This document shows positions 1 to 64,000 of a DNA stretch of 64,000 nucleotides, in pieces (within the stretch, counting starts at the first letter, position 1; every line of letters begins with the position of its first letter). Origin of the DNA: Musa acuminata AAA Group. Its lineage: Eukaryota > Streptophyta > Magnoliopsida > Zingiberales > Musaceae. The DNA lies in contig NC_088340.1 of the NCBI RefSeq assembly GCF_036884655.1, positions 29,700,501-29,764,500 of the forward strand. The letters run 5' to 3'. Made by a program: the position numbers and the translations under genes. Below the pieces are notes generated by a model. It had not been told where the DNA came from and made no database searches. It was given only the letters and a program-made list of their open reading frames with translations.

Positions 1-166
1 AGTTATTTACTTCTTGTGGCATTTTTTTTATATGTTTAGTTTGCTTTCCCTTAATACAATCTATACAAACATCAATATCAGTGGAGTCTAAATGTTTCAA
101 AATATTATCCTTCACTAATCTTTCAATTCTTTCCTTAGAGATATGCCCCAATCGTCTATGCCTCGC
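1..166 (-). mobile_element. Ty1-copia pol fragment (GAG-pre-integrase zinc finger)
   Basis: Read on the minus strand, this segment is open and encodes the HHCC zinc-binding region that precedes copia integrase: HRRLGHISKERIERLVKD, followed by VCIDCIKGKQTKHIKK. The two His and the Cys-x2-Cys pair are all present. The usual LWH before RLGH reads LAR-H, which may be divergence or damage near the junction with the hAT element to the right. The fragment runs off the left edge, so the rest of the element is not visible. It belongs to a copia lineage different from the SIRE-type copies elsewhere in the window. Confidence 0.7.
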
Positions 167-345
167 TAATGTCCCAAGCGACGCGCTTCAAACAGGCGCC
201 GCCTGGGCGCTCGCCTGAGCCCAGGCGCTGGGCGCTTCGAGCAAGCGCTTGGGTAAACCAAGTGACCGAACCAGGATTTTAGGTCTGGTTCGGTTGTTAG
301 TTGGTTCAATCGAACCAACTAAACCGATATAACCCTTACCCAACC

Positions 346-700
346 CTAACCCGCTATCGCTGTCGCTCTCGATCTCGCTGCTCGTCGCTCCTGCTCCCGC
401 TGCCGCTGCTCGTCGTTGTCACTGCTCATGCCTCCCGCGAGCCCTCCCGCTGCTCGCGCCTCCCGTGAGCCCTCCCGCGAGCCTTCCCTCTGCTCGCGAC
501 TCCCGCTGCTCGCGCCTCCCACGAGCCCTCCAGCTGCTCGCGCCTCCCGCTGCTCGCGACTCCCGCGAGCCCTCTCGCTGCTCGCGCCTCCCGCGAGCCC
601 TCCCACGAGCCTTCCCTCTGCTCGTGACTCCCGCGAGCCCTCCCACTGCTCGCGCCTCCCGCTGCTCGCGCCTCCCTCTCTCTTTCCCTTTCCCGCCGTC
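346..700. repeat. GC-rich minisatellite (about 28-bp degenerate unit)
   Basis: Degenerate tandem copies of a unit like GCTGCTCGCGCCTCCCGCGA followed by GCCCTCCC fill this stretch. They sit between the left end of the hAT element and its transposase. Because the array lacks stop codons, long spurious Arg/Ser/Ala/Gly-rich frames are open on both strands; none should be taken as a gene. Confidence 0.85.
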
Positions 701-881
701 GCTCGCCGTTGCTTCCTCGTTTCTTCGTCAGGCTCAGTATACAGTATGCTCTTAATATTAAGTTTATTTGAATTTTGAAATGATTAATTTTCAATACTGT
801 TAATAGATTAATAATATATTATTTTGATTTTAATGTTTTTAATTTTTATTTATTTGAAATTATTGTTAGGTTTCAACATAA

Positions 882-3494
882 ATGACAAGTGTAGAGAGCA
901 ACTCAATAGAGTCTCTAATGGTATAAAAAAAAGATCCTGCATGGAATTATAATTATTTGAAGGATCCGAAAGATCATAATGCAGTGACTTGCATATTTTG
1001 CAATAAGATTATCAGATGTGGTATTTTTCTTGCAAAACAACATCTAGTAGGAAATTTCAAGAATGCAGCAGTTTGCAAAAAATATTCACCTGAGGTAAAA
1101 GAAGAGTTGTTGAGTTATATGAATGAAAAGAAGACACAAAAGAATGAATCTTACAGGAATTTACTAGAAGACAATGTTGAACATCTCAGGGATGAAGAAG
1201 AAGATTATTCTATGAATATTAACCCAAGTGAAAAAAGAGTATACGACAAAAAGGGAAAAGAAGTTATGAGTACTAAGAAAGGTAAAAAAGGACCGATGGA
1301 TCTATATATGCTTCAAGGATTCCAGAAACAACAAGGGCAAGCAGGAGGCTCAAAATTTAGACAAACAAATATAAGTGATGCTTGTGATAAAGAAATAAGA
1401 GGAAGAACAATTCAGCACATTGCTCGCTTCTTCTATTAGGCTGGTCTTCCCCTTAGTACAACTCGTTTAGATAGTTTTAAGGATATGATTGAAGCTATTG
1501 GAAGATATGGTGCAGGATTAAAACCTCCAAGTTATTATGAGATGCGAGTTCCATTGCTGCAAAAAGAGTTGAATTATACAAATGACTTACTAAAGGGTCA
1601 TAAAGAATCATGGGCAACACATGGTTGCTCTATTATGTCAGATGTTTGGACTGACAGGAGGCGTAGGAGTATAATTAATTTTATGGTTAATTATTCTTTA
1701 GGGACTATGTTTGTAAAGTCAATAGATGCTTCATCTTTTGTAAAATCTGGAGACAAGATATATGATTTACTTGTAAACTTCGTGGAAGAAATTGGAGAAC
1801 AAAATATCGTTCAAATCATAACCGACAATGGAAGCAACTATGTTTTAGCTGGTAATATTCATCTTTTGATTTTGTTAATTATTTTATCTTCAATTAAGTG
1901 TGTTAAACTCTTAAGTCTTATCATTTTTGTTATCCTTTATCTCAGGTAAATTGCTTGAATCAAAAAGACAACACTTGTATTGGACTCCATGTGCAGCACA
2001 TTGTATTGATTTAATGTTGGAGGTTATTGGAAAGATCTTAGAAATCAAGAAAACCTTAGAAAGGATAATTTTTGTTGTTGGATTTCTTTATAATCACATT
2101 GGGGCTTTGAATATGATGAGAGAATTTACAGGGAATAAAGAATTAGTGAGACATAGTGTTACCTGATTTGCTACTTCATTCTTGACATTACAGAACGTGC
2201 ATCGTCAAAAACATACTCTGAGAAATATGTTTACCTCTGAGAAATGGGTGACAAGCAAATGGGCAAAAGAAGCAAAAGGCAAGAGGGCTGTTGATATCAT
2301 CTTAATGCCATCCTTTTGGAATTTTGTAGTTTATATATTAAAGGTAATGGGCCCTCTTGTTCGAGTCCTTCGGTTGGTGGATAATGAAAATAAGCCTGCA
2401 ATGGGATATATTTATGAGGCTATGGATAGAGCAAAGGAGATGATTAAAAGATCTTTTAATGAAAATGAAGAAAAATATGAGAAAATTTTTACAATCATTA
2501 ACGAAAGATGGAATTGTCAACTTCATCGTCCCTTACATGCAGTAGGATATTATTTGAACCCTGAATTCTTTCATAAGATTAAATCTGTTGGATTTGATGC
2601 AGAAGTTATGGGTGGGTTATATCAGTGCGTTGCAAGATTAGTTCCCAGCCTTGAGGTTCAAGATAAGATTATTCATGAATTATCTTTATATAAAAATGCT
2701 GAAGGTCTTTTTGGAATTCCAATTGCCGTTCGATCCAGGACAACTACCTCTCCAGGTATTAATAATTTGATATAATTAATTTCATATATATTATGTTACT
2801 ATATTATTACTAATAATAACATAAATTTTACAACTGAATGGTGGAGTCTATTTGGAAATTCCACCCCGAACTTACAGAAATTTGCTATCAAAGTACTTAG
2901 TTTGACATGTAGTGCTTCGGGTTGTGAGCGAAACTGGAGTGTCTTTGAGCATGTAAGTATTACTAAATATTTTTATTTTAATTAATTTATTTATTTAGAT
3001 ATATGTATTAATATATTTTTAAATTATATGACATGACAGATTCACTCGAAGAGAAGAAATCGGTTAGAACATCAACGATTGCACGATCTTATTTACGTAA
3101 AGTATAATCAAGCTTTGAAGACTCGTCATGATTTGAAAAATAGATTTGATTCAATCTCATTGCAAGATATTAATGATTCAAATAAGTGGTTAGTAGGAGA
3201 AATGGGTGCTAACTTGCAAGATGCTGAAGACGAGCTTGTATTTGAAGATGATAGATTGACATGGGGAGATGTGGCAAGAGCTTCAGGTGCTGGAGAATTA
3301 GCAACATATACAAAAAAATGTCAAAGAGAAAAATGAGTGCAAAAGTATCAAGCTCGGCTCTTGCTATTGTTGAAGACATAGAGAATGAAACATATCTTGA
3401 TGAAGATGAAGGAATCGAAGGACAAGAGGAAGAAGACGAATTCAATGAAGATGATTTGTATGAAAATGACGATAATATTGATTATGACGAATGA
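882..3494 (+). pseudogene. hAT transposase pseudogene (BED finger, DUF659, dimerisation domain)
   Basis: The likely exons are 882-1851, 1946-2755, 2834-2952 and 3040-3336, with a frameshifted acidic tail to 3494. The first exon has a BED-type finger (CIFCNK, then H and C spaced downstream) and the start of DUF659 (DVWTDRRRRSIINFMV). The second has the conserved WTPCAAHCIDLMLE block. The last two have the hAT dimerisation region (SLTCSASGCERNWSVFEH, then RRRNRLEHQRLHDL). The gene is dead. In-frame stops lie at 924 (TAA), 1437 (TAG, after FFY where Glu is usual) and 2164 (TGA, before FATSFLTLQ). The intron 2 acceptor before CTGAATGG reads AA instead of AG (2832-2833). The reading frame shifts near 3320, where the acidic C-terminus continues in another frame. 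The element could not mobilise itself. Confidence 0.85.
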
Positions 3495-3739
3495 CTTTAA
3501 TGTAAAATTTTATTGTTTTGAATTTTGAAACTTTTTGTTAATGTGACATTGTGATTTTGTATCTTAGATTTTCTTAATTTAATAGAATATTTTTATTTAA
3601 AATTTTAAATAATTATATTTATTAATTAGATTATATATTTTTATATTTTAGCGCCTCGCTTCGCTCGGGCGAGCGCCTAGCGCCTCGGGCGTTTTTGGAC
3701 CTTGGCGTCTTTTGGCGCCTAGCGCTTTTTAAATCACTA

Positions 3740-4143
3740 GGGTATACAACCTTAAACTACAAGAATATCCAAAATAGTATCATCCTACCCCATCACATAA
3801 TTATTTGAATTAGATTCTCCTTTGAGATTATCTAAATCTCCTAATTATATGTACTATTATGAATATTATTTCCTTAATGTCATTTATGACTGATTCCTTA
3901 ATATTATTTTATAAATCATTGGTCTAGGTCACTTTGGTGGCTATAAGACTAATACAATAATATAAAATATGATTTAAAATATCCTATAAATGATAAAACT
4001 TTTATTGTAATTCACATCATAAAAGCTTATCATCCCAAGCCACTTTGGCAGCTATAAGTCAGATAAAACTTAGGGAGATGAATTACAAATAATATTCATC
4101 AAATTTCTTTAATTTATGCTAAGTAGTTCAATAATAGAATAAT
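3740..4143. other. AT-rich sequence without recognisable gene
   Basis: This is the flank between the hAT element and the next copia LTR. A short motif, CACTTTGG followed by T or C and GGC or AGC, then TATAAG, occurs twice (about 3930 and 4040). No reading frame, RNA gene or terminal repeat is visible. It may be old retrotransposon spacer. Confidence 0.4.
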
Positions 4144-4321
4144 TGTTGAATCTCGGATTTTGATGATAAAGTCAATTGTAATTTATTTGATCTAATCTAT
4201 ATGTTGAGAAAAGTATGCAGGATTAACTACGATAGTAGTAAGACATAAAGCAGGTGTTGTGCCAGAGTCAAGATCGAGATCACGTTGGGAGTTCGAGAGT
4301 TCATTGGAAGTCTGGACGTTT
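4144..4321 (+). mobile_element. SIRE-type copia LTR, left part (split by insertion)
   Basis: The LTR begins TGTTGAATCTCGGATTTTGA, as do the other SIRE-type LTRs at 22566, 27163 and 62981. It matches the 62981 copy closely up to GTCTGGAC. It is interrupted by the LTR element at 4322-8889 and resumes after it. The last four bases, GTTT (4318-4321), are repeated directly after the insertion. Confidence 0.85.
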
Positions 4322-4767
4322 TGTCACGGACAAACTTCTAAACAAGATGTTTGATGTAATGCTCATGTATGTCCGTGTCTTTTGGCATGTTCATGCCTTG
4401 TACAACACGTAGAGGGGCGGCCGAAGGCTTAATAGTCCCATTTTAGTTGGGTTGGTAGCCTCTTTAGGCTTGTAAATAAAGGTTGTGTCATGTGGACACG
4501 TGTGAGAGATTTTCGGTCTGTAATGGATCATTTTACCCTTTGTTGTGCCACTATTCAGAGCTTGTAAAGTCTGTTTGTAATTTGCATTGTCTATGAAGTA
4601 TTTTTCGGAGATGTTTGCTTGTGGATCCCGATTGAGGCGTTCTCTCTAACCCGTTCTCTCTTTTGTTGGTCCTAAGGGACAATGGGAGGCTTCGGGGAGG
4701 CTGACCTTTGCGGACGGACACGCAAGGGTGCCGCACGACTTAGGCAAATCCAGCTAAGTCCGTGACA
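4322..4767 (+). repeat. 5' LTR of the LARD-like element (446 bp)
   Basis: It begins TGTCACGGAC and ends GTCCGTGACA, a perfect 10-bp inverted repeat. By eye it differs from the 3' LTR at nine positions, all transitions, with no length change. That is about 2 percent divergence and implies a fairly recent insertion. Confidence 0.9.
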
Positions 4768-7700
4768 GATGGTATCAGAGCGGGACAAGCACTCATAGAA
4801 ACACTTAGCATGCAAACGTGGGGGACCTAGCGGGGCTGCGTTGAGGGCAGTCAGCACACGCACGACCGTTTGGGGGAAAACGGGCATGGAGATGTAGGGA
4901 AAAGGAGTTGCTCGGAGGAGCAGGCATCTGAGATTGACATTTAGAGGAATGGCCAACCCTTCGCGCAAGAGGCACCACGAGAACAGACAAGCTTGGAAGA
5001 ATGTGGAGCGCACAAAGGTTGGGATGGCTGAGTTTGAGCTACGGCTCAACGTTGACAACTATACTTGATGGTGCTCAAGACAAGCGAGGCGCTTGGTAAT
5101 TGATGAGACCATCTAAGGTAGAATGAGTTGCTCAACGACCAAAAGAGTTATGCAAAGCTCACAGAGGTGAGGGGAATTGCTAACTCGAAGAATTTGGTAC
5201 TCATGCATGGGCTTGTATGCGGACGATGGAATGTTCGTGGCCATCGCACGGCGACCGAAACTCGGCGCCATGGAGCATTGAAACTTTCTCTTCGGCATGT
5301 GAAGGATACGTTCGTAGGAGGCTGAAGTGTGCAACGAGTTCAGCATGTTGCTAGGCCTTGAGGGGTGCAGTGGGGGCTGTATTGACGGGGAGTCGCAATC
5401 TAGCAAGTGCGTTTGTAGGAGGCAGAACAATGCACAGTCTGTTCAGCAGATCGGAGTAGTCCAAGGGGATGGTGGTCTCCGAAACGAAGAGAGATATTGC
5501 TCCAACGGGATAGTTATCCAGGAGGGATAAGTCCCGGCTCTCCAGAGGGAGAATCATGTGGGACGAACCTCACATGTTGAGGAGGAGTACCTCAACAAAC
5601 AACAACTCCACGAAGCTCGATAGACTGAGCAAGCGGCGAGGAGTCGTCGTATGATCTCGCTTGAGAGAATGCATTGGTGGATGCATTGCGAGATCAAGTG
5701 GGGGAGCGACCCAAAGCAACTTAAATGAAGGCACACTTGGAGTCGATGTGGAGATCGGACTCAAGGGAGGGCTGACCCGTGGAATGGTGGGCGCGAGGGC
5801 CACCATCAACTCAATGTGAAAACGAGGAGCGGAGTAACTTGGGTATAACTTGGCGAAGTACCCAAGCCGCATGAAGGGAGCTAGCATAGAAGTTGGAACA
5901 TGGAGCAGAGGCACAATGCTTTTCTTAGACAGAGGTCAAGGACATGAACTCTTGTAGAGGCAAGAGTAGGATCATGTTGTTCCATGGGTCATTCTTTCTA
6001 ACGGAGCAGACTCATCTTGCATGGTGCCAAAGACGAAGGGAGCTTCTGGGCACATGCACCTTATCTCGGAGAAGCATTTGATGGAGGAACTAAGGCAACT
6101 CAATTTGCGGAGGCGAAATTGGGTTCAGAAGGCCTTAGCACGGGGCAAGAGGACTCAGAAGTGGGTACTCTTGAAGAATATACCACAGTGTTGCCATTCA
6201 AGTTGCCATGAAAGAAGCAGTGCGCAGCGGAGATTGTGCTGGTAGGGGCAGAGGCCCAGGATCCAGACAATGGTGCATAAATTACAATGAAGTCGGTGGA
6301 CTTCGGGAGCTACTAGGCGACGGACTGTCCTAGAGCGGTGCTTCATATAGGTGTGACCCAAGAGTGGGTGGATGAAGGTCGATTGCCAAAGGAGTGAACA
6401 AAATCGAAGGTGGAGGAGTCCCTGCGATGTATTGGCAGAGGCCACACATATGGAGGGTTCACCATTCGAGTTTATTCCACAAGGATCAGAATGTAATGGA
6501 GATGTCACCAGGAGGCGACATGGTGCAGCGGATCGTGGTGGAACAGTTCGTGGCAATGCGATACACACGACATAATCCCGGGAGGGACTAGATCATATGG
6601 AGGTATGATCGGGAGCTACTGGGAGCTCCACTTCGGTGAACAACACGACGACAAGAAGGGCTATGGATTCAAGGAGTGAAGGCCATGGTACCGCAGAGGC
6701 GGGTCTTCCGTGCGTGCATCGAATTTTGCATCGGATGAAAACCTTGGTCATCAGCATATGGGGGCTGGGTTCCACCAAGGGAAAAGTTCGAATGCAAGTA
6801 CTAGTGAGTTCCATGGGAGGAACTTGATCATGCAGAGGTATGATCGAAGCAGTTGGAGAATTGGACTGCTCCAGAGCTCATATTCGCTTAAGGGAGCCCG
6901 GCAAGTCAGAGGACAAGGCCGAGTAAGCGAACGTTGCTACCAAGGAAGCTAAGGAGAACAGAATCGGTGCAAACCCTACAACGTGATGGCAGAGGCCATG
7001 CATGGGAGTTACAGTCTGTCTTTCCATCGACCAAACAGACTGCTTGGGGAACACAGAGGTGTTGAAGTAGGGGGTCGAAAGGGGTGAGGAAGCGATGACG
7101 AGTCCAGAGGGACTTAGCTACCCAAAATCAAGCATCAGTTAGAATGGAGGTGGACTCAGAGGAGTGCCACGGAGACATATCTACTGATCGTGAAGAAACG
7201 AGATGAAGATGCGAGGCGACGGATAGTAGGGCCATGGGCATGGCAGCGCCATGGTACCGCAGAGGCGGGACTTCCATGAAAGTCATTGATCCCTTGCTCT
7301 CATGGAGGGAGAGCGCTTGGTCGTGAAAGGGGCCAAGGAGGTGGAGAATGCAGAGGCAATCTCCAAGTACCAAGACAAGGCTGAAGGGCAGAGGCCGAAA
7401 AACTTCGTAAGACCGGTGTCAATGTGCTTCTCATCAAAGATAGCTGAAAGTTAAGGACTTCGGGTCATGCAAGAGTGCATAACCAAGGAATGAAGCAGGC
7501 AGTACGCGGTGCTGTACCTTTGCTACTCAGAGGAGTAGGTGGCAGGGTTGATGGAGAAGACGGTACAATCCCAGAGGCGACCAAACCTATGAGAGAATTA
7601 CTCCAAGTTGGGGTGAAAACTTCTTGCATTCTAGAAGTTCAATGGCATTGAGAAGGTGAATCACAGTAACTAACTCAACGCAAGGAGTGCAAACACTTCA

Positions 7701-8443
7701 AGTGCTTCAGAAGTGTGAGCAAAGAACAGGCGAAGGCCAGTAACCAGCTCGATGCATGAAGTACAACCTCAAGGAGGCGGGCGAAGTCAAGTAACCTTTG
7801 CCTTCTCAACTCTTAAGAGAATGGGCGAAACCGAGTACCCCAATTCTCTTATCTATCCAGCAGAGGAGCTCTGCACAAGTTCAAAGACCCTTTGAAGATA
7901 ATGGAAGACAATAGTTGTCAAATCCTCACCAATGGTGATCAGTGCTACTGAGAGTAGATTGTCCGCTTCATTTCCCAATGAAATGCCAATCGAAAGCGGA
8001 AGTGATGCGAACCTACTTGGATGTGACAACTAAGTGAAAGAAGAGTCAGTGAGCAAATTTTATGGAGGAAGGACCCAAAACATCAGAAGTTTGCGAGATG
8101 ATGCTCATTAAAGCTCCAACAAGCATCCACCCAGTTCAAGCAGCATGAGGCATTTGAGAGACTAGCACAGTAAGGATGGTCTTTTCCTTCATTTAGGGGA
8201 TCCGCAAGAATCAATAAGGATCAACACAACTCAGCCAACCCCACACCAGAGTTAGAGTCATTGGTGAGTTGAAGCAGCATGACGGATCAAAGGTTCGACT
8301 ACTCAAAAACAGTAGTGGAGAGCAGCTAGGAGCCAAGAGGCGCATTGTAGCTAGAGTAGAAGATTGAAGACTCAGCAAAGGCGAGGAGTTGCAGTGTCGA
8401 CAAAGGCTTCAACGAGGACGTCGAAGGAATAAGTGGGGGAGAA

Positions 8444-8889
8444 TGTCACGGACAAACTTCTAAACAAGATGTTTGATGTAATGCTCATGTATGTCCGTGT
8501 CTTTTGGCATGTTTATGCCTTGTACAACACGTAGAGGGGCGGCCGAAGGCTTAATAGTCCCATTTTAGTTGGGTTGGTGGCCTCTTTAGGCTTGTAAATA
8601 AAGGTTGTGTCATGTGGACACGTGTGAGAGATTTTCGGTCTGTAATGAACCATTTTACCCTTTGTTGTGCCACTGTTCAGAGCTTGTAAAGTCTGTTTGT
8701 AATTTGCATTGTCTATGAAGTGTTTTTCGGAGATGTTTGCTTGTGGATCCCGATTGAGGCGTTCTCTCTAACCCGTTCTCTCTTTTGTTGGTCCTAAGGG
8801 ATAATGGGAGGCTTCGGGGAGGCTGACCTTTGCGGACGAACACGCAAGGGTACCGCACGACTTAGGCAAATCCAGCTAAGTCCGTGACA
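8444..8889 (+). repeat. 3' LTR of the LARD-like element (446 bp)
   Basis: Same length and same 10-bp inverted ends as the left LTR. It lies directly after a purine tract (about 8431-8443) and is followed by the target duplication GTTT and the rest of the split copia LTR. Confidence 0.9.
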
Positions 8890-8893
8890 GTTT

Positions 8894-9245
8894 GTCGGAA
8901 GTTCTACCAGAACCAACTGAGAAGTCCAGGAGCTTGCCAAAGAAGCTCATCGGAACTTACCAAGAAGATCATCGTAAAGTCCAGGAGCTTGCTGGGAGTC
9001 CGCTGGAGCATTGTCGAGAGTTCATCGGATGTTTGCCGGAAGAGCAATTGACACACCAGAACAAGAAGTGTTGTGATCATGTCTTAATTATTATAGTTAA
9101 AGCATAAATTAAGTTAGGATTGGGAGGTAATCCTGCTAACTTAATTAGGGGCCAAATGGGCCCTTAATAGGGCTGATTTAGGTCGGATTGAATAGCCCAA
9201 TCAGCCCTTGAAAACATGGCCGATGATGGCACCGCCTAGAAGGTC
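8894..9245 (+). mobile_element. SIRE-type copia LTR, right part (3'-truncated)
   Basis: The sequence resumes the LTR begun at 4144. GTCGGAAGTTCTACCAGAAC and what follows align by eye with 63172 onward in the LTR at 62981. The match ends near ATGGCCGATGATGGCACCGCC. Beyond this, U5, the primer site and the gag start are missing, and gag sequence begins abruptly, so a deletion joined mid-LTR to mid-gag. Confidence 0.8.
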
Positions 9246-9259
9246 ATGAAGTTTAGCTC

Positions 9260-11432
9260 CATGTATGAAATGTCATAAAGTAAAAACTTGCTACTCAAAG
9301 AAACCTTAGAAAAATTTGAGGTTGGTAGCAAGTCCTTGAACATGATCCTTGCCAATAAGGGTCACGTTCATAAAAGAAGTGGAATCAGATTTGTGAGTAT
9401 CTCTCACTAAAATCCAACCACCTTTGTTAAAGGCCCTATCTTGCATATTTCACCCCAAAACAAATGCAACTTTTGTTGTAAACTTGGACATGTAGCTTAT
9501 CATTGTCCATTTAAGAAGTGTATTTCACACAAATTGATTTGGGTTCCTAAAGGAACCATAAAGAATTCCATGCAAAATGATAAGCTAAGCCAATCGATTT
9601 TGAAGGCACCCAAGGTCAAATGAGTACCTAAAAATCATCCTCTTTTGTAGAAACATATACCATCATAAGCTAGGAGTAAGAGATGATACCTTGATAATGG
9701 ATGCTCAAAGCATATGACCGGAGATCCATCTCAATTCTCTAAGCTCACTAGCCTAGACGAAGAATATGTCACATTCGAAGACAACAACAAGGGTAAAATC
9801 ATTGACAAAGGAACTATAGGTAAAACATCTAACTTTTTTATTAAAGATGTGTTATTAGTTGATGGCTTAAAGCATAACCTTTTGAGCATTAGTCAATTGT
9901 GTGATAAAGGATATATTGTTAAATTTGAATCTAATGCTTGTATTATAGAAAAACCATATAAAAACATATATGATTGCTCTAAAACAAAATAATGTATACA
10001 ATATCGACATTAATGATCTTTGTAATGAAATATATTTTTTGATTTTAAATGACGATGCTTAGCTTTGACATAGGAGATTAGGTCATGCTAGCATGAAGCT
10101 AATCTCTTAAATTTCATCTGAGGAACTTGTAAGAGGAATTCATCATATCAAGTTCATCAAAGATAATATGTATGATGCATCTCAACTAGGAAAACAAATA
10201 AAAGGTAGCTTCAAACCTAAGAACCAAGTAAGCACCTCTAGACCATTGCAATTGATCCATATGAATTTGTTCGGACCAATTTCTACATCAAGCCTAGGAG
10301 GTAGCAAATATGCATTTGTCATCGTGGATGATTATAGTAGATGTACATGGACTTATTTTTTGACACATAAAAGTTAATGCTTTAGGTATTTCTTCAAGTT
10401 TTGTAAACTTGTTCAAAATGAAAAAGGTTTTATGATTTCGTCAATTCGAAGTAATCACAGTGGTGAATTTTAAAATTATGATTTCCAAGAATTTTGTGAA
10501 TCTAATAAATACAACTACAACTTCTCTACTCCAAGAAATCCTCAACAAAATGGAGTAGTAGAAAAAAAGAATAGAAACTTATAAGAAATGGTTAGAACTA
10601 TGTTAAACGAATATAGCATACCTAAATATTTTTGGGCCGAAGCCGTAAATATGATGTGCTATGTTATGAATAGGGTTATAGTAAGACCACTACTTTCCAA
10701 GACTCTTTATGAGTTATGGAACAACAAAAAACCCAACATTTCACACTTTAAAGTTTTCGGATGTAAATGTTTTATTTTAAATAAAAAAATATCTTAGGTA
10801 AATTTGATGCAAAATCCGATGAAGACATTTTTCTTGGCTATTTTTTTGTTTCTAAAGCATTTCGTATCTTTAACAAAAGAACTTTGATTATAGAAGAATC
10901 TATTCATGTTGTTTTTAATAAAATTTTCGAAGTTAAGAAAAATGATTTTGATGATGATCTTAATTTTGATACTTTGAATTTAAATGATTCCCCTTCTCCA
11001 TCTAGCAACTCGGATGCATCTTCTTCTGAACCTTCTTTACCGAAGGAATGGAAGCATGTAGATGCCCATTCTAAGGAGCTAATTATAGGAGACATATCGA
11101 AGGAGTTCAAACTCATTTTTCTCTTAAAAATTTTTGTGCCAACGCCGCTTTTCTCTCCTAAATTGAACTTAAATGCATTGATGAGACTATAAAAGATTAT
11201 TCATGGGTCATCGCAATGCAAGAAGAATTGAATCAATTTTAGAGAAATGATGTATGGAAGCTTGTTTCAAGACCAAATGACCATTTAGTTATTTGTACTA
11301 AATGGGTCTTCAGAAACAAGCAAGATGAATCTGGTATTGTGGTTAGAAATAAGGCTAGATTAGTGGCCAAAGGTTTCAACCAAGAAGAAGGTATCGATTA
11401 CAAACAAACCTTTGCTCGTGTGGTTACACTTG
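9260..11432 (+). pseudogene. Truncated SIRE-type copia gag-pol pseudogene
   Basis: The domains appear in copia order. A gag zinc knuckle lies at about 9467-9510 (CNFCCKLGHVAYHC, C-x2-C-x4-H-x4-C). The protease start near 9690 reads YLDNGCSKHMTGD. The integrase core spans about 10250-10800 (HMNLFGP, VDDYSRCTWTYFL, RSNHSGEF, then QQNGVVEKKNR). The reverse transcriptase N-terminus lies at about 11300-11420 (KWVFRNKQDESG, RLVAKGFNQEEGIDYKQTFA). The copy then stops abruptly near 11432. It is inactive: protease DSG reads DNG, the first two integrase Asp read Asn, the Trp codon before the protease motif is TGA, and several other stops occur. Confidence 0.85.
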
Positions 11433-11895
11433 GATGTTACTGTTTGATAGGCGACAGAGGAGACGGCTTTCAGGCAATTACTCCACAATCTTTTGTTTGC
11501 ATTTAATATGTTCACCTTTCAACTGCGTAGAGCTGTTGGTAGAGAAAATTCTGACTTAAGCAGTGGCATGATTCTTTATTAGGGACTGATGATGAAGCCA
11601 TTGATGTTGTAGATGCACAGGATTGCTTGCAGTTTATTTTACTTAATTCTTTAGTGTATTATTCCAATAGATCTTGTTGGATTCATCAAGGATCTAGTTC
11701 TATATCCGAGAAGCATATGGATCCAGAATACAGGGCGGATGTAGGGCGAAGATCCACACACATTAATGAAACTAGAATGAGGATCCGTAACGCGGATTTT
11801 GGTGGGAATTCCTCTTGAAGGCTTCAGGTTCAAGTGAGGAAGGTAAAAGTAGAGCCAAAAGGGATCGAAACGAACTAAGCAAGCAAAATCATACA
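11433..11895. other. Unassigned sequence after the copia breakpoint
   Basis: No known family is recognised. A plus-strand frame from about 11449 reads TEETAFRQLLHNLLFAFNMF and on to LSSGMILY before a stop. It resembles a diverged exon remnant but is not identified. The rest is mixed-composition spacer leading to the presumed 3' UTR of the minus-strand gene. Confidence 0.3.
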
Positions 11896-12140
11896 GGCTT
11901 ACCAAAAGCAGTTTAAAGGAGCACTAAGATCTTGTAGAGATAATAATAATCACCATCTCATGATGTAATACCATAAATCAAACGGCAAAACAGGTTGAAA
12001 CCATACACATGACCTAATTCATATAAAGTCTTCAGAGGACGATATCAACACCATGCTTTTCAAGCAACACACAGTTCTCTCTATTCACAAATGGCCACAA
12101 CAAAACTACAGCACGGGGTCCGGAGGCCCCTACCCACCAG

Positions 12141-15018
12141 TTAACCCCGTACTGGTACTTCCTGAGCTGCGACCTCAGTTTCAGGGAGGTCGCCATTCGT
12201 TTGTCCTTCCTCAGCCGAGTCCCCAGGAGAGGCCGGCTCCGCTGCAACACAAGTTTCAGCGGAACTGTTTCCTACCTCAGGCTTCTCAGTTCCTGGCATC
12301 AGAGATTTTGCATCAGGCTTTGTTGCTGTTGGTGATTTCTGTGATGGAAGCTTGGAGAGTAACTTTTGCTTTGGCTTCTTTGGAAGGGCTGCATTCCCCT
12401 TGCTGCTTGCGGCACCATCACTCGGTTTGGTTGAGCTGGAGGTACCGACTTCTGAAGAACCATCTGCTGCAGAAACGGATTGCTTGCGACGGCCGAGCTT
12501 TGGTGATCGAGCGCGCGTCGGAGGGATCTGTAGATTAGCAGCAGGATGCTTCGGGTATGTTCTCTTTCCAAGTATGCTTATCAAAGGCATTAATTATATG
12601 GTAACACAAAGATTACTTCTAAAAATGATTTGGAAGGAAACAAAACAGAAAGAGGAAAAGTAAATACAAATCGAGAAATCACAAAGTTTCTTAAGATTTA
12701 ACGGGCTCTAATCTTCTGCATGCCAATTGCCAACCATATACAAAGTTATTTAGCAGAGAAACAAGTTACATGCCAATTGATTATATAGTACCAAAAGGAA
12801 ACTGAACACCAAGAAGTTAATTATCAAAGCTATGGCAAGCCAGAGTTATATCTGTACATATATTTAGCGAGGAAGCCCTAACTATTCATTCGAAAGAAAA
12901 TATAAGCAGAGGCAAGTATTAAGGTATTTGTCAATGACTAATCAAATTTGTAGATGCACTTCTCTAACGGTACCTTCTTCAATTCAACTTTTGGAGGACC
13001 AGGTTCCTGATAAAAGCTTGGCATTGGAGTGGCTTTAAAGGTCAAGGTCTTCCTTAGCCGTCTGATCTCGGCCTCTTGATTCTCCTATAATATATTGTTT
13101 TCTAGAGAACTTAGTCCACATTCAGTCTGCAAAAGCTTTCATGAAGGACAAGGAAAACCCAAGTTCAAAGAAGAAGATCACCTTGGATTTTGCCTGCAGG
13201 TTAGTCTTTTCCAGTTCCTTGGCATGATTCTTCTCTTCAAGCTTCATGAAAAACTAAGAAGACGACGACACACATTGTTTAAACAAGTGTCTTAGGTAGA
13301 GTAGTAGGAAAAGAATAGAAGTTAATCTGTCAACCTCTTTGCGTTTCTCGGCACGCTCATCCAACCTGAAGCTGAAACCACAACCAGCGCTCTTTCTTGC
13401 ACGTGGTGAACTTCTGGAATAAGCGTAGCGCAAATCTTTAAGCGACAATTCATGGCATCTAAGAAAAATTGAATCATGTGAAGTGTACAAGCATGAAACA
13501 TTACGAGGATGTGGAGTGGGCATCATCCTCTTTTCCGGCTGGCAACGGGCTTCCCGAGGGCTTTGTTTTGCTATCATTTGACCTGGTATGTCATGTTAAT
13601 TTCACCAAAAAAATGATAAATAATTTACATTACAAGGTGAAGCCAGTTTGACTCAAGGTACTGTCAAGCGATATAAGGTCGGCTTTAGGATGTAAGACAG
13701 ATGAATGCGTACAAGCACGGGATGCAATTCTAGTAACAGAGATGTAAATAAGACTATGTTTATACATTGGGTTAGTCCCGTATTTATGGACTCGGAATTA
13801 TTATTTATATCTGAGAACTGACTGAATTTGGAAGTGATAGATGAATTTCCTATTATTAATTTAAAGTTAAATATTTTAAATAAATGATTGGGGCTTAATA
13901 AACTAACGAGTTAGTTATCCTTTCGGATAGGATAACAATCTTGTGTTTAGAAAAACTATACTGGAAATACATTTAACCTATCAACTTCGTTTCTATCCTC
14001 TTAAAGTTTTCATTCACTTTCTAAAATGTATTCTAACATCAGTGTCCCTAAACAAATGTTTTCCTGAAATCGATATAACAATCTCTAAACATGCATTATA
14101 AAGTATTAAAAGCATCTGAATTAGATCGTTTTAGTAAAAAAAAGAACTTTATAGAAGTTGCATGAAATAAAAAATAAAAAAACAAATCTTACTGTGCATC
14201 TTCAGCAGATGTGCCATTTATGGTTGCCTCCGCCGCCGAGTCAGTATTGACGGACTACGGCCCAACAAGAAATAAAATAGCATCAGCAAAACAGCCCACA
14301 GTTTAGCATTACCAAAAGCATAGTTCTAATGACAGTTTAACTTGCTTATTCCAGAAAAGAAACGGAGCCCCTTAACTTCATACTCACCAATGTTTTCTGA
14401 GCAATTGCTGCAGAACGCTTAACAGCGACATCACCTGCAAGCAAAGTTGTGAAACGTAACCCACGAAAAAGGTGATTTGTCGGCATAGTTGGATGCTAAG
14501 AAGCGAGATCGAACCATTTGTGATTGAGGATGCAACTCTAGACTGCTTTGTAGATGTTGTGCTCCTGCGCGAATTATCGGCAAGGGAACCCTTGGGAGGA
14601 AATGACGAACTCTGCGACATAACATTCCTTTTCTTCTGAGACTCAGCCAAGGAAGCATTCAGAGCACCAGAATTTTTCTGCGTCTTCTTGATATCATCTT
14701 TTCCATCAGATCCATCTCCCCACTGCCCAAAACAGAGTCATACTACACGAGTTTTTGGAAACAGGCCGCAGAAAAAGCATACAATACCTCGGAAGAATTG
14801 GACGGCGATTTGTTCTCGGCGGCAGAAGTTGGCGCTTCATCGCCATCTCCAGAAGAATCAGGAGCTTCAACCTTCGACGTACCGTCGGAGCCACTGTCGA
14901 TGCGAACCGCATCGGCTCCATTCTCGGTGACTTCGTTCTCGTTGAACCCATTGGCCTCTGGAGCCTTCTCCACCGCTCCTTTATTGAGCTCCGATTCGAC
15001 TCCTCCACCTGAATCCAT
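12141..15018 (-). CDS. WVD2-like (WDL) TPX2-domain microtubule-associated protein
   Basis: Eight coding exons read on the minus strand: 15018-14788, 14722-14515, 14434-14388, 14254-14193, 13413-13335, 13253-13182, 13084-12974 and 12527-12141. They give 398 aa, and all phases agree. The start is the ATG at 15018 ([13 protein letters not shown]). Residues about 195-280 form the KLEEK/TPX2 domain that defines the WAVE-DAMPENED2 family: [36 protein letters not shown], then [10 protein letters not shown] and [11 protein letters not shown]. This domain binds microtubules, and family members influence cell expansion and organ twisting. The ends are acidic or Ser/Thr/Lys-rich and probably disordered. 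The donor after exon 2 is GTTCGA, unusual but GT-type. The 5' UTR seems to contain an intron (donor near 15310, acceptor just above 15034), with its first exon in the GC-rich stretch to about 15560. Which WDL paralogue this is cannot be told. Confidence 0.92.
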
Positions 15019-15310
15019 CTCTAGGTTTGAACTCTGCAACAGTACATCGAATTCAATTCTACTTCATCTTCGATTTCATCATATGCATCTGGCACTTGAA
15101 GCAAATCCTACTGAATTGGAGAAGGAAAAGATCAAACTGAGAGCAATTGTTTTGAGAAGATCCACAACGATCTCCTTCAAGATCGAGATAGAGGATACAT
15201 TTCCTAAAAACAACCGAACGTGTCCCGTAAATTCCACGCTGTCAATTCGCCAAATCGCGAGGCATACGGAAGATCGAGATCTAAATCAAGAACAGTGGGT
15301 CGCACAGTAC

Positions 15311-15560
15311 CTACAGAGCTCGATCGGGTGCGTCGGAGAGCGAGGGATCCAGAGGGGACGCGGCCGATCCGTGTGACGGGGAGGTGAGCGGCGATTATCC
15401 GTACCCGCCCGGCGAGACCAAACCTCCGAAATTCAATTCAACGGGCTCCGAAACCCACTCCTCTTTGAGATCGATCGGAGTCCCGATCTCTCGCCCCTCC
15501 CGGAAACCCTAGTTTCGTCGTCGGCAGCCTCGGATCCGCTCTCCGCTCTGCAACCACCAC
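15311..15560 (-). promoter_or_regulatory. Probable first non-coding exon and promoter-proximal region of the WDL gene
   Basis: On the minus strand, GAGCTCTGTAG is followed by a good donor GTACTG at 15310. A matching acceptor TTGCAG lies just upstream of the start codon, implying a 5'-UTR intron of about 270 bp. The telo-box-like motif AAACTAGGGTTT near 15515 is common at plant transcription starts. The transcription start itself is not resolved. Confidence 0.5.
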
Positions 15561-16440
15561 TTCACTCTCCCTGTGCTCGATGGCAAGAGTACAAAAGGGT
15601 CGTGGACCGATTTCAAACTACGTAAGTAGACGAAACCTTATTTACCGGAACACCACTGTGATGTTACCCAAGCATCCCTGTACTTTCCCTGAAACAACAT
15701 TATAGTCTTCGAGCCAGAGCACAGAATGTAGGGTCAATTTGGCCAGTTTATGCCAATGGACGAGTAACGACCGCTGTCGTACGATGGATTGCATAGAAAT
15801 TTCTGTGCGTGAGATCATTTGGACGGATCAGATAAGGTCGGGGAGGCGATCGTACGGTCAGAACGAGCGGATCACGGAGGCCGGTGACGCGCGCTCCGCG
15901 ACGGGCGGGGTCCCGGTTCGGGTTGGGAGGCGTGAGCTGGCGCGAACGTGAGGAGGAAAGGGGCGCGAGATGGATCGGACGGCGCGGAACGAAAGCAAGG
16001 AGAAATCTAGACCGTCAGATGGACTCCAATCATTGCGCCGCTCCAACAGGCGGGTGATGCGTTGCCGTCTCCGCTGGTGACAGGTGCGGATCCGCTGTTC
16101 TGCCTCCACCACCCAACGCCATCGTCTTCTACTACCACCCCCGCCGATTCACCTGCCTTGTGACTGGAAGCAGCCGCGGGGTCCACGAGACAGGTAGAGG
16201 TACCAAATGCTGCGTGATAGGTTGCTATGACATCTCGACCCGTGCACACACATCGTGACAACTCGACGACCATGTCGACTCCACGCACTACTGTCGTCTG
16301 CCCCACATGCATCGCACCCAATTCGAGATGTGTGCGTGGCAGCAACTGCGGCCTGGGGATTGCGTTTAATCCCCGGATTAACATTCTTCTAAGGAAAAAA
16401 TAATAATTAAATATTGAAATATCTAATTCCTCAAACTACT
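15561..16440. other. GC-rich intergenic region
   Basis: This separates the WDL gene from the next minus-strand gene. Open frames occur on both strands, but they look like GC-driven noise with no recognisable domain. It probably includes the WDL promoter. Confidence 0.4.
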
Positions 16441-16442
16441 AC

Positions 16443-16842
16443 GTGATTAATCCACAGCCCCTCCCAGCCCAAATAAGCCCACTACACATACGGGCCCTCT
16501 CCTCCGACCGACCTCACTCCCCGCCCCCTTTGTTCCTCGACTCCCCTCTCCACGAAAACCGCCTGCGATTGGCCTGGAAAGGTTCCCCTGTAACGCTAAT
16601 TCGTCGCGGGAAACCCCTTTGTCGCCTTTCTCCGACCGGGGCTTCAGTTCCTCGCCGCCCTCTCGAGCCATCGACTCTGATGGGTTTCTCCGCCGGAGTC
16701 CAGTATCGCCTCCTCTCCCATCGAGACGGTGCGTCGGGAGGGTCCAGGCCGTGAGCCCGGAGAAGGGGGAAGGAGCGGCACGGGAATAGAGCGGGAGGAG
16801 TAGTACTATATCGCTCGCTTTCGGGATCTGAGAACTGGGAGG
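16443..16842 (+). other. Possible plus-strand first exon or CpG-rich promoter of unknown transcript
   Basis: A CpG-rich block starts with AGCCCAAATAAGCCCAC, a site II-like promoter motif. It carries an ATG at 16680 (MGFSAGVQYRLLSHRDG) and ends with a good splice donor, GGGAG then GTATGT, near 16842. It could be the first exon of a transcript running toward, and antisense to, the MYOB7-like gene. No downstream coding exon was found, so it may be non-coding or only a regulatory island. Confidence 0.3.
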
Positions 16843-17025
16843 TATGTCTTTTTTCTCCTTTTGATTCTTCTTTCTTACGCTTCCATTTCAAGCCGAATTC
16901 CTCGGATGTCTATCATAATTATGCTTAAATTCTTGCATCAATACATCTCCATTGCATTGAATTCGTTGAAACTGAAATCATTGCCGGAGTATAGGAAAAT
17001 GTAGTTTCTATATGTCTTGACTGAT

Positions 17026-17028
<3 letters not shown>

Positions 17029-17068
<40 letters not shown>
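17029..17068. repeat. (TA)n microsatellite
   Basis: An uninterrupted TA dinucleotide run of 40 bp, just beyond the 3' end of the GTD-binding gene. Confidence 0.95.
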
Positions 17069-17070
<2 letters not shown>

Positions 17071-17151
17071 AAGAGAAGGAGAGAGGCTGAGATCCAGATC
17101 CACCAAGGATTTACACATTTTGGTCATGCTTTGGAGAAGCTGACGGCACAT

Positions 17152-18979
17152 CTATGTTCTTGTGAGGAACCTCCGATGCCTCATTCGAGGTGACTTGTCC
17201 AACAGCAGCAGTAACCCAGCATCGCTGCTTGGTAACCCAAAAGTGTGCCTGCTGGGTTACACTCAACGGTCAACTCATTGTTTTAACTGAGATGAATCAC
17301 CCAACCTTCAAGATATACATGTAGAAACGTAACTTACCTGGCTCGAGTTGATTTCCTTCTCCATAAAACGAATGAGATGACACTCTGGGCAAACACAAGA
17401 TCAGATGAAAGCATTAAGATTATTAACTACCTGCTTAGATGCTTGGTATCTAGAAATTAATGCAAGTAGAATAAATGGAATGCACCTGGAAATCTAAATT
17501 CTAAGTTGGTTTCAAGCAACACTATTATCTTCCTCTGTTTTCTCTGATACATCAGACTCATATCTTACTTCTCAAGTACTGTGTATCAGTTATTGTTTTG
17601 CAAGCTTGAGCTTACGCAGGTGAGGCAGCTCATTAAGAAGAAAAAGAAGGGATAAAAGAGATCAGTACCCTGATGATTGACACGATAGAAAACCTCTTGT
17701 TGGAATGTGGTTTCTTGATGAGCTTCCTCTCTGGGGCCACTTCCTTGCACATCTGCTGAGCAATCTCTTTCAGCAACACCATCTGAGCTTTATCTGTACC
17801 CATAGAAATGAAGCTCTGCCGCATGGACTCCCTGTCCGCCTCAAGCGCCTCCAACCTCGCGCAAAGTTTCCTTATCTCTGCTTCCTGCGCCACCCGACCG
17901 CCACCTCCTACAAACCTTCGGTTCTGTAGCTCCCTTGGCGTGCTCACGTAGTCGTCGCTTGCCCCATGCACCGCATCCACCGTGTACACTCTGTCGCTCA
18001 TGTCGTCTCTCCCACCATAGTCTGATGCGCAGTCCATCGCCGCCGGGAACTTGTCCCCCTTCTTGAACTCCTGGCCTGAAGCGAGGCTGCGGTAGGAGAA
18101 ACTCCTGAAATGCCGTGGCCGCCGGCGTGGGGACTGCCCCACCACGACGTCCTTGTCCATGACATGAGAGAAGCTGCTGCTTGGCATCCGTTCCAGCTGG
18201 AAGATGCGGCGCTTCTCAAGCCTCTGGAGGCGCTCCCGGGGGCTCTCTCCGGAGGGGTACTTGTCGAGGTCGGCGGCAGCATCACCGTTGCACCTCAATG
18301 GGGGATAGTCGCGAGGGAGGACGTCGAACTGGGAGACGGAGCTGGCGGCCGTGGCCGTGTCGGGGGTTTGTGGCTCGGAGGGAGGTGCGTCGCCATCAAT
18401 GCCGATGCCGTAGCTGAGGAGGCGATGGCGATAAGCCTGGACCTCGCAGGAGAGGGCTTGCACAGCCTGCTCACGCTTGAAGAGGAGGTCCTCGAGGGAG
18501 GCGATCTCCTGCTGGTCGTGGGCCATCTTCTCATCGGCGAGGCGTTTGAACTGGCGGGCCTCCATCTGGGACTCAGCTTTCTCGCGCTGGAGCCGGAGGA
18601 TCATAGACATGGCCTCCGTGGCGGCGGACGCCGCGGCGCTGCGCTCCTCCTCCAGCTCCGTGAGGAGCTTCTGGACCGACTGCTGGTGGCTGATGAGGAC
18701 CTCGCGAAGGGCCGCCGCCTCGTTCCCGATGTCCACCCGGGCGAAGCTGGCTCCGGCTCCGCCTTCGCCTTCGCCTTCGTCCCCTCTCTTGGCGACACAG
18801 GAGAGGGAGCAGGCCTCGGCGTCCCTCTCGTCCAGCTTCCGCTTCAAGGACCGGTTCCAGGCGACGGACGGGACGAAGGAGGGGCTGAAGCAGTGGCAGC
18901 CGGAGGCGCACGTCCTCGCCACGGTATCCGTGCCTCCGCCGCTGCCGTCGGGCATTGGCGTAGGTTCCCCAGGATCCAT
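17152..18979 (-). CDS. GTD-binding (DUF593) protein, MYOB7-like myosin receptor
   Basis: Three exons on the minus strand: 18979 (or 19039)-17669, 17384-17338 and 17248-17152. They give 484 aa from the ATG at 18979 (MDPGEPTPMPDG) or 504 aa from the in-frame ATG at 19039. Residues about 88-190 form the coiled-coil GTD-binding domain, with NEAAALREVLISHQQSVQKL, AMSMILRLQREKAESQMEAR and MAHDQQEIASLEDLLFKREQ. This domain binds the globular tail of class XI myosins, linking motor to vesicle or membrane cargo. The residues N-terminal to it (CASGCHCFSP, then WNRSLKRKLDE) and the C-terminus (SVISFVLWRRK, LLLLLDKSPRMRHRRF) match the Arabidopsis MYOB7 layout as I recall it. The two small last exons are missed if only long frames are read: exon 1 runs into its intron after SIIR. 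A frame upstream of 19039 looks membrane-spanning (AFLVLLLRLFLAHFLPLI) but has no ATG, so I left it out. Confidence 0.88.
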
Positions 18980-19579
18980 GAATCCCCAGAGGGCATCGAA
19001 ACGACGAGCACGCAAATTGAATCCCCCATGTTTCTCCATAGCTCCAGGTCTGCTGTTACCAAAGGTTTCCTCCACCGCCCCCTCCGATGCCAGCGCTGGC
19101 GGCCGTTGGACTGCTTCGTCCCCAACCGAAGAGGATATCAGGGGGAGGAAGTGGGCGAGGAACAGCCGGAGGAGGAGAACGAGGAACGCCAAGGGGAACC
19201 AAATCGAAGCGTGCTTCTTGGATCGCAGGCCTCTAGGGATTGGGTCCCAATAGCTCGCGCGAAGAGACGCAAAGAGAGGGAGGGGGTAGGGGAAGAGCGA
19301 GGAATAACCAACGGTGGGGGTCGTCCGATACTTGCATTAACCAGTTCTACCGTTGCCCAGGAACAACACCGCCACACCATGCGGGACCAACGATTCGAAG
19401 GAGATGGCGTGGGTCGGGTACGAAGAGTGGTGGAGGACAGCAGAGGGCAGGTTACTTTATTTGGCGGGCAAACGCGTATGTGGACGACTACGAACCGGAA
19501 CGGCGGGCTAAATTTAATAGGCCGTGCTATATCCCCTTCTGTAATGGAAAATGCCGGGTCAATATCCTAGCGGACGCGC

Positions 19580-20018
19580 TCTAACTGCCAAATCTCCACA
19601 ATCCCCACACAGTTAGAAAAAAAGAAAGAAAGGAGGACTTCTTTTTTATGTCATTTATTTTTAGAAATTTACAAAAGAAAAAGGTTTTTCTTTTCATTTT
19701 TCTACAAAAATTATTTACGTTATATTCTTGAATTTTGGTTAAGCAAACAATTAATTATCACTTATCTTTCTTTTCTCTTTTTTTTTTCCTACAACACAAA
19801 AAAAAAAAAAAGTTAAATGTCTTTGATTATGCCTTCATACTTATATATTTTTCTTATCCCTACAATAGAAAGAAAGAAAAGAATATTAAATCTCTTTTGT
19901 GTCTTATACATGTCTTTACCGAATCCATGCTCCCTCCATAATACATAATTTCCTATGATGTTGTCATGACGGTTCATCATAACAGTGCATTGGTGATAAA
20001 GCCGTCACGGCGAATATG
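19580..20018. other. AT-rich intergenic spacer
   Basis: Poly-A and poly-T tracts (for example 19798-19811) and AAGAAAG-type runs dominate. No gene, RNA or mobile-element end is seen. Confidence 0.5.
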
Positions 20019-20459
20019 TTACACCTTCCGAAAGGCAAAGACGAGACCAGAGGGGCGCCAGATTTGACTCGTCAAACTTTGACCACACCATCGGACTTTC
20101 TCGTCTGCATCGTTGTCGAATCCATTGGAAAGGCTTGGAGAAGAGTTGGGTCTCTCTTTATTCGTCGTGGAAGGCGGAGGAGGCTTCAGGGTCTTTTCTG
20201 GTGAAGGGGTATGGATAAGTTTCTTGCTGACCATGTCGTCGTCATCGTCGTCCCCACGCACCATCAAACGCCTATGTAGTTCGAGCTGCACCTCCTTCGG
20301 CCGCTGCAGGAGTGCCATGCATGCAAGTGCTTGGGCCACCGTACCCAACTTCAAGTTGCATGTACCAAGGATGGTAGTCCAACCCACTCTTCTCCACCTC
20401 CCTGCAAGATAGACATGCTTTGCCAAGGCTAGTGTATACTCTGTCGTGGAAGATACCAT
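20019..20459 (-). CDS. Uncharacterised 146-aa protein
   Basis: A single-exon frame starts at the ATG at 20459 in a strong plant start context (GCGATGG). The first 70 residues look like folded protein, with Trp-, Arg- and Cys-containing segments (LAKHVYLAGRWRRVGW, then CNLKLGTVAQALACMALLQR). They are followed by an Asp run (residues 70-75) and a Pro/Ser/Lys-rich tail. I do not recognise the family. It lies head to head with the PBL16-type kinase, with only 198 bp between the two start codons, so the two would share a promoter region. It could also be a chance frame, since several open frames overlap here. Confidence 0.45.
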   Translation of the reverse strand: MVSSTTEYTLALAKHVYLAGRWRRVGWTTILGTCNLKLGTVAQALACMALLQRPKEVQLELHRRLMVRGDDDDDDMVSKKLIHTPSPEKTLKPPPPSTTNKERPNSSPSLSNGFDNDADEKVRWCGQSLTSQIWRPSGLVFAFRKV

Positions 20460-20657
20460 CGCTCTTTCTTTGATCTCTCTAACTTCTTCACCGGGAACAG
20501 ACCAACCCTGTTGATTGTATGCAGCGGAGGAACTTCGCGTTAGAGCAGCAGCTGTTTTGTCTTCCAGTTTTGGAGCGAGTTCTTAACGAGAATCTCGCCT
20601 TCTCTCTCATATGTCGCTGGTAACATTGTGCTGATCGGTTTGGAGTTGGAGGTCGTT

Positions 20658-23600
20658 ATGGGTAATTGCTCGTTTAGAGGGAAACCATCCATCTACAGAG
20701 CTTCATCCGATGGGAGATCAGGTAGGTCACCTTTTTTTTTTTCGGAACTCTAATAATATGATTCTGGATATTGATTTCGCATTTCATGCCTTATTTATGA
20801 TTGTCTTATATAGTTATAATCAGGAGTTTCTCGTAATCTTGTTATTTGGAGAGGCATAAAGGTCGGTGATCTTAACGATTGAGGCCTTGCTATTTGCTTC
20901 TGTAGGCCTGATTTAGAGGAACTTTCTCCTCCTTCCCTGTTCTTTTGTAGCAAGGAACAAGTGCAGGTGTTGTATTGAAGTCCTTACAGGTCGCAACATG
21001 GTTCTTCAGAATTTTGGCTTGCTGCTGATTCTTTTATAGGATTCATAGACTTAAAAAGTGAACCCACATGCTTTTTATATGAAGCCAGATATCTGGATGT
21101 ATCAAAAAAACTGTTCTTTTTGACACTTCTTTCTAGTTGTGTACTTATTAATCTTGATCAAAATTTTCACCACTGTCCAGTTCTTGTAGTTCTTGTTCTA
21201 AGTCAATTATATCCACAAATATTCTTTAACATCTTCTGCTTTATACAACCATTAGAAGCTTAGACTGGGAAGCTTGTTCCTTAGCAGTGTTTATAAATTT
21301 ATCTGAATGGTTTCATCTGTCAACAGGATCTCCAGAAGTTGAGAATCCATTGGTGAAAGAAGAGGAAAAGGAGGGTACAAAATTGCCATCAAACCCAGAA
21401 GAAGTGGAGGACTTGCGACGGGACACAGCAATGAACCCCCTTGTTGTCTTCTCTTTCAGTGAACTCAAGAAAATCACAGGGAATTTTAAGCAGGACAACA
21501 TTTTGGGCATCGGCGGATTTGGTAGTGTATACAAGGGTGTCATCACTGAAGAACCTAGGGAGGGGCTTCAACCTCTTCAAGTAGCTGTGAAGGTCCATGA
21601 TGGTGATAATAGCTACCAAGGTCACAGAGAATGGCTGGTTTGAAACTCCTGATCAGTTTGATATGAACGGTTCTCAGCTTTTGGTTCTCTCTTTGATCCG
21701 ATCTCTGTTATGCTGTTTTAAGTGAAGTTTTTTTATGTCCGTAGGCTGAGGTCATATTCCTCGGGCAGCTTTCTCATCCAAATTTGGTCAAATTGATTGG
21801 TTATTGCTGCGAAGACGAGCATCGAGTCCTGGTGTATGAGTTAATGGATCGGGGCAGTGTGGAATTCAATCTCTTCTCAAGTATCTATCAAGGCCATCCT
21901 CATAATTTGCTTCTTGTGCCATTTATAATTGGATCAAAGTGTTCTTTTTCTTGGGCTATAAGCACATGCATGCACCGTGAACTATCTTTATTGTCCTCTG
22001 TTTTATTGCCTTTTGACTACTTTAGTTTCTACATCAGAGTTTATTTTCCTTTCATCATACATGCGATACCAGTTTCTTCTTATCTATAGTTGGTCCATAT
22101 CAACTCATTTCAATAAAACTCTTTGCTTGCAAGTCAGCTTGCTCCTTTCTTCCTTCATAATAATGGTTCAAGACAATCAGACATGAACTTTTGCAGTAAA
22201 TAAATTAGTCAATTGATACGACAAGAAATGTATGGCAACCACTAGGCATCAAGTGGATTTAGCTATAATATGTGACCATCTTCTAATTTATGTTTAGCTA
22301 GGGATATTTTTATATTTCAATATTTAATCATTAATATTTTTGATTAAATATATATGTTGTTATGCAGGAGTAGAAGTGCCCCTTCCGTGGTCGATTAGAA
22401 TGAGAATTGCGTTAGGTGCAGCAAAAGGGCTTGCTTTGCTCCATGACACTGAAAAGCCAGTTATATACCGTGATTTTAAAACTTCCAACATTTTGCTAGA
22501 TCAGGTTAGTATATCAAAAATTCTAAACTACGTGATATCTTGGCTTTGTTTAACAACAGTGTAGCTGTTGAATCTCAGATTTTGATGATAAAATAAATTG
22601 ATAAAATTAATATCTAATATACGTTTGAGTGACACAGAACTAACCTCGATCAAGGAAAGATAATTTGATTAAAACAGGAAGAATCGATATTGAGCAGGAG
22701 TAGAATATGTCAAAAGATTGGACGTCGGGTCGAAAGGACTTCGTGCCATGAATTCGGGCATCGGGTCGAAGGATCAGATATTGCGCCAAGGAGATCGGAA
22801 GTTGCGGGAGTCAACATGTCGATTGGGCAATACATCGAAAGAGAGGATGATGCGTCGAAGGATCGGACGAAACGTCGGACGAACCAATGACATGCCGGAC
22901 AACATAAGATTTATGCTTGTAATCGTATGTGTCTAGATCGAGTTAGTTAGGTCTAATTGAGTTGGTTTTGGGTGAAACAATGCTAACTTGATTAGGGGCT
23001 AATTGGGCCTGAATTTGGTCTGCTGTTTGACCCATTTAGTGACTTGTAGTAGGGTTTGGCGGTGATACTGCCCAGACACAATCTCCCAAACTGTGTCAAG
23101 CGATGGTACTGCCAGACTGGGTGGTGGTACCACCTGGTGTCAGTGTCAGACTGACAAGCGGTGGTACAGCCCAGTGCAAGCGGTGGTATCGCTCGTACCC
23201 GAAAGACTCAGAATTTTAAATTTTTGGCTCTATTTTTTAAACCATTTGGTGCCTATAAATACTCCGTTTGGGTAGCAATAATGGAGCAAGAATTTTTAAG
23301 GAAAAAATTGAGAAAACTCTGCCAAAACATTGAGTTCCCTCCTCCTTGAGCTTAGAAATACATCCACTCTCGATTCCTCTTCCGTCGAGGCCACCGGCTT
23401 CCACTAACGATCTTCTTTCCAACCACTATAAATTTGGTGTGCATCTTCTTTATGCTCTTCATTACTATTATTTTTCTGCTTTAACTACTTATTACATTTA
23501 CTCTAAGTCAAGCACACTTCGATATCATTTCTGATACGGTTTTATCAAATCATTAAAGTTTTTCGAATCGACGTCGTTTTCCTAAAAGCACTAATTCACC

Positions 23601-26600
23601 CCCCCCCCCGGCCTCCCTTAGTGCCGATTTCGGTCCTAACAGTTGGTATCAGAGTCACATTACTCTCGGTTGGTTTAACACTCAAGAGAATGACTTTTAC
23701 CGGCAATCTAAAGGGTCACTCTATCATTCGTCCTCATATGTTTAATGGGACAAACTACACGCATTAAAAAACTCAAATGAGAGTTTTCTTGCTTTCTATG
23801 GATTTTAATTTATAGAATATTGTTGAAAGCGATTTTTAAAAGTCTTACAAACCAATGAATTAATTGAATGATTTGGAGAAGAAGACTTTTTCTTTAAATG
23901 TTAGAGCTATGAACGCTCTATTTTGCGCTTTAAACAAAAATGAGTTTAATCGTATTTCGATTTGTGAAACTACACATGACATTTGGCACACTCTTGAAAT
24001 TACACATGAAGGCACAAGTAGAGTTAAAGAATCTAAGATAAATCTTTTGATGTATAATTTTGAATTGTTTCGAATGAAGCTAAGTGAAACTATTGTCGAT
24101 ATGTACACCCGTTTTATGGATGTCGTTAATAGTTTAAAAGTAGTTGGCAAATGTTTTTCTAATCTTGAACTTGTAAACAAGATTTAATATCTTTTCTAAA
24201 AAGTTGAGATCCAAAAGTAATGACAATACAATAAGCAAAGGACTTGAATAATTTTCTACTTAAGAACTTATCGGGTCTTTAATGACTATGAAATGACATG
24301 TATTGCATATGACGAACATGAGAACAACCTTCCAAAGAACATAAAGAATTTGACACTTAGAACAAAAGAAGACCACTTGAGCGAAAGCTCAAGTGATGAT
24401 GACATAGAACTTTTGACAAGAAAATTCAAAAAACTCATAAAACAAGAATCTAAAAATGAACTAAAAAAGGACACAACCACTTGCTATGAACGCAAGAAGT
24501 TGGGGCACTCCAAAGATGAGTGTATAAAACTGAAGAAGTTACCAAAGAAGAAGAAAGCATTCAAGGTGATATGGGATGGATCGAGTACATCCGAAGACGA
24601 GGAGCAAACCAACAAAGGCGAGGTGGCGAATTACGACTTAATGGCTCTCAACGACGATGTAAGTGGCTCAAACGAATCTTATTTACCTTACGATGAATTA
24701 CTTAATGCCTTTCATGATTTGTTTGATGAATGTAAATTAGTTGGTAAAAAATATAAATTATTAAAAAGGGATCATACTTCTCTTTCTAATGAATTTGAAA
24801 ATTTTAAAAATGAGTATGATAAATGTTTGTTAACCCCTTGCATATTAAGTGTGAAGAATTAGACTCACTTAAGAAAGAAAATATAGTATTACAACTAACT
24901 TTAGAAAAATTTAAAATTGGTAGCAAATCATTAAACATGATTCTTGCTAATAAAGGTTATGTTTGTAGAAATGAAGGAATCGACTTTATGAGTATATACT
25001 CAACAAAAGCTAACTACTTTTGTTAAAGGACCCACATTGCATTGCATGTTACTCTTAAGGTTAAGTATAATTTTTACAGTAGACATGGTTATTATGCATA
25101 TAAGTGTTCATTTAAAAGATATGACTTGCATATCTTTTAAAGGAACCATAAATGACCTAATGTCAAAAAACAAGATAGGTAGATCTAAACATGAGGAACC
25201 CAAAATCAAATAGGTACCTATAGCCAACCCACCTATCAAAAAACAAGATAGGTAAATCTACAATTGAAAGCTAGGAGCAAAAATAAAATTTTGATAGTGA
25301 ATGCTCAAGGCTTATGATCGGAGATCCAACACACTTCACAAAGCTCACTAGCCGAAACAAAATGATTTTGATTGAAAATGCTTTATATTTAATGAAATTA
25401 TGCTTGATGATTTAATGATTTAATTATGCATGATGATTTTAAGTAATGATGATTTTTATGATTTATGGTTTATTAATCTTGATGATTTTCATGATGAAAT
25501 TTGTTTTTTTGGTTTTAAACGATGATGCATGTTTTTATTTGGCATAAAAGACAAAAGCATTCTTGTGTGAAATAAATCACATAAATTGAAACACATAAAA
25601 AGGGAATGTATTTTTCTTAAAAATTTCTCTATCTTTATCTTATCGATTTTTTAATAAGAGATTGATAAATCTATTTATGTCATTTTGAATCTCTTGAAAG
25701 TGATTTTGATGATTTGACGATTTGAATTTAAATGAGTTCTATCTATATCATGATCTTGAATTCTCGAAATCATAACTTGAGATTTTCTTTATATGAATCA
25801 GGATCCCTTACTTTTTATTCTCATATAATTCTTACATTTTATTAAAGAGAATATTTATCCAAATAAATCATGGTTTCTCTTTTAATTTCTCAAAATTCAT
25901 TACTTAAAATTTCTTTTGAAGATCTTTTACTATTTGATCTCCTAAGATTTCTTTTTGATTATTTAAGAGGAAATTTGTCAAAATGAATCATGCCTTTTGG
26001 TATTCACATGATCTTTGACGTTATCTTTAATGACATGAATTTTATTATATATAATTTTTTTATATTCATAAATTATATATCTTATCACCAAATTGATTTT
26101 TCTTGATATTTTTCATATGATGACTTGAACATTTACACCATTGTGTTCTTCCCTTCTTCTTTTTGATAATAACAAAGGGGAGAAAGAAAATTGCTAGCAT
26201 CTCAAGAGAACCAAAATTGCTAGCTTGAATGTTAAACATAGGCATGTTAAATCTCCCAAATGCACAAGTTCTTCTTATATATTTTTCGGATCATGATCTT
26301 GGTTTCTCGATTTTTATGACTTGAGTTTTCTTTTTGAATCAAGATCGTTTCCTATCATTCCTTCTATTTACAAAATAAGAGATTTGTCAAAAATGACACA
26401 TGGTCTTTTGGTATTCATGACTTGATCTTTTATTTTTTATGATTGAAATATTGATGTAAATTTATCTTTGTTATTTATTTTTGTCATGATTTGAAAATTA
26501 ATGTAAAGGGAAAAGAATTACAATATTATATTCTTCCCTTCTTTTTCACAATGACAAAGGGGAGTAAAACTTGCTAGCTTACTCATCTCAAAAGAGAAGC

Positions 26601-29522
26601 AAAGATTGTTGGCTTGCACATTTAAAAGAGAGAAAAACTTGCTTGCTTGCACATCTAAAGAGAAGCAAAACTTATAAATTTGCACATCACAAAGAGAGGC
26701 AAAACTTGCTAGCTTGCTTATCTCAAAAGAGAAACAAGAAGTGCTATCTTGCACATCTCAAGAGAAGCAAAAATTTTGCTAATTTGCACATCTAAAAAAA
26801 CTTGCTAGCTTGCATGTTTTAAAGTAAAGTAGAACTTGTATGTTTCAAAATTATGCTACTTGCACTTTTCTCTTTTTTGTTGATGACAAAGGGGGAGAAG
26901 GAATGATGATTTGAATCATGCATGGTATGATGCACTTTGATGTTTTGAAATTATGATTATGTATGCAATACTTATGATTTTATTATAATGACGTATATGA
27001 TGTATTGCATATGGTGTGATTCATGATTAAAATCATTTCAACTTGGATTTGAAGCTTAACATTTTATGAAACTCGAATTTTATTTCAATATGACATATTG
27101 ATAGGGGGAGTTTAGTTTAAACTCCATCATCAATTGGTTATCATCATCAAAAAGAGGGAGATTGTTGAATCTCGAATTTTGTTAATGAAATCAATTGATG
27201 AAATTAAGATCTAATATGCGTTTGAGTAACGCAGGACTAACCTCGATTAAGGAAAGACAATTTGATTAAAGTATGAAGAATAAAACGTAGGGCCGGAGTA
27301 GAACATATTAGACGATTGGACGTCATGCCGGAAGGACTTCGTGCCATGAGTTCGAGCATCGGGTCGAAGGATCGGACATTGCGCCAAAGAGATCGAAAGT
27401 TGCGGGAGTCAACATACCGATTGGGCAATGCGCTAAAAGAGAGGACGATGTGCCGAAGGATCGGACGAAGCGTCGGACGAACCAATGACATGTCGGACAA
27501 CATAAGATTCATGCTTATAATTGTATGTGTCTAGATCGAGTTAGTTAGGTCTAATTGAGTTGGTTTTGGGTGTAACCATACCAAATTGATTAGGGACCAA
27601 TTGGGCTTGAATCAGGGCTGAATTGGGCTTACTGTTTGGCCCATTCAGTGACCTATGCAGGGTCTGCCAGTGGTACTGCCCAAACACAATCTCCCAGACT
27701 GTGTCAGCGATGGTATCACCCAGTGTAAGTGTCAGATTGGCAGGCGATGGTACCGTCCATACCCGGAAGACTTGGAAATTTAAATTTTTGGCTTCATTTT
27801 TGAAATCATTTCGGGCCTATAAATACCTCACTTAGGCAATAAGAAAGGAGCAAGAATTCATAAGGAAAAAACTAAGAAAACTCTGCCAAAACATTGAGTT
27901 CCCTCCTTCTTGAGCTTAGAAGTAGATCTAAGGAGGTGTGTGACGTTTACCTTGTAAAATGGGGGTGTAAAGGTTCTCTCCTGAGCCTGTTAAAAGAAGA
28001 AAAGAGTTGTAAGGGTAGTTGATCTTCGCCCATTGGGAAGAAGATCGTTAGTGGAAGCCGGTGGTCTTGACGGAAGAGGAATCGAGAGTGGATGTAGGTC
28101 ACGATGACCGAACCATCATAAATTTGGTGTGCATCTTCTTTCTGCTCTTCATTACTATTATTTTTCTGCTTAACTGCTTATTACGTTTACTCTAAGTCAA
28201 GCACACTTCGATATCATTTCCGATATGGTTTCATCGAATCAAGCTTTTCCAAATCATTAAAGTTTTCCTAATCGGCGTCGTTTTCTTAAAAGCACTAATT
28301 CACCCCCTCTTAGTGTCGATTTCGGTCCTAACAGTAGCAACATATTTTCTCAAAGAAACAATATTGCAACATACAGGTCAAATGATGGATCATGTGACTC
28401 CCCTATCTGCATGTTGAGGCAGGGAATTTCTTGACACAGAATTTTAGATGCATAAACAGTGTATTCCTCTAATGTTTCTGTAAAAGTAAAAACAATGTAA
28501 TCAGTGTGTTCGTCTAATGTTTCTTGTATTTTTCCTGCATTTAAAATTTCAGAGAGGGATGCACATAGGGCCCATTGCCCGGCCATCTTCTCACTTTTGT
28601 TCTGAATGCATGTAACATTTTTCTTAGGCCCTCATACAATCATGCAACTTGTCAAGAAATAGTGTTATGGATATTTTTCTACTAAACAGTAAGAGAAGGA
28701 TTTGTCCTTTTGGATACAGATACAAGATTTAAAAAACAAAGGGCTGCTCGGCGTTTTGTTAATCTAAATTACCTTTCTTCAGCATATTCTTCACTTTGAT
28801 GCTTATGATAAGTTGCTCTGTGTTTGCCATTTTTAGGAGTATCATGCAAAACTGTCTGATTTTGGACTTGCAAAAGATGGACCAGTAGGTGATAAGTCTC
28901 ATGTTACTACCCGAATAATGGGAACTTACGGATACGCAGCACCAGAGTATATCATGACAGGTGATATGAAGCTAGAACTATTGATGCCATGTATTTTCTC
29001 TTCGTTATCTGATCTTCTTGTTATCCTTTTACATTTTAAATAACATGGGGAATGAATTCCATTCGTCTTTGATGAATATGATGTCTCTGTTTCTGGGTTT
29101 AACCTTTTGAAACCTATTACTGCAGATATACTGATTCCTTTGGTTCTCTGATGGGTGATGTCTAACCTGTTGAATTCTGAATCCATTCAGGGCATTTGAC
29201 CACCATGAGTGATGTTTACAGCTTCGGTATGGTCCTCCTTGAGCTCCTCACCGGAAGGAAATCACTGGACAAGTCTCGTCCTGTGCGAGAGCAGATGCTT
29301 GCTGACTGGGCTGCACCATTGCTTATACACAAGAAGAAAGTGTTGGGGATCGTAGACCCCAGGTTGAGTGGAAATTGTCCAGATAAAGCCGTTCAAAAGA
29401 TAGCCATGCTAGCTCACTACTGCCTCAACCGCAATCCAAAGGCGAGGCCTCTTATGAGAGACATTGTCTGCTACTTAGAACCTCTTCAGATAGCTGTGGA
29501 TGTCCCAGGCATAGTGGCATAG
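20658..29522 (+). CDS. PBL16: Receptor-like cytoplasmic kinase, RLCK-VII, PBL16 type
   Basis: Six exons: 20658-20721, 21327-21637, 21745-21880, 22368-22504, 28837-28960 and 29191-29522, giving 367 aa with all phases consistent. The N-terminus MGNC is an N-myristoylation and palmitoylation signal, so plasma-membrane anchoring is expected. The kinase domain spans about 75-350, with Gly loop [11 protein letters not shown] (82-92), ATP-binding Lys110 in VAVKVHDGD, catalytic Asp206 in [10 protein letters not shown] (Tyr replaces His of HRD, as usual in this family), DFG at 224-226, and [35 protein letters not shown] and [10 protein letters not shown] point to Arabidopsis PBL16; this rests on memory of the family, not a search. 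Such kinases relay signals from surface receptors, often in immunity. Intron 5 is 6332 bp because of a 5.8-kb copia insertion in the same orientation; the splice sites on both sides remain intact. Confidence 0.92.
22566..23641 (+). repeat. 5' LTR (1076 bp) with internal inversion
   Basis: It runs from TGTTGAATCTCAG to CGGTCCTAACA. A TATA-like GCCTATAAATACTCC lies near 23252. Bases 23359-23420 are the reverse complement of 28035-28096 in the 3' LTR, and roughly 115 bp present in the 3' LTR on one side are missing here. An 11-base C run (23599-23609) lies near its end. Confidence 0.9.
23862..25030 (+). pseudogene. Copia gag pseudogene (UBN2-type gag and zinc knuckle)
   Basis: A gag frame from about 23862 reads [19 protein letters not shown], then [19 protein letters not shown], the typical UBN2/retrotran_gag region. 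It ends at a stop near 24187. A second frame (24293-24862) carries the charged linker and what was the zinc knuckle. Here [14 protein letters not shown] has Arg where the second Cys belongs, so zinc binding is lost. A third piece (to about 25026) shows [19 protein letters not shown], conserved across the SIRE copies in this window. Confidence 0.8.
26560..26830 (+). repeat. Short tandem repeats in the copia 3' spacer
   Basis: Variants of ACTTGCTAGCTTGCACATCT followed by AAAGAGAAGCAAA recur about six times with a period near 42-50 bp. They lie between the gag remnant and the polypurine tract. No coding capacity is apparent. Confidence 0.75.
27163..28333 (+). repeat. 3' LTR (1171 bp)
   Basis: It runs from TGTTGAATCTCG to CGGTCCTAACA. 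It keeps the arrangement also seen in the minus-strand LTR at 39392-40602 (GTTCGCCCATT, then the segment ending GGAGTGGACGTAGGTCAC), so it represents the ancestral order relative to the inverted 5' LTR. Confidence 0.9.
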
Positions 29523-30699
29523 ATGATTCAACTAGCAGCTCTATGAGATGAAAGTATCGAACCAGAGTTTACACTGGTCTCTGATGGTGCCAATATTGAG
29601 AGTAGTAGTAGCGGCGGACAAAGACATTAATTTCAGAGATGAATTCTTGACCAATGTCTCAGAAAAATGTCAATTTTCTTCTGTCCAACCGTCATTAAGT
29701 TTGAATTGTTTACCACAATCCAGTGGAAAAGCACTAAATTATGGTTTGAATATTAATCGAATAGTATCTGCCAACGGCAAAGCATGTTGAGTAGAATTTT
29801 CGCAACAAGAAGGTAAAATTTTGGGTTTGAGCTTCTTAACCATGCACAAGTTTGAAGCTGGTCAGTCTTAACTAGGTTTTCACTTCACCAAAGCCAAACA
29901 TCACAAGTTGTCTCTCCACCAAGCTTACAAGTTGACCTTTACCAGAACTGCTTCTGCTATCATATCAGAATGAAAAGTTTGTTTCCATGTAGTTCAAGAT
30001 CTTTGTAACAGAAGAAGTGAAGAACTATTTACTTCAGTGTGATTTGATCTTCTCTCTTCAGAAATCCTATCCTGATTAGTTGTACTTTCTAGATGATTGC
30101 TGCTTTATCTCCTAATTATAGATCATCTTATCTTCATGAACAAGTCAGAGGCAAGTAGTAAACATAGCCGCGTTTTCGAAACAGAAGAGACAGAAGTCTT
30201 GGTTAGATTTCGAATTCCATCACAGGGAAGATCCACATCAACAACACATTTGACCAAGTCTTCTCACCATTGGACTCTTGGCTTGATGATATTGTGTGGA
30301 GCTGCTGACAAACTCACTATCTGATAAAAAGGAAGCGCTCGTCCGCAGCTCCAAACAAGGAAGAACGGTGTTCTGGATCAGAACTTGCAAGTGTACAACC
30401 GAGGAACGTCGGAGATGGGATTGGGAGGTCAGCAGAGACTGCTACGGAATCACGGTGTTCTGCTAGATAAATCTTCCATAGGATATATGTGTTCCCCAGG
30501 AGTGGAAATAGCATCAGGGTGGAAGGATGACAATCCAGATGTAGAAATGGAGACCGGTGATGAAAAGATATCACAGGAGATCACATGAGATAGAAGACAA
30601 GATAACACATGAGGTGATGACCTTAACCATAGCATAATACTTACCATATCACGGGAAGTGAAACAGAAAAAATAAAAAGGCCCAATTGGCACGTAGAAT

Positions 30700-30700
<1 letters not shown>
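29523..30700. other. 3' flank of PBL16 gene and intergenic spacer
   Basis: This probably contains the kinase 3' UTR. Several short frames exist (for example near 30097-30324 and 30385-30588), but none has a recognisable domain or good coding character. Confidence 0.4.

Positions 30701-30702
<2 letters not shown>

Positions 30703-30754
<52 letters not shown>
30703..30754. repeat. (TA)n microsatellite
   Basis: A pure TA run of about 52 bp between the kinase and Pumilio genes. Confidence 0.95.
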
Positions 30755-30757
<3 letters not shown>

Positions 30758-30943
30758 AATCTTATCATTTTAAGAACCGCCAACAAAAATAAATGACATT
30801 ATCTTCTTTATACTACATATTAGACTGACCCACGCATGCACGCATGCATGCGATGTGATGTGCTCTCCCGTTTCTCATCGCCCGCGTAAGAAGCAGACTC
30901 CTACTCGGAATCAAGTAGACGAAGCCGAGGGGAGACTCCTCAC

Positions 30944-30952
30944 ACTATAAAG
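30944..30952 (+). promoter_or_regulatory. Candidate TATA box of the Pumilio gene
   Basis: ACTATAAAG lies upstream of a CT-rich leader (about 30980-31000) typical of plant 5' UTRs. A 5'-UTR exon would end at 31105 at a strong donor (GACG then GTGAGT), with the acceptor at 31633, one base before the start ATG. Confidence 0.5.
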
Positions 30953-31205
30953 ATCCCATCTTTGTCTCCTCCAAACCCCTTCTCCGCGCCCTCTCTCTCT
31001 CTCGCGCGCGCTTCCGGACTTCCCGCAGAGGCGATGCCCTCGTGACGCGTCGCCTTCTTCTCTCGCCGGTGAAGCCCTCTTTTGCTTTCTGCTTCGCTCC
31101 GGACGGTGAGTTCTCCGCTTCTTGTCCCCCTGTTTCCTCGTTTTGATCAAGAGATTGTCGTTCTTGATTGGGTTCTGATCTGCGAGTCTGGTTGGTTCTT
31201 GGATT

Positions 31206-31227
31206 CTCTCTCTCTCTCTCTCTCTCT
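31206..31227 (+). repeat. (CT)n run in the Pumilio 5'-UTR intron
   Basis: About 11 CT repeats inside the presumed leader intron (31106-31633). Confidence 0.85.
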
Positions 31228-31634
31228 TGCGGGTGATCAGGGTTTTAGGGGTTGTTCCAATTTAGGCGTATTTGATGGGGGGTGCGATCCCGATTGTGCC
31301 CGTGCTTTGTGATCGATTCTTGATTGTGCGGAAGATTGGGCGTGGGTTGGGTCGATCGTAGCACCGACCCTCTTACGCCCTTTTTCTAGATATGACTGAG
31401 TTTTTAGTTTGATTTGATGCTCCCTTTTCATGTTGTGTCTCGGATTCCAACATGGAGGGCCTGTTGATCTTGATGGATGATCAACGTTTTCTTGATCAAT
31501 CAAACTCGTGCATTGCATCTGTCAAAACTTCATGTAGGATTTCTTTCTCGTACATGTTATGACGAATCTTTGTATGCTTATGGTAGTTGTTCGCGGTCTG
31601 CATTGCAAGAACTGTTCGACCTTTCTGTTACAGT

Positions 31635-34600
31635 ATGGAAAAAGGAAAAAGTGATCAAGACGACCATGTAGTCCGTAAGCTGAATCGACAGATATCGAAT
31701 TCTACTACGCGGAATCCTTATGCTGGAGAACCCTTCCGAAGTGGTGGTGGTGCCTCCCCAAGCCTTGACCCAATTCTTTCAGATGAGGCCAAGAACTCTA
31801 CTTCCAGTAACTTGTCTGACCCATCAAACACTCAAGATGTGAAATGTCCATTGGTTCAGGAGGCCAATTCTGGTAACCACCGTAGAGCATCGACCATGAC
31901 TGCCGGTCAAGATGCATTGAACTTGCCAGATGACCGATCCTTGGCTTCGGCATTCAAGGCAATGAGCTTCAAGAAAAGGATTGAATTTGATTTGACTATT
32001 CCAAGTTTTGAGCACAATCCAGCTTCATTTAGATATGCAGTCTTGCATAATTCAGAACACCTAAACAAGTCTTCCTCTATGCCTGAGTCCTCAGAGATGC
32101 CAATCCGTATGCCCACCATGCCAAATGGAGTTGATCTGCCAAATCTGGAAGCAAAAGGGTATTCCTCTTTCATCACTAGGGATGACTCCAGTATGTGCAA
32201 CAGAACATTAGACGGACATTGTGATGCAAGCTCTTGTAAGCTCAATTTTTGTGCCCCAAGATACCAAACGCCAAACAGTGTATTAGCTTGTCACAATGAG
32301 CAGTGGCAAAGCTACACAGGTTACCCTTCTGATATGCCTGTAAATCCAGGAAAGCAGACTTTTTCATCGCCTGGTGTTTTGGCACAGGGGTTTCAGCTTC
32401 CGACTACATTCCTGAATCAGGACTATGTGGATGCACCATCACATGCTTATGCTTCTTATTGCCAGCAAAATCAACCAAATGTGGGATGGTGTGACTTCGA
32501 GGATGAAAGAAATTATATAAATAATTCTCAGTATCTTTACTTTCAACAGCTTGAAAATCAACATTTGGAAGGGCACGTTCAAAGAGGAAGAAACTCAGCA
32601 ACTGGGCATTTGTCTGGATGTTCAACACAGCCATATTTTCACATGCCCATTCCCCATCAAGCTGGACTAGCATATCCTAATTCTTATGAGAGTGACGACG
32701 TGGCTAACAGTAGGTGTAATCAGTTGTATCATATTTTGCCAAGCAGAAACCATGGAAGGTACCATCGTAATGGATATCCTAGTTTTTCCAATAGCTCTGT
32801 AGTTCCACAAAGATTGAAGCTATCATCTCACTCTGGTTCAACTGTAAGTTCCCATGGAGACCAAGTTCCAGACTTCTTTTGTAAATTAACATCTCATGGA
32901 GTGAACCCACTACGAACTTCTATTGGTAGCCATCAATTGCCAAAACATGCTGACAACACTAGCCGAATGTTCCCTGATGATGGTGCCAACAGTTATAACG
33001 GTCGGCGTGATGGATCATTAAATTTGGGTATTCAGAGAAGTCTGAGTTCCTCTTCTGATGGTTCTGATCAGAGACATGATCCAGAATCATCACATCTGCA
33101 ATACGATTCACTTGACAATCTCAGTGGACGAATACATATGTTAGCTAAGGATTTGTGTGGTCACTGCTTGTTGCTGAAGACACTCGATAAACGAGAGCGT
33201 GGAAATGTTGATAAGATATTTGTTGAGATCATTAGTCATGTTGCTGAGCTTATGATTCATCCCATTGCGCATCATCTTATCAAGAAGCTGGTTGAAGTTT
33301 GTACAGAACAGCAATTAACACACATAACTGATAAAATTTCAGAGCGCACCGACCAACTTCCTAGAATCTGCTGTGACCAGCATGGGTATGTGCCTTTTTT
33401 TGTAATTTTAATCTGTTAAACTTGATCATGCTTTAATAGTTTCTTTTTCATTTCTGTTTCTTGGTATTGCCAACTTCAGAACTTCTGTTGTACAAAAGAT
33501 TATCAAAACTGTTAAAAGTCCGGAGCTTTATTTTAAAATCGCCGAAGCTCTAAAACCTGGTATACTGTCATTGATGAAGAACATCAATGGTAGTCAAGTT
33601 GCACAATACTGTTTGCGATACCTTCCACCTGAATCGAAAGAGGTAAGTATTTGTATATTACATTTGTTCCTTTTCTTTTAGTATTTATTTTTTAAAATTG
33701 TTTCTAGGTTACAAAGTAAATAACATCTTTGTTATGTTAGACATGCCAAAATTGATAGTTAAATGTTTTGAAAAGTTACAAAATACAATGATGAATTCCT
33801 TTTACATTCTCCATGACGCGCGATGCAGGCCTTGACAATATTAATCAGATTATGCTTTTTATGAGTGTAGACCACAAATTAAGGTTGTGGTCTGATTAAT
33901 TTTGATGGGGCATTTGATATAACGAATAGTTGTGCAAATAGTTGAAACCTTTTTTTGAAACAGGGTGTGAGTTTTATTACCAAAAGTCACAATTTTGCCA
34001 AAGTATAAATTCTCAACAAACAGTGTAACTCCCTCGGAGAAAAAAAGCACATGAAAATAGAACCATTTCATACTACACATCATCTACAAATTGCCCAGAG
34101 AATCTAATTTGTGCCAACCAAATGATCATAAGTCTTGGCCCGTTTCTTGAAAATTCTGCCCTTCCCCTTTTAGCCGAAGGCAATAGACAGTTACAGCATA
34201 AAGATTTTTTCTTAAGGTAATCAGGCTTCTTTCTTTGCCATAATTAATCAGATGTCTTGCAATGATTAATTTTAGTTTGTCAGTTGTCTGCGGATATTTC
34301 CTCTTGGTATGAGCAAAGAGCATTAATTCTGATGAGTCCTTGAATTTACACCCTAAAAGATAGATGCTAATGTGAGCATTCCTGATTTCTTCAGCCTTGG
34401 TTGTGTCAAATGTATTCCTTCAATTGCAAACCAAAGGATGAATCAATGGCTTAAAGTCACACCACCAAACCATACAACATTATGTCATTTGACTGGCATC
34501 ATCTGTACTGCTGACCAAGGTCCGCAATACCGTACCGTACCGGAGTTTCGATCTGGGCTCGGTACCGGTACGGTACGATATACCGAGCGGTACACCCAGG

Positions 34601-37160
34601 TGTACCGCTCGGTATATTTAGGCATGCCGAGCACAGTGTTGCTACAGTGTCGGAACGGTAACAGATGATCCGCGTACCGGAAGCCTGTCGGACCGGTACG
34701 TACCGCCCGTACCGGGCGGTACAGTCCGGTACTGCAGACCATGCTGCTGACAGACTCCCAAGCCTTCTCAGTACTGAACTTTTGAATTAACGGGTATCCA
34801 TGTAGCTGCATCATCAATTTTTGCTGCATCATCACCTTCTTGAGTGCCTCAGTTTTTTGGTTCACTTTAGCATTTGGATGCTCAGGAACATCAGAACTTT
34901 TCAGTTCCCATTTTCTGCTAGATTTGTGTGATTCTCAGGTGGAGGAAAACTGCTAAAACCCTAAGAAGTCTGAATACTGTTAGGCATATGAGTCTTTTCT
35001 AATATTTTTGTACGATCAACTTGTACATTTTAGTTTAAAATTTGAAGAGGTAGCATTGGAATTCACATTCTAATTACCTACAGACTCAACCAATATTATA
35101 GGTGTTGAGGCTTGTAAGAACAGTGGGCAATTTTTTGGGACTCTAACAAAGTTGAAATATGGAACCTACACTTATGAAATGCTTTTATGTTTTAGCTAAG
35201 AGAACCTCGCCCATCACTGATGAAATTTTAATTATTTAAATGTTGGAATAGTGTAGTATTTCTGTAGGTCTAATAAAAAAATATAAATAGCAGATTCAGG
35301 CACCCAGCTGCAGAGGGTTTTATTGATGGATAGCAGTCATTGGATTGAACACCACTAACACTAAACATTGGATTGAGCACCAGTAACACCACACATTCAT
35401 GTACATACACACAAGCTCATGTGAAGTATATAATCTTTGTTATATCCATATGTAGCCCCATGCATGTCAATCATATGTGACTAATATTGGCACGTTACAA
35501 CGTGGAATGGTTGGCACTTGCTTCTATTCTGTGCCATTTTAGCATGCTTTCATGCCATACCACTCCAACCACTAAACTACACGCTCATTTCTTCTCATTT
35601 TTTAGGACAAGGGCCAAGTGCAACTTTGATTTAGCCATGTTCGAGTTTGGGTTAACTTTCTATTAAATTCAGTCATGTTAAGCCTAGTGCTGAAATATAG
35701 TCCATGTCTTAATCAAGTTAGGATTTCATGGATTCCCTGTATGATCAAGTGATTCAACTGTCACAAAAAATAGGTTCTCTGTCAAAATTTTTTGATAGAT
35801 AAAGGTTAAGAGTGGACAAAGATGCTCTTTTCGTGTTCCTTCTGTTTGCTCTATATTTGAAGTCCATTTCTCTACTTGTTTATTAAATGTATCTCTTCAT
35901 TTCATGAATTGTCTGTGATTGTCCCAAAGTATGACTGGATCTGAGATCTACTAAAACCTTGTAGTCTCTATGCAGATAATTGCACATCAAAATGGTGCCA
36001 AAAATAAAGGTCAAAGTAGGCATTCAAGTAACTCAGTTGCTGAACTTCTCCAAATACAGTATCGATCAAGATACTTAGAGAACTATAATCAATTATCACT
36101 ATACAATGCCTCATCTTGTTACAGTAGATGTGACTCTCTAACAGTAATTCCACCTTTGTTGAATTTTGGAAGCATGATTCAGAACCCAGTGATATTTAGA
36201 AGATGGGTGAAATAGTTGTAGAATTTCTAAATGACGTGTAGTATGCTTTGCTCTAATGTTCATAATGGTATTAGGCTAAAGATATGTCAATCAAACTGTT
36301 AGCATGTATTGACTTTGAACCTTCTTCCTTGTAGTTTCTTTTCGACGTTGCAGTTGCTAACTGTATTGAGCTAGCAAGAGATCGTCAGGGTTGTTGTGTG
36401 ATTCAAAAATGCCTCTCTGATTTAGAAGGGGAGCAGAAAAATGATTTACTGTTCAAGGTTACATCTAAAGCTCATGCCCTCTCCCAAGATCCTTCCGGGT
36501 ATGCCTCTTTTTCTTGTCTTTCTATGCTTTTAATACTTGACTATGTTGTGATTTACGCAGAGTCGTTTACAAAAGCTTTTAAATTACTTTTCATGTTTCA
36601 TCCAAAATTACTCTTGGTCACATCACTTCAAGTCTCAAACCTTCATATGTATGTATCCTATTCTATAACTTGAGCCATTATTCTACTCTTTTTGCTTTTT
36701 GTAGGAATTATGTGGTGCAATTGATTCTCGATCAACAGATTCCATGGGCAACATCCAGAATACTAGATCAGCTGGAGGGTCATTATGGAACCTTGTCCGT
36801 ACAAAGATACAGTAGCAATGTGGTGGAGAAGTGCCTCAAACTTGTGCGAGACGACCGGTGTGACAATATCATTCGGGAGTTGATCAGTGATCCTTGTTTT
36901 GTCCAGATCTCACAGGATCCATTTGGGAATTATGTCGTTCAGACAGCTCGTAGAGCATGCAAGGTTGTTAAAATAATCAAACTTGATTATAACAGATGCT
37001 TCACCTTACTTCCGCGTTCTAATACTGACACTGGTAAATTCTTATTGAGCAGGGGGAACTTATAATTGCGTTTCTCGAGGCTATAAGGCCACATATCGCT
37101 GAACTCCGTGCTAGTTCATTTGGGAGGAAAGTACTCTCCAAGACATACCACAATGGATGA
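31635..37160 (+). CDS. Pumilio-family (PUF) RNA-binding protein
   Basis: Five coding exons: 31635-33385, 33480-33642, 36335-36498, 36705-36963 and 37053-37160, giving 814 aa with all phases consistent. The ATG lies one base after a splice acceptor at 31633, so the leader is spliced. Residues about 1-500 are Ser/Asn/Gln-rich and probably disordered. From about 505 the Pumilio homology domain follows with eight repeats. The later RNA-contact triplets are clear: GCCVIQ in repeat 5, GNYVVQ in 6, SSNVVE in 7 and GNYVVQ in 8. Under the known PUF code these read A, U, G and U, that is the 5'-UGUA core of target 3' UTRs. PUF proteins repress or destabilise bound mRNAs in the cytoplasm. The layout resembles the Arabidopsis APUM7-12 group, but the exact orthologue is not certain. 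Intron 3 (33643-36334) holds a hAT-type MITE. Confidence 0.92.
34516..34743. mobile_element. hAT-type MITE (228 bp) in Pumilio intron 3
   Basis: A GC-rich island rich in GTACCG and CGGTAC motifs within an AT-rich intron. It is flanked by an exact 8-bp duplication CTGCTGAC (34508-34515 and 34744-34751). The ends form an inverted repeat: CAAGGTCCGCAATACCG on the left and CATGGTCTGCAGTACCG on the reverse strand of the right, with 14 of 17 matching. The 8-bp duplication and CAxGG ends fit the hAT superfamily. It has no coding capacity. Confidence 0.8.
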
Positions 37161-38294
37161 TCTCTGTTTCGTGCCTTCTTTTCAGCGATGTCTGGAATGA
37201 ATGACTTGTTGCGTAGTCTTACCAAAGCTCTAGAAAGAGTTATTTGCAGTTGCCACAGCAGCAATTGAGAAGTGCGAGGAATCAGGATTCCGCTACAGTG
37301 AAAAAAGAGGGTGGGGGGTGTGTTTCAACCAACTTTAGCAGGTTAGTTGTAGGATTTGTGTGTGTGTGTTTTTTCACCTTCTATGTGGAATATACGTTTT
37401 GCGTTTGTGTCAGTGTATTTCTTGGTTAGTTATATAGAAGCCGTGTGATATTATCAAATTAGGTTTCAATGATGTATCACCAAATATTTGGTGATTTATC
37501 TATCTTTAGGCTATTGCTACTTCTTTAAATATATAAATATTTGCGATTTTAATGTCTTTCCACTTTGATAGAGAAGTTGGCCATAGTGCTGCAGTCCACA
37601 CTGGTTATTTCCGACTTTATTGTCTCCGATCTAAATTGACCAGCGACCTTCGATGCTTGGAGCGTACTGAAGGAGGAGAGCTCCATTTGGAGAAATCAAT
37701 GCGACGTTAAACACCAAATTCTACTGTGCTCTCAAAAGAATCTCAACATCTTTGTAAACGGAATAAACAAAAAAAAAAAAGAAAGTAAAATGCAGATATC
37801 AAAACTAAACATGGGTTAATATTAATGATGATACAATCATGACATATGCCAAAAAAAAAAAAAAAAACAAGAGTGCCATCCGCATGAAACAACTTTGGGT
37901 TATCCCTCTCGAGCTTTGGAGCTGCAACTGCTCCTTCCAAAAAAAAAAGAAAAAAAAAAAGGGCTGTGTTGAAAAGTAATTCTTATTTTGAATTTTAGTA
38001 GCCCATCTTGCGAACACTGTCCGGCAAGTTGTCAAGTAATGCAAGATAAACCGAAATTTACAAGTGACAATAACCTAAATGAAGAAAATATTAATCAAAT
38101 TAATAAGTATGAAATATACTTGTTAGTCAGATCAGAGATTGAACTGTTTAACCGTCATAAAGCCGACTAGCCGATACATTCCTTGTCTGATTTTGTACTG
38201 GTTCCAGCCCAACCATAAAATGCCATATCTTTCCAAACATGGGAACTTACCGACTCTTACTTTGGTTTAGAAAGGTAAAAGAGAGTTTTAAACG

Positions 38295-38295
<1 letters not shown>
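37161..38295. other. 3' flank of the Pumilio gene and intergenic spacer
   Basis: It includes the likely Pumilio 3' UTR (to perhaps 37560) and several poly-A runs (37770, 37850, 37940). No gene or element is recognised. Confidence 0.4.

Positions 38296-38364
<69 letters not shown>
38296..38364. repeat. (GA)n microsatellite
   Basis: A continuous GA dinucleotide run of about 69 bp. Confidence 0.95.
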
Positions 38365-38368
<4 letters not shown>

Positions 38369-39338
38369 AAATGACTGAACCGGATGTGATTATCTGTAGA
38401 TTTGAACGTGACATGCTAATTTAGCGCTAATCAAGCTTCATGGAAGCATGACATTAGGTTTATGAAAATCAAGGTTTAGTATGAAAAATGCGGGAAGATA
38501 AAAGATGAAAGTAGTAACAGAAACGATCAAAGAATTGACAGAGCAAAGGCAACAGAAGAAAACAAGTGCAGTATATCAGCACAGGAAAAAAATTATGTGG
38601 GAAGAGAAAACTCGGGATCCAACGGTAAGAAAATAAGCAAGATTAGAAACCCCTAAACGAGCGTCTAAGCCCAACAACTAAGATGATTAAAACTGGTACT
38701 TCGTGACATGATACCGTGTCAAGCTGATCAACAACGCTTTCTGCTGGCAGGCACAAACCAAAAATCAGCCTCGTCATTCGCTGGCACGTTAGGCATGGGC
38801 TCTCAATCCGTGCTTCAGTCATAATGTTTCGACCAATACCATGTTGATTGACAACTGCAATCCGCCATGCCTTACGATCCCCTCAGCTTGGATCAAGATA
38901 GAGGCAGAAAATTCACCTTGTACCGAAGAAACCTAAAGGAGATTATATGGTCAAAGAATAGTAAGACTTATATCACGAAAAATAAATATATGAATTAATA
39001 TACATAAGTTGAGTTTGGTTTGGTGTAAGCATAAAGATCATAATTATGTTATTATTATATTAAAAATTTTAATATCAAAAATTAAAATCAAATAATGATA
39101 GATCAAATTTACGATAATTAACTTTCGATGTCTTCCCAAAAAATCTTTATTTGATCTATAGATATACCATCATCGAATTTGAAATTCATAATAATATCAA
39201 TTTGTAAGGAGATCTAGACTCGTCTTCTCCTCTCTTCCTATTCTTCAAAAGACTAATATGAGCAATATATTAGGAACTAAGGAAGATTGAGAATATCTGT
39301 AATATTAATGATTGATGTATCGTCCCTAGGAGGTCTTT
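38365..39338. other. Intergenic sequence
   Basis: No frame, RNA gene or terminal repeat is recognised up to the copia LTR that follows. Confidence 0.4.
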
Positions 39339-39391
39339 GTTAGGATTGTATCGGCACTAAGAGTGGGGTGAATTAGTGTTTTCATAAAATT
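39339..39391 (-). repeat. Duplicated copia LTR terminus (53 bp)
   Basis: TGTTAGGATTGTATCGGCAC and the following bases repeat, with changes, the first 53 bases of the adjoining LTR (39392-39444, TGTTAGGATCAAGTTGGCAC). In element orientation this is an extra copy of the 3' end of the LTR, attached directly after it. Confidence 0.7.
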
Positions 39392-40602
39392 TGTTAGGAT
39401 CAAGTTGGCACTAAGAAGGGGGTGAATTAGTGCTTTCGATAAAAACGACATCAATTCGAAAATTCATTCAATAAAGATTGTATTCGAAAAAATATTTAAA
39501 CTTAAAAATGTTCGTAAGTGATTAAGGGTAGTGAGAAGTAAATCAACGAGTAATGAGAAAGAAAAGCATGAAAGAAATGACATAGAAAGAAACCACATTG
39601 GATTTATAATGGTTCAGTCCTTGTGACCTACGTCCACTCCCAATTCCTCCTCTGTTGAGGCCATCGGTATCAACTAATGGTCTTCCTTTAATGGGCGAAC
39701 ACCAACCACCCTCTTACAACACTTTCTCCTTTTCACGGGTTTAGGAGCCAACCCTTACAAACCTCACACATCTCTTAGAATATTCACAAAACTAGAAAGG
39801 GAAGAGGAGGACATTTAGCAATTTTACAATCTAAAATCTCAAGATTTTTATTCACACTTTCGTACTCTTTCATGCAGGAAAGAGTGGGGTATCTATAGGC
39901 CCCAATAGCTTCAAAAATGGAGCCAAAAAGTGTCTTATCACAGGTTTTCGAGGTACTAGCGATACCACCACCATTATTGAGTGGTACCATTGCTTGCAGA
40001 CTGATATTGGACGGTACGATCGCTTGACAAAGCCTCGGAGATCGGGCTCTGGCGATACCACCGCCCGACAGCATTAAATACCAGTGGTACTACCGCCCAG
40101 ACCACCTAGGAAGCTAAGAGCCTTAGGCGATACCATCGCCTAGTCTAGGCGGTGCCACCCCCTGACATGGCTCCAAGTGGCTGATTGGGCCATCCAACCG
40201 GTCCAATTCAGCATTGTTTTGGGCTCAATTGGCCCATAATTGAGTTAAATCTAAAACAATTATGGTATACGTAATCTAAGTTGTCTAGTACGTCAATTGT
40301 TCAACCGAACACTTGATGAATTTTCAACGAATTCTCGACGATGTTCCAGCGAACTTTCGACGAGCTTTCGGCAAACTCCCGGCGAACTTCCGGCGAGCTT
40401 TCACTACATCATCTGATCCTTCGGTATATCCCTCGATTCATCCGACCTGATGCCCGATCATAGACTCCGGCCTAACTTCGATTCTTCTTTAATCATTTTA
40501 CCTTTTTCATGATCATAGTTAGTACTACATCACTTATTTTAATATATGGATTAGATCATTCATTCACTAATTGATGTCATCATCAAAATTTGAGATTCAA
40601 CA
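39392..40602 (-). repeat. 3' LTR of copia element M1 (1211 bp)
   Basis: In plus-strand text it starts TGTTAGGATCAAG and ends GAGATTCAACA, the reverse complement of the family termini. The neighbouring ATCTCCCCCTTTTT is the complement of the polypurine tract. The middle (about 39950-40170) contains GGTACCACC/GCGATACCACC motifs typical of this LTR family. Confidence 0.85.
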
Positions 40603-41650
40603 ATCTCCCCCTTTTTAATGATGACAACCAATTGACAAGGGAGTTAACCCTAAATCCCCCTATCTATATGCTATATTAAGATAAAGCAAACTTGAATTCA
40701 AAAAGAATCATGACCTTTGAATTCAAGTGAAACAATTTTGATTGATAAAATGTAATATATCAAAATTTCATAAATTGTTCATCATCATAGATTAAATTCA
40801 TCAAAGTATAACATGCATAATTTCATCACTTCATGCGTGATAAAAAATCAACATCACTTTAGGCATAAACTACATGATACTAAAGCATTTATCACTTCAT
40901 GCATGATACCAAAATTAATGTCATTTTGGGCATAACATTCATGATACCAAAATATATTTTAACCATTTATCACTTCATGCATGATACCACATTCAACATC
41001 ATTTTAGCATGATTCCAAACATTTATCATTTCTCTCCCTTTGTCATCAACAAAAAGGAGAATCATTCAATAATTTATGCAAGTATTTTAAACTACTCAAG
41101 TAAGTTTTACACCAATTTATGCATGGTAGCAAATTTGTGAAATGAGAAGTTAAGCAAAAATTTTGCAAGATAATCAATTTTGCTTCTTGAAATGGGCAAG
41201 TTAGTACTACTCTTTAGATGTGCAAACACTTTTTTATTCTTATTGACATGTGCAAGCTTTTTTCTCCTTTTTGATATAAAAATAAGATGAGGAAAAAGAA
41301 GAAGAAGGGAGGAATTCATTCATCATAAAAAAATCAAGTTATAAGAACCAAAAGTCCATGAATCAAACTTCTTTCGCAAAGAGAAAGGATTCATAAAAGA
41401 TCAAAATGTGCATACTAAAGATTCATGAATTAAATCTCTTTTTTGTAAATAGAATAAAGAAAGATTCATATGAAATAATCATCGCATAAAAGATCAAGTA
41501 TATCAAAAATTCATGAATGAAACTTCAAGAAGGTGATAGGAAATGATCTCAATAAAGAGAAAACTCAATTTCCAAAAGTCAAAAAATCTGAAAAATATAA
41601 AAGAGGAGCTATGTATCAAAAAGATTTAACATACCTAATTCTATTCTAAT
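40603..41650 (-). other. Copia M1 3' spacer (non-coding, AT-rich)
   Basis: This lies between RNase H and the polypurine tract. Variants of CATTTATCACTTCATGCATG followed by ATACCAAA recur with a period of about 60 bp (40800-41040). There is no env-like frame. Confidence 0.6.
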
Positions 41651-41658
41651 AAAATAAA

Positions 41659-42192
41659 TTATTCCTTATTTAATGGTTTTATAAAAATATCAGCTAATTG
41701 ATGTTTAGTATCAATAAATTCTACAGATATATCATGGTTATTAATATGATCTCTTATAAAATGATGCATAATATCAATATGTTTAGTTCTAGAGTATTGA
41801 ATGAGATTTTTTATTAAACAAATTATATTATTATTGTCACATTTTATAAGTATGAATTTCAAGTGAATTTCATAATTTTCTAAGGTATTTTTGATCCAAA
41901 TAACTTATGCATAACATGTACCTACTGCTATATACTCAACTTCGGTTGTAAATAATACAACCGAGTTTTATTTCTTGGAAGATCAAGAGACAAGTACATG
42001 ACATAAGAGTTTACATGTTCCAAATATGTTTTTCTATCTATTTGACATCTAGTAAAATCATCATTGGCATAAGCAATCAATTCAAGATTTTTAGTTTTTG
42101 GATATCATAAACCTAGATTAGGAGTTCCTTTTAGGTATCTAAATATTCTTTTAACAGCTTTTAAGCGAGATTGCTTGGGATTTGATTGAAAT
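41659..42192 (-). pseudogene. RNase H / 3' RT remnant of copia M1
   Basis: The C-terminus of copia RNase H is visible as SRTKHIDIMHHFIRDH and HQLADIFIKPLNKE (41659-41862). Upstream in minus orientation is QSNPKQSRLKAVKRIFRYLK (42105-42192), which continues into repeat unit A. Stops separate the pieces. This part is single-copy and lies outside the tandem amplification. Confidence 0.8.
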
Positions 42193-42420
42193 CTAGTACA
42201 TAGTCCAATACTAAACATAATATCAAGTCTAGTTAATATGAGGTATAATAAACTATCTATCATACCCCTATAAGTCTTTTGATCAAAACATTCTATATTA
42301 ATGTCTATATCTAATTTTGTAGAAGTGTTCATTGGTATATTAATAGCCATAGCATTATCCATATTAAATCATTTTAATAGATCTAACACATATTTAGTTT
42401 GACTAAAAAAAGTTCCATCA

Positions 42421-42816
42421 CTAAGTTAGTTTGATTTGTAAGCTTAGGAAAAAGGTTAATTCCCCCATTAAACTCATTTCGAATTCATGACTCATACTAT
42501 TGGCAAAAGATTCATATAAAGACTCATTTGAAGATCCAAAAATGATATCATCAACATAACTTTGAACAACGAGAAAATTATTTTTAAAATATTTAATAAA
42601 CAATATATTATCGACCTTGCTTTTCATAAAATTATTCTTAATTAGAAAGGAACTAAGTCTCTTGTACCAAGCCCTTGGGGCTTGTTTCAAACCACAAAGA
42701 GCCTTAGACAACTTAAAAACATAATTCAGAAAAATGGTATTCTCAAATTCGGGTGGTTGTTCAATATAAACTTTTTCGAAAATAAAGCCATTAAGAAAAG
42801 TACTTTTAACATCCAT
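42421..42816 (-). pseudogene. Copia reverse transcriptase core fragment (unit A)
   Basis: The 131-aa frame includes MDVKSTFLNG (the first catalytic Asp region), KALCGLKQAPRAWYKRL, and QSYVDDIIFGS with the YVDD active site. A stop after LSLQIKLT breaks the domain. Near-identical frames occur in unit B (46316-46711) and unit D (54090-54485). In unit C only 50271-50489 is open because of small deletions near 50380 and 50560. Confidence 0.85.
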
Positions 42817-42941
42817 TTAAAATAACTTAAAATTATTACAACTAGCATAGACAACGAGAATCCTTATGGCTTCAAGTCTAGCTATAGGAGCAAATATTTT
42901 TTCATAATCGATACATTCTTCTTGGTTGAAACCTTTTGCCA

Positions 42942-43457
42942 CTAATCTAGCTTTGTTTTTAATACAATACCAAGTTCATCTTGTTTATTTCTAAAGATGC
43001 ATTTAGTACCTATTACTAAATGATCACTAGGTCTAGGAACAAGCTTCCATACCTCATTTCTCTCAAATTGATTGAATTCCTGATGCATTGCAAAAACCCA
43101 TGAATCATTTTTCAGGACTTTGTCAATGCATTTTGGTTCAATTTGAGACAAGAAGGCTATATTAGCATAAAAATTCTTAAATGAAGAGCGAGTTTGAACA
43201 TCTTTTGATATATCTCCAATGATCAGCTCCTTAGGATAAGCATCTACATACTTCCAATCCTTAGGTAAGGATTCTTTAGAAGAAGATGCATTCAAGTTGC
43301 TTAGGGGAGGAGAGTTTTTATTCAAATTTAAAATATAAAAATTAAGATCATCATCAAAATTATTTTTCTTAAATTCGGGAACCTCATTAAATATAATATG
43401 AATAGATTCCTCTATAACCAAAGTTCTTTTATTAAAGACACAAAAATCTTTAGACAT
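42942..43457 (-). pseudogene. Copia integrase C-terminus to RT start (unit A)
   Basis: The 171-aa frame starts MSKDFCVFNKRTLVIEES and ends with the entry into RT (GTKCIFRNKQDELGIV). It links the integrase tail to RT in the normal pol order. The counterparts are 46837-47352, 50719-51234 and 54611-55126. Upstream, the integrase core is broken by stops, for example EF followed by a stop after RSDHSG (about 43840). Confidence 0.85.
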
Positions 43458-44306
43458 AGAGGAATAACCAAGAAAAATGCCTTCATCAAATTTTGCATCA
43501 AATTTTCCTAAGGCATCTTTTTCATTTAAAATAAAATATTTATAACCGAAAACTTTAAAATATAAAATATAAAATATTGGGTCTTTTGTTGTTCCACAAT
43601 TTATAGGGAGTTTTGGAAAGTAATGGTCTTACAAGAACCCTGTTCATGACATAGTATGTCGTATTAACGGCTTCGGCCTAAAAGCACTTAGGTAGGCTAT
43701 GCTCATTAAGTATGGTTCTTGCCATTTCTTGTAAACTCTTATTTTTTCTCTCTACAACTCTATTTTTTTTAGGGTTTCTTGGAGTGGAGAAGTTATGGTT
43801 ATGCCCATTTGAATTATAAAATTGTTTAAAATCATGATTTTAAAATTCACCACTATGATCACTTCGAATAGAGGCACTCATAAAACCTTTTTTATTTTGA
43901 ACTAATTTATAAAATTTTAAAAAAATATTTAAAGCAATCATTTTTATGTGTCAAGAAGTATGTCAAAGTGTATCTACTATAATTATCAACAATTATAAAG
44001 GCATATTTACTATCTCATAGGCTTGTTGTATCAATTGGTCCAAATAAATCCATATGGATTAATTGTAGTGGTTTAGAGGTGCTTATTAGATTCTTTGATT
44101 TAAAATTACTTTTTATTTATTTTTCTAATTGACATGTATCACAAACTTTATCTTTAATAAACTTGATGCTAGGAATTTCTTTTACAAGTTCTCTAATTGA
44201 AATTTGAGAGACTAGTTTCATGACCTAAGCTCCTATGCCAAAGTCATGCATCATTGTCTAAAGTTGAAAAACATGTTTCATCGTAAAAATCATCAATATC
44301 AATAGT

Positions 44307-44594
44307 TTACACATTATTATTTTTTAAGGCAATCATAGATATATTTTTGTATGGTATTTCAATTACACAAGTATTAGATTCAAATTTGATAATATATTTT
44401 TTATCACACAATTGATTAATGCTTAGTAGATTATGCTTTAAACTATCTACTAATAACACATCTTCAATTAAAAGGTTTGATTTGTTACCTATATTTCCTT
44501 TACCCATAATTTTTCCTTTGTTGTTGTCTCCGAAGGTGACAAATCCTTCGTCTTGGCTAGTGAGCTTAAAGAAGTATGTTGGATCCTCGATCAT
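44307..44594 (-). pseudogene. Copia protease / GAG-pre-integrase region (unit A)
   Basis: This frame follows the protease motif HM[IT]EDP and reads FGDNNKGKIMGKGNIGNKSN and HNLLSINQLCDKKYIIKFES, conserved in copia pol between protease and integrase. The counterparts are 48191-48478, 52083-52370 and 55975-56262. Confidence 0.8.
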
Positions 44595-44657
44595 ATGCCT
44601 TGAGCATCCACTATTAAGGTACCATCTCTTGCTCCTAGCTTGTGATTATAGACATAT

Positions 44658-46051
44658 CTATAAGAAATGAGATTTTCTTTTAGGCACCCATTTAACCTTA
44701 GGTCTCTCATAAATATATCTATCTATCATTGAGTGATTTATGATTCCTTTCGGAATCCAAACTAATTTGTATTGACTATACCTTTTAAATGGATATTTGT
44801 AAGCAAAATGATCATATTTTTCACAAAAATTATATTTTTCTCTAGGTGAGACATGTAATGTAGGTCCCTTAATGAAGATGGTTGGGTTTTGTTGAGTGTT
44901 ACTCACAAAGCCAATTCCTTCGTTTCTATGAACATGACCCTTATTAGTAAGGATCATGTTTAGAGATATATTACTTATTTTAAATTTTTTTAATATTTCT
45001 TATAGTAAGACATTTTCTTTTCTAAATGAATCTATCTTATCACACTTAGTGCAAGAAGCTAACAAACTATCATCGTGCTTATTTTTTGATTTATCAAATT
45101 TATTAACAAGAGAAGCATGCTCCTTTTTTAACAACTTATATTTTTTACCAACCACCTGACATTCATCATATAGATCATTCAAAGCGATAAGTAAATCATC
45201 ATAAGCTAAATAAGATTCGATTGAGTTATTTACCTTGTCATTGAGCATCATTAGAGCATATTTAGCAACTTATTCTTTGTTGGTTGGCTCTTCATCTTCG
45301 GATGCACTCGAATCATCCCAAGTTGCTTTGAGCACATTCTTTTTCTTTGGTAGCTTCTTCTTCACTTGAGGACATTCATAGCAAATTACTTGGTTCTTTT
45401 TTAGTTCACTTTTGTTCTTAGTATCTTATTTTATTTTGTTCTTTTTTTAGAATTTTTTAAACCTTCTTGTAAGAAGTGGCAAGTCATCATCATTATCATC
45501 ATCATCATCACTTAAGTTTTCACCCAATGGCATTCTTTGGTTCTAAGTGCCATGTCATTCATGTTCTTTGGAAAGTTATTCTCAAGTTCATCATGTGCTA
45601 TACACATCATTTCATAGGTCATTAAGGACCCAATAAATTCTTCGAGCATAAAGTTATTAATATCTTTTGCTTCTTATATTGTCATTACTTTAGGATCCCA
45701 ACTTTTTGGAAGAGATCTTAATATCTTGTTAACAAGTTTAAAATTAGAAAAACTTTTACTAAGTGCTTTTAGACCATTGATGACATCCATAAAATGTGTG
45801 TACATGTCTCTAATAGTCTCGCTTGGTTTTATACAAAACAACTCATAGCTATGAACAAAAAGATTAATTTTTGACTTTTTAACCCTACTTGTGCCTTCAT
45901 GTATGACTTCAAGTGTCTGCCAAATTTTATGTGCAGTTTTGCATATAGAAACCCAATTAAATTCATTCTTATTAAAAACACAAAATAAAGTATTCATCGC
46001 TTTAGCATTCAAAGAGAAGGTCTTATTTTCCAAATCATTCAATTCGTTCAT
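44658..46051 (-). pseudogene. Copia gag fragments (unit A)
   Basis: Three frames: UBN2-type gag (45674-46051, NDLENKTFSLNAKAMNTLF), a coil region (45000-45251) and the nucleocapsid region (44658-44957). In the nucleocapsid the zinc knuckle reads CEKYDHFAYKYPF, with the last Cys changed to Tyr. Stops between them, such as the TAA after ENVLL near 45000, occur at the same places in all four units. Confidence 0.8.
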
Positions 46052-46087
46052 TGGTTTGGAAGACTTCTCAAAACCACTTTCAACAAT

Positions 46088-49000
46088 CTAGTACATAGTC
46101 CAATACTAAACATAATATCAAGTCTAGTTAGTATGAGGTATAATAAACTATCTATCATACCCCTATAAGTCTTTTGATCAAAACATTCTATATTAATGTC
46201 CATATCTAATTTTGTAGAAGTGTTCATTGGTATATTAATAGCCATAGCATTATCCATATTAAATCATTTTAATAGATCTAACACATATTTAGTTTGACTA
46301 AAAAAAGTTCCATCACTAAGTTAGTTTGATTTGTAAGCTTAGGAAAAAGGTTAATTCCCCCATTAAACTCATTTCGAATTCATGACTCATACTATTGGCA
46401 AAAGATTCATATAAAGACTCATTTGAAGATCCAAAAATGATATCATCAACATAACTTTGAACAACGAGAAAATTATTTTTAAAATATTTAATAAATAATA
46501 TATTATCGACCTTGCTTTTCATAAAATTATTCTTAATTAGAAAGGAACTAAGTCTCTCGTACCAAGCCCTTGGGGCTTGTTTCAAACCACAAAGAGCCTT
46601 AGACAACTTAAAAACATAATTCAGAAAAATGGTATTCTCAAATTCGGGTGGTTGTTCAATATAAACTTTTTCGAAAATAAAGCCATTAAGAAAAGTACTT
46701 TTAACATCCATTTAAAATAACTTAAAATTATTACAACTAGCATAGACAACGAGAATCCTTATGGCTTCAAGTCTAGCTATAGGAGCAAATATTTTTTCAT
46801 AATCGATATATTCTTCTTGGTTGAAACCTTTTGCCACTAATCTAGCTTTGTTTCTAATACGATACCAAGTTCATCTTGTTTATTTCTAAAGATGCATTTA
46901 GTACCTATTACTAAATGATCACTAGGTCTAGGAACAAACTTCCATACCTCATTTCTCTCAAATTGATTGAATTCCTGATGCATTGCAAAAACCCATGAAT
47001 CATTTTTCAGGACTTTGTCAATGCATTTTGGTTCAATTTGAGACAAGAAGGCTATATTAGCATAAAAATTCTTAAATGAAGAGCGAGTTTGAACATCTTT
47101 TGATGCATCTCCAATGATCAGCTCCTTAGGATAAGCATCTACATACTTCCAATCCTTAGGTAAGGATTCTTTAGAAGAAGATGCATTCAAGTTGCTTAGG
47201 GGAGGAGAGTTTTTATTCAAATTTAAAATATAAAAATTAAGATCATCATCAAAATTATTTTTCTTAAATTCGGGAACCTCATTAAATATAATATGAATAG
47301 ATTCCTCTATAACCAAAGTTCTTTTATTAAAGACACAAAAATCTTTAGACATAGAGGAATAACCAAGAAAAATGCCTTCATCAAATTTTGCATCAAATTT
47401 TCCTAAGGCATCTTTTTCATTTAAAATAAAATATTTATAACCGAAAACTTTAAAATATAAAATATAAAATATTGGGTCTTTTGTTGTTCCATAATTTATA
47501 GGGAGTTTTGGAAAGTAATGGTCTTACAAGAACCCTGTTCATGACATAGTATGTCGTATTAACGGCTTCGGCCCAAAAGCACTTAGGTAGGCTATGCTCA
47601 TTAAGTATGGTTCTTGCCATTTCTTGTAAACTCTTATTTTTTCTCTCTACAACTCTATTTTTTTTAGGGTTTCTTGGAGTGGAGAAGTTATGGTTATGCC
47701 CATTTGAATTATAAAATTGTTTAAAATCGTGATTTTAAAATTCACCACTATGATCACTTCGAATAGAGGCACTCATAAAACCTTTTTTATTTTGAACTAA
47801 TTTATAAAATTTTAAAAAAATATTTAAAGCAATCATTTTTATGTGTCAAGAAGTATGTCCAAGTGTATCTACTATAATTATCAACAATTATAAAGGCATA
47901 TTTACTATCTCATAGGCTTGTTGTATCAATTGGTCCAAATAAATCCATATGGATTAATTGTAGTGGTTTAGAGGTGCTTATTAGATTCTTTGATTTAAAA
48001 TTACTTTTTATTTATTTTTCTAATTGACATATATCACAAACTTTATCTTTAATAAACTTGATGCTAGGAATTTCTTTTACAAGTTCTCTAATTGAAATTT
48101 GAGAGACTAGTTTCATGACCTAAGCTCCTATGCCAAAGTCATGCATCATTGTCTAAAGTTATCATTGTAAAAATCATCAATATCAATAGTTTACACATTA
48201 TTATTTTTTAAGGCAATCATAGATATATTTTTGTATGGTATTTCAATTACACAAGTATTAGATTCAAATTTGATAATATATTTTTTATCACACAATTGAT
48301 TAATGCTTAGTAGATTATGCTTTAAACTATCTACTAATAACACATCTTCAATTAAAAGGTTTGATTTGTTACCTATATTTCCTTTACCCATAATTTTTCC
48401 TTTGTTGTTGTCTCCGAAGGTGACAAATCCTTCGTCTTGGCTAGTGAGCTTAAAAAAGTATGTTGGATCCTCGATCATATGCCTTGAGCATCCACTATTA
48501 AGGTACCATCTCTTGCTCCTAGCTTGTGATTATAGACATATCTATAAGAAATGAGATTTTCTTTTAGGCACCCATTTAACCTTAGGTCTCTCATAAATAT
48601 ATCTATCTATCATTGAGTGATTTATGATTCCTTTCGGAATCCAAACTAATTTGTATTGACTATACCTTTTAAATGGATATTTGTAAGCAAAATGATCATA
48701 TTTTTCACAAAAATTATATTTTTCTCTAGGTGAGACATGTAATGTAGGTCCTTTAATGAAGATGGTTGGGTTTTGTTGAGTGTTACTCACAAAGCCAATT
48801 CCTTCGTTTCTATGAACATGACCCTTATTAGTAAGGATCATGTTTAGAGATATATTACTTATTTTAAATTTTTTTAATATTTCTTATAGTAAGACATTTT
48901 CTTTTCTAAATGAATCTATCTTATCACACTTACTGCAAGAAGCTAACAAACTATCATCGTGCTTATTTTTTGATTTATCAAATTTATTAACAAGAGAAGC

Positions 49001-49971
49001 ATGCTCCTTTTTTAACAACTTATATTTTTTACCAACTACCTTACATTCATCATATAGATCATTCAAAGCGATAAGTAAATCATCATAAGCTAAATAAGAT
49101 TCGATTGAGTTATTTACCTTGTCATTGAGCGTCATTAGAGCATATTTAGCAACTTATTCTTTGTTGGTTGGCTCTTCGTCTTCGGATGCACTCGAATCAT
49201 CCCAAGTTGCTTTGAGCACATTCTTTTTCTTTGGTAGCTTCTTCTTCACTTGAGGACATTCATAGCAAATTACTTGGTTCTTTTTTAGTTCACTTTTGTT
49301 CTTAGTATCTTATTTTATTTTGTTCTTTTTTTAGAATTTTTTAAACCTTCTTGTAAGAAGTGGCAAGTCATCATCATTATCATCATCATCATCACTTAAG
49401 TTTTCACCCAATGGCATTCTTTGGTTCTAAGTTCCATGTCATTCATGTTCTTTGGAAAGTTATTCTTAAGTTCATCATGTGCTATACACATCATTTCATA
49501 GGTCATTAAGGACCCGATAAATTCTTCGAGCATAAAGTTATTAATATCTTTTGCTTCTTATATTGTCATTATTTTAGGATCCCAACTTTTTGGAAGGGAT
49601 CTTAATATCTTGTTAACAAGTTTAAAATTAGAAAAACTTTTACTAAGTGCTTTTAGACCATTGATGACATCCATAAAATGTGTGTACATGTCTCTAATAG
49701 TCTCGCTTGGTTTTATACAAAACAACTCATAGCTATGAACAAAAAGATTAATTTTTGACTTTTTAACCCTACTTGTGCTTTCGTGTATGACTTCAAGTGT
49801 CTGCCAAATTTTATGTGCAGTTTTGCATATAGAAAACCAATTAAATTCATTCTTATCAAAAACATAAAATAAAGTATTCATCGCTTTAGCATTCAAAGAG
49901 AAGGTCTTATTTTCCAAATCATTCAATTCGTTCATTGGTTTGGAAGACTTCTCAAAACCACTTTCAACAAT
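46088..49971 (-). repeat. Tandem unit B of copia M1 (3884 bp)
   Basis: Same content and order as unit A. The RT frame is 46316-46711, integrase/RT 46837-47352, protease 48191-48478, and gag 48542-49935. It lacks 11 bp present in the others near 48160 (after GTCTAAAGTT). It alone keeps an intact Trp codon (TGG) in integrase near 47571, where A, C and D have TAG. Confidence 0.92.
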
Positions 49972-52900
49972 CTAGTACATAGTCCAATACTAAACATAAT
50001 ATCAAGTCTAGTTAGTATGAGGTATAATAAACTATCTATCATACGCCTATAAGTCTTTTGATCAAAACATTCTATATTAATGTCCATATCTAATTTTGTA
50101 GAAGTGTTCATTGGTATATTAATAGCCATAGCATTATCCATATTAAATCATTTTAATAGATCTAACACATATTTAGTTTGACTAAAAAAAGTTCCATCAC
50201 TAAGTTAGTTTGATTTGTAAGCTTAGGAAAAAGGTTAATTTCCCCATTAAACTCATTTCGAATTCATGACTCATACTATTGGCAAAAGATTCATATAAAG
50301 ACTCATTTGAAGATCCAAAAATGATATCATCAACATAACTTTAAACAACGAGAAAATTATTTTTAAAATATTTAATAACAATATATTATCGACCTTTCTT
50401 TTCATAAAATTATTCTTAATTAGAAAGGAACTAAGTCTCTCGTACCAAGCCCTTGGGGCTTGTTTCAAACCACAAAGAGCCTTAGACAACTTAAAAACAT
50501 AATTCAGAAAAATGGTATTCTCAAATTCGGGTGGTTGTTCAATATAAACTTTTTCGAAATAAAGCCATTAAGAAAAGTACTTTTAACATCCATTTAAAAT
50601 AACTTAAAATTATTACAACTAGCATAGACAACGAGAATCCTTATGGCTTCAAGTCTAGCTATAGGAGCAAATATTTTTTCATAATCGATACATTCTTCTT
50701 GGTTGAAACCTTTTGCCACTAATCTAGCTTTGTTTCTAATACGATACCAAGTTCATCTTGTTTATTTCTAAAGATGCATTTAGTACCTATTACTAAATGA
50801 TCACTAGGTCTAGGAACAAGCTTCCATACCTCATTTCTCTCAAATTGATTGAATTCCTGATGCATTGCAAAAACCCATGAATCATTTTTCAGGACTTTGT
50901 CAATGCATTTTGGTTCAATTTGAGACAAGAAGGCTATATTAGCATAAAAATTCTTAAATGAAGAGCGAGTTTGAACATCTTTTGATGTATCTCCAATGAT
51001 CAGCTCCTTAGGATAAGCATCTACATACTTCCAATCCTTAGGTAAGGATTCTTTAGAAGAAGATGCATTCAAGTTGCTTAGGGGAGGAGAGTTTTTATTC
51101 AAATTTAAAATATAAAAATTAAGATCATCATCAAAATTATTTTTCTTAAATTCGGGAACCTCATTAAATATAATATGAATAGATTCCTCTATAAACAAAG
51201 TTCTTTTATTAAAGACACAAAAATCTTTAGACATAGAGGAATAACCAAGAAAAATGCCTTCATCAAATTTTGCATCAAATTTTCCTAAGGCATCTTTTTC
51301 ATTTAAAATAAAATATTTATAACCGAAAACTTTAAAATATAAAATATAAAATATTGGGTCTTTTGTTGTTCCACAATTTATAGGGAGTTTTGGAAAGTAA
51401 TGGTCTTACAAGAACCCTGTTCATGACATAGTATGTCGTATTAACGGCTTCGGCCTAAAAGCACTTAGGTAGACTATGCTCATTAAGTATGGTTCTTGCC
51501 ATTTCTTGTAAACTCTTATTTTTTCTCTCTACAACTCTATTTTTTTTAGGGTTTCTTGGAGTGGAGAAGTTATGGTTATGCCCATTTGAATTATAAAATT
51601 GTTTAAAATCATGATTTTAAAATTCACCACTATGATCACTTCGAATAGAGGCACTCATAAAACCTTTTTTATTTTGAACTAATTTATAAAATTTTAAAAA
51701 ATATTTAAAGCAATCATTTTTATGTGTCAAGAAGTATGTCAAAGTGTATCTACTATAATTATCAACAATTATAAAGGCATATTTACTATCTCATAGGCTT
51801 GTTGTATCAATTGGTCCAAATAAATCCATATGGATTAATTGTAGTGGTTTAGAGGTGCTTATTAGATTCTTTGATTTAAAATTACTTTTTATTTATTTTT
51901 CTAATTGACATGTATCACAAACTTTATCTTTAATAAACTTGATGCTAGGAATTTCTTTTACAAGTTCTCTAATTGAAATTTGAGAGACTAGTTTCATGAC
52001 CTAAGCTCCTATGCCAAAGTCATGCATCATTGTCTAAAGTTGAAAAACATGTTTCATCGTAAAAATCATCAATATCAATAGTTTACACATTATTATTTTT
52101 TAAGGCAATCATAGATATATTTTTGTATGGTATTTCAATTACACAAGTATTAGATTCAAATTTGATAATATATTTTTTATCACACAATTGATTAATGCTT
52201 AGTAGATTATGCTTTAAACTATTTACTAATAACACATCTTCAATTAAAAGGTTTGATTTGTTACCTATATTTCCTTTACCCATAATTTTTCCTTTGTTGT
52301 TGTCTCCGAAGGTGACAAATCCTTCGTCTTGGCTAGTGAGCTTAAAGAAGTATGTTGGATCCTCGATCATATGCCTTGAGCATCCACTATTAAGGTACCA
52401 TCTCTTGCTCCTAGCTTGTGATTATAGACATATCTATAAGAAATGAGATTTTCTTTTAGGCACCCATTTAACCTTAGGTCTCTCATAAATATATCTATCT
52501 ATCATTGAGTGATTTATGATTCCTTTCGGAATCCAAACTAATTTGTATTGACTATACCTTTTAAATGGATATTTGTAAGCAAAATGATCATATTTTTCAC
52601 AAAAATTATATTTTTCTCTAGGTGAGACATGTAATGTAGGTCCCTTAATGAAGATGGTTGGGTTTTGTTGAGTGTTACTCACAAAGCCAATTCCTTCGTT
52701 TCTATGAACATGACCCTTATTAGTAAGGATCATGTTTAGAGATATATTACTTATTTTAAATTTTTTTAATATTTCTTATAGTAAGACATTTTCTTTTCTA
52801 AATGAATCTATCTTATCACACTTAGTGCAAGAAGCTAACAAACTATCATCATGCTTATTTTTTGATTTATCAAATTTATTAACAAGAGAAGCATGCTCCT

Positions 52901-53861
52901 TTTTTAACAACTTATATTTTTTACCAACTACCTTACATTCATCATATAGATCATTCAAAGCGATAAGTAAATCATCATAAGCTAAATAAGATTCGATTGA
53001 GTTATTTACCTTGTCATTGAGCGTCATTAGAGCATATTTAGCAACTTATTCTTTGTTGGTTGGCTCTTCGTCTTCGGATGCACTCGAATCATCCCAAGTT
53101 GCTTTGAGCACATTCTTTTTCTTTGGTAGCTTCTTCTTCACTTGAGGACATTCATAGCAAATTACTTGGTTCTTTTTTAGTTCACTTTTGTTCTTAGTAT
53201 CTTATTTTATTTTGTTCTTTTTTTAGAATTTTTTAAACCTTCTTGTAAGAAGTGGCAAGTCATCATCATTATCATCATCATCATCACTTGAGTTTTCACC
53301 CAATGGCATTCTTTGGTTCTAAGTGCCATGTCATTCATGTTCTTTGGAAAGTTATTCTCAAGTTCATCATGTGCTATACACATCATTTCATAGGTCATTA
53401 AGGACCCAATAAATTCTTCGAGCATAAAGTTATTAATATCTTTTGCTTCTTATATTGTCATTACTTTAGGATCCCAACTTTTTGGAAGAGATCTTAATAT
53501 CTTGTTAACAAGTTTAAAATTAGAAAAACTTTTACTAAGTGCTTTTAGACCATTGATGACATCCATAAAATGTGTGTACATGTCTCTAATAGTCTCGCTT
53601 GGTTTTATACAAAACAACTCAGCTATGAACAAAAAGATTAATTTTTGACTTTTTAACCCTACTTGTGCCTTCGTGTATGACTTCAAGTGTCTGCCAAATT
53701 TTATGTGCAGTTTTGCATATAGAAATCCAATTAAATTCATTCTTATCAAAAACACAAAATAAAGTATTCATCGCTTTAGCATTCAAAGAGAAGGTCTTAT
53801 TTTCCAAATCATTCAATTCGTTCATTGGTTTGGAAGACTTCTCAAAACCACTTTCAACAAT
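49972..53861 (-). repeat. Tandem unit C of copia M1 (3890 bp)
   Basis: Same content and order. Small deletions break frames here only: one base in the poly-A near 50560, one near 50379, and two bases near 53622 in gag (ACTCAGCTATG instead of ACTCATAGCTATG). It shares several variants with unit D, for example GTAGACTATGC near 51470. Confidence 0.92.
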
Positions 53862-56800
53862 CTAGTACATAGTCCAATACTAAACATAATATCAAGTCTA
53901 GTTAGTATGAGGTATAATAAACTATCTATCATACCCCTATAAATCTTTTGATCAAAACATTCTATATTAATGTCCATATCTAATTTTGTAGAAGTGTTCA
54001 TTGGTATATTAATAGCCATAGCATTATCCATATTAAATCATTTTAATAGATCTAACACATATTTAGTTTGACTAAAAAAAGTTCCATCACTAAGTTAGTT
54101 TGATTTGTAAGCTTAGGAAAAAGGTTAATTCCCCCATTAAACTCATTTCGAATTCATGACTCATACTATTGGCAAAAGATTCATATAAAGACTCATTTGA
54201 AGATCCAAAAATGATATCATCAACATAACTTTGAACAACGAGAAAATTATTTTTAAAATATTTAATAAACAATATATTATCGACCTTGCTTTTCATAAAA
54301 TTATTCTTAATTAGAAAGGAACTAAGTCTCTCGTACCAAGCCCTTGGGGCTTGTTTCAAACCACAAAGAGCCTTAGACAACTTAAAAACATAATTCAGAA
54401 AAATGGTGTTCTCAAATTTGGGTGGTTGTTCAATATAAACTTTTTCGAAAATAAAGCCATTAAGAAAAGTACTTTTAACATCCATTTAAAATAACTTAAA
54501 ATTATTACAACTAGCATAGACAACGAGAATCCTTATGGCTTCATGTCTAGCTATAGGAGCAAATATTTTTTCATAATCGATACATTTTTCTTGGTTGAAA
54601 CCTTTTGCCACTAATCTAGCTTTGTTTCTAATACGATACCAAGTTCATCTTGTTTATTTCTAAAGATGCATTTAGTACCTATTACTAAATGATCACTAGG
54701 TCTAGGAACAAGCTTCCATACCTCATTTCTCTCAAATTGATTGAATTCCTGATGCATTGCAAAAACCCATGAATCATTTTTCAGGACTTTGTCAATGCAT
54801 TTTGGTTCAATTTGAGACAAGAAGGCTATATTAGCATAAAAATTCTTAAATGAAGAGCGAGTTTGAACATCTTTTGATGTATCTCCAATGATCAGCTCCT
54901 TAGGATAAGCATCTACATACTTCCAATCCTTAGGTAAGGATTCTTTAGAAGAAGATGCATTCAAGTTGCTTAGGGGAGGAGAGTTTTTATTCAAATTTAA
55001 AATATAAAAATTAAGATCATCATCAAAATTATTTTTCTTAAATTTAGGAACCTCATTAAATATAATATGAATAGATTCCTCTATAACCAAAGTTCTTTTA
55101 TTAAAGACACAAAAATCTTTAGACATAGAGGAATAACCAAGAAAAATGCCTTCATCAAATTTTGCATCAAATTTTCCTAAGGCATCTTTTTCATTTAAAA
55201 TAAAATATTTATAACCGAAAACTTTAAAATATAAAATATAAAATATTGGGTCTTTTGTTATTCCACAATTTATAGGGAGTTTTGGAAAGTAATGGTCTTA
55301 CAAGAACCCTGTTCATGACATAGTATGTCGTATTAACGGCTTCGGCCTAAAAGCACTTAGGTAGACTATGCTCATTAAGTATGGTTCTTGCCATTTCTTG
55401 TAAACTCTTATTTTTTCTCTCTACAACTCTATTTTTTTTAGGGTTTCTTGGAGTGGAGAAGTTATGGTTATGCCCATTTGAATTATAAAATTGTTTAAAA
55501 TCATGATTTTAAAATTCACCACTATGATCACTTCGAATAGAGGCACTCATAAAACCTTTTTTATTTTGAACTAATTTATAAAATTTTAAAAAATATTTAA
55601 AGCAATCATTTTTATGTGTCAAGAAGTATGTTAAAGTGTATCTACTATAATTATCAACAATTATAAAGGCATATTTACTATCTCATAGGCTTGTTGTATC
55701 AATTGGTCCAAATAAATCCATATGGATTAATTGTAGTGGTTTAGAGGTGCTTATTAGATTCTTTGATTTAAAATTACTTTTTATTTATTTTTCTAATTGA
55801 CATGTATCACAAACTTTATCTTTAATAAACTTGATGCTAGGAATTTCTTTTACAAGTTCTCTAATTGAAATTTGAGAGACTAGTTTCATGACCTAAGCTC
55901 CTATGCCAAAGTCATGCATCATTGTCTAAAGTTGAAAAACATGTTTCATCGTAAAAATCATCAATATCAATAGTTTACACATTATTATTTTTTAAGGCAA
56001 TCATAGATATATTTTTGTATGGTATTTCAATTACACAAGTATTAGATTCAAATTTGATAATATATTTTTTATCACACAATTGATTAATGCTTAGTAGATT
56101 ATGCTTTAAACTATCTACTAATAACACATCTTCAATTAAAAGGTTTGATTTGTTACCTATATTTCCTTTACCCATAATTTTTCCTTTGTTGTTGTCTCCG
56201 AAGGTGACAAATCCTTCGTCTTGGCTAGTGAGCTTAAAGAAGTATGTTGGATCCTCGATCATATGCCTTGAGCATCCACTATTAAGGTACCATCTCTTGC
56301 TCCTAGCTTGTGATTATAGACATATCTATAAGAAATGAGATTTTCTTTTAGGCACCCATTTAACCTTAGGTCTCTCATAAATATATCTATCTATCATTGA
56401 GTGATTTATGATTCCTTTCGGAATCCAAACTAATTTGTATTGACTATACCTTTTAAATGGATATTTGTAAGCAAAATGATCATATTTTTCACAAAAATTA
56501 TATTTTTCTCTAGGTGAGACATGTAATGTAGGTCTTTTAATGAAGATGGTTGGGTTTTGTTGAGTGTTACTCACAAAGCCAATTCCTTCGTTTCTATGAA
56601 CATGACCCTTATTAGTAAGGATCATGTTTAGAGATATATTACTTATTTTAAATTTTTTTAATATTTCTTATAGTAAGACATTTTCTTTTCTAAATGAATC
56701 TATCTTATCACACTTAGTGCAAGAAGCTAACAAACTATCATCGTGCTTATTTTTTGATTTATCAAATTTATTAACAAGAAAAGCAAGCTCCTTTTTTTAC

Positions 56801-57755
56801 AACTTATATTTTTTACCAACTACCTTACATTCATCATATAGATCATTCAAAGCGATAAGTAAATCATCATAAGCTAAATAAGATTTGATTGAGTTATTTA
56901 CCTTGTCATTGGGCGTCATTAGAGCATATTTAGCAACTTATTCTTTGTTGGTTGGCTCTTCGTCTTCGGATGCACTCGAATCATCCCAAGTTGCTTTGAG
57001 CACCTTCTTTTTCTTTGGTAGCTTCTTCTTCACTTGAGGACATTCATAGCAAATTACTTGGTTCTTTTTTAGTTCACTTTTGTTCTTAGTATCTTATTTT
57101 ATTTTGTTCTTTTTTTAGAATTTTTTAAACCTTCTTGTAAGAAGTGGCAAGTCATCATCATTATCATCATCATCATTACTTAAGTTTTCACCCAATGGCA
57201 TTCTTTGGTTCTAAGTGCCATGTCATTCATGTTCTTTGGAAAGTTATTCTCAAGTTCATCATGTGCTATACACATCATTTCATAGGTCATTAAGGACCCA
57301 ATAAATTCTTCGAGCATAAAGTTATTAATATCTTTTGCTTCTTATATTGTCATTACTTTAGGATCCCAACTTTTTGGAAGGGATCTTAATATCTTGTTAA
57401 TAAGTTTAAAATTAGAAAAACTTTTACTAAGTGCTTTTAGACCATTGATGACATCCATAAAATGTGTGTACATGTCTCTAATAGTCTCGCTTGGTTTTAT
57501 ACAAAACAACTCATAGCTATGAACAAAAAGATTAATTTTTGACTTTTTAACCCTACTTGTGCCTTCGTGTATGACTTCAAGTGTCTGCCAAATTTTATGT
57601 GCAGTTTTGCATATAGAAACCCAATTAAATTCATTCTTATCAAAAACACAAAATAAAGTATTCATCGCTTTAGCATTCAAAGAGAAGGTCTTATTTTCCA
57701 AATCATTCAATTCATTCATTGGTTTGTAAGACTTCTCAAAACCACTTTCAACAAT
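53862..57755 (-). repeat. Tandem unit D of copia M1 (3894 bp)
   Basis: Same content and order; RT frame 54090-54485, integrase/RT 54611-55126, protease 55975-56262, gag 56326-57719. It is the only unit whose gag end continues into the element's own gag N-terminus (CAACAATGTTTCATAAA), so it is the unit nearest the original 5' side. Confidence 0.92.
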
Positions 57756-57857
57756 GTTTCATAAATTAAAATCTATAGAAAATAAGAAGATTCTCATTTT
57801 AGTTTTCCAATACATGTAGTCCGTCCCATTGAACATAGGAGGACGAGTGATAGAAAT

Positions 57858-59168
57858 GTTGGGAAATCTAGGGGCGACATCACATGCGCAGCAGAAGAAC
57901 AAAAAATAAAAAACCCCAAATTTTCCAATATATGTTCGTCGTCGTGCGTAGATTGGTACGCAAAACCTACAAAATAGAAAACCATATATGAGATAGTTGT
58001 GTTACCTAGAGAGATCGTATATCCCTGAATCCCTGTAGATCTGTAAGAGTGGATGAAGAAGGTCAAGCGTCCTCCTCTCTAGCGGTGATCCACACAACAA
58101 GGCTGCAACGATGCTCCTCAAATCTCCATGCCTACTATCTAAGGAGGAGAAGGAGAGAGAAGAATAGGAGATGGCTACTAAGAAGCCCTAGCCTATGAGC
58201 ATTTAGTTCCCTCCTATTTATAGAGGCCCTTAGTTAGCCCTAATGGATCCTGCCCTATTGGGTACTAGATCTCCATCCAATTATCCAAGCCTCTTAGATT
58301 AGTGGGTCTCTACCCAATAATATCTTATTAGCTCTTATTGGATCTCATCCATGGGATCCAATAATTTAGGGGCTTATTGAATATCCAATAAGATAAGGGT
58401 TCCAACGAATATCTCATATCCGAACCTCTACTCGTCGTAACACATACCATATGTGTGTGACCCTCTAGGCCCAATATCGAGCTGATCGTGAGTCATACCT
58501 ATCAGAACTCCTTCTGGCTTAGTGAATTATTATCTTAATAATAATTCACTCGACTCATCGACTACGGATGTACTAGGCCACTACGCCGTAGTCCCTAGAA
58601 GATATAGGGGAATCCAATCCTTTGGACCTATTTGTCCTCAGTTATCATGTACCTATAGTCTCTCATCTATCTAATATCCCAAAGACCATATAGCGGGTAT
58701 GGTGCTGTCAGATCCATACGATTTCTCCTCGAGTCTCTATCTAATCAGATTCTCCCAGAGAACTCTTTCTCTCTCAATCTGAATGATCTTGGCCAAGGAT
58801 TTATTTGAGCAAGTACACACAGAATATTTCTCTCATGATACTGAGAGTGAATGATCCTGTATCGATACTCAATATCCCTTGTAAGGTTGGCTACCACTAC
58901 CAATAACCGACTGTACTAGATTTGGAATTTCCAAACCTATAAGTCCGGTATCAAAGAGTGGAGTACTCATATAGGACATCCTTGGTGTCTCAAGTCTAAG
59001 GACCAGATACACTACCGGGACTACAGAATCGTTGTCGAACAATAAGGCATCATCAACCATCTAGTATTTCGTGAGCGGATTAATCAATGAACTCATTCTC
59101 TAATGAGCACCTGTATTGTATCCTTAGTGTCCTCACACGAGCAACTATGAGACCAGCTACCTCCTATT
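57858..59168 (-). mobile_element. LTR / 3' part of an unrelated LTR retrotransposon
   Basis: Plus-strand text starts TGTTGGGAAATCTAGGGGCG, so in minus orientation it ends with a typical CCCAACA terminus. On the minus strand GCCTCTATAAATAGGAGG (about 58211-58228) is a good TATA box, which fixes the orientation. The other end is not clear, because it abuts the truncated SIRE-type LTR at about 59169. No pol sequence is present. It may be a solo LTR or a truncated 3' end. Confidence 0.65.
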
Positions 59169-60502
59169 AAGATCAAGAGCGACATTAAGGAGGGGGGGGG
59201 GGGGGTTTGGGGTGTGAATTAGTAAAGTGGAAAAAATCATCGGTTTTGTAAGATATTCATTCGTTGAAAACCAATCTCGGAAAGTGCTTGACTTTAGAGT
59301 AAATGAACTAACAATTAACTTAGAAAGTAATAGCAGTAATAAAAAGTAGAATGGAAATGAGCACACTAGAATTTATAGTGGTTCGGTCATTGTGATCAAT
59401 ATCTACTTCTAATTCCTCCTCCGTCGAGGTCACCAGTGTCCACTAATGGTCTTTCTTCAATGAGCGAAGACAAACACCCTCTTTACAACACTTTCTAATT
59501 TTTACAGGATTAGGAGACAACTCTTACAAACCTCACACCTCTCTTGAATGATCACAAGACTTAGAAAGGGAGGAGGACTCTTAGCACTTTTAAAATACTT
59601 TTAACACTCCAAGACTTTAAGATATTGTTCACACTTTCATACCCTTTTATGTAGAAAAGGGTGGGATATTTATAGGCCCTAATGACTTCAAAAATTGGAG
59701 CCAGAAAGTGTCACATCCTCGGTTTCCGGGATACTAGCGGTACCACTACCATTATTGGGCAGTACCACCACTTGCAGACTGACACTAGGCAGTACCACCG
59801 CTCAATTTGGGCAGTACGATCACTTGACAGAGCTCAAAGACCAAGCTCTAGTGGTACCACTACTTGGCAGCATTAATTGCTGGCGGCACTATCGCCCAGA
59901 TCACCTAGGAGGGAGGGTCTTAAGCGGTGCCATCGTCGGCCATGACTCCAAGGGACGGGACTGAATGAGCCTTCCAACCGACCCAATTCAGACTTGTTAA
60001 GGGCCCAATCAACCTCTAACTGAGTTAATGAGATTACCTCCCAAATCTAATCCTAATTACATGCTAACTATGATTCTTAAGGCATACACTAAGCAAATCA
60101 AGTCAGGCTAGTCTAGGTTTCTTTTAGCGAGCTTCCGGTGAACTTCCGACGAACTTCTGCCGATCTTTCAGCAATGTTCTAGCGGACTCTTAGCAAGCTC
60201 CTAGACTTCACGATGATCTTCTTGGTGAGTTCCAATGAGCTTATTTGGCAAGCTCCTAGACTTCTCGATCAATTCCGACAGAACTTTCGACGAACATCCG
60301 GGCTTTCGATGAACGTCCGAACTTCCAACGAACTCTCGAACTCCCAATGAAATCTTGATTTTGACTCCGGTACTTCGTTTTTCTTTATGCCTTGATTGCT
60401 ATCGTAGTTAATCTTGCACATTTTTCTCAACATATAGATTTGATCAAATAATTTATCAATTGATTTCATCATCAAAATCTGAGATTCAACAATCTCTCCC
60501 TT
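59169..60502 (-). repeat. SIRE-type copia LTR (3'-truncated), shared side of M2 and M1
   Basis: It reads CGACATTAAGGAGGGG at the left (the terminal TGTTAGGAC is missing) and ends GAGATTCAACA at the right, followed by the polypurine complement ATCTCTCCCTTTTTT of element M2. A run of 14 G (59192-59205) marks the position of the family's C-rich tract. The GGTACCACC/GCAGTACCACC motifs are at 59735-59940. Confidence 0.8.
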
Positions 60503-61929
60503 TTTTATGATGACAATCAATTGATGATGGAGTTAACCTTAACTCCCCCTATTTGTATGACATACTTGAGAAAAGACACTCTTGAATTCAAGGTTTTTGA
60601 ATTCAAGTATCAAACAGATAAGTTATATGCATTTAAACTTATCGACATACACATCATGATACCAATCATGATTTACTATATCAAAATACGATATCATATA
60701 TTTATCATAATACAAATGATGTCAGGTATGACATTCATTTTTGAGTCCAATGATGATAGACAATCATCCTTTTTAAGTATGATACAAATTTTAAATATGA
60801 AATTTAGCAAGATGACAATTCTCGATAAAAGATGACAATTCATCATTCCGAGGCATGATATCAATTGTAAATAGCAAGTTAAACTCATGACACCTTATCA
60901 TAATGATAGACAATTATCAAGCATTCATGAAATATTTTAAGTATATACGATACATATGAAATATATTTTGATATGTTTTAAGTATTTGTGATGTATTTGA
61001 CGATTCCAATTATATTTCAAGCATTCGTAAAACATTTAAGCATTTACGATAAGATACATTTTATGCATTTATCTAAAACATTCATAATGCCAATTTATTA
61101 TCAATTTGTCATATTTCTCCCCCTTTGTCATTAACAAAAAGAAGAATCATTCAACAATACAAGTGTGGTAAAAAAAAAATTCAAGCAAGTTCTGCACCAA
61201 TTTATCGAAGCCACAAAGAAGGTAAGCAAAAACTTTCCATGATAACTTCTTTTGGATAAGCTAACATTTTTACTTTGGATGCGCAATGGCTTTTCGATTC
61301 TTCTTTAGATGTGCAAGTTTCTTTCTTCCTTTGTCATAAAAATAAAAAGAAGAGGAAGAATGGTAAGAAAGGAATTCATCAAGAACCAAATTTATAAAAG
61401 AATTTGAACCAAAATAAATGAATTTCATTGAATCAAGCTTCTAGTTCAACAAGGAGAAGGGATTCATGAAAAGGATTAAGATATCCATACAAAATCAAAT
61501 CCCCATTCTTGCAAGTGATCATCACAATCCATCAAAATTCTTCTTTCATAAGAAGAGTATGAAGGAATTCATGAGAAAGGAGTATCATATGAAGGATAAA
61601 AAAAATCCATGAATAAAACTTTATAAATCAAATCTGTTTCTCATTAAAAATTCACAAGAGTGAAATCTATAAGAGATGTATTTGTCAATAAATTCCATGA
61701 GTGAAGGGACTAAGTGTATCAAAAATCATTAAGTGATGGAGCAAGAGTATGAAATAAATTTGATACCAAGTAAATTGATATTCCGGATTTTATGAAAGCC
61801 TTATTTTTGAAATGAAATAATTTCATGAAAGCTTTATTTTAAAAAATCAAGAAATTTTGGAAAAGATATACAACAAACTCATGCATTCAGACAATTTAAC
61901 ATTCCTAACTCTCTTCTAATAAAATCAAA
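60503..61929 (-). other. Copia M2 3' spacer (non-coding, AT-rich)
   Basis: It corresponds to 40603-41650 of element M1, with CATTTATCA/CATGATACC-like degenerate repeats and no conserved frame. Confidence 0.55.
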
Positions 61930-62980
61930 TTATTCTTCATTTAAAGGTTTTGTAAAGATATCAACTAATTGATGTTTCATATCAATAAACTCTAAAGATA
62001 TATTATGGTTATTAACATGATCTCTTATGAAATGATGCCTAATGTCAATATGTTTAGTTCTAGAATGTTGAATAGGATTTTTTGTTAAATATATTGCACT
62101 TGTGTTATCACATTTTATGAGAATATTCTTAAGGTGAATCTTATAATCTTCTAATATATTTTTCATCCCTACAACTTGTGCACAACATGCACTAACTGCT
62201 ATATACTCCGCTTCGGTTGTAGATAATGCAACCGAGTTTTATTTCTTAGAAGACCAAGGTACAAGTGTATAACCTAAGAATTGACACGTTCCAGATGTGC
62301 TTTTTCTATCTTCTCTACATCCAACAAAATTTGTATCAGCATAAGCAATTAATTCAAATTTTTTAAATTTTGGATACCATAATCTTAAACCAGGGGTTCC
62401 TTTTAGATATCTAAGGATTCGTTTAACTGCTTTAAGATGAGTTGGCTTAGGATTAGATTGAAATCTAGGATAAAGTCCTATGCTAAACATTATGTTCGGT
62501 CTAGTTGCGATGAGGTATAGTAAACTACCTATCATACCCCTATAAGTTTTTTGATCAAAGCTTTCTCCACTTTCGTCCATGTCTAACTTAATGGAGGTAC
62601 TCATAGGAGTATTGATAGCTTTTGAACCATCCATATTAAACCATTTTAGAAATTCTAATACATATTTGGTTTGACTAAGAAAAATAACATCACTAAATTG
62701 TTTGATTTGTAAGCCTAAAAAGAAAGTTAGTTCACCCATTAAACTAATCTCAAATTCTTGACTCATACTCTTAGCAAACGATTCACATAAGGATTCATTT
62801 ATAGAACCAAAAATAATATCATCAACATAAATTTGAATAAGAAGAAAGTCATTTTCAAAATTTTTAATAAATAATATAGTATCGACCTTGCCTTTAGAGA
62901 AATTATTTTGGATAAGAAATAAGCTAAGTCTTTCATACCAAGCTCTCGAGGCTTGTTTTAATCCATAAAGAGCTTTAGTT
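61930..62980 (-). pseudogene. Copia M2 reverse transcriptase-RNase H pseudogene
   Basis: On the minus strand this is almost open: KALYGLKQASRAWYERLS, QIYVDDIIFGS (YVDD active site), TYRGMIGSLLYLIATRPNIM, HLKAVKRILRYLKGTPGLRL, AYADTNFVGCREDRKSTSGT, then one TAA at 62239 in place of a Gln or similar codon. RNase H follows (ALSTTEAEYIAVSACCAQVV, TKHIDIRHHFIRDH). It is better preserved than M1, and its upstream half is cut off at 62981 by the inserted LTR. Without that insertion it would extend into the N-terminal part of RT. Confidence 0.88.
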
Positions 62981-63544
62981 TGTTGAATCTCAGATTTTAA
63001 TGATGAAGTCAATTGTCATTTGTTGATCTAATCTATATGTTGAGAAAAGTGTGTAGGATTAATTATGATGGCAGTAAGACATGCAGTAGGTGTTATGCCG
63101 GAGTCAAAATCAAGATCACATTGGGAGTTCGAGAGTTCGTCAGAAGTCTGGACATTTGTCGAAAGTTCTACGGGAACCAACTGAGAAGTCCAGGAGCTTG
63201 CCATAGAAGCTTATCGAAACTCGCCAAGAAGATCGTTATAAAGTCCAAGAGCTTACCGGGAGTCCACCGGAGCATTGCCGAGAGTTCGTCGGATGTTCGT
63301 TGGAAGTACGTCGGAAGCTTGCCGGAAGAAGTGATTGAAGCACTAGAACACGAATTGCAGTAATCATGTCTTAATTATCATAGTTAGAGTGTAGATTAAG
63401 TTAAGATTGTGAGATAATCTCACTAACTTAATTAGGGGCCAACTAGGCCCTTAACATACCTTAATTGGGCCAAATGGAGTAGCCCATTCGGCCCCTAAAT
63501 TCCTGGCCGACGGTGACATCGCCTGGGAGACTCGGTCTCCCAAG

Positions 63545-63740
63545 AATTTTGGGCGGTGGTATCGCCCTTGTTAGGCAGTAGTACCGTCAGCAGTTATTAC
63601 TGTCAGTAGTGGTACCGCCCCTGTTAGGCGGTGGTACCGCCAAAGCTCGGTCTCCGAGCTTTGTCAGGCGGTGGTACTGCCCAATGGCAGATGTCAGGTG
63701 GTAGTACTGCCCAATAATGGCAGTGGTACCGCCAGGACCC
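63545..63740 (+). repeat. Palindromic GGCGGTGGTACCGCC motif cluster in LTR
   Basis: At least six variants of GGCGGTGGTACCGCC (GGTATCGCCC, AGTACCGTC, GGTACTGCCC and so on) lie within 200 bp. Equivalent clusters occur in the other family LTRs at 23040-23200, 27660-27770, 39950-40170 and 59735-59940. The motif can fold on itself around GGTACC. Confidence 0.75.
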
Positions 63741-63793
63741 TGGAAATCCAGGATTGGACACTTTTAGGCTCCATCTTTATACTCATTGCGGCC

Positions 63794-63800
63794 TATAAAA
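63794..63800 (+). promoter_or_regulatory. Probable LTR TATA box
   Basis: TATAAAA lies in GCCTATAAAAACCTCACC. The same position in other family LTRs reads GCCTATAAATACTCC (about 23252) and GCCTATAAATACCTC (about 27818), so it is the likely LTR promoter. Confidence 0.55.
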
Positions 63801-64000
63801 ACCTCACCCTTTCTTGCATGAAAGGAAACGAAATCTTGAAATACTCTTGAGTCTTTGAGGCCTTAAAGTGTTATAAAAGCTAGTGTTCTCCTCCTTCTTT
63901 TTAAGTGTTGAGATCATTCAAGAGAGGAGTGAAACTTGTAAGGGTTGTCTCCTAAGCTTGGCAAAAGGAGAAAAGCTATAAAAGTGTGGTTGGCCTTCAC

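Follow-up and report, generated by a model that had tools for sequence, protein, structure and literature searches.

A four-unit tandem array of gag-to-RT segments within one copia remnant on a single banana haplotype

The 64,000-nucleotide stretch of Musa acuminata AAA Group DNA analysed here (contig NC_088340.1, positions 29,700,501 to 29,764,500), referred to as the window, contains a copia remnant, M1, in which an internal segment is present as four head-to-tail units of 3895, 3884, 3890 and 3894 bp (window self-comparison), counting once a 3-bp AAT common to both unit ends. Direct matches were found at offsets of 3895 (11.69 kb, 98.93%), 7779 (98.99%) and 11669 (99.08%), and alignment of the four units gave a unit-to-unit substitution of 0.57–1.06%. 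The four copies and their lengths had been proposed in an initial annotation and are borne out by self-comparison and alignment; its start at 42193, instead of 42190, differs only through the AAT ambiguity. The features are:

39392..40602, minus strand: 3' LTR of M1, TGTTGAATCTC ... CCTAACA, read from the sequence with ends placed by eye; similar to LTRs at 59371-60591 and 63621-63993
40603..42189, minus strand: single-copy left flank of M1, with the RT end, a presumed RNase H region and the 3' untranslated region; 41559-42707 matches 61827-62978 across 42190; aligned in both alleles
42190..46084, minus strand: unit 1, first of four, 3895 bp; runs from early gag to late RT of the dead copia element, with disrupted reading frames (self-comparison, alignment)
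46081..46094, plus strand: internal junction 1, CAACAATCTAGTAC, with the 3-bp microhomology AAT
46085..49968, minus strand: unit 2, 3884 bp, with a private 11-bp deletion (self-comparison, alignment)
49965..49978, plus strand: internal junction 2, the 14-mer CAACAATCTAGTAC again
49969..53858, minus strand: unit 3, 3890 bp, with a private 2-bp deletion and two private 1-bp deletions (self-comparison, alignment)
53855..53868, plus strand: internal junction 3, the 14-mer CAACAATCTAGTAC again
53859..57755, minus strand: unit 4, 3894 bp; the interval also includes the AAT (3 bp) common to both unit ends (self-comparison, alignment)
57756..57871, minus strand: right flank of M1, single-copy, with the N-terminal part of gag; 23720-24402 matches 57854-57170 across 57755; aligned in both alleles
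57872..59165, minus strand: unrelated LTR-like stretch where the M1 5' end would be, read from the sequence with approximate edges placed by eye; present in both alleles

Unit 1 contains four Pfam domains above cut-off, Retrotran_gag_2 (E-value 8.9e-22), Pol_BBD, SH3_retrovirus and RVT_2 (7.3e-33), which identifies its gag and RT as copia-type. No LTR is found between successive units, and RT and gag sequence meet directly at each of the three junctions (self-comparison and junction inspection). Similarity to other elements in the window continues unbroken over both outer borders, which places the flanks and the array in one element; the single-copy flanks of the initial annotation thus stand, with the gag N-terminal part at the right and the 3' LTR at the left, except that its RNase H label, which we keep as presumably correct, has no counterpart among the Pfam domain calls. 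A 5' LTR of M1 was not found in the window: gag reaches about position 57871, followed by the unrelated LTR-like stretch, and the same-strand LTR upstream is that of another element, 72–79% like the M1 3' LTR where alignable. The window contains no N letters, no Rfam match at gathering scores and no tRNA detectable by ARAGORN. The host element is a long-dead, putatively SIRE/Maximus-like copia remnant, a name taken over from the initial annotation and suggested by the abundance of the SIRE/Maximus lineage in Musa (PMC11754795).

Within the window, the 14-mer CAACAATCTAGTAC is confined to the three internal junctions, with one copy at each, and AAT stands at both unit ends here and at both ends of the single unit in the two alleles described below. 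A single junction with short homology at both parental sites is the signature of microhomology-mediated tandem duplication, where a homology of 3 bp may also be a chance occurrence. A genome search with a 300-bp junction query gave a full match at 3 of 41 places, all of them array junctions; at the remaining 38, at most 158 of the 300 bases were covered (best 40 of 5868 candidates scored). The 14-mer itself is found ten times in the genome, three times in the array and seven elsewhere. The latter are attributed to chance, because the window shows no similarity over the 14-mer at any of these seven sites and the backward control of the 14-mer gave eight genome occurrences.

The 1.53-Gb assembly contains three versions of the locus: the array lies on C14, and the alleles on C3 and C25 have exactly one unit each, between the same adjoining flanks. 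The proposal that the amplification took place within one element, with no LTR between copies, is thereby supported, both other haplotypes being single-unit at the same place. Substitutions amount to 2.86–3.27% between units and alleles and to 2.37% between C3 and C25 (alignment of six sequences). Because the units differ this much from the alleles, the amplification would, on these sequences, most simply be later than the split of the haplotypes, or about 0.5 My when a published Musa rate is applied. That one unit is the ancestral state is a parsimony argument, for an older array that had contracted by unequal exchange would end in an identical single-unit state.

The four units and the two alleles have eleven in-path stops in common, and 16 are found in every unit, as counted with the approximate frame path of unit 4 applied to all six rows; with each unit's own path, 14 are common to the four. 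The 11 common stops indicate, within the approximation of that path, that the element was dead before amplification. Regarding later changes, 63 sites vary among the units, of which 51 are private to one unit and derived as judged by both alleles (10, 16, 7 and 18 for units 1 to 4), while seven group two or three units in conflicting ways, with 0.6–1.1 parallel changes expected by chance. In addition, one 1-bp insertion in an A run groups units 1 and 2. The two alleles replaced in-window relatives as the polarising outgroup; those relatives were dropped after agreeing with the majority base as ancestral at 38 of 59 singletons, disagreeing at 15, and being ambiguous at four and lacking a base at two. 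When the 59 singletons were polarised by unit majority, 39 were C to T on either strand, 12 of them at 68 CG, none at 24 CHG and 27 at 1045 CHH sites. An excess of C to T changes at CG sites is expected for methylated DNA. Two further relatives from the genome, aligned over 1722 columns, placed five sites in the array stem and none in the allele stem, with 19 undecided.

IQ-TREE preferred the unit order (((1,3),4),2). A polytomy of the units gave p-values of 0.0003 (AU), 0.08 (KH) and 0.12 (SH), and five of six resolved orders fell within the AU set. The check for concerted evolution revealed one run of agreement beside the predominance of private sites: units 2 and 3 agree at 11 consecutive variable sites (a run reached in 5 of 2000 shuffles, for the best of the six pairs), a hint in the sequence of exchange between these units.

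The arrangement had been called unusual, and may be so: in three lists, each of the best 40 of 9,627–20,203 candidates, a second same-strand match within 10 kb was seen at 0 of 36, 0 of 40 and 2 of 38 other loci. The two loci are alleles of one place, on C31 and C9, and were rejected as a second internal tandem on account of the LTRs between their internal parts. Among the papers listed by literature searches, none dealt with the present locus.

The array probably arose by DNA-level tandem duplication within a long-dead SIRE/Maximus-like copia remnant, with quick expansion to four units followed by mostly independent, C-to-T-rich decay. Repair of a break or stalled fork would have linked an AAT in gag to an AAT in RT, at a distance of 3.89 kb, in the lineage of one haplotype after its split from the other two, producing a tandem pair; of this step we infer the process and observe the 3-bp microhomology junction and the single-unit allele. 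The near-identical 3.9-kb units would then have permitted chromatids or homologues to exchange unequally, or break-induced copying to set in; either would repeat the same junction and may have yielded four units within a short time. Since then, as the substitutions show, each unit has gathered private mutations, mostly C to T and CG-enriched, with inter-unit exchange apparently weak at most. The array amounts to a one-haplotype structural variant; no function is proposed for it and none is evident.

A single event that made several copies at once would also fit the near-star divergence. A one-unit extrachromosomal circle (eccDNA), closed by the same joining and copied as a rolling circle, could have been integrated back into the element as a multimer through homologous recombination, so that four units would appear at once, with an identical junction at all three joints; this route is rather unlikely, requiring more steps, and a full junction match exists nowhere else among the best 40 of 5868 candidates. 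Considerably less probable is an array that predates the haplotype split, shrank to a single unit in the C3 and C25 lineages and was kept uniform on C14 by homogenisation. Contraction by unequal exchange does leave exactly one clean unit, and the run shared by units 2 and 3 is a hint of exchange, but one or two contractions would be required, and homogenisation would have had to act for most of the history, yet 51 of the 63 variable sites are private. Slightly less credible still is an assembly artefact, a worry already raised in the initial annotation, in which reads were chained or repeated, or haplotypes strung together. SIRE copies are abundant, three haplotypes were assembled, and the judgement is made from the assembly, not raw reads; nevertheless, each unit has 7–18 private changes with transition and CG bias, the units lie 0.8% apart as against 3% from the other haplotypes and so are not their alleles, the junction was not found elsewhere (same best 40 of 5868 candidates) and the window is free of N.

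Two origins can be practically dismissed in view of the single-unit alleles, the common stops and the lack of LTRs. A tandem formed in reverse transcription, by template switching or as multimeric cDNA, and inserted ready-made, as discussed for LTR tandems (PMC11899658), conflicts with the same element standing at the same place with one unit in both alleles, with its death before amplification (by the approximate frame path) and with LTR-free units. Unequal recombination between LTRs, or the nesting of several elements within one another, is common in plants (PMC11899658), and an LTR-bearing tandem exists in this genome at C31/C9, but here LTRs are lacking, the junctions fall within gag and RT, and both flanks come from one element.

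Among known systems, the LTR-sharing tandem retrotransposons of rice and other plants (PMC11899658) are likewise head-to-tail units at one locus, polymorphic between haplotypes, and are read by their authors as single insertions, with illegitimate recombination left open. They share LTRs between units, whereas the banana array has none and its element was dead before amplification; moreover, its single-unit alleles at the same place do not fit one insertion making the tandem, assuming no contraction. CRM1TR and CRM4TR of maize, composed of gypsy LTR and UTR and located in or near centromeres, are wholly retrotransposon-derived tandem repeats with a proposed start by illegitimate recombination at short homologies; their amplification is reported to go back about 4 and 1 My or more, respectively, with gene conversion regarded as the dominant force (PMC3648361). 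In contrast, the banana array is made of copia gag-to-RT, counts four units, has genes nearby and shows little exchange. Retrotransposon pieces as tandem monomers are already published, as satellites from LTR, gag or pol segments (PMC12628747) and as Sobo of wild potato, with a 4.7-kb monomer, and E3900 of rye (both as described in PMC3648361); the passages concerned present established satellites and mention no unexpanded allele alongside. The banana satellites CL18 (2226-bp unit) and CL33 (PMC3553004) are tandem repeats of the same genus, and none of seven published primers matched the window with fewer than five mismatches.

The array shares with retrotransposon-derived satellites the head-to-tail repetition of a retrotransposon segment, without many monomers or several loci. 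The initial suggestion of early satellite birth is possible on the sequence and goes beyond what the array displays: four units at one locus on one haplotype, with mostly private changes since and no further growth seen. The array may be a satellite near its origin, its coding segment taken from a dead copia element without any LTR, first duplicated through a 3-bp microhomology and then expanded in a single short burst, while two single-unit alleles in the same nucleus serve as dated controls; this reading is tentative and doubtful. The array is a young, LTR-free, one-haplotype case of a known phenomenon, by itself one modest structural variant. In the accounts of retrotransposon-derived satellites (PMC3648361, PMC12628747), the first step has to be deduced from arrays that are old and already grown; in the present assembly, single-unit alleles stand beside the junction and an array of four units, with an age relative to haplotype divergence, a rare before-and-after view. 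If banana accessions were to have larger or variable arrays at this place, satellites could start in retrotransposon interiors without an LTR, a short internal repeat or retrotransposition. With these alleles, the junction and the array in one assembly, the first steps of tandem-repeat growth become testable in banana accessions through copy number and shared mutations.

A 3.9-kb stretch of M1, a minus-strand SIRE/Maximus-like copia element, is present as four direct copies at window positions 42190-57755. Self-BLAST of the window placed the direct matches at offsets of 3895, 7779 and 11669 (98.93-99.08% identity), and the four aligned units differ pairwise by 0.57-1.06% substitutions. Every unit spans early gag to late RT, and the sequence CAACAATCTAGTAC is found at all three internal junctions. 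In unit 1, copia gag, Pol_BBD, SH3_retrovirus and RVT_2 score above the Pfam cut-off, and gag_pre-integrase and the integrase core match weakly, below it, all spread over several reading frames. There is no LTR between units in the array, which lies inside one element because matches to other window elements run unbroken across both of its outer borders. The initial annotation, which had described four LTR-free tandem copies within a single element, is thus upheld by the offsets, the lack of intervening LTRs and the border-crossing matches.

Features of the array and its host element (the last row refers to C3 and C25, contigs with the other two haplotypes, and to genomic stretches outside the window)
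39392-40602, minus strand, 3' LTR of M1, ends read by eye
42190-46084, minus strand, unit 1
46085-49968, minus strand, unit 2
49969-53858, minus strand, unit 3
53859-57755, minus strand, unit 4
59894-59897, site of an insertion in C3 (L010:8798 to L011:8046) and C25 (L014:9314 to L015:8561)

A 5' LTR of M1 was not found; gag ends near 57871, abutting an LTR-like stretch that is unrelated. Upstream of M1 lies the LTR of a second element, 72-79% like the M1 LTR over the aligned portions. An opposite-orientation SIRE-like LTR (62977-64000) starts where M2, the neighbouring minus-strand element, is truncated in RT. Elsewhere in the window, the product of an ORF at 17633-19336 shares 99% identity with a protein of Musa acuminata ssp. 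malaccensis, 93% with one of M. textilis and 90% with one of Ensete ventricosum. Two 447-bp direct repeats, 98% alike at a 4.1-kb offset with GC-rich sequence between them (4322-8890), probably mark a young element of LTR type that sits within an old SIRE-like LTR (4143-4325 / 8878-9237). A GC-rich minisatellite-like array with periods of 12, 28, 44 and 128 bp (422-676) lies upstream of a DUF659-containing reading frame (1440-1949).

The window corresponds to C14:29,700,501-29,764,500 of a 1.53-Gb assembly (1060 contigs), whose size slightly exceeds three times the 469.6-477.2 Mb given for single Cavendish haplotypes in PMC10493638. The locus was found in three versions, from which we infer a triploid banana. 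C3 matches window 29372-64000 at ~95.5-99.3% over the stretches compared, apart from short gaps around 37975-38340, and C25 matches 39507-64000 at ~95-97%. The 1.5 kb at the start of the compared C25 stretch, left of 39507, has no match to the window; the gag part of a neighbouring element (window 23720-25361) is found farther left on C25 (97%). Both contigs carry, within the neighbouring 3' LTR, a ~9.2-kb insertion with SIRE-like LTR ends at 59894-59897, which the array haplotype lacks, and C25 alone has a ~9.1-kb insertion in the M1 3' LTR (40426-40430; L013:2417 to L014:1508) with a short target duplication, ATATC. C3 and C25 each contain exactly one unit, 3886 bp long, or 3889 bp when AAT is counted at both ends. 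Unit-to-allele divergence (2.86-3.27%) is bracketed by the between-haplotype divergences of the left (2.14-2.49%) and right (3.80-3.81%) flanks. Most simply, the ancestral state is one unit; an older array that contracted on the C3 and C25 haplotypes would look the same.

Eleven in-frame stops are common to all six sequences, the four units and the two alleles, and 16 are shared among the four units (14 with per-unit frame paths), with two gained and two lost privately in single units; these counts are approximate, the frame path having been chosen segment by segment on the basis of tblastx against degraded relatives. The shared stops place the death of the element before the split of the haplotypes, and hence also before the amplification if that came after the split. 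K2P distances average 0.0084 for units against each other, 0.0315 for units against alleles and 0.0242 for C3 against C25. At 9e-9 per site per year, the rate used for Musa LTRs in PMC3017797, these correspond to 0.47, 1.75 and 1.34 My, and at a coding rate of 4.5e-9 to 0.93, 3.50 and 2.68 My, all overestimates if the DNA is deamination-prone. A safer figure than the absolute ages is their ratio, which puts the units at roughly one quarter of the haplotype age. C to T changes (either strand) make up 39 of 59 singletons: 12 at 68 CG sites, none at 24 CHG sites and 27 at 1045 CHH sites, a rate per CG site about seven times that per CHH site. This is the pattern expected of methylated, silent DNA.

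Among the units 63 sites vary. Fifty-one are private changes, identified as derived by comparison with both alleles (10, 16, 7 and 18 in units 1-4); seven group two or three units, in conflict, with 0.6-1.1 parallel changes expected by chance; and five are three-state or match one allele only. One 1-bp insertion in an A run groups units 1 and 2. The best IQ-TREE topology, (((1,3),4),2), has two internal unit branches about two sites long (bootstrap 55 and 75); the AU set retains five of the six resolved orders, and the polytomy gives p values of 0.0003 (AU), 0.08 (KH) and 0.12 (SH). On this evidence, growth from one to four units was fast relative to its age, but not provably a single event. 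Units 2 and 3 agree at 11 variable sites in a row (5/2000 shuffles; 392-1818 for the other five pairs), which hints at some exchange between them. At alignment columns 2886-3325, where these two agree, units 1 and 4 carry a cluster of private changes, which may reflect local exchange within the agreeing pair or else a clustering of mutations.

The junction itself is seen in the sequence, and a single end-joining event or template switch at AAT, the 3 bp present at both unit ends, would have produced a tandem pair; unequal exchange or break-induced copying between the 3.9-kb repeats could then have yielded three and four units. The main rival is a circle intermediate that re-entered the element. 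For CRM1TR/CRM4TR, PMC3648361 proposes illegitimate recombination at short homologies as the initiating step.

A 300-bp junction query, scored on the best 40 of 5868 candidates, where a full match would rank first, matched fully at three of 41 places, all of them junctions of the array itself; at none of the remaining 38 does the match extend over more than 158 bases. According to PMC11754795, the SIRE/Maximus share of the M. acuminata, M. schizocarpa and M. balbisiana assemblies is 18-24%. Three surveys of top-ranked candidates looked for loci with another same-strand match within 10 kb and found none among 36 other loci (39 rows, split rows merged; best 40 of 13,720 candidates), none among 40 (three being M2 on the three haplotypes; best 40 of 9,627) and two among 38 (best 40 of 20,203); these top-ranked lists are no measure of genome-wide frequency. 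Both hits are one place on two contigs that look allelic there (C31:35527001-35537000, L028; C9:35943501-35953500, L029). Its tandem gag-containing internal parts are separated by LTRs, so it was rejected as a second LTR-free tandem. It is an ordinary LTR-sharing tandem and serves as a useful contrast to the M1 array, which has no LTRs between units.

PMC11899658 describes LTR-sharing tandems as common in plants, and PMC12628747 reviews satellites that derive from segments of LTR, gag or pol; full-text literature searches found no publication on the M1 array locus. The array is a young, LTR-free form of an already known phenomenon, at a locus where expanded and unexpanded alleles can be compared with unusual clarity.
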